From Gracilariopsis chorda (Eukaryota; Rhodophyta; Florideophyceae; Gracilariales; Gracilariaceae), in contig NBIV01000001.1 in assembly GCA_003194525.1 (NCBI GenBank), positions 372,001-436,000 of the forward strand: DNA of 64,000 bases, in the 5' to 3' direction. Below the pieces are notes generated by a model. The model was not told the origin of the DNA. It did no database searches and worked only from the letters and a program-made list of their open reading frames with translations. A program made the translations under genes and the position numbers. Shown piece after piece: positions 1 through 64,000 of this stretch; positions within the stretch are counted from its first letter, which is position 1, and every line of letters starts with the position of its first letter.

Positions 1-2199
1 CATCGTATCAATCTAAGAACAGTCCTGCGTCATGGATTTTCGAAGACAGTGGGTATCACGATTTAGTGCTAAGGGTTATAAGGATAGCAATCAGCATGGC
101 TTAATTTGGAACACGTTAATGACCTTAAAATATGTAAAATTTTGCGCAGCTTTTGGTACGCCAGCATCGATGGAAGACGAAGAAGGGGGCTAATTTGAGA
201 CAAGGACGAGGTTGGACTTTTTATCGTCTCTTTTAACCTGCGTTTTTTTGGCCTTGGGGAACTGGATCTTGTTAGTTTGAACCACAATAGAACAGAATAT
301 TGCAAAACTAATTTATTAGTTGCGGCAATGTTAAGATGACGGATATTATTGCTTCCTTTAACGGCAAAGGCGTTTGGTCTGCGTATTTTGGACAAAAAGG
401 CAACAGCTACACAAGAAATGTTTACCACAGCTAAAATACTTTTCTGTACAGTCTAACCGCTTTTCGTTCTTCTGCGAGGAAGACAGCCGAGCTTTTAACT
501 TCGAGTACTTCACTTTCAAGTGTCCATGCTTTGGAAACGAACTACAGTTGCGATGATCCTGGCACTTTCAAAAACAAAACTCATCTGACATTGAAACTTT
601 GATAGACAAACGCCTGTAATTTGGATCTGTGCTAGAAGTCTCAATTTTACAAAACCAAAAATTGACTAATTACAAAAACGAAGAACACGGTTTTGCTCTA
701 CGTTAGCGATCTTCTTGGCAACCAACTCGTCTCAAATCAACCCATTTCTTAAACTGATCCTGTATGATTGCTACTACCGTACAAGCGGATGAGATGGGCA
801 GTATATTAAATTGCGCACTGTATAGTTTCAGAAATAAGAGATTGATACAGTTTACTCAAGCATCTCGGAAATTAAAAAGCTAACGAGTTCGAGTTCACAA
901 ATCGCGACGTTTAGCATGCACAAACCTGCGTCTCGCTCCCATCTGTTTCAGAACCCTTCACATCCCGCCAGTTTTGTGTCACTTGATTGTGTTGGCGCAA
1001 TACCGTAGGTGGAACTATTCAAATACGCACTAAATCGTGACCCTTCCTTTACGATTAATGATCAATCAACTTGATCCCAGAAATCTCCCACGATGACTGT
1101 ATCTGAAGCTGCGTGTAGCAAAGAGGGGTAACGTATCCTTCTCTAATAGCGGATTTACGGCGTACAAATTCTCGTACAATTATGGTATACACTAAGGACA
1201 GGAAGCACACCTGTCATTTGTGGCTACAAAACGAAAGGGAATTTCATACGAATTCTCGTACAAACCGCCACCCATACGAGTAGCTGACAGTATAACTCTT
1301 TCGCAGATGAAGCGCTACATTTGACCTCCTCTCTGACCATAAGCACGTCCGGGAATTCTGAAAAGTAGTCGAAAGACGCCACGGCTCAGCAGATAACAAC
1401 ATGGTTGTACGAAAAAAACCAAACCCATTCTCCAGAACTACCAAAGCACTTTACCCTATCGTGCACTACGCAAAAGCCGGATTCCGAGTCAAAACCTGGA
1501 GCTGTTTCCAATGTTTCAACTGGCTGGGGGCGGCTATTACATATCAAAACTATCCGCAACTGATACTAGCATACAGATTTTGAGATCATGTAAGCAGTTT
1601 AGAGCATTTAGGAGACTTGTGCAGTGAAAACTTTTCACGGATTCTCATGTGTACTTAGATTCGGCTTACCTCACATGTTCTTCGTTCCCGGGTGTATCAA
1701 CCTACCGTTTGAGGTACCTATCAAACTCTTGTGCATTTCGGTGCTTACGCAATAGTCAAAACGAGCATTTAGAGATCCTTGCGGAGATGGATGATATTTG
1801 TTCACACATATCTGGGCAGAAAGGCGTTTGTACATCATTGTTACAAGCAAGTAAGGCAGCAAACCGATACGGAAAGACTCGTTGGAAAAGACCGATTCTA
1901 ATATCTTGGAGAGCACAAAATCTCGATACATGTTCATGCAAAACCATTGTGCCATCACTTGATAAGATGTAGACACTGGCACCGTGAGATATGTTTGCCT
2001 GAACAAAAGAGTGCATATATCTCAGATTCATTGTCCAGATGGGTTCTTTTTTTGAGACGCTTTTAGCCGCAATTCGTGGCACAGCATCTGCCGGCGAAGA
2101 AACATGAAGTCTTATGGCTGTTTTCTTGCAAATCGATTCTTGGTCAACGTTTATTTGAACTATGGAACTTCCCCCAAGGCCTGGTTTCACAAAGCCAGA
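1..2199. other. Intergenic DNA, no gene supported
   Basis: Only short, mutually overlapping open frames on both strands are present, none with a recognisable domain. The longest (about 144 codons, minus strand, 1756-2190) overlaps other frames and looks like chance. A short piece starting AAGGGTTATAAGG at 71 resembles one arm of the dispersed AAGGGTTA inverted-repeat family seen elsewhere in the window. The 14-mer AATTCTCGTACAA occurs at about 1163 and 1248 with similar flanks. An exon of a spliced gene cannot be excluded, but I see no good splice signals joined to coding-like sequence. Confidence 0.5.
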
Positions 2200-3899
2200 C
2201 GGGTCAGGTTGCCTTCATTGTTATGGACGGCGTGGGACAGGATCCCAATGCCGAGTGGAACGACATCACCACTTCTCAAACCCCATTTTTAGACAGATTC
2301 ATGGCGAAAGAAGGGCCCAATGGCTCCAAGTCACTCTTCTGCGAAGTCCATGCGTCTGAAAAACCGGTTGGTTTACCCTCAATGGGCTACATGGAAAACT
2401 CTGAGGTCGGAAACAACGTTCTAGGTGCTTTCTGCGTCTTTAATCAGGGCGAAAAGCCCATTAACAACGCTTTCCGCTCTGGAGGATTCAAGAGCGAGGT
2501 CTGGCAATGGCTCGTTGAAAACTGTAGAGCAGAGGATGGTAATACCTTCGACATGATTGTTCTCTACTCAGACGGACATTTGCACCCCCATGTCATTCAT
2601 TTCTTCCATCTTATTGATGGTGCAATTGGCGACGGTTTCAAGAGAATTCGAATACATCCACTTGCTGATGGACGTAGTGTGTTGGACAGATCTGCTCTGG
2701 ACTACTTTGACCCGCTCGAGAAGCGTCTAGCTACTCTCTGCAACAAACAGATTGGCACATTTGCGTTAGTAGCAGTGGAGGAAGACTGGTTACAACTATG
2801 GACTGGTACGGAGTTGACTGGGGCATGGTCGAAAATGTATGGAGAGCACATTGTTGCGGTGATACACTCCTTGTCACTTCCAAGTGCTGTATTGGTGCTG
2901 TTCAACATTTTTATAAGGACGAAGATATCGTGGATCAGTACATGCCTCCGATCCTCATTTTGGACGACGATGTTAACGCTTTCGGACCTATGAGTGATGG
3001 GGACTCTGTGATACCGACTCTGTGCTGTTCTGGAACTTTAGAAGAGACCTTTCGATTGCAATCTCAACCGCTTCTGAGGCTGAGGAGGGCGAGGTCCATG
3101 GCTATGACCGAAAGAGCATGGCAGACGTTCGCTACGTGGGTATGATGCAGTATGGCGGTGATGCAGTTATTCCGAAGCAATTCTTGGTCTCTCCCCTACA
3201 AATTGAAAGAACCGCTGGCGAATAGGTCGTCAAAAACTGTAAAAAGTGCTTCTCTGTGTCTGAAACACCAAAGTGCGCCAAAGTGCGGCCACGTTACCTA
3301 CTTCTATAACGGTAACCGTGCCGCTAAGGTTGATCAGCACGTGCAGAAATACCATTGTATCCAGGCTTACAGGAAACGAGAACAAACTCGCTCATGGATG
3401 AAGGTGGGTCAAATCTCGGAGAGTATTTTTGACGAAATGGACAATTTTAAACCTGACTTGATGGGTGCCAACTATGCAAACAATGAGATGGTTGGAAACA
3501 CTGGTCATATGGTTGCCTCCCATCTGGCCATGGAGTGCCTTGATCTGTGTTTTGCTCGTGTTGTTTCAGAGATCATTAAGCGAAGAGGTGTAGAAATACT
3601 TACTGCAGATCAAAGCAGTTGTGATATAATATCTGAGGTCGGAAAAGATAGAAAGCCGAATGCTGGTCAGCAACCCGAGTGGTGGACGGCCAAGGTGTGC
3701 TCACACTAAGCAACGCGTTCCATGTATGATTATTGGAAATGAAATGAACAAATATGAGATTGACACTTCAGTGAATTGCGGAGAGGAAAAGGAATGCAAT
3801 TGTTCTGGTATTGCCAACTTGGGTGCTACGGTTCTGAACCTTTTGGGACCTCAAGAACCACCAGACTACTTGCCGTCTGTTTTGGTACCGATAGGTTAA
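2200..3899 (+). pseudogene. Pseudogene of 2,3-bisphosphoglycerate-independent phosphoglycerate mutase
   Basis: The plus strand encodes successive pieces of a plant/trypanosome-type cofactor-independent phosphoglycerate mutase (3-phosphoglycerate to 2-phosphoglycerate, glycolysis). In order they are VAFIVMDGVGQDPN, NSEVGNN (the serine-nucleophile region), VLYSDGHLHPH (family: SDGGVHSH), SGGRLVTTMDWYGVDW, DQYMPP, VGMMQYGG, FLVSPLQIERTAGE, GHVTYFYNGNR, NNEMVGNTGH (family: NGDMVGHTGD), TADQSS (family: TADHGN) and a C-terminal LGATVLNLLGPQEPPDY. The pieces lie in changing frames (0, 2, 1, 2, 0), so there are at least four frame changes. Metal-binding Asp/His residues in the last two motifs are replaced. 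No introns are needed to explain the jumps and none fit well. It is best read as a decayed gene copy, since a working copy elsewhere would be expected. Spliced coding or sequencing error would not account for the lost metal ligands. Confidence 0.85.
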
Positions 3900-4409
3900 T
3901 TATTTTGTGAGAAATGTGTTAAGGGCCTGACTTGTGTGACGAGATGAGTATGTGTCGTGTGGTACACAGACACGGATACGAATATTACGTAGGAAGTAAA
4001 CTAGTTGAAGCACTATGTATTTCGTGGTACGGGGTTAGTACTGGGAGAGAAGCTGAGTTGTGGTGAAGGATATGTAACTCTTTAACCCAATGCTTTTCAG
4101 ACTCAGACATAGTACACAAGAGTTTGCGCACCATATCATTAGTTATTTTGCGTAAGGTGTGTGCAACCCTGCACAGTTCTCTCTGCAGTGAGCTTGCTGT
4201 CCCGCGACAGTGCGCTGACATTATGCTGGACGAGTACCTGTCTGGTGCTGCTCACTGTAAATGGATGTAGTGAGAAGCGACCGCAGGTGGATGCCACCCA
4301 ATTCCCATCGGTAGTTAACATATTTTCTGTCCGTCCAGAACGCCTCCGTGCGCATATGCGCAGTAGGATCATGTTTAGAAATTTGCACCCCGCATCAACT
4401 GGAACATTG
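3900..4409. other. Intergenic DNA between the mutase pseudogene and element C
   Basis: About 0.5 kb with no coding signal. Small overlapping frames on both strands match nothing I recognise. Confidence 0.4.
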
Positions 4410-4756
4410 AAGAAAGTGATTGAATATCTTTGTTAACAGAGACCCAGAGGTGAGCTCCCTACCTGCGACCACCAGAGGTGAGCTCGCTACATGCGACCAC
4501 CAGAGGTGAGCTCACTGCCTGCGACCACCAGAGGTGAGCTCGCTACCTGCGGTCGCCTCCGAGAAGCTCGCTATCTGCGGGCTCTCAAGAAGACCTTTCG
4601 CCTACCTGGAAAATAAAGGCAGCGTTCTCCCAGACAACTCGCTGCGCAGAACGACATCGCCTCCTTCTGGTTTTTTTTTTGCTTTCTCCCATCGCTCATT
4701 CCTTCGAATTCCTTCACCCCTCTACAGCACGCTATTGACGCCTACTAGGTATTATA
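4410..4756 (+). repeat. Left LTR of element C
   Basis: 347 bp, nearly the same sequence and order as 23024-23364: AAGAAAGTGATT start, TTTGTTAACAGAG, four 28-bp units, an AATAAAG signal, a T-rich stretch, and an end at TTATAG. Classic TG...CA ends are not evident, so the exact borders are approximate. Confidence 0.6.
4445..4556 (+). repeat. 28-bp tandem repeat, 4 units, in left LTR of C
   Basis: Four head-to-tail 28-bp units, each starting CAGAGGTGAGCTC and ending in GCGACCAC or GCGGTCGC: 4445-4472, 4473-4500, 4501-4528 and 4529-4556. The same array with four units is in the right LTR. Confidence 0.95.
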
Positions 4757-5131
4757 GTAATTACTCTCTTCACGAAGCACTCGTGAGTGTCAGTGCGTGT
4801 GAGGTACTTACCAAGATGCCACCGAGGGCCGCAAGGAAGACTTCGTCCGCTGGTGCCAGTGGAGCTACAGTGCGTCACACAGTCGTTGAGACGCTTGAAG
4901 CACCTCTTCTCACTGGCATTACGACGGCTAACTTTTTCAGCTTCAAACAGAAGCGCGAGATATATGAGCGTCGTGTTCAGGAGACGGGTTCCGAACAAGG
5001 AACCGAAATTCCTACCACGTCCTATCGCAACACCATCAAGAAGCCCGTTCTACAGATTTTCATTACAGCGCAATGGGTGCCTGTGAATGCAATGGAGGAC
5101 ATCAGCGAGGAACATTTGAAGAACTGTGCTG

Positions 5132-5952
5132 TGGTGCAATGCCCCAAAGGGGAAAAACATCGAAAGACGTCCAGGATCTTCCTCTCACGAGGTGAACCCA
5201 GTGGGGTAGAGCCCTCCCAGAGGTGTCACGGCGAAGCCGGTTTGTAAGACCGAGGCCACCCTTCGCGACTAGCGCAAGAGGGTTTAGGACAAGAATCGGT
5301 ATCCGCGAGAGCGCGATTGCGTCCTCGCCAGGGTAGGTTTCCACGTAGGTGGGGGTGTGTGAGCGGATGCGCACACGAGAGCCGCGGATAGCGGGAGGTG
5401 CTACCCTAAAAAGGAGAAAAGGAAGGGCGAAGAGGAGGAACAGAGGACGAAGTGAGTGGCGAGAGCGACGGGGACGAACGGCGATGCCGGTAACAATATC
5501 CCTATAGAGGGCGAAACACCAATGCAATTGGAATAATATGACTCCCAGTGATGGGTCTCTTTAGATGTGCAAGGGGGTTAGATGTCCCGTGGTTTACGGC
5601 GTTTCCCTCCAAGTAGGAGTAGAGCACGCGCGCAAGCGGTAACAACTAGAACCAATTCCCCAGGTTGGGGTCCCTGGTTGGGGAAGGTTTACGGGTGCGA
5701 AGGCAGTGCGCCGTCGCACTAAGTTCTAGCTTCCCAGAAATGGGTGTGAAAATAATAAATAATATTAACTAAAATACTCCACATTTCGTGGCAACCTCCA
5801 CTACTGTGGCCAACCGCCAATTGACCCAAAACCGTGTCCCACGTGCCCATACCCACCATTGTGGAGCGTAGTTCATATACACACTACACAACCGATAATA
5901 TCGGGAAAACAATCAAGTACCAAGAATCCCTCCCTGAGGGCGTTGCACTTCA
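5132..5952 (-). repeat. LTR 1 (3' LTR of element A)
   Basis: 821 bp beginning TGGTGCAATGCCCC and ending GTTGCACTTCA on the plus strand (TG...CA ends, with TGCAA/TTGCA near the ends as an inverted repeat). It matches 13114-13937 and 22201-23023 over its whole length. Like those copies it is full of short hairpins. No clear target-site duplication is visible. Confidence 0.92.
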
Positions 5953-6828
5953 TACCCCCCCTAAGACGGGAAAACGACCGCGGAAGCGGAGGATTCTGAA
6001 GTGCAATTCTCAAGGAGGAAGACTCAGCGATGCCCTGTGGACTTGGTGTTTTTGCCGCTTTCGCGTGTTTATGATTACTACCCCTATTAGCGGGTGTCTC
6101 AGCCCTCAGCGGATCCGCGCGGTGCGCCAGGTGCACACCTGTGCATGCGCCGTGTGCCGCCCAAGGCGTGAGTGGACCACGTGTGACACGGATAGTCAAG
6201 AGGAGGTTGGCACCACGGTGTGGACATTTGGTTAACTTATATATATTATTCATTATTTATCTACGCTACAGTAGGGAGGTTACTGCACTATATAGTGGCT
6301 CGGCGACCTCGCCCTGACACTGAGTAAAGTTCCCCAACCAGGGTTCTTGGCTCTAAGTCTTTTCTGCTTTCGCGAGTCTTCTGCACTCCTCGGAGGTAAA
6401 GCCGCGTTACTAACGGTAGACCTATCCACCCTGCGTCACTAGGAGTATCACCGCCTTGGGCACTTGTCACTTAATTCATCACCGCCGTGTTCTCGCCCCT
6501 GTATAGGGTTCCTTTGTACCTTTTTCCGTGGTTCCGTTGGCCCACACCCCTGTCGCCCCCAATCGGGCATCCCCCGTATTTCCCTTACCCCACTCTCGTG
6601 GTTCCTACCCCTTTGTGTGGTTGCTCGTCACCGCTGACACGTGTCTCTCGTGCCGGTATCCCGTGACGTCTTCTCCCACTCACGTGGACTCGTACTCCTT
6701 GGAAGGGCTGTTTTCCCATTGTTGGTGGTCCTAATCCTACCGTTTCAACTCTCCCCGCTTCGCGTGAGGGTGAGCCACGGCTTTACAACCCGACTTCGTC
6801 GTGCTCATCCGGAGAGGCTCCGTTCGCT

Positions 6829-8697
6829 GTGTTACCCTCCAGAGGGGAAGATCCGAACGTCTTCGTGTGTTGTCCCGCTTGCGGGTATTGCACTACAGAT
6901 TCCCAGACGAAAATGGGTGATAAAAGCGCGTGCTCTGTCTCCGGTTCTCCGGTAAATCCCTCTGCATTAGAGTCATCGAGCGCACAAACAACAACAACAG
7001 CCACCCTCAAAAAGGGAGAAATGAACAACGACAACAAGATCAACAACCACAGCCAACCTCCGAGGCCTCTAGGGCGATACACCACCGGTTTCCGTTCAGT
7101 TCCCTTGCCTCAGGGCGATCGACATCCGGTACAACCGGGGAGTATGGCTGCTGCAGCCGACCATCCCTTCGCACTACTACCTTCGGTGGGGTCCTCCAGA
7201 ACCGCTCCGGCGTTCAACTGGCCAACCTACAACACCCTGGTGGGGCTCAACCCGATGAATCGGAATCACGCGTCGCGCCTGCGCCTTGCCCCGTGGTTTC
7301 ACCCGGTCGCTGTCCTCAATGAGGGATTAGTCACCGCTTATGTGGATGGCTCAGACACCGTTCCGGGGGATCTGCCCAGGGCAGTCACCACATCGTGGGA
7401 TTGGCGTCACCGGATTGCGATTCCGCGTCACCACCTCCGAAGGAATTCGGGTGAGACCGTCGCTGCGGTGCAGACCCGTTGACGCGGATGGCATACCAAC
7501 GGCAGAGCCGGGCTCCATTCAATGTACCAGTCCCACCAGAGTTCGGCTTCGACATTAGCCACTTCCGCACTCGCGGGGAGAATGGATACAGCGACAACCA
7601 GTTCCGCCTCGAGACCCTCGCTTGGAGGAATTTCCCCGCAGCGTGGCAAGAAGCCCTTTGTTGGGAGCGACCGATTATTCGGGCGGAGTTCAGGTATCTT
7701 CCCCGGCAATACCGGTCCAACTTTCTCCAAAACTTCATCCACTATGAGCGGCGTTGGCGATCCCGATTCGGGTATTTCATCCCGTATCAGAACGTGGAGA
7801 TAGAGCGGATTGCGCCGCCTCACCGACTAGGTCGGTATGTAGACTCCCCGAGTGGTGGCGCTTCCATGAAGCCTGCCGGGGTGCTACATAGAACTCCCGC
7901 CGGTACTTATGTACCTCGGTTCGCTGCTCATGCAGGATCCCCGGTCGGGGTTGTGGTCCGTAGTGGTTACGGAGTGGGCGGCCCGCGCTGCGGCTTATAT
8001 CCTCAACGAGGCGTACGACCAGTTTCGTCTCTGGTTCCTCCCACCGCGTGTGCGGGCAGCGATCTGCAATTTGGATCTTCGCATCCCGCTTGGGGGCCAG
8101 GCCAACAATTAAGAGGTCCTGCAATTACTTGGGTACATCGACAGCGTTAGCTGGAGTGAGGTCTCGCTGGAGCAAAGCGGTCGTCTGGATGGCGGCAGCG
8201 GTAACACCGGTGGTCCGGGACTCGGTGGAAACACCCCCCTTGCGGGGGATTTTATCTACTTCGACCCTTGGGAGTTCCGGGAAATTTCCTCCGAGGAGGC
8301 GCGCGAGCTTCGCGATACGCCCCGGCATGTGCCGGAAGACCACCCTGTTGGTTACGTCGATTCTGACGACTACTATCGCGCATACGGCGGGGATGACCCA
8401 ATGGTCGATAACGAACCGGGAGAACCCGGGGAGATGGACGTAAAGGAAACCGGCGCTAGCGCGGAAGCTTTCCCAGAGGGGGTTTCTCCGGCTGAGCCGG
8501 CTGCTGACCCTTCGGCGGCAAGTGCCGGGCCTTCTATCCCCAGCGGGGTGACGGCGAATGAAAACGAGATCATCGCACGTTTTCTCCGGGGTGCCGGTCT
8601 GAGCGCTGCCGAGGTATCGGGGGATGTCACCACCATGGCGGACGCGTTGGCCTACCGCCTCGCTGGTGGTTACGCCCCGGACGATGGGGGTGAGTGA
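6829..8697 (+). other. Antisense open-frame block inside element A
   Basis: Between pol and the LTR of A, the plus strand (opposite to gag-pol) holds a run of open frames: about 6829-7482 (a Met codon at 6912 starts MGDKSACSVSG), 7479-8150 and 8329-8697. The encoded sequence is Pro/Gly/Arg-rich. A central part is rich in aromatic and Arg residues (for example EFGFDISHFRTRGENG and NFIHYERRWRSRFGYF) and the last frame is acidic and Ala/Pro-rich. I recognise no domain, no signal peptide and no membrane segment, so I do not call it env. Some plant Ty3/gypsy lineages are known to carry antisense additional ORFs, and this may be a similar case. Copy B keeps only short flanking pieces of this block. 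It is part of a fossil element and not intact. Confidence 0.5.
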
Positions 8698-11600
8698 AAC
8701 CTCTAGTCCAGTTTCCTGGTTCTTCTTTCCCTGGCTATGCCAGTTAGTGTAGTGTAGTATGGAGCTTGCTGCTCCACTAGGTAAACTTTCCCGTCTCGGA
8801 CGGTGATTTCCATTTAGAATTCCCCGTCTTGGACGGACTTTCCCTTTCTATCCCTTCTTGCTGCCCTCCGCTCGCGCGGCAGCGTTACCCGACTTGGGCA
8901 TTAACCAGCGTGGGTGGGGCTGCAGTTCCCGTTTGACGGTGGTATCGCACGACCAGTGATCGTGGGAGGTGTTCAATTGGCTCCCACGTATCCCCACTGG
9001 GGTCATACCCGTACCAGCGGACGCGGTATTGTAGAATACCATCCTGGTCCCAGTTGTGTCCGACAAGTCGGTCTACTACGAACTCTCGCTCGTAGACCTG
9101 CCGGCCGTGCCGGGTGGTGGTTGTATTCCCTTGCGAGGGTTGCCCGCTGTGCGGTATACTGCCCCCCATCCGGGTTGTCGGCGATGTCTCCGGCGTTGCC
9201 GTGCGCTGTCCTAGTGGCCGCTGCTCATGCGGGAAAATATCCCTCAAGAGGGTGTGTGGCGTCACGGTTTTCACCGGCAAGTCGTTCCCCAGAAGGGTGT
9301 CGTTGTTCCCGTCTTCACAGTAGGCCGGGCGAACCACCAACCGGCGGGGGACTTGAACTCCGCGAGTGCGGTCTTCTTCTCGAACCACGAGCATGCCGGG
9401 TCTTTGCCGCGTATGCGGGAACGGCGTTTGCGACATCCCCTGCGGGGTCCCGTGCGACACGGTGATTGGTAAGCGTTCCGCCTCCCTGCCAGGTGCACGA
9501 GCGCTCTGCACCATACGTTCCGGCGACGCCGTGGTGTCCCTGGTTACTGACGGGTTGCCTGGGGCTAACCCCGGTACACCGGTATTTTGGTCAAAATTCC
9601 CCTTTCGAGGGTGCCGGGCAGATGCCGATGACACCCTTTTCAGGGGACTTGCCGCTAAGCGCGGTGCACCGTCTCCATGAGGAGGGGCAGCGTCCGGTAC
9701 GACCTGGTTTCGAGCGTGCGATGGCGCGCGTTTTTCCCGAGTTCCTCGGTTCTTCGCCGCAGCGTTGCGGGGGTTGGCGCAAAATTTTCCCCGGAGCGGG
9801 GGCTTCCATTTCGTCGACGACGGGAGGCGTTTCCGGCGCTTGCGCGCCAGCGCCTGAAGCTTCGACTGTGGCTTGGCTGCCTTTTCCCTGATAGGGGTGT
9901 GCGGTAGTTGCGCTTCAACCTCCCGTGTAGCACGGTATAATTGCCGCTTTTGCGTGGCCTGCGCGTCTGGCTCTTGTTGCGCAGCATTGCCCGAGAACGG
10001 GTAATTAGTGTCGCTTAACATACTCCGTGCTCCACTTTCAGTGTTCCGTATGTTACGGTGTGTTTCCCGTTGCGACGGCGATAGCGTTCCTCGAAAACGA
10101 GTGTTCTCCTCCCCCTCCTTAGACGAAGCGGCGGGATAAGGGATAACATTCCCCGCCTGGCGGGTGTAAATTCGCGCCAGGGGGGTGGGCGTGGTAGGGG
10201 CGGGCGCTGAGAGGCCCGAACTACCCGGCTGAGCCGGTGAGTCCGACAGGGTCGGTAGGTCTAAGAGTCCCCGGCTGGGGTGTGGTAATACCGTAGGCCT
10301 AGTACTCCCGGATGATTCCGTTGTTGCAGAGTGCGTAGAAACGGGGTTTCCTGGATCCAGGACTACCTCTGACGAGGGAGGAGGGGCAAGGACAACACGA
10401 TCACGGGAAATCCGTTCGTGCGTGTCCCCCATCTCTACCACGACAGTGTCGGTGTTCACAGAGATGACCTTGAATGGTCCATCCGCCACAGGCCAGAGTT
10501 TGTGGCGCTTCTCCCGTTCCGGGTTGTAGTACTCCTTCCTAATGAAGACGTAGTTATTCGCCCGAATCGGGGACAGTTTCCCTCGCAAGCGAGCATCAAA
10601 ATCCCGCTTGTAAGCGGCTTGGGCCCGTGCCATCGACATCCGCGCGGCGGGGACCAGCTTGGAAAGCCATTGCTTCCATTGCTTCCGGTAGATACTCACT
10701 GATGGGGAATTGTCCAAGGTAGCTTGGGGTTCCAGCGCCACAGGCGGGGGTGTTCTAGATAGAACCAACTCGAATGGCGAAACTCCGGTAGTCCGGTGTA
10801 CCTGCGTGTTGTACGCGTAGGTTACCGCATCAGCGTACATGTCCCAGTTCTTTGGGTGGTCTGCGACGTAGGAACGTAACGCCGCGAGTAACGTCCAGTT
10901 AAACCGTTCAACTTGCCCATTACACTGGGGGGTGGTAGGTAGTCGTGAACAAGTTCTTGACATCCAGGATGCGACAAACATCCTGGAAGAACTTGATCAC
11001 GAACTGTTTCCCGTTATCGGAGAGCACCTCCACAGGGGGACCGTAGACGAAAATCCAGTGCGTCACCAGAGCCTGGGCCACCGTGAGAGCGGTTATCCTC
11101 CGAAGAGGGACAGTCCATACAAGCTTAGAAAAGCGGTCGGTAATGACAAGTAGAAACTTGTTTCCACGTTTTGTGGTGAGTAGTGGTCCGAGAATATCGA
11201 TCGCGATAAACTCGCGCGGCGCCCTTGCGAGGAATAGTTTCATCTTCTTCGCATTTTTGCGGAGTTTCACGCGATTCTTCGCGCATTCGCTACAAAACCG
11301 CACGGTTGCGTAGCAATCCACCGCCATGGCGGGCCAATAGAAATCCCTTCGCAGGGTTAGGTAGAGTTTCCTCCCACCTGGGTGACCTCCAATAGGGGCG
11401 TAGTGTGATAGATGTAACACCCGCGATTGCAGAGAATGTGGTACCACAATCTGTGTGCGGGCTTCGACCTTTCTTACGAGGTAGCCTTTGTCGTTTACCC
11501 CGAAAGGGAGATCTTCACCACCGTTGATACGGGCACGAATTCTCGTACAGAATGGGTCGCCGAATTGTTCTCGGATCATTTCTTCCGGTGATACCGGTAC

Positions 11601-13113
11601 AAAGTTTCCCGGTAACGGGTTCTCAGATTTATCTCGCGATGCGAGTAGTTCGTCAAAGTCAGCATCCTCGTCCCAGTTTTCTGGCCCAGCCTCGACGGCA
11701 TATTCCGGATCATCCGGGTCTATAGCCATGAAACATGGGACTTCATCATTCTCCGTTGCGAGTGCTTCCCCACTTGTGGGTAACCGCGACAAAGCGTCGG
11801 CCTGGGTGTTCTGCGCACCCTTTTTATAAATGACTTGAAAGTCATATTCCGCGAGGCGGAGTCTCCAGCGCATGAGGCGTCCCGACGGATCGGAGATATT
11901 CATTAACCACCTCAGCGAGCAATGTTCCGTGTACACGGTGAAGTGAACTCCCATAAGGTAGGGGCGCAGAGTGGTCATCGCCCATACGACGGCGAGGCAC
12001 TCTTTCTCCGATACGGAGTAGTTCCGATCATGAACATTGAGCGAGCGCGACCAATAACCAATTGGGTGTCGTTCCCCCTCGGGGGTGGTTTGAAAAAGAG
12101 CACACCCGACTTGGTAGTCGCTCGAGTCCGTATCTACGGAGTAAGGCAACCCAAGTTTTGGGAGATGTACGATTGGTGCTGATGTGACAGCCTCCTTAAA
12201 GGAGTTAAAGGCTTCCGATTGCTCGGGCGTAAATGTTCCCAGTTTTGGGGGGTTCCCCTTTCGTAACAACGCGTTCAGGGGCGCCGCGGTATCCGAAAAG
12301 TTCGGGATAAACCGTCGATAGACGTTGACCAGCCCCAAAAAGGAGCGCCGTTCCGTTTGAGTACGGGGCTTATTAGCCTCAACGAGGGATTTGACTCGAG
12401 CTTTCTCGATCGCTAACCGTCCAGGACGGATAATGTGACCCAGATACCTCACAGTATCTGTGAAAAACTCGCATTTCCTCAACTTGAGGGTAATTCCCGC
12501 ATCGCGGAGTACGGTCAGCACGTCTCGGACGTGAGTGAGATGGTCGTCCAACGAGTTGGAGAAGATGATAATATCATCAAGGTAGACCAGACAACTCCGC
12601 CACTTAAAGCAGTTGAGTAGAATATCTACTGCACGCTGGAAGGTGGCGGGGGCGTTAGTCAGCCCAAATGGCATCCGCTTGAAGCGGTAGGTCCCTGCGT
12701 GGCAGGTGAATGCGGTTTTGTCGCGATCCTCCAGTCTGACAGGTACTTGCCAATATCCCCAATTGGCATCAAGGGCCGTGAACACGGTGGCGTCTCCAAG
12801 GGAGTCAATACACTCGTCCATACGAGGGATAGGGTACGTGTCTCTAGTGGTCACGGCATTGAGCCGGCGGTAGTCGACACAGAACCTCTAGGTTCCGTCG
12901 GCCTTTAAAGCCAGTACAACTGGGGATGCCCAGGGTGATTGAGCGGGCTCAATCACACCTGCGCGGAGCATCTTGTCCACTTGGGACTGCTCCTCTTCCC
13001 GAGCTTTCGGACCTGCCCTGTTAGGGGGTTGTGCAACCGGTCGCGCACTGGGGATTAAATCGATCCAGTGTTCCGTTGCATTAATCTCGCTAAGCGAGCC
13101 ATCCCACATTGTG

Positions 13114-13937
13114 TGGTGCAATGCCCCAAAGGGGAAAAACACCGAAAGACGTTCGGGATCTTCCTCTCACGAGGTGAACCCAGTTGGGTAGAGCCCTCCC
13201 AGAGGTGTCACGGCGAAGCCGGTTTGTAAGACCAGGGACACCTGTCGCGACTCGCGCAGGGAGGTGAAGGCGAAGAATCGGTATCCGCGTGAGCGGGGTG
13301 TGATCCTCAGTAGAGGTATGTTTCCACGTAAGTGGGGAAGTGTGAGCGGGTGCACACACGAGGGCCGCGGATAGCGGGAGGTGCTACCCTAAAAAGGGGG
13401 AAAAGGAAGGGCGAAGAGGAGGAAGAGAGGACGATGTGAGTCGCGAGAGCGACGAACGGATACGGCGATGCCGGTAACGATATCCCTATACAGGGCGAAA
13501 CACCAATGCAATTGGAACAATTATACTCCCAGTGATGGGTCCCTTTAGATATGCAAAGGGGGTTAGGTGTCCCGTGGTTCACGGCGTTTCCCTCCAAGGA
13601 GGAGTAGAGTACGCGCGCAAGCGGCAACAACTAGAGCCAATTCCCCAGGTTGGGGTCCCTTGTTGGGGAAGGTTTACTGGTGCGACGGCAGTGCGCCGTC
13701 GCACTAAGTACTAGCTTCCCAGAAATGGGTGTGAAAATAATGAATAATAATAACTAAAATACTCCACATTTCGTGGCAACATCCACTACTGTGGCCAACC
13801 GCCAATTGACCCAAAACCGTGTCCCACGTGTCCATACCCACCATTGTGGGGCGTAGTTCATATACACACTACACAACCGATAATATCGGGAAAGCGTTCA
13901 AGTACCAAGAATCCCTCCCTGAGGGCGTTGCACTACA
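13114..13937 (-). repeat. LTR 2 (3' LTR of element B)
   Basis: 824 bp, TGGTGCAATG start, TGCACTACA end on the plus strand. It contains about 20 short perfect hairpins, for example CCCCAAAGGGG (13124), CCAATGCAATTGG (13503), CCGTGGTTCACGG (13572), CCCCAGGTTGGGG (13643), CCGATAATATCGG (13877) and CCCTCCCTGAGGG (13913). The longest has 8-bp arms, GCGACGGC with GCCGTCGC (13682-13702). Confidence 0.92.
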
Positions 13938-14179
13938 TATCCCCCCCCTAAGACGGGAAAACGACCGCGGACGCGGAGGGTTCCCAGACGAAAATGGGTG
14001 ATAAAAGCGCGTACGCCGTCTCCGGTTCTTCTTTCCTAGCATAGCCGGCTATTGTAGTATAGTGTTGTGGGGAGCTAGCTGCTCCCTTGAATAAACTTTC
14101 CCGTTTTGAACGGTGATTCTCATTTGAGTTCCCCGTCTTCGACGGACCTTGACTTGTTATCCTTTCCTTTCGCTCTCCG

Positions 14180-17100
14180 CTCGCGCGGCAACGTTACCCA
14201 ACTTGGGCATTAACCAGCGTGGCTGGGGCTGCAGTTCCTGTTTGACGGTGGTATCGCAGGACCTGCGATCGTGGGAGGTGTTCAATTAGCTCCCACGTAT
14301 CCCCACTGGGGTCGCACCCGTACCAGCGGACGCGGTATTGTAGAATACCATCCTGGTCTCAGGTGTGTCCGACAAGTCGGTCTACTACGAACTCTCGTTC
14401 GTAGACCTGCCGGCCGTGCCGGGTGGTGGTTGTACTTCCTTGCCGGGGCTGCCCGCTGTGCGGTATAATGTCCCTTAGCAGGGTGTTCGGCAATAACTCC
14501 GGCGTTGCCGTGCGCTGTGATAGCGGCCGCTGCTCATGCGGGAATATATCCCTCAAGAGGGTGTGTGGTGCCACGGTTTTCACCGGCAAGTCATTCCCCA
14601 TTGGGGTAGGTTCATTTCTGCTTTCGCGGTAATGCGGGCGGACCGCCAGTCGGCGGGGGACTTGGGCTCCGCCTTCGCGGTTGAGCTCACGAACCGCGAG
14701 TTTGCGGGAAGATGACCGCTCCTGCGGGGTCGGCATTTCCACAATCCCCTGGGGGTCCCGTGCGACACGGTGATTGGGTGGCAAACCGCCTCCCTGCCAG
14801 GCGCACGAGCGCTCTGCACCATACGTTCCGGCGATGCCGTGGTGTCCCCGGCTACCGACGGGTTGCCTGGAGCTAAGTCCGGTACACCGGTATTTCGGTC
14901 AAAATTCCCATCTGGGGGGTGCCGGGCAGGTGCCGATGACACCCTTTTCAGGGGAATTGCCGCTAAGCGCGGTGCACCATCTCCATGAGGAGGAGCAGCG
15001 TCCGGTACGACCGGTTTCGAGCGTGCGATGGCGCGCGTTTTTCCCGAGTTCCTCGGTTCTTTGCCGCAGCGTTGCGGGGGTTGGCGCAGATTATTCCCCG
15101 TAGCGGGGGCTTCGATTCCGTCAACGACGGGAGGCGTTTCCGGTGCTTGCGAGCCAGGGCTTAAAGCTTCGACTGCGGCTTGGCTGCCTTTTTCCCCAAG
15201 AGGGGTGTGGTTATCTCCCTGTGAGGCCGGCGTATCTGGGCGCCCCTTCTCCGTAAGGCGCGGGTCTGATCGACCTGATTGAACCGCTTCCGCGGGGGCT
15301 TCCGCCAACGGCGGCTTCGAGGCATCGCCCTGCTCAGGGGATCGGGGGCAATCGTCACCATACTCCCTTGTCAGGGATCCTTCCCTGACAGGGGTGTGCG
15401 GTAGTTGCGCTTCAACTTCCCGTGTAGCACGGTATGTTTTCCGCGTTTGTGGCGATGCCTCCGGGGATGGATTGGGCGATTGCCTTTCCGCTGCTGCGGT
15501 ATTGGAGTGAGGCTTCTCGTTTTCCCGTGACAAACGGTGTATTTGCCGCTTTTGCGGGGCCTGCGCGTCTGGTTCCTGTTGCACAGCACTGCCCGGGAAC
15601 GGGGGATTAGTGTCGCGTGACATACTCCGTGCTCCACGGTCAGTGTTCCGTATGTTACGGTGTGTTTCCCGTTGCGACGGCGCTATCGTTCCTCGAAAAC
15701 GAGTGTTCTCCTCCCCCTCCTTAGACGGAGCGGCGGGATAAGGGATAACATTCCCCGCCTGGCGGGTATAGATGCGCGCAAGTGGGGCGGACGTGGTAGG
15801 GGCGGGCGCTGAGGGGCCCGAATTACCCGGCTGAGCCGGTGAGTCCGACAGAGTCGGTAGGTCTGAGAGTCCCCGGCTGGGGTTTGGTAGTACCGTAGGT
15901 CTAGTACTCCCGGATGGTTCCGGTGTTCCAGAGTCCGTAGAAACGGGGTTGCCTGGATCCAGGACTATCTCTGACGAGGGAGGAGGGGCAAGGACAACAC
16001 GATCACGGGAAATCCGTTCGTGCGTGTCCCCCATCTCTACCACGACAGTGTCGGTGTTAACAGAGATGACCTTTAAGGGTCCATCCGCCACAGGCCAGAG
16101 TTTGTGACGCTTCTCCCGTTCCGGGTTGTAGTATTCCTTCCTGATGAAGACGTAGTTATTTGCCCAATTCGGGGACGGTTTCCCTCGCAAGCGAGCGTCG
16201 AAATCCCGCTTGTAAGCGGCTTGGGCCCGTGCCATAGACTTCCGCGCAGCGGGGACCAGCTTGGAAAGCCATTGCTTCCATTGCTGCCGGTAGATACCCA
16301 CAGATGGGAAATTGTCCAAGGTAGCTTGGGGTTCCAGCGCCACAGGCGGGGGTGTTCTAGATAGAACCAACTTGAATGGCGAAAATCCGGTAGTCCGGTG
16401 TACCTGCGTATTGTACGCGTAGGTTACCGCATCAGCGTAGAGATCCCAATTCGTTGGTTGGTCAGCGACGTAGGAACGTAACGCCGCGAGTAACGTCCGG
16501 TTAAACCGTTCAACTTGCCCATTACACTGGGGGTGGTAGGTAGTCGTGAACAAGTTCTTGACATCCAGGATGCGACAAACATCCTGGAAGAACTTGCTCA
16601 CGAACTGCTTCCCGTTGTCAGAGAGCACCTCCACATGGGGACCGTAGACAAGAATCCAGTGCGTCACCAGAGCCTGGTCCACCGTGAGAGCGGTTATCCT
16701 CCGAAGGGGGACAGTCCGTACCAGCTTAGAAAAGCGGTCGGTGATGACAAGTAGAAACTTGTTTCCACGTTTTGTGGTGAGTAGTGGTCCGAGAAGATCA
16801 ATTGCGATAAACTCGAGTGGCGCCCTTGCGGGGAATAGTTTCATCTTCTTCGCATTTTTGCGGAGTTTGACGCGATTCTTAGCGCATTCGCTACAAAACC
16901 GCACAGTTGCGTAGCAATCCACCGCCATTGCGGGCCAATAGAAATCCCTTCGCAGGGTTAGGTAGAGTTTCCTCCCACCTGGGTGACCTCCAATAGGGGC
17001 GTAGTGTGATAGATGTAACACCCGCGATTGCAGAGAATGTGGTACCACAATCTGTGTGCGGGCTTCGACCTTTCTTACGAGGTAGCCTTTGTCGTTTACC

Positions 17101-19325
17101 CCGAAAGGGAGATCTTCACCACCGTTGATACGGGCACGAATTCTCGTACAGAATGGGTCGCCGAATTGTTCTCGGATCATTTCTTCCGGTGATACCGGTA
17201 CAAAGTTTCCCGGTAACGGGTTCTCAGATTTATCTCGCGATGCGAGTAGTTCGTCAAAGTCAGCATCCTCGTCCCAGTTTTCTGGCCCAGCCTCGACGGC
17301 ATATTCCGGATCATCCGGGTCTATAGCCATGAAACATGGGACTTCATCATTCTCCGTTGCGAGTGCTTCCCCACTTGTGGGTAACCGCGACAAAGCGTCG
17401 GCCTGGGTGTTCTGCGCACCCTTTTTATAAATGACTTGAAAGTCATATTCCGCGAGGCGGAGTCTCCAGCGCATGAGGCGTCCCGACGGGTCGGAGATAT
17501 TCATCAACAACCTCAATGAGGAATGATCCGTGTACACGGTGAAGTGAATTCCCATAAGGTAGGGGCGCAGAGTGGTCATCGCCCATACGACGGCGAGGCA
17601 CTCTTTCTCCGATACGGAGTAGTTCCGATCATGAACATTGAGCGAGCGCGACGAATAACCAATTGGGTGTCGTTCCCCCTCGGGGGTGGTTTGAAAAAGA
17701 GCACACCCGACTTGGTAGTCGCTCGAGTCCGTATCTACGGAGTATGGCAACCCAAGTTTTGGGAGATGTACGATTGGTGCTGATGTGACAGCCTTCTTCA
17801 AGGAGTTAAAGGCTTCCGATTGCTCGGGCGTAAGTGTTCCCAGTTTTGGGGGGTTCCCCTTTCGTAACAACGCGTTCAGGGGCGCCGCGGTATCCGAAAA
17901 GTTCGGGATAAACCGTCGATAGACGTTGACCAGCCCCAAAAAGGAGCGCCGTTCCGTTTGAGTACGGGGCTCATTAGCCTCAACGAGGGATTTGACTCGA
18001 GCTTTCTCGATCGCTAACCGTCCAGGACGGATAATGTGACCCAGATACCTCACAGTATCTGTGAAAAACTCGCATTTCCTCAACTTGAGGGTAATTCCCG
18101 CATCGCGGAGTACGGTCAGCACGTCTCGGACGTGAGTGAGATGGTCGTCCAACGAGTTGGAGAAGATGATAATATCATCAAGGTAGACCAGACAGCTCCG
18201 CCACTTAAAGCGGTTGAGTAGAATATCTACTGCACGCTGAAAGGTGGCGGGGGCGTTCGTTAACCCAAACGGCATCCGCTTGAAGCGGTACGTCCCTGCA
18301 TGGCAGGTGAATGCGGTTTTATCGCAATCCTCCTGTCTGACAGGTACTTGCCAATATCCCCAATTGGCATCAAGGGCCGTGAACACGGTGGCGTCTCCAA
18401 GGGAGTCAATGCACTCGTCCATACGAGGGATGGGGTACGTGTCCCTAACAGTCACGGCATTGAGCCGGCGGTAGTCGACACAGAACCTCCAGGTTCCGTC
18501 GGCCTTTAAAGCCAGTACAACTGGGGATGCCCAGGGTGATTGAGCGGGCTCAATCACACCTGCGCGGAGCATTTTGTCCACTTGGGACTGCTCCTCTTCC
18601 CGAGCTTTCGGACCTGCCCTGTTAGGGGGTTGTGCAACCGGTCGCGCACCGGGGATTAAATCGATCCGGTGTTCCGTTGCATTAATCTCGCCAAGCGAGC
18701 CATCCCACATTGTGGTGAATTCCCGTAACATAGTACGGAGTTTGTCGCGGTGCGACTCTGGCACGTGGCTGAAGTCCAGGGCTTCAAGTGCTTTTTCCGG
18801 ATCAATCCGGTCGTTGCTCGATGGAGCATTGTCCTGTGGAACAGGTGTGGTTCGCAATTCCGAGTTACTCGGTATGTTCGACGCTGAAGTAGCGGTTTCC
18901 TCCCCCTCCTTAGACTTGACGTCTTCGGACGGCGGGGCGAACTCCTCGGAAGAGGTGGTAACTCCGAGTACATCGGCGGCTGTCATCTTTGTTGGCAGCA
19001 TTCCCATAGGATGGGGGGTTACACTCCCAATTACTTGGTGTTTGACCAGATACTGAGGGTATTTGCCAAGGTTGGCAACCAATATCCGGAAAGGGACATC
19101 CGGGGAAATGGAGACAATTCCATTAGCCAGCGCCAGCTGGGATTTCTCGTACAACGAGGCGAGGGGTTGTATAACCCGAAGACCGTGTTGACGGGAATTT
19201 ACCTGCACCCAGACTTGGGACTCCGCCGGTATAGAAACCGAGGCAGCGACGCAGAGCTTGGTGGACTCGCGGGACGCGGGCGGTGGTTCCTGCGCACCAG
19301 GGAGCGGAACTTGTTTCCGAGACAA
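14180..19325 (-). mobile_element. Element B pol region: RT, RNase H, integrase, chromodomain
   Basis: Open minus-strand region of Ty3/gypsy type. The reverse transcriptase is marked by YRRLNAVTVRDTYPIPRM, FKRMPFGLTNAPATFQ and VYLDD. RNase H is marked by YSVDTDSSDYQVG. Integrase has a zinc-binding HHCC region (HLSHYAPIGGHPG ... FCSECAKN) and a DDE core (FIAIDLLGP, LSDNGKQFVSKF, CNGQVERFNRTL). A long Pro/Arg-rich spacer follows, then chromodomain sequence (YEREFVVDRLVGH) near the 3' end. Chromodomains of this class are known to steer integration towards marked chromatin. The long frame at 14580-19325 is largely open; the element is treated here as a fossil. Confidence 0.9.
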
Positions 19326-19355
19326 CCGCTTTAGCGGGCGGCGAACAATCGGAAC

Positions 19356-19901
19356 CTACGATCCGTCGTCAAGTTCTACACGCCTGAGGCGGGGCCTGAT
19401 TGCGTCGAGAAATCTGTCGCAGTAATCACATCTCAGTATGACTGGTGCTGCCAATGAACGGCAAACGATGAAGTCCAACTTCACCACAGAGGTACCAAGT
19501 CTCACGACGAGGTCCACTGTGCCCACCGTTTGTATCGGATTGTTGTTCGCATCTGAAATGTCGGGGACCGCGTCAGAGCGGATACGCAACCGCACAAGCG
19601 GGGGTAACAATGATTCCACAACAAAGTTGGGGCCTGCACCTGTATCCAGGACGGTGAGAAACCTCACCATAAACTGGGGGTCAAGGCCAAGGTCGGCATA
19701 GACCTTATAATTGCGCTTGGCCAAGACCAAGACTCTACCGGGAATCCGGGGATTTTTACTCCGTATCCACGGGCGACGCAACACACCGAGGTGCGCAGAG
19801 TCCGCGTCAGCGGTGTCTTTCCTCGAGAGGACTTTCACCGGGGAGCGAAGCGAGGACGCCTCGGGCACCAACAGCCTCGTTCTTGAGGACGCCTCTCCCA
19901 A
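19356..19901 (-). mobile_element. Element B aspartic protease region
   Basis: Open frame with a retropepsin-type active-site motif, VLDTGAGPNFV, followed by hydrophobic strands (VDLVVRLGTSVVKLDFIV) typical of a retroviral-type protease fold. It lies between gag and pol in the normal Ty3/gypsy order. Confidence 0.75.
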
Positions 19902-19918
19902 AGGGGAGACTCCCTCAT

Positions 19919-22092
19919 TTAGTTTTCCGCCTTCGGCGGTGGGTTGGGTTCCTCGACAACGAGTGCTTCATCCCGTTGACGGGGGTTTCTATCCTCATAA
20001 GCGGGGGTTGCAACGGATGGTTGCGTGATTTCCCGAATCGGGGTATATGCAGCTTGCCGCGCACGCGGGGTCTGTGGTAGGGCATGGGAAATGTCCGTTT
20101 TAGCACGGAGGTAGGAAGCCGTCGGGACGGAACGTTTCTCCTCTGGAGTGAGGGCCTCATAATTTGCCACTACCTTGGCCATATCCTTCAGTGAACAAAT
20201 ACACTGAGGTGAGGTATGGCCATGGGCATAGCACAGGTGGCAAATGAGAGCCAATACCGCGACACGCGAATTATTATTCCGAGTATCGGAGAAGCGAACC
20301 GCAGGGCGGGTGTCAGTCCATCCAGGCCGTTGATAACGGGATTGACCGTTTGAAAACGGGAGTCGTTGGGGTTGGACCCGACTGTTACCACCGTACAAAA
20401 CGGGGTCTTCCGTTCCCGTATCACGGGTCATCTCCGTCGTTGACGGCAAATCACTGGTGGGTATCGAGACACCATTCCCCTGCACTAAATGCACGGTATC
20501 AAATCCCTGTCCAGGGTTCCCATCCGCAGTGAGTGGGAGTGAGGAAGCTTCGCTTTCCAGCAACAATGCCTTGGCGGATTTAGACCGATTGTTCGGAGTT
20601 CTTGCACGAAGTGCATCCCCTTCCGCTCGGGCGTGTTGGAACAGCTCGAGATAGGTGATCCTCCGCTTGTCCTCCCGATAACGGGTAACTAAACTCCGGA
20701 TTGCCGGGTCAAGACCATCGATGAACATGGTACTGCGCTCCCCAGCGGGGTATACGTTACCACATCTGTGGAAAGCCTTGTTAAGGCGCACCGAGTAATC
20801 GGTCTCGGTCTCTCCAGCACGTTGGCGTGTATCTCGCAAAGCGAGGATAGCCTGCTGAATAGCGGTGTTTGTGGCGTAGGAGTGCAGAAGATACTGCACA
20901 GCCTCCGGCCAGCAAGTAACCCCTCCCTCGGAGGCACGAGAAGATCCTCTGACAGAGTTGTATTGGTCCTCCGCCACTCCCCGTAAGAAATACGGGAAAG
21001 CCAAATAGGCTTGTCCCTCATTCATACCGAGGATATTGGCCTCCACTACAAAGCGGGATAGGAAATCCAGTACTAGGACTGGGTCCTCTCCAGTAAAATA
21101 CTGCTTGCAGAGCGAGAGCTGCATTCGCTTAATGCATTCTCGCCCCTTTCCCGTACCACGGGGCGTACGTCCAAGTGACGAATCTTCGAGCCGGTAGTAC
21201 CGGTATGATAAAAGCTTCCGGTAATCCGGGTTTGTCGGTTTCAATTCCCGGAGACCGGGGTGTCTTCTCCCCTTCTGGCGGGTTCGGATCACACCTTCAG
21301 TGGCCGATGACCGCTCAAGCGGGAGGAGTAGCCTCGCTTCTCGTCCTCCGAGTCGGAGTCCGAGGAGCTCGAGCTAACCGAATGGTTTCGGGATGAGTCC
21401 GACGATGTCGAAGAATCGGAGTCCGAATATTTTCGGTGGTGTTTCCGTCGATGACGGCGTTTCTTCTTCCCAGCAAGCTGGTCGTTGTGCGATGCATCGT
21501 TTACTAGATCATCCGGGGATGGTTTGTCCATGAGGACGAACTGCTCCAGCGTCTCCAGGCGGGCACCAATCCGATCAAATCGGGCTTCAACTCCTTCGAT
21601 GAAGGTGGCGGGTTGTCCCAAACTCTCCAACACGGAGTTGACGTCATACCGTAAAATACGGAGTTCCTCGGCGACCTCCTTTACGGGGGTTGCCAAGACC
21701 ACCTCTTGGAGGGATTTTAGTTCCCCTACAAGGGTGTCATGGGCGGTCCACAGAGCGCAGACCTGGGATTCCAGGGACGTCCCCTGGGGGGTGTTATCGC
21801 CGGTTCCACGGGGGCTTGAAGCCGCGACAGCGGGAGCAGGCCGGGGTGCCTGGGGCACTGCGGCAACAGCCGGAGTCGATGCTGCATTCCCCTGCGGGGG
21901 TGATAACCAGGGCAAAAGGAGGTTCCGGGGTTCCCGGTCGGGGGTATCATTCCGCGATGAAGCGGCGCCAGCACGGCTGGAACTTGTCCGTATAGGGATA
22001 CGGGGTACGAACCGGACTTCGGAAGTGTCCGCGTTGTCGCGGGAGAGACTACGCGTCACCACTGGCTCCGCATCGGAGGGATTTCTCGACAT
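19919..22092 (-). mobile_element. Element B gag region
   Basis: Two abutting open frames. The first (22092-21289) is a Ser/Arg/Pro-rich N-terminal part ending in a run of basic residues and Ser/Asp repeats. The second (21292-19919) has a capsid-like helical region (LDFLSRFVVEANILGMNEG, YLLHSYATNTAIQQAILAL) followed by one CCHC zinc knuckle (CHLCYAHGHTSPQC). This is the usual nucleocapsid arrangement. Ty3/gypsy elements commonly make gag and pol as separate or read-through products. Confidence 0.8.
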
Positions 22093-22200
22093 GAGAAAAT
22101 ACCGTTACGACGTGAAACGATCACGGAATTTCCGGTGAATGAAAATAAACCTAGTAAGATGGAAAACAAAAAACCGATTCTAGGTCGGGAGACTATTTTA

Positions 22201-23023
22201 TGGTGCAATGCCCCAAAGGGGAAAAACACCGAAAGACGTTCGGGATCTTCCTCTCACGAGGTGAACCCAGTTGGGTAGAGCCCTCCTAAAGGTGTCACGG
22301 CGAAGCAGGTTTGTAAGACCAGGGACACCTGTCGCGACTTGCGCAGGGAGGTGAAGGCGAAGAATCGGTATCCGCGTGAGCGGGGTATGATCCTCAGTAG
22401 AGGCATGTTTCCACGTAAGTGGGGGTGTGTGAGCGGATGCGCAAACGAGGGCCCCAGATAGCGGGAGTTGCTACCCTAAAAAGGGGAAAAAGTAAGGGCG
22501 AAGAGGAGCAAGAGAGGACGAAGTGAGTCACGAGAGCGACGGGGGCGAACGGCGATGCCGGTAACGATATCCCTATACAGGGCGAAACACCAATGCAATT
22601 GGAATAATATGACTCCCAGTGATGGGTATCTTTAGATGTGCAAGGGGGTTAGATGTCCCGCAGTTTACGGCGTTTCCCTCCAAGGAGGAGTAGAGCACGA
22701 GTGCAAGCGGTAACAACTAGAGCCAATTTCCCAGGTTGAAGTCCCTTGTTGGGGAATTTTTACTGTTGCGACGGCAGTGCGCCGTCGCACTAAGTGCTAG
22801 CTTCCCAGAAATGGGTGTGAAAATAATAAATAAAATCAACTAAAATACTCCACATTTCGTGGCAATATCCACTACTGTGGCCAACCGCCAATTGACCTAA
22901 AACCGTATCCCACGTGTCCATACCCACCATTGTGGGGCGTAGTTCATATACACACTACACAACCGATAGTATCGGGAAAACATTCAAGTACCAGGAATCC
23001 CTCTCTGATGGCGTTGCACTTCA
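22201..23023 (-). repeat. LTR 3 (5' LTR of element B)
   Basis: 823 bp matching LTR 1 and LTR 2, TGGTGCAATG start and GCACTTCA end on the plus strand. The sense-strand sequence just inside it (rich in CTCCCGACC and CGGTTTT) does not start with TGG, so the primer-binding site is not obvious. Confidence 0.92.
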
Positions 23024-23364
23024 AAGAAAGTGATTCAACGTCTTTGTTAACAGAGATCCAGAGGTGAGCTCGCGACCTGCGACCATCAGAGGTGAGCTCG
23101 CTACCTGCGACCACCAGAGGTGAGCTCACTACCTGCGACCACCAGAGGTGAGGTCGCTACCTGCAGTCGCCTCCGAAAAGCTCGCTATCTGCGGGCTCTA
23201 ATAAGATCTTTCGCCTACCTGGCAAATAAAGGCAGCGTTCTCCCAAACAACTGGCTGAGCACAACGACATCGCTTTCTGGATTTTTTGCCTTCTCCCATC
23301 GCTCATTCCTTCGAATTCCTTTACCGCTCTACAGTACGCTATTGACGCCTACTAGGTGTTATAG
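23024..23364 (+). repeat. Right LTR of element C
   Basis: 341 bp matching 4410-4756, including four 28-bp tandem units at 23059-23086, 23087-23114, 23115-23142 and 23143-23170 and an AATAAAG signal. It begins directly after the end of LTR 3, with no outer-element coding sequence between. Confidence 0.65.
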
Positions 23365-23390
23365 GTGCAAACACAATGTTTTGTTCTGCA

Positions 23391-23430
23391 AAATCTCGTA
23401 GCGTTCGTGTAAATCGTGACTACGAGATTT
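23391..23430. repeat. Inverted repeat, 11-bp arms
   Basis: AAATCTCGTAG and its exact reverse complement CTACGAGATTT, separated by 18 bases. Lies 26 bp beyond the right LTR of C. Function unknown. Confidence 0.9.
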
Positions 23431-25104
23431 GATACGCGATTTTCTACGGGGTTAATCCTCTAATGTGAAAATAAAGCTGCGATACAAGGGGTGGGCAGGA
23501 GTTTCCCCCCTCGTAAACGCCACCATGACGATCAAGACGATGATTGTTTTAGAAGTAATCTTAGTGGATAACTTTTATAATGTTATCGATATGCACTCGG
23601 TGAAAGCATGCGCGTAAAGACGAGATTTGTACTACATACTGTATTATGTAGAAGTTATGTTGTAAATCGAGTTCAAATCGCTGAGCACGACACGAGCAAA
23701 ATTAGGCCCGATCCGAAGGCAAGGGACCAATTTGCTGTAAAGTGCCCCGCGATTTGAACGAGATTTGCAACATAACGTGCTTATCTCACTGCATGAGTTC
23801 AATATTTTTGATACATCTGATATTTCGTTTGCCTCACAGTTCAAATATCTGATATTTGAACTGCCCCGTTAAATATTGAACAGTTTCCTTGAGATAAGTG
23901 TTAATGACAGAAGATTTAGCCACTCAAAAGCTTCTTGATTGCTTTCGCAGCAGAGTAGCTTCTATTTTTCGAATACATGAACTATGATATGAGATGATGT
24001 CTGTCTCCTATCTTCAAATCTAGAAGGTCTCCAAGATTCCGCCGTTCTTCGCAGTAACGGTCTCTCTGCAAAAGTACCCTTGTAGTCAACATGCAAGTCA
24101 CTATATACCATGTATCCAGGCAACAGAGGCTAAAAAGCAAAAATTGTTTTCGAGAAACGAAACCGTGACTCTACAAGTAGTCCAAGAAACTAAGCAGAGA
24201 TCCAGAAATGCTCTTGACGAGAAAGCAGTTATTTGAAGAAACCTGGCTACTACAACGAAGGAAGGAGACGTATGCTCATATCGTGCACACGAAACGGGCC
24301 TATTGAAAGATTACTTCTTGCTTCACTGAAGCAAGAGGTAATCTGCCAGAAGTGTAAGTTTGTGTTGATTGTTTATGAGCTTTCGCTCTTAGTTCCGACA
24401 GCACGGTAGGAAGATTTGCCAAAAACAAGAACAATAACACATTCTAGCAAATGATTTGTTTTAAACCAAGGGTTTATGAGCTAACCCTTTAACTCTTTAC
24501 CAAGCACCGAAGGGTAGTTGTTTGCACTCTACACTGTTGTATTGGCATTCGCTTACAATACATGATTGCTTCTTTCTCCGGCCATTGCAATTATATTGCA
24601 CGTTCTAAATGCAATCGCAGTATCGATTCAAGAATAGAAAGTTTCGAATAAAGGATAAGGGTTAGTATCACACTCTTGTGGACCTGGGAGGTATGTCGCA
24701 AAAAGCCCCCAAATATCCGCGCGACAGCAGTAGGCTTGGAATTCTTCATCAGAAGACTACTCTACCACCGTTTCCCTGACTTTTCTTCATCCTGGATGAG
24801 CTCCAACCGAGACAAGATGCGATCGGGGTTTTTCCAGGGTTTTTCTCGGAAGGTTTAGGATAGGGTTCATGGACCTTGAACAGTTTCAGGCTGATTCTCT
24901 TTTTGTCAATGTCGCCGACGATATGAGGATTGGAAGAAGATAACGCAATCATGATCTTCTGGTTGCACAACGTGGTACGTGCAGAGCGCCTTGTCGTGGG
25001 GTGCCCCTTAGCCGATGACCTATATAGAGGGAGAAGGAGAGGTAGAAATTTAGGGAACAAGGGATGAAAAGTGATCATCGGCAGGCATGGAAAGCAATCG
25101 ATTG

Positions 25105-25653
25105 GATTGCAATCGATTGCAATCCAAAGATTGCAATTCCCGATTGCCAGTGTCTGGGAAGATTGCAATCTGATGGGTTCCATTTCAGCAATCGCCCTCC
25201 TCTGAATGCCGCCGATTGCAACTGATGAGCAAACCAGAAACTAGTCTACAAGACTTGGACTTCAAAGTCTATAGACTCTATAGTATAGAGTGCAGTTGCT
25301 TCGAATCGATACCGTCAGTAAATCAATATTGGAGTCGTTACAATGTTTGCAAATCTCCTCTTTGCAGACCGTTATTGCAGACAAGATGCTCACAGACAAT
25401 CGGATGAGAACGTTTCCGCAAGTTTCCGAAGCTCGCGTAAATCAACGTTTCTGGGACGTTGGGCTGGTTAAGGAGGCAATGGGAATGGTTCAAGGAAACG
25501 ACAGCTAAGAAAACCAGTATGAGTTCTATGGCGATTTGTTTTACGATGAAAGATTGCAATCCGATTGCTCTTAGACGAAAAGATTGCAATTTGATGGCAG
25601 TATAGCTAAGAGGATTGTAATCTGATGGGCAATAAAGAAATGCGATTGCAATC
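25105..25653. repeat. Cluster of GATTGCAATC palindromes
   Basis: Five exact copies of the palindrome GATTGCAATC (25105, 25115, 25161, 25552, 25644) and at least four one- or two-base variants (25129, 25214, 25582, 25613). Three are followed by (C/T)TGATGG. The first two are directly adjacent. Nothing else in the window has this density. Confidence 0.85.
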
Positions 25654-25892
25654 GTGAATGGCAATCCCCTCCCCCTCGGATTGGTTCCATGCCTGATCAT
25701 CGATGACGAAATGCTCACGCAGACGAGACTACCTTTCAGATCTAATGCTTTCTTTGCTTAATCAAAAAGTAGCTCAGTGATCCTAACACGGCTGAAAGTC
25801 TTAGTTTGTAGCTACGATAACAAAGAAAGCGTTATAGCTATTGGAGCTTTCTAGTAAACCTCACGATGTACGAGTAAAAGACGTACACATTC

Positions 25893-25915
25893 ACAATAAA
25901 GAAGAAGAAGAAGAA
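25893..25915 (+). repeat. AATAAAG(AAG)n tail
   Basis: ACAATAAAG followed by AAG repeats. The same form is at 52972-52993, and CATAAAG plus AAG repeats is at 53397-53422. May be the 3' tail of a short retroposon family. Confidence 0.6.
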
Positions 25916-26677
25916 CACACTCTTGTCGTGCCATGCTTCAGAGCAAGGACATAGAGTTGAACAGACCTTAATTGTGGCGCTTGTCTTGGCCACAGTGATT
26001 TCGTCACGTCACTCTATCGCGCTCGGTCTTCTGAGACAGAAGCTTACACGGTTTAGAACTTACTGTCACTGTCTCCTCAGAGAGAGATACCGTGAGAGCG
26101 CGGTGTGATCAGAATAAAGGCTACCCTCGTTGACCCCGGACGAGAGATCAACCAGGTGAACGTGCCCTCTCTTTTTAGCTGACCCCAGGGGACTCAGACA
26201 CTCACTCTGCGCACCGTTAGAGCTCGGAGCGACCGCCGTGAATCCTAACAACTCTGTATAAAGAGAAACCCAATTCCGAATTTAGAGATCGTCAAAATGC
26301 TAAGACGTTTCTTCGTGCTGAAGCAAGGCTCACATCGACAAAGCCCGGGTCGATGCAGAGAACAGTGACACTTCTTCTTCGTCATAATGTCGATAAAGCG
26401 ATTGCATTTGTCGACTCCCAATCGTTTTATTATTCCAGAGTTACGGACTGATTGTAGTTACGATTGCAAACAAACACCCGTCAGAAATCTATTGCAGCAA
26501 TTGCTACACGGAAGTGCAATCGCTTTCAATAGAATTATTCCAATGCCTGCCTGCCCTTACCCCTCAAGTCAATGTATCTGAATAAAGCCGCACTTCATGT
26601 GTCATAGGTGAGATCTATAAACGACTTCAACATCAGTAAAGATGCTGCTACTGTACCAAGTATAGGGATATCGGGAG

Positions 26678-26711
26678 AAGGGTTAGCAGTCTATCCTCAA
26701 GGATAACCCTT
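26678..26711. repeat. AAGGGTTA inverted repeat
   Basis: 8-bp arms AAGGGTTA and TAACCCTT, with an inner stem TATCC/GGATA. Related hairpins are at 24468, 34530, 54818 and 55651. Confidence 0.7.
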
Positions 26712-26839
26712 TGTACGAGACATATTCGTACAGTCTATAGACTCTAGTATCAAAACCGTCATAAAAATGTCTATCGAGTACAGCAACTCTTAAAGACAAG
26801 CAAAGGGAAGCAACTATCCATAGTTTTCAATTGCCTTGT

Positions 26840-28687
26840 TTATCCAAACACTTCGGTTGGGCATGTATTGAGTGCTCCCAATCCGGGAGTGACTAGAAGA
26901 GGATGACCAGCTCTGTTGAAAATCCATTTGTCGAGTGGTAACGTTGATATATCCGCGAAAGTAATGTAAAGGAACCGCAGAGTAGATCCAAGGAAGTCAC
27001 TTGGCATCAAGTCACCTTTTGTAATATTACCGATAGTCACCTCGTCGAGGACGGTGAATGCTCCGTTTTCTAACCTGCACTCACGCTGTATATTCTCAAA
27101 AACTTTCCACGCTCTTTCTTTGTAATGCATATCATTGGTTGAACGCCACATGTAGAAAAGAGCTTCAACAAGGTCTGCCTGAAGCTTGTACGCGCCTCGG
27201 GTGATCCATAGTTTTCCATTATATCGCACGGAATCACCTCCAAGTCCACCTGGGAATTGTTCATACATGCGTATACATGACCTTGTGATTCCCTCAGCAA
27301 CATCTCGCCACTGATCCTCCCTTCTCGCGGAAATTCCCTTTTGCTGTGCTGCAATGTGAAACACAGCTGGGAGATAACACATAGACTGCTCAATAACAGC
27401 GTCATCGACATCATTCTTACCATCAAACTGCTTGAGGTACAAATCTCCTGTAGACGATTCAAATATTGCTCTCCTTAACAGCATGTGCATTGAAGCGTCA
27501 AGAGGATATCGATACGCTTCTTCGCACCCGCCGCCTTGCCTCCAAGCTTTGGTCAAGTACTCATAGAAGCCCCTTGCTTTTCCTGTGAATGTTGCCGTGG
27601 TGTCAACTGTTGGTCCTGCTCCTATTGCCGAAACGGCAGTCTGCCACAATTCTACCATGTAAGCATAATACGAATGCATAGTCGTGAAACGAGGACTGTT
27701 TCGCTTACTGGATTCTTCGTCGTCCTCATCGTCATTTGCGTTTATGGATACATTTTCGCCGTCGATTTCGTCTGAGATATGTTCTTTCAGGAGACGTGGA
27801 CCTGCCTCCACCACAGCTTGTACAGCACGGTCCGCCTTGCAACGCAGATGACGCAGCTCCGGTCTTAAGGTATGAAATGCAAGGGCGCGGAATTCTAGAG
27901 CGATACCGGCGGCAGCAGACTGCGATATTTCTGTTCCCCGGCAAACATTAACAGCATCAAAGGTACCATTCCCGAAGCCTGCAAGACGGCAGAATGGATA
28001 CGGAACACCGTTTAACGAGTCAAAAGCCGGACCCAAACGAGCGGCCAAGATCTCTGCTTTGTCTAGAAACAAGGGGTCACCTGTTACCTGGTACGCAGAA
28101 AGAAGGGCACCAAGAATTCTGGTCGTCACTTCGTGAACGTTTATGTATTCACTTTTATCAAAGGTGAGATGCTGATCAACCCAGTTACGTGCGGCATCAT
28201 ACTCGCTCGTCAATCGCATTATATACAGAGTCGGCAAGGCTTCAATCAAGGTTGCGGCAAGACCGAAAGTATTCTTGCCCTTCTGAGATAACGGATGGAG
28301 ATTGTCAAATGCAAAAGCATGTTCTTCATATACTCGCCAAGCAGATAGAGTTGCGGTACGCACTGCATCCATTCGTATTACGTTCAAATCTCCATTGTTC
28401 ACTTCCGGCACTGGCGGAGGAACAAACGAGCCAACAGGCACTGCTGTGAGACATGTATCTATACGAGTACACCCACATCTATGATCTCCCTGGTCCTCAC
28501 GAAGCCGACCTCGACTTGCATGTAGTAAAGCTGCAGGAGGAGGAGATCTTCCCAAAGAAGTGAGAAAGAGAAGAAAGCCGGCAAGAATGCAAGTGGAAAC
28601 GGCAGCGGTTCTCGTTAGTACTATGTACGTTAGACGGATTAGAGTGGAACGAAGAGTTCGTTCGGCAGGTTTTGCTAGAAAACGCAT
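26840..28687 (-). CDS. GH47 family (class I alpha-mannosidase-like) type II membrane protein, probably inactive
   Basis: 615 residues, single exon, ATG at 28687. A short basic N-terminus is followed by a membrane anchor (about residues 27-46), then a lumenal GH47 domain (about 105-600), as in ER/Golgi class I mannosidases that trim alpha-1,2-mannose from N-glycans. Family landmarks are FGLAATLIEALPTLYIM (141-157), RILGALLSAY (190-199), YLPAVFHIA and LVEALFYMWRSTND (506-519). One catalytic acid is kept (E186, in HEVTTRILG). By alignment from memory with human ER mannosidase I, the others are changed: D463 is E433, E599 is D505 (RPE reads QAD), H524 is Arg, E663 is S568 and the calcium-binding T688 is R592. 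An acidic insert lies at about 318-326. I infer a glycan-binding or quality-control protein rather than an ordinary mannosidase. The family call is firm; activity is unknown. It is divergent from the USP gene across a 1.3-kb spacer. Confidence 0.88.
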   Translation of the reverse strand: MRFLAKPAERTLRSTLIRLTYIVLTRTAAVSTCILAGFLLFLTSLGRSPPPAALLHASRGRLREDQGDHRCGCTRIDTCLTAVPVGSFVPPPVPEVNNGDLNVIRMDAVRTATLSAWRVYEEHAFAFDNLHPLSQKGKNTFGLAATLIEALPTLYIMRLTSEYDAARNWVDQHLTFDKSEYINVHEVTTRILGALLSAYQVTGDPLFLDKAEILAARLGPAFDSLNGVPYPFCRLAGFGNGTFDAVNVCRGTEISQSAAAGIALEFRALAFHTLRPELRHLRCKADRAVQAVVEAGPRLLKEHISDEIDGENVSINANDDEDDEESSKRNSPRFTTMHSYYAYMVELWQTAVSAIGAGPTVDTTATFTGKARGFYEYLTKAWRQGGGCEEAYRYPLDASMHMLLRRAIFESSTGDLYLKQFDGKNDVDDAVIEQSMCYLPAVFHIAAQQKGISARREDQWRDVAEGITRSCIRMYEQFPGGLGGDSVRYNGKLWITRGAYKLQADLVEALFYMWRSTNDMHYKERAWKVFENIQRECRLENGAFTVLDEVTIGNITKGDLMPSDFLGSTLRFLYITFADISTLPLDKWIFNRAGHPLLVTPGLGALNTCPTEVFG

Positions 28688-29025
28688 CGTTCACGAAAGC
28701 GGGTCCTACAAGGATATGCTTTAGACAGAAAGGCTGCACAGAAAGCAAATCATGCCCGTTTCTTAGCTTCGTTGATTACTTTCGGCCCTATTGAGATTGC
28801 TTTTGGTCCAAAAGTTTACCCCAATATCTTTTCACAAGAGCATAATTGATGCGTTCTTTCAAGCAAACAAAGAACTCCGTTTATGTACCGACGGATAACC
28901 TATTTCTTGCTTTTAGATGGCTACTAAAGCACAAATGTTCTATAGAAGCTTGATCCAGTCAGGTTTCTGTGTTGGACTGTGTCAATTGAGTCGAACAGTA
29001 CAGCTCCGCTTATTCCATGTGTAAG

Positions 29026-29038
29026 GTACCTTTGGTAC
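29026..29038. promoter_or_regulatory. GTACCNTTGGTAC-type palindromic motif
   Basis: Perfect palindromic arms GTACC/GGTAC with a TTT centre. Similar sites lie upstream of the USP (29604), Rpt1 (33622) and WD40 (49804) genes. A regulatory role is inferred from the recurrence only. Confidence 0.35.
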
Positions 29039-29603
29039 TATTACTGCATAGCAATGGTTTCTTCAAAAAGTAGCATGCCAAACACTGAAAGTATCGCGGT
29101 TCGTCTGAAACTGCAGAGCAAGTTCTCGTTTTGCAGTATTACAACATTTGTCAGGGAACGCGATTGAACCTCCAGAGGTCTGGCCAACTCTACAACATAG
29201 TAATCTTCCCGTCCATCATACTGCGCTGATCTTCTCGCCAGGCACAGGTTATTTGAGACCTAGCAAGTAAAAGTCGTGATGAAACGTCTTTGCTATAAAG
29301 AATACATTGCACTCGAAGACGCCATTCACGTCTGAAAGGACGACGCATGAATCTTTCCTGCGTCTTTCGCGTCATAATGGTGCTGAGCACAGGGGTCCGC
29401 TATCTAGACACGCATTGAGTACCGCTCATTTGCCGAGATTAACCGACACACTTCATTGGCAGGAAAAAGCTGCTATGCTACTTGACCTGAGTGAAAGTCA
29501 TCATCGCCGAGACTGATGCTGCGTCTTTGCGTGGTAATCTTACCCTTGGTCTCTAAGACATCCGCAACGTAAGAAAAAACTTTGCATGAATGGATACCTA
29601 CGG

Positions 29604-29615
29604 GTACCGTTGGTA
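29604..29615. promoter_or_regulatory. GTACCNTTGGTAC-type palindromic motif
   Basis: GTACCGTTGGTA, about 340 bp upstream of the USP start codon; same family as 29026. Confidence 0.3.
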
Positions 29616-29956
29616 GAACACGGGCGTCGTCCATCAAGCGTCCGGTCGTCAGAATTGGGTCTGACAGTCCGCCGTCCAGACTGCCCGTTGTCCCAAAACA
29701 AGATACATTTTTTTTGTACCGGATCATACGAAAACCTTACCCATTCAACACAATCAGCTACCAGTGCATACGTGCCCTTCCAAGCAGACATGCAAGCCAA
29801 CACGGATAACCAAGTATCCACCTTCTTCCTCAATTCCATGAGTCTATTCGTATGGGCCGTATGATAAGCCACCTTTAGGTTGAACCTTCGACCGTCTACC
29901 CTTTTCTGCGATGAGAATGCCAAACACTATCGTACAAGCTCCCCATACACCACTCG

Positions 29957-32134
29957 ATGCGAATTTTTTGTCCACACTTGTCCTCAGTCTGCAACCCAGA
30001 GGGCTTGCGTCGTGTGTCAAGAGCTGCGGAATCCCTGTTCACCGCTGCCCACAGGCCACTGACTGATATTGGACAGGGAAGCGTTCCGAAATGTTTGCAC
30101 CCCGACTGCGTTTTCAGTGCTGCTCAGGATGTGTACGTTTGTCTTCATTGCGTATATATGTCCTGCTTCAATCTTGACGACACAGGCTCTACCTCCTCCG
30201 GTATTGAGGATCAAAATGACCCAAAAGATCCGAGTCCAGAATATAAAACTCACTTATACCAACACTTTCGCTCCGCTGGCCATTTCTTACATCTTTCTGT
30301 GGAACACCAACAAATGTTCTGTGCAGAGTGTAACGATTATGTCTTTAATCGATACTTGGATGGAGCTATAGGGTTGCAGAAATATATGGCTCGAGCGCAA
30401 CGTCGTCGCTTTACATCTTCGATTTCCCCCCTTGACTCCCCGGTTCAGACAAGCCCAGTATTCCAACTTTCAAATATCAAAGACCGCAGCAAGAAAAGGC
30501 GACTATTAACACCATCAGAATGGACCCCTTCGGATATCGAACTTAACAAAATAACTCTCAACTCAGTTATGTTTGCACAACCCAGAAAAGGCATTCGACC
30601 ACCAGCTGGTCTCTTCAATTTGGGAAATTCCTGCTATATGAACTCCGTATTGCAAGCTTTCCTTAACGCACCACCTCTCAGACGATTCTTCTTGGCAGAT
30701 GAGCACCGTCCGTATTGCAAGAAAGCAACCAAGTCTGACTGTCTGGCATGCGCTATTGACAAACTTGTGTGTGACTCCACATTTACGATTGAAGCTGTTC
30801 CCCCGAGAGAAAAGAATGGCCACTCCTCAGCATCTTTACAGGTTCCTTTCCTTGTTCCACAATCTGTTCTTGATATTATGTGGAGAAATGCGGAAAATCT
30901 GGCTACATATGCGCAACACGATGCCCATGAGTTTCTCATTGCCGCGCTGAACGTCCTAAATGCCCATTGTCGTCATGAGAAGTTTCCGGACAAATCGAGA
31001 GAGACGGGAGAGTCATCGAAAAACGACTCATCAACGACTAATAAGCGTGGCTCTTCTGATCCACGTCGCAAGCTGAATCCGACAAGTCCTGTGACAAATG
31101 TCAGAGCTGATCCTGGAGGAGGGTTTTCAAAGGCGAGTCTAGTGTCCATCCATTCTACGACGAGTATTGTACAAAATCTCTTCAGTGGGACACTCCAATC
31201 GGATGTAATCTGCCGTGTCTGCGGGAACCGTTCTCCCACTCTAGAGCGTTTTTACGACATCTCTTTGGATGTCGATAAGGTCATAAAACCGGCTTCCACT
31301 CGGCGAAGCAGAGCTCAATCTCCTGCTGTGGACATTCAGACTAGTGGCAACTATCCTGTACAGAAAAAATCAGCTGGATCGTCGGCTGATCGTTCCGGAA
31401 GTAGACAGAAAGTTGACCACAAAGGGGAAAGTGCTCAGAGTTTGCATCAAAGCTCCGGTAGCAGATCATCATATGATGCAAATAATTCTAGTTGCGAAGG
31501 TGAAGGAGACAAAGATGGAGACATAGCAAACACTCTTCATGAGTGTCTGACAAGATTTACAGAACCGGAGCTCTTGGACACTTCCTCAAAGATGCATTGC
31601 ATGAATTGCAACATGTGGCAGGAGTCGATGAAGCAAATGAGTATCCGGACCCTCCCTCCAATAATATGTTTTCACTTCAAGCGATTCGAGCAGTCTTTTG
31701 CTAGTATCAGAAGAAGCGAAATGGTGAAGATTGATACTCCTGTGGAGTTTCCTGCGGACGGGTTAGACCTCTCCCTATTTCAAACCTCTGAAGTGCTGCG
31801 ACGGAGACACGAGGAACGGGCCCCGCAAGCGACTACAACGGCGTTGTCAGATACACTGAATGTATCAGCGCAAAGGCGTGATCATCCCTCAGATGAAAAA
31901 GCCAATGCCAGAGTTCGAAGCAACAATGACGCTGTGTACGACCTCTTTGCAGTTGTGAACCATAGCGGTCGTATTGATAGTGGGCACTACACGTCGATAA
32001 TAAGAAGGCAAGGCGAATGGTTTCGGTGCGATGATGAAAAAGTCAGCAGAATCGCTCAAGTTGGAGAAATCGTTCGAAGTGAAGAAGCGTATTTAGTATT
32101 CTATGTGCAGCGGTTTCCGAATGTTCAATTCTAA
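29957..32134 (+). CDS. Ubiquitin carboxyl-terminal hydrolase, USP22/Ubp8-like (SAGA DUB type)
   Basis: 725 residues, one uninterrupted exon. The N-terminal ZnF-UBP domain (about 5-130) starts with CPHL and has Cys/His pairs at KCLHPDC, VCLHC, HFRSAGH and FCAEC. The peptidase C19 domain runs from about 214 to 720. It has a Cys box GLFNLGNSCYMNSVLQAF with catalytic C226, a His box DSGHYTSIIR with H677, and two zinc CxxC pairs (DVICRVCGN; MHCMNCNMW). ZnF-UBP plus USP in this order is the plan of yeast Ubp8 and human USP22/27X/51, which remove ubiquitin from histone H2B in the SAGA complex. A Ser-rich, low-complexity insert (about 425-520) interrupts the catalytic domain. The N-terminus is short: CPH begins at residue 5, so the first zinc ligands lie right at the start. 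The gene is convergent with Rpt1, 147 bp between stops. Family call is strong; SAGA membership is inferred from architecture. Confidence 0.93.
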   Translation: MRIFCPHLSSVCNPEGLRRVSRAAESLFTAAHRPLTDIGQGSVPKCLHPDCVFSAAQDVYVCLHCVYMSCFNLDDTGSTSSGIEDQNDPKDPSPEYKTHLYQHFRSAGHFLHLSVEHQQMFCAECNDYVFNRYLDGAIGLQKYMARAQRRRFTSSISPLDSPVQTSPVFQLSNIKDRSKKRRLLTPSEWTPSDIELNKITLNSVMFAQPRKGIRPPAGLFNLGNSCYMNSVLQAFLNAPPLRRFFLADEHRPYCKKATKSDCLACAIDKLVCDSTFTIEAVPPREKNGHSSASLQVPFLVPQSVLDIMWRNAENLATYAQHDAHEFLIAALNVLNAHCRHEKFPDKSRETGESSKNDSSTTNKRGSSDPRRKLNPTSPVTNVRADPGGGFSKASLVSIHSTTSIVQNLFSGTLQSDVICRVCGNRSPTLERFYDISLDVDKVIKPASTRRSRAQSPAVDIQTSGNYPVQKKSAGSSADRSGSRQKVDHKGESAQSLHQSSGSRSSYDANNSSCEGEGDKDGDIANTLHECLTRFTEPELLDTSSKMHCMNCNMWQESMKQMSIRTLPPIICFHFKRFEQSFASIRRSEMVKIDTPVEFPADGLDLSLFQTSEVLRRRHEERAPQATTTALSDTLNVSAQRRDHPSDEKANARVRSNNDAVYDLFAVVNHSGRIDSGHYTSIIRRQGEWFRCDDEKVSRIAQVGEIVRSEEAYLVFYVQRFPNVQF

Positions 32135-32281
32135 TAAGGTGCTCGCACACGTAAAGAAAGGGGGTGATCTGAAGTCGATGAATACATCGAATGACGGTTT
32201 CGATGGTAGAGGTAGGGGTTACAACTTGGGGGCTTCGATAATAGTTTTCTCATTGATTCTTCGCAAAGACGAGAAAAAAAA

Positions 32282-33556
32282 CTAATTGTACACCAGATAC
32301 TTTGCTGTTGCGCTGAACTTGGCGTACCCTTGAATAACCTTGGCGATTGACTCCAAGAAGTCTTTTTCTGTGACCGTCTTGCGACGCGCACGAATGGCGA
32401 ACATCCCAGCTTCTGTGCATACGGAGCGAATATCAGCACCCGTGGCATTCGGACAGAGACGGGCAAGCAGATCCCATCGAATGTCTCGTTCGCAGTTGAT
32501 TGACCTCCCGTGAATCTTGAATATTTGCGTCCGGCCCTCGAGGTCAGGGAGGCCGACTTCAATCTTACGATCCAGTCGACCCGGTCGTAGAAGAGCAGGA
32601 TCCAGCGTATCCGGTCTGTTGGTGGCCATTAGAACCTTGATGTTACCTCTGGCGCTGAAGCCGTCGAGCTGGTTGAGGATTTCAAGCATAGTACGTTGTA
32701 CCTCATTGTCTCCACCCTGACCATCATCAAAGCGAGCACCACCGATGGCGTCAATCTCATCAAAGAAAACAATACATGCCCGCTTTGTCCGTGCAAGCTC
32801 AAACAACTCTCGAACCATACGAGCACCTTCACCAGTGTATTTTTGAACAAGTTCAGACCCGATTACACGAATAAAACAAGCATCGGTCCGATTAGCGACG
32901 GCTCGAGCGAGTAGAGTTTTTCCAGTTCCAGGAGGACCGTAGAGAAGTACGCCCTTAGGTGGGTCGATTCCGAGTGCGACAAATTTTTCAGGATTCAAGA
33001 GTGGTAACTCGACCACTTCGCGAATTCGCTCAATCGCCTCTTTCGCGCCTCCAACGTCGTTATAGGTGACATCTGGTTTCTCTTCCACGGTCATCATGGT
33101 TACGGACGCGTCGATTTTAGGGGGGAGAGGAATTTGAATCTGATACTTGTTGCGGTCGACTCCAACGCGCATACCTTCTTCTATGTCGGTTGGAGCCACA
33201 CGATCACCCAAACTGACGACGAATTTGGCCATTTGCTTGATATTGATGACGTACTTGGCATCCTCGCCTTCCTGTGTGATAATCTTGGTGCATCGCGCAA
33301 CTTGCAGCGGTTGTTCCTCAACAATGTTTTGGCGATCTTTAACAAGATCCCACTGGGAAGGTGGTGCGAGACCTGTGTCGGACTCTTTTATGCCGCATAA
33401 TTCGTCGACCTGCTTCGCCTTATCCTTGATTTCCTTTTCAAGTTTCTTAATTGCCAGAGAATACGGACCAAGCCCATAGGTTTTCAGCAATGCGATGTCT
33501 CCCTCATCCAGGGTCTGGATAGGTCCCTCATCCGTCTTCTCTTCTTCTGCGACCAT
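32282..33556 (-). CDS. RPT1: 26S proteasome regulatory subunit 7 (Rpt1/PSMC2), AAA ATPase
   Basis: 424 residues, single exon, ATG at 33556. One of the six AAA ATPases of the 19S base that unfold and feed substrates into the 20S core, in nucleus and cytosol. An N-terminal coiled-coil region (about 30-60) and OB domain lead into the AAA module. Walker A is GPPGTGKT (207-214), Walker B is CIVFFDEID (261-269), and the second region of homology is [20 protein letters not shown] with its arginine fingers. The stretches [19 protein letters not shown] and [19 protein letters not shown], and the tail ending KYLVYN, identify Rpt1 rather than the other Rpt subunits. Length is close to the human protein (433). 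Very conserved and surely functional. A GTACCCTTGGTACCCTTGG motif lies 66 bp upstream and a CCACGTGTGG palindrome about 220 bp upstream. Confidence 0.97.
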
Positions 33557-33621
33557 CTTGTTTTGAACGCCGATTAAGAGCTTTGTTGAAGTTTTAGAAC
33601 AACGCGATGTATGAGTAACAT

Positions 33622-33640
33622 GTACCCTTGGTACCCTTGG
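33622..33640. promoter_or_regulatory. Tandem GTACCCTTGG motif upstream of Rpt1
   Basis: GTACCCTTGGTACCCTTGG contains one full palindromic GTACCCTTGGTAC and a second half copy, 66 bp upstream of the Rpt1 ATG. Confidence 0.4.
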
Positions 33641-33773
33641 ATTTCAAGCACCCCGATAAAGAACGGCAGAGGCACTTGAACCCAGCAAGCATTCTTGTCC
33701 GAATGAGCAGGAATAGTGGAGGTTGGAATGTAGTGAAATGAGCTTACACCTCCATGACATCTGTACTAGTATT

Positions 33774-33783
33774 CCACGTGTGG
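33774..33783. promoter_or_regulatory. CCACGTGTGG, G-box-like
   Basis: Contains the CACGTG core bound by bHLH and bZIP factors in many eukaryotes, about 220 bp upstream of the Rpt1 start. Role inferred. Confidence 0.3.
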
Positions 33784-34080
33784 ACATGGTGTCAAACAAT
33801 GGTTGACGCAGTGCGTTGACAAGCGATATCTCACCTGACTGTATATGTCATGTGACATGTCACACGTGGTGGGGATTGTGAGGGACTAAACCAAACCTCT
33901 CAGTTATATCTTTGTGTTCGCTCCGCCCCGTGTGTGATTCGGTCCAAACTCGATTTGAAAGCCTGGAGCCGGATGATATCGGTCCGAAGCGAAGCCGGGA
34001 ATCGATACAGGGCCGAGGGGAATCGTTCGTTCGCTCCTCACCCACTGCGTCCATCCTGAAATCTCAATTCTGGTCTGAGC

Positions 34081-34153
34081 GCGATTTGGTAGGGTACCAA
34101 ATCGCCTGCGAGGGGCCTCGCCCCTCACCATTTGCGACCATTTGCGGGGTCGC
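34081..34153. repeat. Three consecutive perfect hairpins
   Basis: First: 11-bp arms GCGATTTGGTA and TACCAAATCGC around a GGG loop (34081-34105). Second: GAGGGGC and GCCCCTC around CTC (34110-34126). Third: GCGACC and GGTCGC (34134-34153). The style (short loop, perfect arms) is that seen throughout chromoviruses A and B, yet this is plain intergenic DNA. Confidence 0.9.
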
Positions 34154-34529
34154 ATTTGGCGATTCGAGGTTTCAGAAGTATCGACCCACTTACTGTACAG
34201 CGTTTTCGGTAAGAATTTTGACTTCATCCTTTGAAGACTGGGGTGAGTAGTCGTTCGGGGCATCATGCCTCGACCGATATTATGATGACAAGATATTTGT
34301 GATGAACTGTATCAGACACATCACGCGTCATATTGGGTCTGAACACTAAGCGCGTCACGCAGCTGTGGAACCTCGCGAAACATATCGAGTGAAGTTACTC
34401 TAGGCTACTAGCAGGACAGCTTAGGTGAAATAAGTGAAAGGACGGTCCGTTGGGAAGGCTATGTAACAGGGACTCTTCTGCACAACCTGGTTTTCCGCTC
34501 TTGAATGTTCTGCCACTGGTCCGGATTAT

Positions 34530-34576
34530 AAGGATGAAGGGAAGGGTTAATTAGTTAGCAATCTAACTCCATCCTT
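34530..34576. repeat. AAGGATG/CATCCTT inverted repeat with GGGTTA core
   Basis: Outer arms AAGGATG (34530) and CATCCTT (34570), inner GTTAG and CTAAC. It shares TTAGCAATCTAAC with 54828-54840. Confidence 0.7.
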
Positions 34577-35011
34577 AAAAACTCTCGGGTAGTTAGTAAC
34601 ACGCTGTCTGCTGTGTTTTTCCTTGATTCTGAGGAAGGTACGTTTAGGGCGCAGATTTATGCAGAACATCCAAAACGCATGCTTAAGCCTCTCCCCTCAA
34701 GGAAGACAACGCTTTGCAGAACGAACTAGCAGCAGTGGTAGTTTGTGGTCTCACCCGACCTCGTCGCGAGAGGACCCAGATATTGCATCCTGGTTTCGCG
34801 AAGTAACCATTATGAAAACGGGGTTCTCCCTTCCTACCCTGTATCTGCGGAATCGCTTACACCTGAAACTGCTACCTGCTGGTACTTCTTCCATGTTGCG
34901 AGCTTCTGAGAGTCTCAAGGAATTATTGAGAACGGATATACTGCAGGGTGAGAGGCCCTTGGTAACACATTCAAATAGGAAACTCGCGCACTTGACCCGA
35001 ACACATCATGT

Positions 35012-37000
35012 TTACAATGCACCATTCTCGGCGTCCCTTGCCATTGCGGCAAGATACTTGGCATGCAGCTTCTCTTGACGAACTCTAGCTTTTGTCAGAC
35101 TTTTAAGAGCAGACTTGGATAAGTCCTTGCCGTCGCAATTCTTCTTCGGCATGCCACTGTCATCATATTCAGAGTACTTACCCGCATACTCACCCTGCCG
35201 GAACATGTCTGCCGGAGACACTGCCCCCCTCTCAAGTTCCTCCCGCAGCTTGGCCTCTCGTGCAGCTTTTTGACGTTCTTTCTCTTCCCTCCGTTTCTGT
35301 TCCGCTTCTTTCTTTCTCTGAATCTCCATCACAAGCGTGGCAGCATCCTCCATTTTCCACACGGAGGACTGGTCCAAGCCACGATCCTCCAGTCTGATTC
35401 CAAGCGGTGGCAAAACGTCATCTCTCACCGCATCGCAAAGCGCCAGAATTTTCGCAATTGCCTCGGTCTTGTCTCCGCGCGCCGTTTTGCGAATCTGATC
35501 TCTAAACGCGCAAAACGCATCAAGAGTAGGAGCTATGATTTTCTCCCTAGACTGACCTTGCGCCGACGCATCATCTCCGTATCCAATATCATTACTACTA
35601 GAAACGAGTCCGAATACTTTGAACATCTTGGTGACATATTTTCCAATGGAAGTTAACAAAAGTTCGTTTGCGTCTACTCCCTGACCGGCCAAGTACGCGT
35701 TCGTAAAGCGGACAAGACTTTGAATCTCTCGCAGGGCACTAGGAGTATCAAAATCATTTGCAAGATGGTCGTGAACAGCATCTTGACGACGTCGCAGCTC
35801 GGCGGCAAGTTCGGTATCCAGTTGTTTCGGTCGTAACTGTCTAGACTTGATATCATGCTTTGCAATATCTCGCAAAGTAGCCTTTAGAGCGCCGAAGAAA
35901 TCTATAAATGTTCGATCAAGATTAATAGCCTCTTCCATACCATGTTCGGTATACGTCATCGGGGCTCGATACCGATAGCCAAGAAAAGCGAGTCGAATTT
36001 GTCGGGCATTATACCGTTGCAACCAGTTGTCAATAGAGATGAAATTCTTGAGCGACTTGGACATTTTGAGGCCGTCAATATGCAAATGTCCCGAATGCAA
36101 GAAGTAGTTGACCCACTGATGGCTGTCATGATACGCCTCCGCCTGCGCCACTTCATTAGAGTGGTGCGGGAAACGCAGATCCTCGCCGCCCACATGAACA
36201 TCAATAACAGGGCCAAGCACAGTGGAGGCCATCGCAGAGCACTCAATGTGCCATCCAGGGCGCCCCTTTCCCCAAGGGGACTGCCAGAAGGGCTCACCAG
36301 GCTTGCTGCTTTTCCAGAGTGCAAAATCTCCAGAGGCCTTTTTCTGGCGCGTAATTGCGTCATCCGCTGTGGAGAGGGCGCCCTCGCCCTCGGCAATGAG
36401 GGCCTCATTTCCGACTGAAGAAGGCTCTAACTTTCCGTAGGTATGACCGGCCGCTTGAAAGGCGGCGGTGTCAAAATAGACGGAGCCGTGACTCTCGTAT
36501 GCAAAGCCGTTTTGCATGATGTGGCGAATGTAGTCAACGGTCTCCGTGATGTACTCCGAGACTCGCGTAATGTAGGTTGGACGAAGAACGTTGAGAGCGT
36601 CCATATCGCGCATAAACTCAGCCTCGTAATGGCGTGCGAGGGACTGAAAGGGGATGGTTCGTTCATTTGCACGCTTGATGATTTTGTCATCAATGTCGGT
36701 TATGTTCATCTGCACGATGAGGTTGTAGCCGAAATAATCGGCGAGAATGCGACGCACAATGTCGAAGCGCACGTAGTTGGATGCATGTCCGACGTGGGCA
36801 GAGTCGTACACAGTGGGCCCGCATATGTACCAGGTGAGGTTGTTGGAGTTGTCCTGCGTGACGAACGGGACGGTGGTGGCGGTGAAGGTGTTGAAGACAT
36901 TGAGCTTGCTGTTAGAAAAGTCGGACGGTCCGTACCAGGGGTGGTTTTCGGATGGCACTGGGGACGGGGCGGGTGGAGGGTTGGTGACGGTGGAGCCCAT
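35012..37000 (-). CDS. CARS: Cysteinyl-tRNA synthetase, cytosolic type
   Basis: 662 residues, single exon, ATG at 37000. Charges tRNA-Cys with cysteine. Class I signature: CGPTVYDSAHVGH (60-72, HIGH motif as HVGH) and GLKMSKSLKNF with KMSKS at 312-316. The active-site zinc ligands are C60, C254 (HIECSAMAS), H279 (RFPHHSNEVAQ) and E283. The core runs to about 470. A Lys/Glu/Arg-rich tail follows and ends in DDSGMPKKNCDGKDLSKSALKSL-type sequence with EKLHAKYLA, as in eukaryotic cytosolic enzymes. A Pro-rich start (about 1-25) shows no obvious organelle-targeting character. It is divergent from the zinc-finger gene at 38475, sharing a 1.5-kb very GC-rich spacer. Confident; only the exact compartment is inferred. 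Confidence 0.96.
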   Translation of the reverse strand: MGSTVTNPPPAPSPVPSENHPWYGPSDFSNSKLNVFNTFTATTVPFVTQDNSNNLTWYICGPTVYDSAHVGHASNYVRFDIVRRILADYFGYNLIVQMNITDIDDKIIKRANERTIPFQSLARHYEAEFMRDMDALNVLRPTYITRVSEYITETVDYIRHIMQNGFAYESHGSVYFDTAAFQAAGHTYGKLEPSSVGNEALIAEGEGALSTADDAITRQKKASGDFALWKSSKPGEPFWQSPWGKGRPGWHIECSAMASTVLGPVIDVHVGGEDLRFPHHSNEVAQAEAYHDSHQWVNYFLHSGHLHIDGLKMSKSLKNFISIDNWLQRYNARQIRLAFLGYRYRAPMTYTEHGMEEAINLDRTFIDFFGALKATLRDIAKHDIKSRQLRPKQLDTELAAELRRRQDAVHDHLANDFDTPSALREIQSLVRFTNAYLAGQGVDANELLLTSIGKYVTKMFKVFGLVSSSNDIGYGDDASAQGQSREKIIAPTLDAFCAFRDQIRKTARGDKTEAIAKILALCDAVRDDVLPPLGIRLEDRGLDQSSVWKMEDAATLVMEIQRKKEAEQKRREEKERQKAAREAKLREELERGAVSPADMFRQGEYAGKYSEYDDSGMPKKNCDGKDLSKSALKSLTKARVRQEKLHAKYLAAMARDAENGAL

Positions 37001-38474
37001 GACGGGGGCACTGTGATGCGATGCAGCTGTGGGGGCTGGCGCATGGGCGGATCAAGCGCGACGGCGGGAGAAGGGTGGCGGCCGTTTGCGCGCAACGAAT
37101 CGAAAGGTGCGCGCCTGCGAGATGTTGATTGCGCAGATTTTTTAAGATTTTTTTAAAATGTTCTGTGTACGGGCACGTGGGGGGGGGGGGGTGGGGGGTG
37201 AAAGGAGATGCATTGCTTACAGCGGCGAAGCGAGGCGCAGCCGTGCTGAGAAAGGGATCTTGAGCGAAACGAAGAACTGTCATATGACGGTGATGCGCTT
37301 GTAGCTTGTACTGAACAAGGGTATGTGCCGTTGAAAGGGCTGGTGGAAGCTTCATTGGCTGCAGCAGCGATAAAGATGCGAAGAGCGGGGTTGCAGATTT
37401 GGAGGGAGGTGACCATTGGGTGGTGGACGGGGCGCGTACGTGTCGCTGGGGACGCAGAGGAAAAACGTGGCCGACGGGCGACGCAGCGAGGGGCAAGGCG
37501 AGAGCTGTATCAAGGGGCGTGTGGATGGGCGCGTGCACGATTTGCGCGAGGAGTATCGCGACGCACGCGCGGCGGTGCGTGACGGAGATCGTCCGTACAT
37601 ACGCTGCGCGCAGCAAGGCGCGGGCGGCGGCGGCGCGAAAGCGTGTGCGCGGGAGCGGGATTGAGGCTGCGGGCGAAGGAGCGAGGCGGGCAATGATGCA
37701 GGGGGGGTAGCACCCTGTAGGGTTTGCGGACAGCAGAGGGCGAAAACAAGCAGGGCGATGCACTTGAAGCGGGCGGCGGAAGCGAGGCGGCGGGAATGCG
37801 AGGGCTGGCGGCGCTGCGCAGGGCTCACGTGCTTGGAGCCGTTTGTGATCGCACGCAGTTCAAAACCCTAGCGCCAGTTGCGCTATTCATGCGCGCGCGC
37901 GCGTGCAGTGCAGAACAGTGCGCACGCACCGGCGCTTACACTGCTTTCCGCCGCCGCTGTCCACGTGTAGGCGCGCGAGCGCGCGGTGCAATTGGCTGTT
38001 GCGGACGCGCGAGCACGAAGCACGCACCAATCAGCGTGTGCGCGCACGCGCGCCGCATGCCACCCGTCACGCCGGAGCACGTACCCGCCGACTCGCTGAT
38101 TGGCCGCCCCGTACTCCCGTCGTCAACCGCCCCGCGTAGCCCCCCGTCACGCCTCCCACTAGCGCGCCCGCACGCAAAAGACGGTCCGGACCGCGCCACC
38201 GCCTGCACCACCACGTCACCCACCACAACCCCCCCCGTCGCCCGCCTCCCCACCCATGCCCACTTAACTCCGCCATTTCCCACCCACCTCCCCTCCGCTC
38301 CTCTTCCTCTGCCTCCCTCCTATAAGAAACCCTTCTCTTCCCCCCACTCTCCCACCCCTTCAACCCTCCCGTCCTCCACACTGCAAAAACATTCACACGC
38401 AGCCCCACCCACAACACATCCACCCTTGCCCCACCACTGCCCTCTTACTTCTCTCCCCTGCCCACTCTCCAACA
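37001..38474. promoter_or_regulatory. GC-rich divergent promoter region (CARS / zinc-finger gene)
   Basis: 1.47 kb between two outward-facing genes, far richer in G, C and CpG than its surroundings, which leaves long but empty frames open on both strands. It contains a run of 13 G (37179-37191) followed by T and six G, an alternating GCGCGCGCGCGTGC tract near 37892, a strong C/T bias from about 38260 to the zinc-finger ATG, and a TATAAGA box at 38321-38327, 148 bp before that ATG. Confidence 0.55.
38321..38327 (+). promoter_or_regulatory. TATA-like box of zinc-finger gene
   Basis: TATAAGA inside a C/T-rich tract, 148 bp upstream of the ATG at 38475. Confidence 0.4.
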
Positions 38475-39065
38475 ATGTCCTCCGCCAGATCATCCAACTC
38501 CTCACACAAGCTCCAAATGTCGTACATCCTCAACGAGCGCGAGAGATCACCAGAGCTATCCGACCGCATGGAAGTGGACACTCCGCCGCCCTCATCATCA
38601 TCATCATCCGCCGCCCGCTCCTCATCAACAATGCCCTCCTCCTCCTCCTCCTCCTCCTCCTCCTCCGCCCGCCACCGCATGATGCTAGACGCAGCCGATC
38701 GCAAGTACCCCTGCGAAGCATGTGACTTCAGGTTCAAGTCGCGCGGAGATCTTCAGAAACACATCAATGCCAAACACCTCAAGATTCGCAAGCACGTATG
38801 CAGGAACTGCGGCGCCTCCTTCTCCGAAAAGGGAAACCTCACCAAGCATGAGAAACGAGAAAGTGGCGTACGTGAGTTCGAATGCAAACTGTGTCCCAAA
38901 ACATTCGTGCTTCGTGACGGGCTGGTCAGGCACGAGAAACAGGTACACGGTATCACTCACTCGTCGTCCAGTTCACGACAACCGTCGGCTGCTGCTTCTT
39001 CGTCGTCGTTCCACATTCCGTCATCGCATCCCAAGCACTACTCGTCCTCACGAAGCCGTAAATAG
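38475..39065 (+). CDS. Small C2H2 zinc-finger protein
   Basis: 196 residues, single exon. A Ser-rich leader includes two poly-Ser runs encoded by TCA/TCC triplet repeats (about 38596-38663). Then come three tandem C2H2-type units at about 77-160. Finger 1, YPCEACDFRFKSRGDLQKHINAKH, is canonical (C-X2-C-X12-H-X4-H). Finger 2, HVCRNCGASFSEKGNLTKHE, lacks its second His, since the position after HEKR is Glu and the linker reads ESGVREFEC where TGERPFEC is usual. Finger 3, ECKLCPKTFVLRDGLVRHEKQVH, is canonical. A Ser/His/Arg-rich tail ends in SSSRSRK. Probably a nuclear nucleic-acid-binding protein; the target cannot be told. TATA-like box and pyrimidine-rich leader upstream. Confidence 0.85.
   Translation: MSSARSSNSSHKLQMSYILNERERSPELSDRMEVDTPPPSSSSSSAARSSSTMPSSSSSSSSSSARHRMMLDAADRKYPCEACDFRFKSRGDLQKHINAKHLKIRKHVCRNCGASFSEKGNLTKHEKRESGVREFECKLCPKTFVLRDGLVRHEKQVHGITHSSSSSRQPSAAASSSSFHIPSSHPKHYSSSRSRK
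38596..38663 (+). repeat. Triplet repeats encoding poly-Ser
   Basis: TCA-rich and TCC-rich triplet runs within the zinc-finger gene. Likely length-variable. Confidence 0.85.
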
Positions 39066-40713
39066 CAACTTTGAGCAATATTTGTATGCCCGGCCGCCAT
39101 CGCCCCCCTCCCCCCTTTCGCCCTCTGTATGGCCGCCGGACACGCGGCTGTATCTAGTGAACGGTAACCGAACAGGTTCCGTGTTTGTCTTCAAGACCCC
39201 CCTTTCCTTTTGTGGTGGCTCGCGCGCCACGGTCTCAAGAAAAGGGTTGAGCTTGTTCTGTTTGTTGTGTGCGCCGTCATGCGACGGCGGATGGTTGACG
39301 CATCAGGAGCGCTCACTGTGTTCGCTTGTCTTATTTGCCGTCAACAGCTAAAGTAGTGCCCTCGTCGCGTGCGCGAAAGCAACGCGATGGGCAACAAGAA
39401 AGAAAGGAAAGGCAGCACAGCGCCGTCTCTGCGCGCTGTACGCGGCTGCTAGCTCAGAGGCGCGCATCGCGCTGCCTGGCCGAGGTGCGCAGCGCGCAAC
39501 AGTTTTATCGTTTGAAGCAGGGAGTACACCAAGAAGCTACGTTGCTTGTTTTGCTACAGAATTTGATGATTAATCTGGTGAGGTATGAGGCCCTTTTTTC
39601 CGAGTAAAGTGCGCGATTTGTTGTCTGCAACCTGCACTGGCGACGAAGCGGATGACACGGCGGCTGCACGGCGGGTGCCGCGAGGTGACGAGCGGCGTGG
39701 CGTCGCACGTGATGGCACGCAAGTCCGCATTGCTCACGCACCTTCACAGCGTGCACTGGCGTGCAGCAGCGCATCGAGCACGTGATGGCTCTCTCGCCAC
39801 AACCCTCCGACTGTGCGATGCTCCGTACACGTGGCGCGCGCCCCTCCCTCCGGCCACGCGCGCACGCGACGCGCACGCGCCTCCTGCTGCACGCGCTGAT
39901 AGCCTGTTCCAAAATTCATCTGCGTCACGCGTGGCGCACCCTCCCCGCCCCCCCACGGTAACCTTACATCTCATCTTCCTGCTCGAGCACCATGCCCCCT
40001 CCTCCTCCCCCGTCATCCAATCCCGCATTCCCCCCAGCAAAACTATACTGTAAAAGCTTCAAAAACCCACCCCCAGTGCCTGCCATAACAGTACTTCGCC
40101 AACCCATCATCTCCATCCCAGCTCTCACAATGCTTTATTCCGTAACGTTTTCTTTCTCGTTACAACCTTCATCTCAACCTCTCAGATCCGCCAATCCCGA
40201 TATCGTCCCCTCCTACAAACGTCATCCCGACAAGCCCTCTTCAACATTTCCGTGCTCCTCTTTCTTTTCTCCCACCCCCCCAGTAACGTAACGCTCTTTC
40301 GCATTCTTTTCAGTGCGCCCACTCTTGCCATGTCGCTTGTCGATAACCAGATAACCAGGCCCCACACGTTGTACACCCTCACCAACACCCACCCCACTCA
40401 CCGTGTCAGCCATGTTTCCAACTCGTAGAGCCGCGTCTATTTGCACAAACCACAATCGTGAATCGAACCACACAGCTTGCGTCTATCTTGGCAACTCTTC
40501 CACATTCCGCGCAAAATACTCACAGTCATACAAAGAAAAAGAACCCATCTCAAAACGTTGACAAACTCTATCGCCAATTTCCCGGATCAGCACATATGCG
40601 CGCATATGCAAAACCACCAAAATCAAATCTTACCGCAGCCAAAAAGAACACTAGAAAAAGAGTAGAAAAAGAGGCGCGCGTGCAATAAACGGCTTACCTG
40701 CGTAACACTAAAA

Positions 40714-40751
40714 GTTACCCTCGGTACCTTTGGTACCGGTACCGGTGGTAG
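40714..40751. repeat. Compound palindrome of GGTACC units
   Basis: Overlapping GGTACCTTTGGTACC and ACCGGTACCGGT palindromes, an enriched form of the GTACCNTTGGTAC motif. Confidence 0.7.
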
Positions 40752-43324
40752 CCGCCCATTTGCGCCAGTGCATCGCGCCTTTCAGAACGGTGAGTTGCCT
40801 CGTCAGCCAAAACTGGCTCGTCCTCGCCCACTCTTCATTCCACGTTCTTGTTGGTCTCCTCCTCTGCTCTCGCTGTGACCGCCCAACACTGGCTGCTCGT
40901 CTTTGAACCATCCTGTGTATCTCGTATCTCGTCGGTGACTCCTAAACAATCACCGAGCGCTTCTTCACACTGCGCCCCCTCACCGGCACTCGCTTCATCG
41001 CGTATCGAACGCGCTCCTTGCGATACCCTTCACCCTGATATGCCCCGTCCCGCCCCGTCATCTGCCCCGAATCCACTCCGTACAGAACGCCCCATCTTGC
41101 ACACCGCCTCTCGACAATCTCAGCGCTCGATACTTCTCTTTACAACATGTCCAAAGCCCCACCTCACCAGTTTCATCACAGATCGTTACATCAACTACAA
41201 GTCCATCCCTCACATTTGCGACAGCTACGTTTTCTTCTTTTTTGAAGCAAACACATAATTGCAATTCCAATCTTCGTTTCGTCTCGTCACTCACCCGTAC
41301 ATTGAAGCCAATGGCTGACAGAAATTGCCCTTACAACAACTACCCCAGTAGCGCGTTTGTAGGACGGAAGCACTACACACCGTAGATATTTACAATCGAG
41401 CGTAGCACGTGCATGGGGACCGCTGAACGGCCTGTTCAGCTTGAAAATCTCGATAATCGATTCAACAAAAGCGCCAAGTGCCCGCTATCGTTCTTTGCCC
41501 CACAATCTCTTGCGTTCACATTCCGACGCACTGATATTGCCATGTCACGTGTTCTTCGTTTATTGTCCTCGTCATCATAGTACCTTTGTAGTATGCGAGT
41601 GACACTGCGAACTTTCAGCACGAAGGAAGCAGACAATAACCATAAGGCGTCTTTCTATATTCAAACTTCTCATGCTGTCCGTTGAGAAGAAGAAAATCAA
41701 TGGTCACTATCTGTTCTGACGAGAATGAACTTCTGGGTTCTAATGAAAACGCTCTCATCGACCTGTCCGTGACTACTTTGTATAACAGACTATTCTCTTA
41801 CCGTCCAGGTACGCGAGAGGCGCAAAAGCCTTCTTCTCACTCACTCTCCTCAAAAAAGGTTGATTACTCTTTACTTCACTCTGCTTAGTCCAGCAGACGT
41901 AACTAGGAACAACGTAATAACTGGTATGAGACTCGGGGGATTGAACCACGATGTTGCGATAGATGCAATTCTAAGACACACAATCCTTTACGGACACTTC
42001 TAGCTTTCTATCAACGGCATAGAGAAGTTAGCAATTGCTACCGGCTTTTAAGCTGGGACTAGCACTGTGTGGTGCAGAACATACTACATTATGTCGTAGA
42101 AAAGAAAGCGTCTCGAGCTGTGTGTATCAAAGGTATAGGTGCTGTAAGGAGGACGGGTTAAAGGTTACTCACCGTGGCGGGTGGACGTCATTGTACTGTA
42201 TCCTCTTACAAAAAGCGGTGATTGTAAACTATCCCAAGGTTATGCCCATCCACCAATGCAGACAATCGTGCTACGTTTTCTAGCGAATAGTTACACCAAA
42301 GTCACTTCCCCCAAAATCTGATGGCCAGCGAGCTGTCACTGAAAATCAAGGCCGAAGATGAATCCATTGAGGAGATGTCGATAAGCAGAGCCAGATACTT
42401 TACGTCCAGGAATGGCTGTAACTTTTGAAACGGAGACTGTTTGCCGTTTGATGATAAGGGTTATCTGAAGTTGGTGGATGTCACGGACAGATGCAGAGTG
42501 GCAAAACAAAATAAAACACAGCATGAATCAATCAAGCAACGATTATGAAGGTTTCGCCTATATTGGAGGAGACGTACCTTTACAATGGCAGCAACCTGGA
42601 CATGGACACGGTTCTATCGAAACCTCAATGACTACAACATCTGTGGAAGAGCCGCCTCTGCGCTGACCTATCCAAAATGTAAGTTAAAAAGCGATCTGCG
42701 CCTGGCACATAAGTTGACAGATTTTGCATGAACGGAGGAAAATTTTACACGAAAAAAGCAATAGATACCGACTCACTACGCTTTCTTTCAGTTCAAATGG
42801 ACCCTAGGAGAACAAAATAGGGACCAGAGCGCATGATAGACCTGAGCGGAAGGCACAAAGTATGGGTACGGGAACACAAGGCATTCCTGGTCCCGGGAGA
42901 AGGAGGTATGTGAGGGAGGGCAAACCAAATGAGAGTGATAGAATGGTCCGCCAGCACTCTTGTGAAGTAGAGAAGCATGAATCGATTCGAGGGCGGAAGC
43001 AAGACAAAGGGTAAATCGGGAAGGCTTTAGAGTAACAGATCAGCACTTTCATATCTAGTCGATGCAGATTTTGGACCCAAGAAAAGGCCCAAAGAATAGA
43101 TGGGTGCTAAATGGTTATCTTGAAGCAACTACTCTTCATATCAGTACGTGTAATCCTGTCCACAGCAATTTTTTCTAGACCTATGACAGTCACGAACACA
43201 ATTTGGAACAGCCAAACAAGATGAGAAAGCGTGCATTAGCGCCTCAAGTAACTGAACGTGACCGGGGCCGTGTGAAAGTGTGGCTACAACATATGATCGT
43301 CGTTACACGTCACTTTGAAGACGA

Positions 43325-43389
43325 GGGGTTAAAGGGTTACCCGTGGGGCACAGATTTAGGCACTGGGGTAGCCCTTAACCTTCTAACCC
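43325..43389. repeat. Inverted repeat with GGGTTA / TAACC arms
   Basis: Begins GGGGTTAAAGGGTTACCC and ends GGGTAGCCCTTAACC then CTAACCCT: imperfect, about 65 bp. Resembles a very short non-autonomous element or a degenerate member of the AAGGGTTA hairpin family. Confidence 0.6.
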
Positions 43390-44191
43390 TGATAAGCAAA
43401 CATGGAAGAATTCTGTGGCTCTGAGTGGCCAAGTTACTGTGGTACCATGCACAAATATGCACACACTGACCACCATTGGTACCCTTGGTAGAAGCTTCTC
43501 CTTCGCATGCCCCAGAAGGTTTGTGAGTAGGGAAGCACCCTACGGTGCTTGCAAGCACGCTTAGGCGTTTGATGCAACGACGATCTCCATTAGTTACGCA
43601 AATATGTCTACCACAAAGCAAGGAAAACAACCGGGCAAGGGGGACCCGACACGTTGCAAAAGCACGACACTCGCGATCGTAGATGGATTGAGGCCGCCCC
43701 GCAACAAGTGAAACCTTTTCTTTTCCCGGAAGGAGGAGGTTCTTTTATGGTACTACATGTTGCGCCTTCATGACCGATACGTACATATAGTACGCGCAGC
43801 GAGCCCATAGCACGTGATAATAACAAGAGGAACATATTGCTGACGAGTTCAATGTCATCGGAACCCGAGGTATCCGTGTATCTAATTGTCAACCAAGGGC
43901 ACTGCTCACACTACGATTCGAACCTGGGCACGTGCATCTCGGCTTCACGTGGTGTGGCTGACTCCGATCCCTTTTCACCGGGGCGGAGCGAAATGAGAAC
44001 GCAGACGGATCTCCAACGGAGGCCAAGGACGGATGTGAAAAGTTCCAGATGCTTTTAACACAGAGATGCCTAACGCTGACGTGTGCATAAATGTCATCCC
44101 TCATCATCAGCACACGGAATGCCCATTCACTTGACAAGCGCTGTGAATTCCACAACGGAATCAGAGGAATCAGCGGAATCATCGAAAAGTG

Positions 44192-44850
44192 ATGTGGCCA
44201 ACGAAAAATCTCTTCCGTAAAGGGTGCGAACGTTCTGCCTTAGATACCTCATTTCAGATCATTGGCGTCTGCAAGGGGACGCTGCCATCAATGCGAAAGC
44301 AGTTATTCAATAATTCATATGAAGCCTTATTCGACACCCTCCGCTTATCCAAGGGCGGCCTTCATTCCTTTTTGTCAAGAGCGAGAGCCCAGGTTAGTGA
44401 GATGAGCGAGTGAAGCTGACTCTTGCTTGGCAGACAGCGACATTTGTGCAAGAAGTAGAGCTGTTAGTGGGAGATGAGCACGACAGCGCCGTGGTTACCT
44501 GTCTGTCGATAGCACGCGCGAAGCACGAACCACTGACTGCCTCAGCTTGCGAAGGTGCGATTTGGATATGTCGCGAAGAGGGTGGAAGAGCGTTGGTACT
44601 ATTCGCAAACTTGCGCAAGATGCAAACGCCGTCACCGTTTCGTGCTCGCTGCTTGTGCACGGTAAGTTGCTCCCACTCCCGTTTTTAAACAACAGTTCAT
44701 CGATTGAGGCGCGGAGCACGCGATTTTGGAACATCCACTCATAGCCTAAGATGCTCTCCTCAGTGCTGGACGTTGCAGATCACGTGGAGTAAAGAAGTGA
44801 CACCGGCATTCCGATGGACTCCGGCAAAAGTGCGATTTCCATACGCATGA
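44192..44850 (+). CDS. Small three-exon gene, product unknown (possible WD-repeat piece)
   Basis: Modelled exons are 44192-44392, 44434-44661 and 44764-44850, each an exact multiple of three, giving 171 residues. Intron 1 (41 nt) runs CAG|GTTAGT to TTGCTTGGCAG. Intron 2 (102 nt) runs ACG|GTAAGT to CTCTCCTCAG. Both are near-consensus and phase 0, which is the main evidence. The middle exon reads HDSAVVTCLSIARAKHEPL then TASACEGAIWIC, with the look of a WD40 blade, but the repeat is single and weak. The start is uncertain: CTGCCTTAG and CCTCATTTCAG just upstream look like further acceptor sites, so extra 5' exons are possible. I do not recognise the family. Confidence 0.4.
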
Positions 44851-45869
44851 CATGTCATGATGGCTAATCGTGCTAATCTCGACTCGAGACTGAAAACTGC
44901 GATCCTACAATGACGTGATGTAAGCTTGTTGCTATCTGTTCTTGTAAAGAGGCTATAGCATAACGGCGAGGGATACAAATTCGTTTCTTTGAGTTCCACT
45001 TTTTCTGAAGTTATCGGAGTCGGATGCGGCGGATCTTTACCCTCTCAGTAGCTTTGCGTGGAAGTTAAGCTGACACTTTTTCGGGCTGCAATTAACCTAC
45101 AGTGACGCACAGTATCACGTGTTTGCCAGAGGACTACTGCATATTCGATGAGTCATCGGTTTTTCTTTTTTTTCCGGTTCTCGTGAGGTGTCGAAGTTGG
45201 GAAGAATGGAATACGGGACATTTGAACGAGCGGTCCGATGCTGCGTCACACATTTACAGGTCCGCGGACCGCTAGCAACGTGATTTGTGAGAGATGTTGC
45301 GATTGCTTCCGGTGACACCCAATGACACTCGCGGCATAACGTCACGTTCGGACCAGCATTCTTTGGCTGAATGTCCATGCTGAGAAATATACATCGCGCA
45401 AGGATAGATACGAGTGACAACTGCGTGGGAGAAGACGACAACTTCTTTCGTGCTCACATTTTAAGTTGCCTACTTAGTAGCATAAAGATAAGACGTCAGC
45501 ACTGTCAATTATCGCGACGGTGAACAACCACGCACACACAAGATTCCAAGCCAAAGAAATTGCTTTCCGTTCGGAAAACATCTCATCCCACCAACTTTCC
45601 AGATTGTAGACCAAAACAAACGGCGGCAATCATGGCCTTACTCGATCTCCAGAAATGGCGATGTACAGAGGATATTCCTACGATACCGCCTGCAATCCAA
45701 ACCCGACGGACAGAAAGGACGGAAGAGAACTCTCCCATGTTATTTGTATAGATGATACTCTATCAAAACGAGAACGAAGCGCAAAACTAGCGGCCAAGGA
45801 AACACGCTCGTTTTTCTAACCAGGGGTACATCGCTTCCCAGCAAAAGACAACACTATCTGCTCCCCATA
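44851..45869. other. Intergenic, nothing recognised
   Basis: 1 kb, short overlapping frames only. Confidence 0.4.
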
Positions 45870-47414
45870 TCACGTGCCCACAGCAAGAAGACACAACATC
45901 AGAAAAACCAGCGCTGCACAGCCCGTCCAAATGTTGTAGGCATATGCAGTCACATACGGCTTACGGCATCCCTCATCATATGCTTCGCACGAGAATGGAC
46001 ACGAAAGAGCGTAATAGTCACAGGGCGCTTGCAGTTTTTGGCACTGACTATTCACACATAACATGGGGCAAGCTGTGTCCTTCATAGCTCTACTGAAATA
46101 TCGGACCGTTCTCCTGTTATTGCACTGAATCTCTCTTGGCAAAACAAACGTGCCCTAACCCTTTACATGCACACGAAGCGTATGAAAAGAAAATGCGGTG
46201 TGGCTACGTTCGCGATGTTTCCACAACAATTGAGTAACGACTCATTTCGCCTGGACAAGGGAGTACAAACTGGTATTAATCACTGAAAACGAAAACGAGT
46301 GGTGGCAGGTGAGCTTCGGTCCTGTAACACATTAGCCGCAGACCATATGTCAAGCGCCGCAGAATAGCAACCTTGAGCAGCGAAAATGTATTGGAACATG
46401 TTGCCCCATTGGGTGACAATGGTGAACAACATGTGTGGTGAAAACAGCGCGTTCAGACGATCAGGACCGCGGCAGGGCCATGTCATATATGCATGTGCGT
46501 TTGTATGTTGCGAAAGATGAAGCTGCGGATAACAATGGCAGTGCATTTGAAAACTGAGCTATCAGAATGTATGCTTTGCGACACATTGTGTGACGATGAT
46601 GGCCTTTACAAACTGCAGCAGGAAAGAAGATGCGAATATTGCAGACTGTGATGGAGAGCCAACTGAATGAAAATAGACGCTTCGATTGGTGATCTTTTTG
46701 TCATGTAAAACTTGGTATACACTTGTGAAAGCTGCTTCGGCAAACGAGAGGTCGACCGATGTGCAGTCATCTTCGCGAAAGCTTCTTTGTGACGGAAGCT
46801 GGGCCCAAAGTTGGTGGATACGCGTGATGCTGATCATCCTGACAGGTCAATACTGCTTGCAGAATCATCGGTGTGACTGCTGACAAACGGCAAGCAGTGT
46901 AAGTTGGATGGCACAAAGGGCGTAGTAGACGGGAAAAGAAGCAAGGAAGCAAACCATACGGACATATTGTATTAAGTCAGTTAGAAGTCTGAGAAAAGTG
47001 TGATTGCGTTTGTAGCAAGTTGAAGCAGTACGGCTCATCATCGATCTTGGTGGAGAACAGTTCGTCATCGCAACTCGTTGCGTATCAAGAGTAGCAAATA
47101 TTGTTCCTGAGTTTAATCATTTGAGCTTAGCCATACGGAAAGAACGATACGCACCTTTGGAATCACGGTAAAGATTGCAACTCTTCGAAAAAGAAAAAGT
47201 ACCGGTGAATGTCGACTGCTGTTCTTTAGGGTGGCCGTGTATATTCGACCCTCCGCTCGGAAAAGAATACGGGTCTGTCGATCAAAGCCCTGACAAAATC
47301 CATTGTACGCCACACGTTAGCGGCCAGCGTAAAGTTCGGAGGCAGTGACGTCGCTGAACATATCGCCGTCTTCCCAGCTACCTCCACAGCACCGTCGTCG
47401 TCTCCCGGATGCAA
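45870..47414 (-). CDS. Possible spliced multi-pass membrane protein gene (model unresolved)
   Basis: Consecutive minus-strand open pieces carry hydrophobic segments: 47068-46865 (VRMVCFLASFPVYYALCAIQ), 46837-46562 (SAIFASSFLLQFVKAIIVTQ), 46546-46280 (MLFTIVTQWGNMFQYIFAAQ) and 46142-45870. The last piece is a Cys-rich loop (ACPMLCVNSQCQKLQAPC ... CPFSCEAYDEGC) followed by a final membrane span (GCAALVFLMLCLLAVGT) and stop. Splice-like signals on that strand include acceptors TTTCCTGCTGCAG (near 46613) and CACACTTTTCTCAG (near 46990) and a donor AAG|GTGCGT (near 47150). Four hydrophobic spans with a Cys-rich loop before the last recall tetraspanin-like topology, but no CCG motif is seen. I could not build one model that uses every piece in frame. 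The 45870-46142 exon is the best part. This may be chance. Confidence 0.3.
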
Positions 47415-47826
47415 CTCGAATCGGACAAGACCTATAATCGCTGAATATCATTTCGTGGCAACTTGTCCACGAAAAGTGTCTGATTTCCGTGGACAGCTTG
47501 CCACCACAGGAAGATAGACTGCGTAAAGAAAGTAGAATTGCCTTGTGGCACCGTGTCCACGATTGACATTTCCAGTCTTCATGCCTGTCTGCCGTCTGCT
47601 AAGCATAGCGTCATGACAAAAATTGATTCGACACGGCGCAGCACACGTGCGGCAGAGAGAAGCTGAACGGCTCCAACCTCCATATCTCTTTCGCCTTCCA
47701 AGTTTGCACTGCAAACTTACTTCTTGATGCGCAGCGTCTTCTTTCTCGCGAGCGTTTCCCTTCAGACAGAAACAGCGAGCAATTCGAACTGGAACCAAGG
47801 AATCAAGTGACTCTCCTTTATACGAC

Positions 47827-49563
47827 ATGGCGTTCATCACCCCGTTCGCGCCATCCCTGTCGCGCACGCCGTTAAGACGGCCACGCTCCACCGCGCGCCG
47901 CAGCCCGCATGCTTCTCCCACATTGCCGCGTGTGCGGATGGCTCGAACAAGTATCCAGCCTGACGAGCTAGACGTAGCCGAAGACTCTCCCAGAGATGCC
48001 GCTTTTTCCGATCCGCAGCATGACCTTCCAGACGCAGATTTAGAACTGGAACCGCCCTGTGTAGGAGATTTCTTACACTCCCCATGCTTGCAGGAATATA
48101 AAGAGCAGCGGGAAGCTGGGCTCGTATCTTATTCTTTGTATGACCTGCCGGATGACATTAGTGACGTTTGGGCTCTGGCAGTTGGTCCTTCCAAGGCCAC
48201 TGAACTCAAGAATCAGTACTCGCGTTTCGGAGTGCTCATCGAGCATAATTTCGCAGACTTTGCATCGGCAGAAGGCTGTACCGATGCATTTCGCAACGCT
48301 ACGATCGACGAGATTGCTTTTGCAAAAGCGAAGGCTGTGTACGACGACACTGGGATGCCAGCTATAGCAGAATTCAGCGATATGACTATAGAACCTCCCA
48401 AATCAGGTTCAAATATTAACAAGACTATGCAACAGGGATATTACACACGCCTTGTTGATACTGAGGGTGACGCAATGATCGACCGCGTTCGACCGATTTC
48501 AGATGCGAATAGGATGGCTATCTTTAAGAGCGCTGTAGCGTACTATGATGGCGAAATGCATGTTGTGGTTCAGCGTGCAGCCAGTGTTGCTATGGCTTTC
48601 GCTAGCGCTTATCATGTAACTATAGCAATTGCATCCGCTTTGGATGAATTGTTCAAGCAGCTTTCTCGTCGTCTCAACCTCACTTTTGACAGCCCCGAGA
48701 ATTCCAAGTGGCGGGCCGAAGATGGCGAAGGGCAGAGTGAAGGCAAGCGTCTCGTAGGCGCTACGATGCTGAAAGAGCGTCTTCTGCGAGAGGGTAAAAT
48801 GCTGAGTGACAACATCATCAAGGTTTCCTCATTTGTGAATCACAAGGTGGATACGGAACTGATGGAGGTGTGCGGTGAAGAGTTGGCGGAGCGTTTGAGA
48901 CACACTATGCCTAACAAAATATTGACAGTGGAATCCACCGGGCTTATTGCGGGACTTCCGACTGCTCGAACTCTTGGAATTCCTCTTGTGTTTGCGAGGA
49001 AGAGCAGACCTATCACGATTAGCGATTCGTATCAGACGACTTACCGTTCGGCTACGAAGGGCACGATGAATGAGCTGATTGTGTCATGTGAGTATCTGGA
49101 GGCTGGAGATAGGGTGTTGATCATTGATGATTTTCTGGCGGGGGGATCTACAGCGGAGGCTTTGTTCAAACTGGCCAAGATGGCACATGCAAAGGTTGTC
49201 GGGGTGGGGGTTCTGATTGAGAAGATGATGGACGGGGGTCGGGCTTTTCTATCGGGCTATGACGTGCCAGTGGAGTCGCTGGCGAAAATTTTGCCAGCAG
49301 GAGACAGGGGGCGCATCATGTTCGTCGAAGAGGAAGCGTGGGTACCACCGTTTGTGAAGAAGCAACGGAGTGAGGGGGAGCAGGAGGGTGAGGAGGGTGC
49401 GGGTACGGAGCGATCGATGGCAATGTTGGAGGAAGAAGACGAGGACGAGGAAGGGGAGGAGGGGGAGGAGGACGTAGGAGTGATTCGATGGGAGGACGAA
49501 GAAGAGGAAGGAGTGTTGGACGAGTTGGAGGAAAACCTGATTCGAGAACACGGACGGAGATAG
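47827..49563 (+). CDS. Xanthine phosphoribosyltransferase-like protein with large N-terminal extension, plastid-like leader
   Basis: 578 residues, single exon, ATG at 47827. Residues 314-500 match bacterial xanthine phosphoribosyltransferase (Xpt; xanthine plus PRPP to XMP, purine salvage). The evidence is MLKERLLREGKMLSDNIIKV, FVNHKVDTELM, a base-site segment KILTVESTGLIAGLPTA, VFARKSRPITISD, and the PRPP loop VLIIDDFLAGGST (430-442), then GVLIEKMMDGGR. The first 40 residues (MAFITPFAPSLSRTPLRRPR and on) are Ser/Arg/Pro-rich with no acids, as in plastid transit peptides. Residues 80-300 form a well-structured-looking region (DISDVWALAVGPSKATELKN, FGVLIEHNFADFASAEGC, VRPISDANRMAIFKSA) that I do not recognise. 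The C-terminus (about 508-578) is a Glu/Asp-rich tail. Xpt is a bacterial enzyme of about 190 residues, so the extension is unusual. Plastid location and bacterial or cyanobacterial origin are inferred. Confidence 0.85.
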   Translation: MAFITPFAPSLSRTPLRRPRSTARRSPHASPTLPRVRMARTSIQPDELDVAEDSPRDAAFSDPQHDLPDADLELEPPCVGDFLHSPCLQEYKEQREAGLVSYSLYDLPDDISDVWALAVGPSKATELKNQYSRFGVLIEHNFADFASAEGCTDAFRNATIDEIAFAKAKAVYDDTGMPAIAEFSDMTIEPPKSGSNINKTMQQGYYTRLVDTEGDAMIDRVRPISDANRMAIFKSAVAYYDGEMHVVVQRAASVAMAFASAYHVTIAIASALDELFKQLSRRLNLTFDSPENSKWRAEDGEGQSEGKRLVGATMLKERLLREGKMLSDNIIKVSSFVNHKVDTELMEVCGEELAERLRHTMPNKILTVESTGLIAGLPTARTLGIPLVFARKSRPITISDSYQTTYRSATKGTMNELIVSCEYLEAGDRVLIIDDFLAGGSTAEALFKLAKMAHAKVVGVGVLIEKMMDGGRAFLSGYDVPVESLAKILPAGDRGRIMFVEEEAWVPPFVKKQRSEGEQEGEEGAGTERSMAMLEEEDEDEEGEEGEEDVGVIRWEDEEEEGVLDELEENLIREHGRR

Positions 49564-50004
49564 GTGGAATCTGCAACCCGCATCGTGTGCGCTCGCTTCG
49601 TGAACAGCGATGCGTGGCTTGCCTGTGCACCGCAGAGCTCGTTGGGAGGCGGGCGGCGCTTTGCAGTGTGGCGGTTGGCCACGCGTGCAAGTGCGTTGCA
49701 TTTGGGGTTGATGCGCCCAGAGCTGCGAATTTCGCACGTGTCGAACTGCCACCGTGCGCGAACCAGAAAAAACCGACTGCCACTGCATCTATCGCGTATC
49801 TTCTACCGTTGGTACAGGTGCGCTCGCAAGGTGCCTACCTATGTTGGTTGTCACCGCTTTTCAGAGCACACCAGCTCCACCCCTGCCGCCCCTACCATCT
49901 TCCTCCTTTTCTCCCCTCTCCTACCCTCTTTCCTCCGCTCTCCTACCCTCTTCCCTCCTGCTTTCCGTCTTCCCGCGACCCCCACCTAGCTTCTTCTCCA
50001 TTCC
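49564..50004. promoter_or_regulatory. Spacer and probable promoter of WD40 gene
   Basis: 441 bp between tandem genes. It contains TACCGTTGGTAC at 49804-49815, 190 bp before the start codon, and a long pyrimidine tract (about 49888-49980, CTCCTACCCTCTTTCC-like) just upstream of ATG 50005. Confidence 0.45.
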
Positions 50005-51825
50005 ATGGACCTCCCGCCTCCCTTGCCAGCCCACCGTTCCCAGCGCATCTCTCCCCAGAAGCCTCGTCTCAATCCACCTTACGCCCTCTTTCCCGACGCA
50101 CTTCACGCCCCTTACTCTCCAACTCGACCCCCACCGCCACCCTCCTCCCCCTCCCCCGTTCGAGACAATGATGAAGCATACGACTACTTCAACTGGCTTT
50201 CCCACGAAGCCACTGTCACCGATGGAGCCCATTCTGCGCCCACCGATCTAACCACTTGTGCCCCTTCTGGCGCTCTGCCGGACCTCCACTGCTCCTCTGC
50301 CGAAGTTAGCGCCCCACGCTCTCACTGTTATGCCGTTTGCAAAGGCTTGCAGTCTTCCGTCGGTGCATTTGTATTCGCACATAATTCCGTTCCCACGCGC
50401 TCCCCCACCAGAAGGCGCTCCCGGCGTGCAGCTCATGCTACATGCGCTTGTCTCGTTTCCCCACGTTCCATGCCGCTGGGAACCCCGTACCCCATCTTGA
50501 ATGAACCCGACTCCGATCGCTATTCCGTCTCCTCATATTCCTCCGAGTCTGATGAGGACGAATTTGTCCGAGAGGATGATTCCAAGCGTCGCTTGTTCAG
50601 CGGCAAACCCGCAATTTCCTACCCATGCGAAAGACTTCCCACTCCGCTGCCTCCGAAAGATCACAGTGAAGGTGATATCACAGCAGAAGAGGCTGCCAGT
50701 GGCGTTGATGTCCAGGGCATTCCCTGGGAAAGACTTCAGCTTACCCGCGAGGACTACCGTGCAACCAGACTTCGGGAGAATCCCCGTCGTGACTCGACAG
50801 AGACTCCTGAAGGCCTTCGTGATCTTGTGAAGGAACCAAAAAGGGATGCCCGCTTTTATGACTTCTTCAAGAATACGCGTAAGGTCAAATGTAATATTGT
50901 TCACTTTCAATTGCGTAATCTCGCCTGGGCTACTAGTAAGCACGACGTGTTTGTAATGCATGACGGCGTTATTGTACATTGGGACGCTTGTGCAAAGCGC
51001 AAGTCCAAAGTGCTCGATTTGAGTGGTTCTACCGCTTCTGGGCCTAACAGTCTTGGTATTCTTGTTCAGATATCTACTATGATAGCAAAGGGTGACCTGG
51101 TCATTGCGGGCGGTTTTTATGGTGAAATGGTCGCTAAAAACTTGAGGTCAGGCACGATTATCCACAACAAACGCATCACTTACGATGAGAATGCCATCAC
51201 CAATGCAATTGATATATATGATGACACCATCATTACAAGTAACAACGACCGCTTTGTGCGCACTTTCGACATCAATACATTCAAACGCAAGTCCGCTTTT
51301 CGCTTTCAGCAGCCCGTTAATCATGCTACTCGCCGACCGTTTGGTAAGATGGTTGCCGTTGCTGGGGATGACAAACCTATACAGGTTATTGATGGTGACA
51401 CAGGGGAACGTATTACTCAGTTACATGGCCATGAAGATTACTCTTTCGCGACAGGATGGCACCCCAGCGGCAGATTACTGGCCACAGGCTCACAGGACCA
51501 AACATGTCGTGTATGGGATGTTCGCAATATGTCGCAATCTATTAGTGTTTTAGGTGCGCGTCTCGGTGCAGTGCGGTCGCTGCGTTTCTCGTCGTGTGGG
51601 CAGTTCTTGTTCATGGCTGAACCGCGTGATTATGTGCACATCTTTGACGTGAACAGGGGTGAGTTTGACACCTGCCAGGAAATTGACCTCTTTGGCGAAA
51701 TTGCCGGAATTGCTCTTACTCCTTGTTCTGAAGGCTTATATATCGCAGTCAGTGATCGCACCTATTCTAGCTTGTTGGAGTATGAACGGAGAAACACTTC
51801 TCTCGTGAATGACTTACTTCTTTGA
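50005..51825 (+). CDS. WD40-repeat protein of the plant/fungal transducin-like family
   Basis: 606 residues, single exon, ATG at 50005. The first about 270 residues are Pro/Ser-rich and acidic, without clear domains. From about 290 a conserved core begins with FYDFFKNTRKVKCNIVHFQL and is followed by WD-type blades: IVHWDACAKRK, LVIAGGFYGEM, TITSNND-type RFVRTFDIN, MVAVAGDDKPIQVID, HEDYSFATGWHPSGRLLATG, QDQTCRVWDVRNM, AVRSLRFSSCGQFLFMAEP and YVHIFDV. This layout matches a family of uncharacterised transducin/WD40 proteins in plants and fission yeast (recalled from general knowledge), whose role is mostly unknown. A beta-propeller scaffold is likely. The Pro-rich start follows directly on a pyrimidine-rich leader, so an internal start is possible. 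Confidence 0.88.
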   Translation: MDLPPPLPAHRSQRISPQKPRLNPPYALFPDALHAPYSPTRPPPPPSSPSPVRDNDEAYDYFNWLSHEATVTDGAHSAPTDLTTCAPSGALPDLHCSSAEVSAPRSHCYAVCKGLQSSVGAFVFAHNSVPTRSPTRRRSRRAAHATCACLVSPRSMPLGTPYPILNEPDSDRYSVSSYSSESDEDEFVREDDSKRRLFSGKPAISYPCERLPTPLPPKDHSEGDITAEEAASGVDVQGIPWERLQLTREDYRATRLRENPRRDSTETPEGLRDLVKEPKRDARFYDFFKNTRKVKCNIVHFQLRNLAWATSKHDVFVMHDGVIVHWDACAKRKSKVLDLSGSTASGPNSLGILVQISTMIAKGDLVIAGGFYGEMVAKNLRSGTIIHNKRITYDENAITNAIDIYDDTIITSNNDRFVRTFDINTFKRKSAFRFQQPVNHATRRPFGKMVAVAGDDKPIQVIDGDTGERITQLHGHEDYSFATGWHPSGRLLATGSQDQTCRVWDVRNMSQSISVLGARLGAVRSLRFSSCGQFLFMAEPRDYVHIFDVNRGEFDTCQEIDLFGEIAGIALTPCSEGLYIAVSDRTYSSLLEYERRNTSLVNDLLL

Positions 51826-52802
51826 TAATTGGAACCAGCTTCATTGCTGATGCGCAACCACATCACTGCATGTACAGATATTTATATAAAAGCTATCCTA
51901 CAACGGTTTTGCTCTCAGGTGAACACTCCATTTCTCGTAGTTTGGCGCACTTGTAATGCTTGTGATGTAAGATTTCTGCAATCCTGCGGAGGCGGAGGAC
52001 AAGGAAAACCAGAGCGTTACAATCTGATCTCAAGCTCAACACGCTGCAGTTCCTGCGTTGAGCCTCCCTCCATCTCAACTGTAAGGGTTAAACCTGTTGA
52101 AGTAATGTTATCTTCTCGTCTTATCCTCTGAAAAAGTCAAAAGGTTAAATCCTGCACTCCTCGAAACCCTTTCACCAGCATGCCAGCGCAAGAGGACGCA
52201 AAGGCTGTGCTGTCATCGAGCACTCTGCTTCTATCTGTCATGGAGCCGTCTAGGCGTTTCTGACTGGTCCAAGGCTTTTCACATTTTTCTTCGCTAGAAC
52301 TAGAGAGTGTCGGTGTGGCCCAACGCGATTATTCAAACAACGTCCTGTAGACTGTCCAGTTTCGCAATTCTAAATGTTCGAGTTGTCTCCCATAATAAGC
52401 GTTGCTCGGTATTGTCGGCATGTGCGGTCTTGTTCTGACATCGTCACAGGATTTGGCTGGCCCCAGGAATGGGGCTGCCCTTTTCGAAAGGCCAAGATCC
52501 CATCAGTACAAGGGGCGTTTCTTTAGAACTTAGCTTTGTTCGTTCTTCCTTGCGAGAATCAACTCAAGGGGCTATCATACTTCAAAAGGCAAAGCTCGAA
52601 CCAAGTGATAGAAAATTGGGGGACGGATATTGTCGACTCGGGATAAGGAAGTATATACCTGTGAAGAGTTACGGCGGATGAGGAAGCCAAATGGATATGC
52701 GATTGGGTCTATTAGGGGAATTTAGCAGTCGAATAGATGATTGGCCTTCTACTTCTAGAAAGTTAATACCGCTGCCTCGGAATCAGAGGAACGTGCCCGT
52801 AA

Positions 52803-52828
52803 ACACACACACACACACACACACACAC
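52803..52828 (+). repeat. (AC)n microsatellite
   Basis: 13 AC dinucleotides. Confidence 0.97.
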
Positions 52829-52971
52829 TACTAGTGAATCGATACCCGATTAACCGAAACGAAAAATACAGCTGCAGAGGAAAGCAACGGGAACGAATGC
52901 TGCTCACCTTCCCGAAAAGAGACAGCTTTTACTAAAAGCTCTCCTTCAGCTTAGTAATAGAAAGCTGTTGT

Positions 52972-52993
52972 CCACAATAAAGAAGAAGAAGAA
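52972..52993 (+). repeat. AATAAAG(AAG)n tail
   Basis: Same form as 25893-25915, preceded by a stem-forming sequence. Confidence 0.6.
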
Positions 52994-53361
52994 TGCTGCT
53001 CTTGGTGTAACGCTTATATAACTAGAAGGATGTATAATGTGCCACAATCAGCAATAGAAGAGTATTACATCCAGGACCAGCGCAGAGAAAAGAATGGAAA
53101 AGGCGAGCCGCGTCAGAACGAAATGGATCCGATCTCGGGTATTCCCGTAGAAGCTTGGTGCTGATCTTTCCATGTTCCGAGATAGTAGCTAGTGAGTGCA
53201 ACACGACTGCTGCAAGGTGAGAGCAAGCAGCAGTCATCGGCTACATTTCGGGGACATGAATAGAGATTGGTACTACGGGACAGAGAAAGGTTTTCTTTCC
53301 GAGGAGCTTTACGTACATAGAGTTTAGCATGCTAGACGAAGAAAAGCTCCACTGTACAGTT

Positions 53362-53422
53362 AGATTCTTCCACAATGCCATAATCAGGTAATGTGCCCAT
53401 AAAGAAGAAGAAGAAGAAGAAC
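53362..53422 (+). repeat. Repeat ending in ATAAAG(AAG)n
   Basis: TAGATTCTTCCACAATGCC... at 53362 recurs at 55741 as TAGATTCTACCACAAAGCC (4 differences in 26). The 53362 copy ends in an AAG-repeat tail, the other does not. Confidence 0.55.
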
Positions 53423-53812
53423 TGCCAGCGTGTGAAATGCCTCCTCGGGTCTCGTACAGCAGAGTGAGTAGATGCAGTAGATGCTCCATTAGCCAATTCC
53501 ACACGCAGAGCAAATGATCACAATAACCATTGAAGAATGACCAGAAATACAGATTCCATGCGAGATATATGAGCGACAGCACACCCCTTATAAGCTTGCA
53601 AAGATTAAACAAAAGGTGTTTCATGATACCAGGCTTTTTAAGAGGTATGTGGAAGCTTTGAGTCGTGGGTCTTGCTCGCAATGCGCTGGCAACTTCAGTA
53701 GCGATTGCGTCATAGACATTATGGCTCTGCTGCAATCCTTTGAATTCGATATACCCATCTTAAATCGAGCACAAAGTGCGGGAATCACATACCTTCGTAG
53801 CTCTAAGCAGGA

Positions 53813-54700
53813 TTACTCGTTTACTTCACGCTCTTTTCTCATTGCCGCGTCGACGCAGTTTCTGAGCAGCATGGCGATTGTCATAGGGCCAACTCCCCCT
53901 GGGACAGGAGTGATCATACTCGCAATCTTCCTGCACTCCTCAAAATCCACATCTCCGACTAGCCTATAGCCGGATTTCTTTGACGAGTCAGGTTTCGAGT
54001 TTATGCCAACGTCAATAATTATGCAACCAGGCTTCACCCAATCGCCCTTGACCATCTCTGATCTACCTACAGCAGCGATGACTATATCAGCTCTTCGAAC
54101 AACACCCGGTAAATCAGCTGTCCTCGAATGAGCGATGGTAACAGTAGCATTTTCATGGATTAGTAACATGCTGACTGGTAGTCCTACAATGTTGCTTCGC
54201 CCAATGACCACAACTTCTTTTCCCGCAATTTGTACGCCGCTTCGCTTTAGAAGCTCTACGCAACCCCTCGGAGTGCAGGGCACAAACAGTGGGGTTCGAC
54301 CTTTCATAGCAAGTTTCCCTATATTGACAACATGAAAGCCATCTACATCCTTCTCAATGGAGACTGACGATAGAATTCGCTCTTCGTTGATATGCGATGG
54401 AAGCGGCAGTTGTACTAGTATCCCATGCACAGATTCGTCTCTGTTCAGCTCTTCCACAGCCTGGAGGACTTCTTCTTCGCTTGCCGTATCTGGAAGGCTG
54501 CGATGAATCGAATTCATAGAGCACTCTTTACAAGCCTTGATCTTCATTCGAACATAAGTAGATGAATCTGTACGCTCTCCAACCAAGACTGTGGCTAGTC
54601 CAGGAACAATTCTCTTCATTGATTCGACGTCATGTTTTATCTCAGTACGAATTTCCGCGGCTATCGCCTTCCCATCTATGAGTTTGGCACCTCCGGACAT
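53813..54700 (-). CDS. folD: Bifunctional methylenetetrahydrofolate dehydrogenase / cyclohydrolase (FolD)
   Basis: 295 residues, single exon. It interconverts 5,10-methylene-, methenyl- and 10-formyl-tetrahydrofolate using NAD(P), in one-carbon metabolism. I chose ATG 54700 (MSGGAKLIDGK); the open frame runs 28 codons further up but without an ATG. Active-site Tyr and Lys are in SSTYVRMK (Y49, K53). Also seen are GILVQLPLP, KDVDGFH, the nucleotide-binding GRSNIVGLPVSMLL, ADIVIAAVGRSEMVKGDW, IIDVGIN and TPVPGGVGPMTIAML. The size matches the bacterial, plant and mitochondrial FolD form (about 290) and there is no C-terminal formate ligase. No clear targeting peptide from this start; a spliced upstream exon could add one. 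Confidence 0.95.
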   Translation of the reverse strand: MSGGAKLIDGKAIAAEIRTEIKHDVESMKRIVPGLATVLVGERTDSSTYVRMKIKACKECSMNSIHRSLPDTASEEEVLQAVEELNRDESVHGILVQLPLPSHINEERILSSVSIEKDVDGFHVVNIGKLAMKGRTPLFVPCTPRGCVELLKRSGVQIAGKEVVVIGRSNIVGLPVSMLLIHENATVTIAHSRTADLPGVVRRADIVIAAVGRSEMVKGDWVKPGCIIIDVGINSKPDSSKKSGYRLVGDVDFEECRKIASMITPVPGGVGPMTIAMLLRNCVDAAMRKEREVNE

Positions 54701-54817
54701 GTTGATTTCAGATTGGCGAAAGCTTCCCCAATACGCGGTTGCAGCGACAGGTCTTTCGCCTATCGAGGTCCGACAGATCAGCACAGGAGTTCATCACTGC
54801 GCGCATGCTGGCGGTAC

Positions 54818-54842
54818 GGGTTAAACATTAGCAATCTAACCC
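54818..54842. repeat. GGGTTA/TAACCC inverted repeat
   Basis: 6-bp arms; the loop shares TTAGCAATCTAAC with 34555-34567. Confidence 0.65.
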
Positions 54843-55650
54843 TTTAACCTTACCCTCGTTTTGATGCATTCGGGTTTGAATTACAATCTGAAGGTTTTTT
54901 GATGTTTTCGAACGAGATGGTAGCTACGCTTGTAACGTTTTCTCTTGTTTCCCTCTCTCTCTCTTTGAACACGCATACATTAATTTCTCGAAGGGCGGGG
55001 GTTTGCTAAGAACCCCAGCAAGCTATAATACTTGCTCCTATACCGTAGCCACGAACTACAAACCAGCAGCCGTGCTGCAGCCGTGCAACACTCACTTTCT
55101 CTTGTTTCGTCATAGAGCGAAATATGCTGCGACAAGCGCATTGCCACATTGGCTTTCTCCTTAGCGCGAGGCATCACCGCTTCGTGGAATTATACAAGGA
55201 AACTTTATTGTGTTCCTCGGACCAAGAAACCTAACCAGGACTACTGAGTCTACAATTTCTTTGAGCTAAATTTCTCTTCTGACGACCAGTAAACTCAACG
55301 TTGACGCCATTGCTGAACAAATTGGCTTTCCTTCAGTAACTGTTAATAGGAACACTGGGACAATGCATTGCGGCCCAGGTCAAGGGCGGAAGCGTTCCCT
55401 ACATAATCCAGTACCGCAGTACTGTCCAATTCAACCTTAGATCAACCCATAGATGCATGACGGTGCGGGATAATAACCTGTGAGCGTAACATGGTTCTTG
55501 CCAAGGGAAGGAAGTGGGAAGCAACACCAAAGAATACATTCTTCTGATGGACCATTACATAGGTGTTGCGGTATGGAGAGAGGGACTTCTTCTGTTAGCG
55601 TAGCGGCCACAGATTGGTGGCGCTGCGAGGAGGGAGTTCTTGAAAGATAA

Positions 55651-55689
55651 GGGTTAGCGGGGAACCCAGCGGGCTATCCTAGGGATAGC
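55651..55689. repeat. Two adjacent hairpins
   Basis: GGGTT...AACCC (55651-55667) then GCTATCC-TAG-GGATAGC (55673-55689). The same two-stem layout is seen at 26678-26711. Confidence 0.75.
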
Positions 55690-55873
55690 CGTAGCCTAGA
55701 CGGTTTTGAAAATGAAACTCCCCTACTCTTGTAGCAGGAGTAGATTCTACCACAAAGCCATAATTGAGCGTTTGCACACACATCACCAAACAACTTAGTA
55801 CCCGTCCGTGGAGGTCTATTGTATTGATTAATGACCTACACATTTTCCATCGCACGCTAAAACCAGCTCTCGA

Positions 55874-56095
55874 ATGTTAACAACTAACGAACGCAGTGAA
55901 AGTTTGCCATCCCTTGCAGAATTGGAGTCCATGTCAACGGCAGAAGCTGAGGCGTTACACATAAGATGCGATAAAAGGGGGTTAAAAATGGAAATAAGCG
56001 TTAACAAGGGAGTTCACTTCCTGTCTCCCTTCGAAATGGAAGTCTTTACAAGGTATTCAACAGGTTTACATCAGCGTCGTCCCAGCGCTGGTTGA
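55874..56095 (+). CDS. Small open frame, 73 codons, unknown
   Basis: MLTTNERSESLPSLAELESM start, then a mixed acidic/basic sequence without domain. It lies convergent to the UBA-like gene with 35 bp between stops, a tidy arrangement for a gene end. No homology recognised and no codon evidence, so it may be chance or a last exon. Confidence 0.25.
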   Translation: MLTTNERSESLPSLAELESMSTAEAEALHIRCDKRGLKMEISVNKGVHFLSPFEMEVFTRYSTGLHQRRPSAG

Positions 56096-56130
56096 TGTTC
56101 TTCTCGATTCGATCACGAGCTACAGCCGAC

Positions 56131-58910
56131 TTAGGAATAATAACCGCCTTGCTGATGGCTCCAATAACCATTCGGAGCACCCGGTCCGGCAGCGTACACA
56201 CTTGAGTTTTGTGAAGCTCCGGGTATAGACTGGTTCATACCTGGCCCATTGGCACCATCTCCTCTACCGTTATTAGGCTGTCTGTTATTCCAACTTCCCG
56301 GCCCTCCGCCACTCACAACACCACTGCTCACCCCTGGCATACCACCTGTGTAGTCACCGTAGGCCATACCGTGCACAATTCCGCCCGCCATTCCCATGCC
56401 ACTCAGTCCGTTACCATGGTTCGGACGGACTGGTTTATATGCACCTTCAGTAGGGTTCTTTTGAGAAGATGTGTGTGCCATAGACGTATTCAGATATCCT
56501 CCAGGAGTGTACATGCTTTCACTTAACCCCGAACCGTTACGAGAATTCGCCCCCAAGCCAACGTTGCCATCCTCAAAACCAAATCCGCCTCGACCTCCTT
56601 GAGATGAAACCTGACCAGCAGTGGGGTACGGGAATGGACTTGGTCCCGGCGCCATACCGGGAGGGGGTCCGTACGGTCCTGTGGGGAATGGATATAGAGG
56701 ATATTGCATAGAAGGATACCCTGCCATTAGATACGGAGGGGCAAGCGGATCCATACCTGAGGGTAGTCCAGTCGTGCCGATAGAAGAACTCTTGTCCACA
56801 TCTGTGTTGCCGCTGTGGAGTCCATCTTTAGTCATTCCAGTCTGTACACCTCCGTGCAGCGCATTCATGTCTCCCAAACCCGGGATAGCTCCGTACTTCC
56901 CGTTTCCTGATTGCATTCCCGGAATTGCGGTGTGGTCGTACAGCGGCATAGAGCCGGCCGGCCCAAGGTTTGGCGCTCGAGAGCTCCCGAGATCTCCATT
57001 ATTTTCGTACGATGGTATTGCAGGAGAATATCCATGAAGGGAGGGAACTAAGTAGGGATTCGGAAAGTTCGGAGGAGGGAAACTGCCACCATGTCCAACT
57101 TGTAGCATGGGAAACATTCCTGATCCGGTGGCGGTGGCTCCAGACGATACTGGAGCTGAAACCGAGGGAGGGATTTGAGTACGTGCTTCCGGGGCCGAAG
57201 AGATCGCTGGTGGAACCTCCAAAGGAGCTGATGATTGCAGTTGTGCTGGGGGAACAACAGGAGCAGGTGGTGCAGCTACTACAGAGGGGACAACAGGGGC
57301 GGAAGAAACAATTGGCGCGCTAGTCTGGGGCGGGGATGGTTCTGGCACAGGGGGAACGGTCTGCGCTTCAGGAGATACACTCACGGCTGGTGTGGGATCG
57401 GATGCCTTTTGTTCCGTGGCCGACCAGTTAACCCCATCCAGTCCACCCAGACCAAAAGATCCAAACTGAAGGCTCAATGAGTCCCCGCCATTCTGTTCAG
57501 AGCCGATCACAGCCGCGGATGCAACTGCAACAGCCGTTGACGATTCATCCAGGTGCTTGTCAGACTTGGGTTCTGGCGTAGCAGGGGGAGCGCTCCAAGC
57601 ATTCGCAGGCGGTGCAGGGGTTTCTAACATCGATGTATCGGGGGTTGGGGTTGTCGGATCTAATTCAGGTTCCAGAGGCTCTGGGCTTTGTGTTTCTGGC
57701 GATGGTAGAGGTGGTTTTGTAGCTGTGTAAAGCCTTGGCCGTTCTCGATCATGACGCGGGGCTCTTGGCTTCCGTGATCCCCGCTCTCGTCGCTTTTTGC
57801 CTTCCGCGGCTGCACTCGGGGGTGTTTCATCCGTCGTTTGTGAAGGAGGTGTATCGAGGTCAGCCACATTTGGAACCGGCGCTGATACTACAGGCGCCCT
57901 GTCTGAGGTAGTTCCATGTTTCTCATGGCTTGTCCCTGTCGCGGCAGCTGCTGCATAGTTGAGATTCGGCTTGACTGTCGATGAACTTGCTATCGGCTGC
58001 TTTGGCGTCAACTCGTGAACACGCACAGGGCTTGAGGATTTCACTTCATGCTGAACTGGGTTCGCTTCCGGTTCCGGTTCCGGATCTTCTGGCGCAGGTG
58101 ATGCAGCCCAGGGATCATTTTGAGAAGGAGATACGCTCCCAGCATTACCCCATGGCGCTTCATTTACGTCTGTCGACGGTTCTTGTGCAATAGATTCGCC
58201 CCATTTCGGAGAGTCAGCAGGGGAAACTGAATCATTAGCAGACCCGTTAGCAGGCTGCTGTTCTTCAAAACCTTGCATTGAATCTGGGACGGCCCAGCTC
58301 TGATTGTTCGAAAGAGCCGGGCGGTTCCCCAGCTTTGATTGTTCGAACTAACCGGGGCGACATCATTTGCATCCATTGCACTGTCATATTCCTGATTACG
58401 TTTCTTGGAGGCATATGAATCCCTTGGGCGTTGGTGATGAGAGTACTGGCCTTGTTGCCGAGATCCACGACGATTCCCATTCGAGTGTGGTTGGGAGTCA
58501 TTGTGATACGGACGGTCGCGGTCTCTGTCGCGATCACGACGATCTCCATCGCGGTCACGGTCCGAAGGGCGTGAAGTAGACCAGGCTCCTTTAGGACCAG
58601 AGCCAGATCGGTTGTGAGGGGCCTGTTTCTTCTTCTTGGAAACTTCTGACCATGTAGAAACTTCGTTGCCGCTTAGGAATCGCTCAATAGCCATGGTTTC
58701 GTCCATAAGGCAAGCATCCAAGACTCGAACTGCTTCATCTCTGCTCACATTGCAGATTTCCATGATATGTGAAACCTTCTCTTCCTCCAGTGGGGGAAGT
58801 TTGACGACCGGCGGGGCGGTAGATGTTTTTAAAGACGTACTAGTACCCTGTTGTTGCACAGTCATATGTATGAAGCACAAATGGAACAGTACCAGGAGAT
58901 TTCGCGACAT
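56131..58910 (-). CDS. UBA-like (GIP1_N / Lingerer-type) low-complexity protein, one intron
   Basis: Two exons, 58910-58353 and 58299-56131, joined by a 53-nt intron (58300-58352) with CCG|GTTAGT donor and AATCAG acceptor. The frame is kept, giving 908 residues (893 if the second ATG, 58865, is used; MTVQQQGTS is the more usual kind of start). Residues about 40-80 (LEEEKVSHIMEICNVSRDEA, VLDACLMDETMAIERFL) resemble the UBA-like domain at the N-terminus of plant GBF-interacting protein 1 and animal UBAP2/Lingerer. Next is a basic Arg/Asp repeat region (DRDRDGDRRDRDRD), an acidic/Pro/Ser-rich middle, then a Gly/Pro/Tyr/Met-rich end (GGPGSWNNRQPNNGRG, HQQGGYYS). Likely a cytoplasmic RNA-associated or ubiquitin-linked scaffold; function inferred. 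The two exon ends carry a near-duplicated segment (see findings). If the intron is not real, the gene is frameshifted. Confidence 0.72.
58300..58352 (-). other. Putative 53-nt intron flanked by a duplicated segment
   Basis: GTTAGT...AATCAG. TCGAACAATCA followed by (A/G)AGCTGGG occurs at both ends of the intron, 35 nt apart, so each splice site sits inside one copy. Confidence 0.55.
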
Positions 58911-60916
58911 TTACGTGAAAGAGGAAAACAAATGAAGAAAAAGAACAGGTATGTGGTTAGTGCGTGTTCTTATGCTCGTATGAAGACTTGCCAAGCATGT
59001 AGTGTCCATTGAAAGCCATCGGAGACGTGAGGAACGAAACGAAAGGCTTCCCAGTCTCAAGAAGTCCCGCAGTGAACGGCATGCAGAGCAAGAGACACAA
59101 TATGAATCATGAAAAGCTTACCATGATGCCTGCGGCCCGTAGCCTCGAACAGGATGAAGAAATAAAAAGAGGGAACTAAAGGGGAGCAAGGCTGCAGAAA
59201 GCACACGCCTTGAGAAGGAAGGAAGCGGTAGAAAGAAAGAAAGGGGAGGGAAAGGGAAAAGGGAGGGCTGCAGAGGAAGATGACAAGATGATAGGTGGGG
59301 GGGAGGAGGGTGGGGGTCTGGTAAGTTGACGACGGTGGCGCCTGTGTGGCGAACGCCAAGAAAATCGGAGCCGGTACACGGGAAAGGCGGCGTGGGCGCC
59401 CGCCCAACTGGACACCCTGGCACCTTTTCCGAGGGGTTTGGGTATGGGGCAACGCTCTACACGAATGTGCCGTAAATTTCGTGATTTTGGGCGTAAATTT
59501 TGGGTCCGTCTGGAAGAGTTGTTGTACACGTGTGGCTTTGTCTACTGAAAAGCGGCGAAACCTGTCGAATGGCGCACAGCCACCCAACAGCAACGTCTCC
59601 TTCCAGCCATCGACTCCTGTCTACAAAAGAATTGGGACAACTCCTTGGGCAAAGCTTTACCCTGTATGATAATGGACGTATGCCCACTAGTTGCGGGATG
59701 TATGCCAAAACATCGCGAGCATCATCGCCCTTCCGCTACCCTTGGTTTGAAATTACACCAACTTCAAACCACTGGTTTCGCTGGTCCTCACTGAAAAGAG
59801 CTGATGGCAGATTTTGCCGTACCTGATGCGCTACTGTACCAGTCGCATTATACGCAATTAGGTTAATCAGGAAGATATCTTGGTTACACAAGATAAACTT
59901 TCCACTTCCATGCCCTTTCGCAGATTTCAAACGGACATGTGTGAGAACAGAGCGATGTGGAAGCTTTGCTCGAGCATAATATGTTATTATCTTCGGTTAG
60001 GAAAGCGCTTTTCTTTTCGAAGGAATCCAATGTTGGTTCGATAGGTATTCTCTGCCACATGACGTAAGATGGTGACAGAATGGCGACAGAATCGGAGAAC
60101 AACAGTCGGCAGGAATACGACTGCCAGGTGTCTGAGGATATGGTAGCAGCTTAAATCTTCGACAAGGGCATTTAAATTCGATTTCGAAAACCCTGCCAAC
60201 CTTCAGTTTTAAATTGAAAACACTTACACGTTGCTACCGTGTAGTTAGACATGGCACAACTTTACACCGTCTCCATGCTCGATCAAGAGCATTCGTTTCG
60301 GAGAAAACTCGTCAGCCATCATGAACCGACACAACAAGTGAACAAGATTTGTTGTTATTTTCTTGGCCTAAAAGAGCGCCCTGCACAGCAACATCGTTCT
60401 GCGTAGGTGACAATAAACGCAGTCTATCATATCGTAGAAGAGAGAAGTCGTTAGCTTTCATAATGCTGCAAGCCTCCAAACAAGAACCGTTCACCCTAGA
60501 CCTGCTGAACTGGCCATGAAATGTATCCAGGGTATAATAATGCATCTTTATGCAATTGAATCAACCATTATTCGGCGATTGCTGGCTGGCCTGCAAGATC
60601 ATGTGAAAGCTATGGTACATTAGGTGATGAAAAGTGCATTCCACAAGCATGATGAAGGGACACGAACGGTATCGAAATCTCTAGCATCTCTGCAATACTA
60701 CAGCGCATATGCGACAGCGCCCAAGTAGTATAAGCGGCGTTCCCCTCCCGTGCTAAGCATGGCATTGAGACTCTGCTTCTGCCAATACTCTTCACCGAAA
60801 TCTGAAACGCCCGATTCGTGACGGGCAGAACCCGTTGACTAAATCACTATGTACGGGAATTGTGAACCGTGATATCGTGATATACATTCAGATGCAGATG
60901 CACGTTCGCATGCTCA
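58911..60916. other. Intergenic region upstream of the UBA-like gene
   Basis: 2 kb. About 59190-59320 is strongly purine-rich on the plus strand (pyrimidine-rich on the sense strand of the gene at 58910), like the C/T tracts before the WD40 and zinc-finger genes. GCTACCCTTGGTTTG near 59735 is a weak match to the GTACCNTTGGTAC motif. No gene recognised. Confidence 0.45.
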
Positions 60917-63900
60917 CTAGGAGGATGACGTACCAATACCAACCAACTGTCTAAATTGCGCAGCGCCCCTTGGTCCCATCGAGTCCACTAGAGCCTTCAA
61001 CTTGCCGTCTGCTCGACCGAGCAGATCTGCAGGGGACCCGTACTCAACTGCGAAACCGTCTTCCATAACCAAAATCTTGTCATAGTCAGCAAGGGTGAAC
61101 AGACGGTGAGCAATCGTCAAAATCGTTGCATCCTTTAAGTGCGTGCGAATTGTTTCCTGTATCAACCGATCAGTCTCCATATCTAGAGAGCTACTGGCCT
61201 CGTCCAGTATAAGGATCTTGGAGTTCCGCAACAATGCCCGAGTGAGACAGATGACTTGCCTTTGACCAGCCGACATATTCTCTCCATATTCAGATACTTG
61301 AGCGTCCAACCCTCCTTCAAACTCTTGAACGAATTGTTTAAGGTGAGATTTCTCCAGAGCGTCCCATAACTCTGCTTCGGAGTGCTTGCTGAACGGGTCT
61401 AAATTGAAACGAATTGTACCACTGAAGACTACCGGATCTTGCGGAATGATAGTAATGTTGTTTCGAACATCATCTAACCCAAGATCATGAAGGTTCACTC
61501 CGTCCACAGAAATGCGACCCCCAGCAATTTCTACCATGCGAAGGATGGCAATCATTAGAGAGCTCTTGCCGCTTCCTGTGCGCCCCACAACGCCAATCTT
61601 CTCACCTCCTGATATTGAGACATTGACACCCTTCAGAACAAGATCTAATTCCTCACGGTAACGCAATTGGACATCTTTGATTTCGACATCTCCTTTCGCC
61701 GGCCAACCTGGTGGTTTGGGATCTTCCTTAGGATCAAGCTTTGCGGGTGCTTCTTGTGGTAAATCCTCACTGTAGTATCTCACACGTTCTACTGAGCTCA
61801 TTTGTCCTTCCAATTCCGTTATCGACCGCACCGTAAAGCCCAGAATACCTGTGACCTGAAGTGCATAAGTCAGACCGAGTCCAATATTTCCGGCAAACGT
61901 GTCGCCCGGTGCGAAGACACTGAACAGGGCAGTGGCAAAGATGAGAAGCGTTCCTGCCATTTCAAGGTTTAGCGAGAACCAACGGTTCGCCGCAATCCAC
62001 GAAAAGTAGGCGCGTTGGTTCACATCAATCATACGCATATTCTCCTCGCGAGCTTGATTTTGCTTCCCATAGGCCCTGATAGTGCTTAGTCCTCCAAGCG
62101 TTTCGGAAAAGTGTGCGTATATGGGAGACTTGGAAATGGCATCGAGCCGTTTCAGCTCCAGTGAAGTGCGGTTAAAAAAGCGTTGAAGTATGAAGTAAAA
62201 GATTGTCACCGGCACTGCAACGCTGAAGAAAATCGGAAGAATAACACCTATGAACGCGTACGCCGCAATAAGATTCAGTGTCGTCGTCAGCATTTGTGAA
62301 AAGAACTGGGGAAGTAGTTCATCCAGTGTCTGAACATCTCTCGAGAACCGAGAAATAATCCGTCCAATAGGGGTTGTATCGAAGAAAGTGATCGGAGCTC
62401 TCAAAACACTACCAAGCATTTTGTCATGAAGTTTCTTAGATGCGAACAAAGCCAGATTCAAAAACCAAACGCTTCGCATCATGGTCGCAATGGCGTACCC
62501 GATAGTCAGAGCGAAGTAAATTCCCAGGAAGAAGCCAAGTGGACGGGTGTCGTTCGCTAGTTCCCTTTCAGACCAGTACGAAAGCCACCATTGGGCTATA
62601 ACCGACAAAGCAACTGTGGCGCCCCAGAACACAAGCATGAAGAGGAACATTAACACACCACCGCAAGCGACAGCATATTGATAATAGGCTCGAAGAAGCA
62701 CATTTCCTGTTTTCCTTTCCTCTTCCTGCATTAGGGTAGTTCCGGCAGCACTTTGAGGGAACTTCATCTTGCTTGTTTCTTCCTCCTGTTTCGATATAGA
62801 AATTGCCGTAGAATGTTTGCTCGCCTCATTGACTGATTCATCTCTGGTTCTGCCCTCTTCTTTCTCATGTTTCGCTTCCTCTTCTTGTTGTTCGTTTATA
62901 AGCTGCTGGAATGACTGATCAGTGGCAGCAAGCATGGCGTACTGCCCTTGACAACGGACTACGCCATTCTCTAGAAATACCACTTCATCACATTGTGGAA
63001 GAACATGGACCTGGTTGGTGATCAGTACGCGGAGTTTGTTTTTTAAGAATCCTCTGCGAGAAAAACACTTTTGAAACACTTCCTGACTGACATGGGCGTC
63101 CAGAGCAGAGAGCGGATCATCAAAGAGATAGACATCCGCGTTGGCGTACACCGCACGAGCTATGCTGACTCTTTGTTTCTGACCACCAGAAAGATTGATC
63201 CCTTTTTCTCCGATTGCTGTCATGTCACCTGCGGGAAGGATGTTCATGTCATGCTCTAATGCGGAAACACTGATCGCCTTTTTGTATAGATGTTCATCGA
63301 AATCCTTCCCAAACGTAATATTGTTTCGCAGAGTGTCATTGAATATCCATGCCGTTTGAGCGACGTATGCCACGGAACCGTGAAGCGTGACGGAGCCTCT
63401 GAGCTTTCGCATTTCTCCGAGGATGGCATGAATCAAAGAAGATTTGCCAGAGCCAACTCTGCCAATGATGGCAACAAGTTGCCCGGACTTCATCTTGAGG
63501 TTAATATCGGACAAGACAGGTCCACGCACAGATATGTGCGTCGACAACCCATTCGCTTCATTCTCGTTGTTAGAAGCATCGGTTCCTTGTGGTGTCTTCT
63601 TTCGTTTCTTCAAGTTTGGTATGCATTTTGATAACAAGCCCTTCTTCTGTGAGCTTGTCTCCTCATTGCGGGCGAGTTTGCTCCATTCGAAGCTACCCCC
63701 CTCAATGGCGATGGATGCGCCTGTGCTGCCATTGGACGAACCTGAGTACAATCCTTCGCTATCCGACTCGATGCCATCTTCAATCGAATCCGAGTCACTC
63801 CCTTTTTCTCTCCGGGAGTAGTTATTAGTATTCTCAAGTCCGATAAAGCGCTCTATACGTTTCATGCCTATGCGGGCATCGATGTAGGCGTTCACAGTCA

Positions 63901-64000
63901 TTGGCAACATGAGGATGGGTGCACGAAGTTGGTTCAATAGTGCGATTCCAGTGAAAATCCTGGCAGGGTCCAAAGCCTGTCCAAATACAGCGCTGAAGAA
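60917..64000 (-). CDS. ABC transporter, ABCC/MRP family (3' part; start beyond window)
   Basis: 1027 residues are visible and the frame stays open to the window edge (FFSAVFGQALDPARIF), so the true start lies outside. Order: end of the first membrane domain; an acidic/Ser insert; NBD1 with Walker A GRVGSGKSS (about 171-179 counted from DPARIF), signature LSGGQKQRVS (261-270) and Walker B VYLFDDPLSALD; a charged linker (about 350-420); the second membrane domain with six spans; and NBD2 with Walker A GRTGSGKSS (797-805), signature MSAGQRQ and Walker B ILILDEASSSLD with its catalytic Glu. As usual in ABCC, NBD1 has Asp where NBD2 has the catalytic Glu. Such pumps export glutathione conjugates and organic anions, often into vacuoles. 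Substrate unknown. Single exon over the visible 3 kb. Confidence 0.95.
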   Translation of the reverse strand, partial: FFSAVFGQALDPARIFTGIALLNQLRAPILMLPMTVNAYIDARIGMKRIERFIGLENTNNYSRREKGSDSDSIEDGIESDSEGLYSGSSNGSTGASIAIEGGSFEWSKLARNEETSSQKKGLLSKCIPNLKKRKKTPQGTDASNNENEANGLSTHISVRGPVLSDINLKMKSGQLVAIIGRVGSGKSSLIHAILGEMRKLRGSVTLHGSVAYVAQTAWIFNDTLRNNITFGKDFDEHLYKKAISVSALEHDMNILPAGDMTAIGEKGINLSGGQKQRVSIARAVYANADVYLFDDPLSALDAHVSQEVFQKCFSRRGFLKNKLRVLITNQVHVLPQCDEVVFLENGVVRCQGQYAMLAATDQSFQQLINEQQEEEAKHEKEEGRTRDESVNEASKHSTAISISKQEEETSKMKFPQSAAGTTLMQEEERKTGNVLLRAYYQYAVACGGVLMFLFMLVFWGATVALSVIAQWWLSYWSERELANDTRPLGFFLGIYFALTIGYAIATMMRSVWFLNLALFASKKLHDKMLGSVLRAPITFFDTTPIGRIISRFSRDVQTLDELLPQFFSQMLTTTLNLIAAYAFIGVILPIFFSVAVPVTIFYFILQRFFNRTSLELKRLDAISKSPIYAHFSETLGGLSTIRAYGKQNQAREENMRMIDVNQRAYFSWIAANRWFSLNLEMAGTLLIFATALFSVFAPGDTFAGNIGLGLTYALQVTGILGFTVRSITELEGQMSSVERVRYYSEDLPQEAPAKLDPKEDPKPPGWPAKGDVEIKDVQLRYREELDLVLKGVNVSISGGEKIGVVGRTGSGKSSLMIAILRMVEIAGGRISVDGVNLHDLGLDDVRNNITIIPQDPVVFSGTIRFNLDPFSKHSEAELWDALEKSHLKQFVQEFEGGLDAQVSEYGENMSAGQRQVICLTRALLRNSKILILDEASSSLDMETDRLIQETIRTHLKDATILTIAHRLFTLADYDKILVMEDGFAVEYGSPADLLGRADGKLKALVDSMGPRGAAQFRQLVGIGTSSS

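What the first reader, a model, noticed from the sequence alone, without database searches (positions are those of the whole stretch)
5132..23023. Chromoviruses A and B are saturated with short C-first hairpins, in LTRs and in coding sequence
Counted by eye: LTR 2 (824 bp) holds 20 perfect hairpins with arms of 4-8 bp and loops of 2-5, for example CCTCTCACGAGG 13163, CCTCAGTAGAGG 13305, CCACGTAAGTGG 13324, GTCGCGAGAGCGAC 13440, CCCTATACAGGG 13484, CCCAGTGATGGG 13528, CCCAGAAATGGG 13718, CCCACCATTGTGGG 13837. The coding stretch 18617-18955 (339 bp) holds 14, for example CCCTGTTAGGG 18617, CCGGATCAATCCGG 18797, TGCTCGATGGAGCA 18815, CCTGTGGAACAGG 18833, CCGAGTTACTCGG 18860. For arms of 5 or more, a random sequence should give roughly 2 there; I count about 9. 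The C-rich arm comes first in nearly all. gag, the RT region and the antisense block look the same; adjacent host genes do not. It could reflect selection on genome RNA structure, or repeated insertion of tiny hairpin units. I know of no description of this.
Basis: partly seen in the sequence, partly recalled or inferred. Interest (0 to 1): 0.82.

Follow-up and report, generated by a model that had tools for sequence, protein, structure and literature searches.

The report
Retrotransposons tiled with tiny hairpins
A group of jumping genes in a red seaweed genome carries, along nearly its whole length and even inside its protein genes, short exact hairpins spaced about 20 letters apart, apparently kept by selection, which suggests that its genetic material is folded into a regular beaded string for a purpose not yet known.

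Summary
All 13 quoted hairpins are in place. Elements A/B (5132-23023, minus strand, Ty3/Gypsy) hold 515 non-overlapping hairpins (arm >=4, loop 3-5) against 183±11 in dinucleotide shuffles; synonymous shuffles of B pol give 13.6 CC..GG hairpins against 86; seven host ORFs show no CC..GG excess. The form is sharp: arms mostly 4-5 bp, loops 3-4 nt, outermost pair C..G 383 times, G..C 58, linkers under 5 nt avoided, centres near 20, 41, 63 nt.

Not inserted units: an 80%-identical relative aligns with 22 gap columns in 6127; stems diverge 5-12%, loops 26-27%, linkers 21-22%. Private variants do not significantly spare stems; pooled double changes are compensatory more than chance (38 of 66, p 0.002). 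This points to substitutions under selection.

Not ordinary RNA-structure selection: at matched RNA energy Watson-Crick hairpins are enriched 11.6x, G.U 1.7x, A.C 1.9x. Four related families have it strongly, L056 and L041 weakly, L039 and the three copia families sampled not. My guess, unproven: a nucleocapsid-binding array acting on RNA and cDNA.

The parts
5132..5952 (-). LTR 1 (3' LTR of element A in the sense direction), 14 C-first hairpins, 17.1 per kb
5953..8815 (-). 3' block of element A; long plus-strand ORFs, three of which were scanned without a Pfam match; 32 C-first hairpins, 11.2 per kb
8885..10996 (-). element A pol ORF, C-terminal part with chromodomain (PF00385)
10920..12887 (-). 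element A pol ORF: RT, RNase H, integrase; CC..GG hairpins 29 against 4.2 in synonymous shuffles
13114..13937 (-). LTR 2, shared between A and B; 19 C-first hairpins, 23.1 per kb
13938..14579 (-). B 3' part, 13 C-first hairpins, 20.2 per kb
14580..19355 (-). element B pol ORF (1591 aa: RT, RNase H, integrase; no chromodomain match inside it); 83 C-first hairpins; CC..GG hairpins 86 against 13.6 in synonymous shuffles
19356..22104 (-). element B gag region by position (ORFs 19919-21373, 21289-22104, 19356-19967; no Pfam gag match), 48 C-first hairpins
20201..20242 (-). CCHC zinc-knuckle motif (CHLCYAHGHTSPQC) in the 484-aa ORF
22105..22200 (-). short leader next to the 5' LTR, no C-first hairpin in 96 bp
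22201..23023 (-). LTR 3 (5' LTR of element B in the sense direction), 15 C-first hairpins, 18.2 per kb
18860..18872 (.). example of the favoured form: 5-bp arms, 3-nt loop, CC/GG base
13718..13729 (.). example of the second favoured form: 4-bp arms, 4-nt loop; a 20-mer holding it occurs 1096 times in the genome

Best explanation
A group of Ty3/Gypsy elements in a gracilarioid red alga has been shaped by selection, through point substitutions, into an array of exact Watson-Crick mini-hairpins: 4-5 bp arms, 3-4 nt loops, a CC/GG base, neighbours about 20 nt apart. SHOWN: excess, geometry, polarity, spacing, stem constraint, very uneven distribution among elements, no preference for wobble over other mismatches. 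INFERRED: the array is a repeating binding site for an element-encoded protein that coats the whole genome, most likely Gag/nucleocapsid, about one hairpin per Gag, and it must work on both the genomic RNA and the minus-strand cDNA made from it inside the particle. A G.U in one strand is an A.C in the other, so only Watson-Crick pairs satisfy both; the CC/GG base would be the recognised end; the footprint sets the minimum linker. It could serve to pick out and condense the element's own nucleic acid.
For: Excess and geometry. Spacing: in B plus LTRs gaps of 0-4 nt 10 against 34.6 expected, 5-13 nt 95 against 56, second rise at 26-30 nt (23 against 16) where one hairpin would be skipped; centre distances peak near 20, 41, 63. 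Stem constraint: third codon positions in RT-IN 0/100 stem against 15/334 outside (B-A) and 1/111 against 33/387 (B-L042); B/L069 stems 12.1% (B-called) or 5.4% (L069-called), loops 26-27%, linkers 21-22%; A/B 3' region stems 4-5%, outside 15%, loops 20-22%. Private variants show no significant stem deficit in 8 mask tests (p 0.07 to 0.90; f3 0.070 against 0.046 per site, f2 0.012 against 0.018, f1 LTR 0.17 against 0.19 with mask W2), which argues against a mutational cold spot in resident copies. Pooled compensation 38 of 66 against 38.8% by chance, p 0.002. Both strands: energy-matched wobble test; DNA parameters deviate more, alike on both strands. Element-specific: copia loci (12 of 12, but only three families, ten loci being 97-99% alike) and L039 at background in the same host. 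[quoted passage not shown] The putative Gag ORF has a zinc-knuckle motif.
Against: No protein binding is shown. The match of 20 nt to Ty3 is one number from another element. L056 has a similar zinc knuckle but only a weak excess (C-first 23 against 6.2±2.7 in 8 kb). The restriction is graded, not absolute: L041 (55% protein identity) has a slight whole-stretch excess (C-first 19 against 9.6±2.8; all 96 against 64.4±7.9) without C-first polarity of the outermost pair (25 against 30). A stretch of L055 (4471-5695) 65% identical to B's gag region has none (1 against 1.0), by absence or decay. Across families about 65-69% identical, stems are hardly better conserved than the rest when called in B (third positions 63/108 against 240/381; B/f3 stems 33%, outside 32%). 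In B/L069 alone compensation is not in excess. Stem singles show more A.C than G.U (94 to 59; control 3481 to 3354; p 0.011), hinting at the minus strand alone. Between -5 and -3 kcal/mol G.U and A.C hairpins are enriched 3-4x, perhaps decay of exact ones. Fixed LTR differences in stems are only weakly below outside (18/164 against 92/546, p 0.08), though well below loops (22/69). Gap exclusion is not clear in the A 3' block alone (8 against 10.1).
Confidence: 0.33

Rival explanations
1. Evasion of host RNA silencing: both RNA strands are made self-structured so that small guides and their targets fold on themselves, or sense and antisense RNA anneal poorly.
For: The genome encodes two long Piwi-domain matches and two ORFs each with two RNase III domains, which I read as Argonautes and Dicer-like proteins; selection on both strands explains why G.U is not preferred; the unit is close to usual small-RNA length (recalled).
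Against: The copia families sampled (three, 12 loci) and L039 in the same host lack the array; avoidance of linkers under 5 nt has no reason here; small-RNA length in this alga is unknown to me.
Confidence: 0.15
2. Selection on the sense RNA alone (genome-scale ordered RNA structure, or classical dispersed packaging signals).
For: 200-nt windows of B are more stable than shuffles as RNA (mean z -1.55); dispersed stem-loops with a shared base motif.
Against: G.U hairpins of the same RNA energy are enriched 1.67x against 11.57x for Watson-Crick ones; stem singles favour A.C over G.U; arms above 6 bp are rare (13 against about 6.5 expected, loops 3-8) and the most stable 20-nt RNA hairpins of B are enriched 1.1x.
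Confidence: 0.1
3. A mutational process of reverse transcription: nascent cDNA folds back, copies its own arm and returns to the template, writing exact hairpins without selection.
For: Copying gives exact Watson-Crick arms whatever their stability; the process would act on all parts of the element alike. The private-variant test concerns resident copies and does not exclude it.
Against: It should lengthen arms and convert most stem mutations into compensatory pairs; arms mostly stop at 5-6 bp and uncompensated single changes far outnumber compensated ones (303 against 38). Broken hairpins of B/L069 have about 1.7 changed pairs each (87 in 52); clustering of changes on one arm was not tested. 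Minimum linker and CC/GG base unexplained.
Confidence: 0.14
4. A double-stranded-DNA function after integration or in the pre-integration DNA: small cruciforms or a chromatin protein reading extruded hairpins.
For: Strand symmetry and the larger deviations with DNA parameters.
Against: Arms of 4-5 bp are very short for cruciform extrusion (general knowledge); private variants in resident copies do not significantly spare stems.
Confidence: 0.12
5. Base composition or chance.
For: The elements are more GC-rich than most of the flanks.
Against: Dinucleotide, codon-order and synonymous shuffles do not reproduce it; 11 copia loci at GC 0.49-0.51 (two families) and one at 0.39 show nothing; genome-wide the mirror of one hairpin pattern occurs 1419 times against 9080.
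Confidence: 0.01

Closest known systems
Dispersed packaging signals in RNA viruses (review PMC6281560; abstract, and the highlights in the search listing, seen)
   Same: Multiple dispersed motifs in the genome with a shared recognition feature
   Different: Here neighbours lie about 20 nt apart, pairing is exact Watson-Crick, the constraint looks strand-symmetric and the size is fixed; protein binding is not shown
Genome-scale ordered RNA structure (recalled; only search listings seen)
   Same: Whole-genome excess of internal base pairing above shuffles
   Different: Wobble pairs not favoured, longer RNA hairpins hardly enriched, 12-14 nt units with polarity and spacing
Ty3/Gypsy chromoviruses
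   Same: LTRs, zinc-knuckle ORF, RT-RNase H-integrase, and in A a chromodomain
   Different: No hairpin tiling of them turned up in the paper searches made
Mobile GC clusters and double-hairpin elements of fungal mitochondrial DNA (recalled, no call)
   Same: Many small GC-rich hairpins in one genome
   Different: Those are inserted units; these are built by substitution, differ from one another and lie in coding sequence too

Membership tests
Chromovirus (Ty3/Gypsy with chromodomain) | RT, RNase H and integrase between LTRs | tested here: met
   PF00078, PF17917, PF17919, PF17921, PF00665 in A and B; LTRs
Chromovirus (Ty3/Gypsy with chromodomain) | C-terminal chromodomain | tested here: inconclusive
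   PF00385 found in A; not found in B's pol ORF nor in ORF 14359-14898. The B sequence that should correspond to it by the A/B alignment lies past the end of the pol ORF and was not read
Genome-scale ordered RNA structure | Folding energy below that of composition-matched shuffles along the genome | tested here: met
   B sense RNA mean z -1.55, host -0.19
Genome-scale ordered RNA structure | RNA stability is what is selected, so G.U pairs serve | tested here: not met
   energy-matched G.U 1.67x against Watson-Crick 11.57x
Dispersed packaging signals | Multiple stem-loops across the genome with a shared motif | tested here: met
   CC/GG base and fixed size
Dispersed packaging signals | They act in the genomic (sense) RNA | tested here: inconclusive
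   G.U not preferred on the sense strand; slight A.C excess points to the minus strand
Dispersed packaging signals | Specific binding of coat or Gag protein | not testable with these tools
   needs binding assays
Inserted hairpin units | Hairpins gained or lost as indel units | tested here: not met
   22 gap columns in 6127 aligned

The most novel reading that the evidence does not exclude
A retrotransposon lineage has written a second, strand-symmetric code over its whole genome: Watson-Crick-exact hairpins about 20 nt apart that set one protein subunit per hairpin on both its RNA and its cDNA, a built-in nucleocapsid ruler overlaid on LTRs and protein-coding sequence.
Probability: 0.25. Interest if true: 0.95.

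Novelty: categorically new. Interest (0 to 1): 0.85.

Why it matters
A structural constraint of this density laid over coding sequence would be exceptional, and here it can be read directly from sequence. If it is a nucleocapsid array it would show how a Ty3/Gypsy particle chooses and packs its nucleic acid and would give a sequence-level measure of a Gag footprint. Whatever the mechanism, it looks like selection on secondary structure that is symmetric between strands, which RNA-structure scans that accept G.U pairs are not designed to single out. If the packaging reading holds, it becomes a new variant of dispersed packaging signals.

Tried and rejected
Insertion of hairpin units: rejected by the nearly gap-free alignment. 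Mutational cold spot in resident copies: not supported by private variants. Deamination shield: transitions are not specially reduced in stems (73 of 131 stem against 532 of 988 linker differences). Antisense-RNA-only selection: A.C mismatches 1.90x against 1.5-1.7x for the others, mainly C..A (54 against 21.0); suggestive at most. Specific loop families: no dominant loop, loops are merely A/T-rich. Strict 21-nt lattice: periodogram power is low (top 5.2 at 20.25 nt in B), so I read the spacing as a preferred linker, not a long-range ruler. Relatives in viral contigs and genome contigs: 0 of 11 and 0 of 42 pattern stretches confirmed, so other algae could not be compared at DNA level. Papers: searches for hairpins, palindromes, stem-loops, ordered RNA structure or packaging signals with retrotransposons found 4, 5, 0, 0 and 2 papers; I saw titles and the start of abstracts, and of two papers more: PMC6525542 (found by one search; passages) and PMC6281560 (abstract and outline). 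None of the listed titles describes this. Searches on the host and its small RNAs gave nothing that I used.
Full report
WHAT IS THERE. The window is part of contig C1 of a 91.3 Mb genome in 1081 contigs. A host ORF (29915-32134, a ubiquitin hydrolase) has its best named hits in Agarophyton chilense (78% over 98%) and Gracilaria domingensis (83% over 82%), so the host is a gracilarioid red alga; species not determined. Positions 5132-23023 hold two tandem Ty3/Gypsy elements on the minus strand with three LTRs. A has a chromodomain; none was found in B's pol ORF. A lacks the 5' part: its sequence after LTR2 begins at the equivalent of B position 4310. Of the six flank ORFs scanned, five match ordinary host protein families and one matches nothing.

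OBSERVATION. All 13 quoted hairpins are exact. In 2-kb windows hairpins with arm >=5 are 2.0-5.3 times the dinucleotide-shuffle mean across 4001-24000 (z up to 13.4); the other windows lie between 0.44 and 1.97 except 36001-38000 (2.92, no C-first polarity). By loop length the excess is confined to loops of 1-5 nt (loops of 1 and 2 being loops of 3 and 4 whose end bases also pair); loops of 7-20 give 0.48-1.25 (arm >=4). By arm and loop: 5/3 110 against 15.0, 4/4 203 against 54.9, 5/4 51 against 14.5, 4/3 127 against 58.1; arms of 7 or more with loops 3-8 total 13 against about 6.5, among them six 9-bp arms where fewer than one is expected. The outermost pair is C..G in 70.6% (31.1% expected), the next in 59.7%; inner pairs are of all kinds and loops are A/T-rich. 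CC..GG frames of 12 nt are perfectly paired 142 times against 9.0 expected, of 13 nt 80 against 2.5; of 15 nt with six pairs 0 against 0.6. A C-first hairpin reads C-first on both strands, so the polarity is not a strand effect.

CODING SEQUENCE. With codons exchanged only among synonymous positions, CC..GG hairpins in B pol number 86 against 13.6 (z 20.2), in the main gag ORF 24 against 2.8, in the A pol pieces 34 against 5.7 and 29 against 4.2; for seven host ORFs z is -0.5 to 0.9.

SPACING. Gaps between neighbouring C-first hairpins in B plus LTRs: 0-4 nt 10 (34.6 expected for random placement), 5-13 nt 95 (56.0), 14-25 nt 33 (51.5), 26-30 nt 23 (16.0). L042 repeats this (6 against 17.9; 55 against 30.1; 19 against 30.0; 13 against 10.1); the A 3' block alone does not show it clearly. 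Pooled over five sequences, 381 gaps: 8 at 0-4, 49 at 5-9, 36 at 10-14, 15 at 15-19, 14 at 20-24, 22 at 25-29. Where hairpins follow each other the unit is about 20 nt, without long-range phase.

WHICH ELEMENTS. Fifty loci came with three searches: 8 of 1096 LTR matches, 30 of 150 scored RT matches, 12 of 150 scored copia matches. All 8 LTR and all 30 RT loci show the CC..GG excess; the RT loci belong to two further families about 70% identical in protein to B (f2, 7 loci; f3, 23 loci). In f3 the C..G pairs sit one step further in. Synonymous-shuffle z for C-first hairpins in RT-IN: B 13.3, A 11.3, L042 12.1, f2 8.1-8.7, f3 4.7-6.0, L041 0.3. The sister element L069 was fetched because its LTR family is about 78% identical. 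Of 12 random 8-kb stretches, L042 is a hairpin element (C-first 113 against 11.7), L055 holds one such LTR (17 against 4.3), L056 (59-67% protein identity) is weakly enriched (23 against 6.2) and L041 (55%) slightly (19 against 9.6); L039, which holds a distant RT, has 6 against 4.0 and the other seven 2-7 against 3.7-7.5. Part of L055 that is 65% identical to B's gag region has no excess. Copia: 12 of 12 loci with z between -1.2 and 0.9, but they are three families, ten loci being 97-99% alike. Genome-wide CCGTNNNNACGG occurs 9080 times, its mirror 1419.

HOW IT EVOLVES. B against L069 (79.9% identity, 6127 columns, 22 gap columns): of 100 B hairpins 48 are intact in L069, of 69 L069 hairpins 48 are intact in B; 52 centres coincide (control 3.4±1.8, max 11). 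Stem divergence 12.1% (B-called) and 5.4% (L069-called), loops 26.6% and 26.3%, linkers 21.1% and 21.6%. Calling hairpins in one sequence can by itself halve apparent stem divergence, so the B-called ratio (0.57) alone is weak; the L069-called ratio (0.25) and the contrast with loops are less easily explained this way. In RT-IN third codon positions 0 of 100 (B-A) and 1 of 111 (B-L042) stem sites differ, outside 15 of 334 and 33 of 387, loops 4 of 36 and 2 of 39. Private variants among 19 of the 23 f3 loci (four short ones left out), 7 f2 loci, 10 f1 LTRs and 7 f1b LTRs show no significant difference between stems and outside (8 mask tests, p 0.07-0.90), while differences fixed between the LTR families are 18/164 in stems, 22/69 in loops, 92/546 outside (mask W2). 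This suggests that stems are spared while elements replicate, not afterwards. Compensation: seven comparisons in both directions gave 74 compensatory of 125 double changes, expected 48.2; with five of the seven and each pair counted once, 38 of 66, control 38.8%, p 0.002. The B/L069 pair alone has no excess (7 of 17). Between families about 65-69% identical most hairpins have turned over (5 shared centres, 0.4-1.4 expected by shifting) and third positions of B stems differ from f2 about as often as the rest (63/108 against 240/381), although the property is kept.

WHICH MOLECULE. If sense RNA folding were selected, G.U should replace A.U. Over seven sequences, CC..GG frames with one inner mismatch are enriched 1.62x for G.U, 1.90x for A.C, 1.50-1.71x for other mismatches, against 10.5x for perfect ones. 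At equal RNA energy (-3.5 to -0.5 kcal/mol, five sequences): Watson-Crick 156 against 13.5, G.U 37 against 22.2, A.C scored on the opposite strand 48 against 24.9; between -5 and -3 G.U reaches 3.1-3.5x and A.C 3.2-4.4x, Watson-Crick 12.5-17.2x. In 14-nt windows DNA parameters separate B, f2 and f3 from shuffles better than RNA parameters in most tail fractions, for L069 the two are close, and B's two strands behave alike; in 200-nt windows z is -2.1 against -1.5 for B. So either DNA is the folded molecule or both strands are constrained. Among stem singles A.C exceeds G.U (94 to 59; control 3481 to 3354, p 0.011), a hint of the minus strand.

MECHANISM. The property covers LTRs, gag, pol and 3' blocks, stops at the LTR ends, has a minimum linker, a limited hairpin size and a fixed base, and in the sample examined is strong in one group of elements and absent from L039 and three copia families of the same host. 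This suggests an element-encoded protein that coats the full-length nucleic acid with a footprint of about 20 nt. [quoted passage not shown] That step is inference. Silencing evasion is the main host-side rival, since Argonaute and Dicer-like genes seem present.

LIMITS. The host's species, expression data and DNA from other algae were not available; viral contigs and genome contigs gave no relatives. Copies are related, so variant counts are not independent. Controls keep composition or codons, not phylogeny. Whole-genome searches list only the best-scoring matches, so families far from those sampled may differ.

Noticed in passing
13113 in A, against 18714 in B: Element A's sequence after LTR2 begins at the equivalent of B position 4310 (sense), so the leader and gag part are missing; A looks like a deleted copy sharing LTR2 with B.
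   Followed up: partly
4410-4585 and 23024-23199: A 176-bp sequence just right of LTR3 has a 93% identical copy 546 bp left of LTR1.
   Followed up: no
5953-8815: Several overlapping plus-strand ORFs (194-271 aa among those scanned) antisense to element A, no Pfam match; an antisense gene or only open frames.
   Followed up: partly
G000 contigs C483, C648, C777, C944: Piwi-domain fragments, many with stops, repeated at about 8-kb steps and with matches on the opposite strand a few hundred bases away; perhaps a repeat family that holds an Argonaute piece.
   Followed up: no
L001 440-2056: A younger f1 LTR, apparently solo, sits inside an older f1b LTR (nested insertion).
   Followed up: partly
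family f3 (L014, L035 and kin): C..G pairs prevail at the second and third position from the outside while the outermost pair is of any kind: a different dialect of the same pattern.
   Followed up: partly
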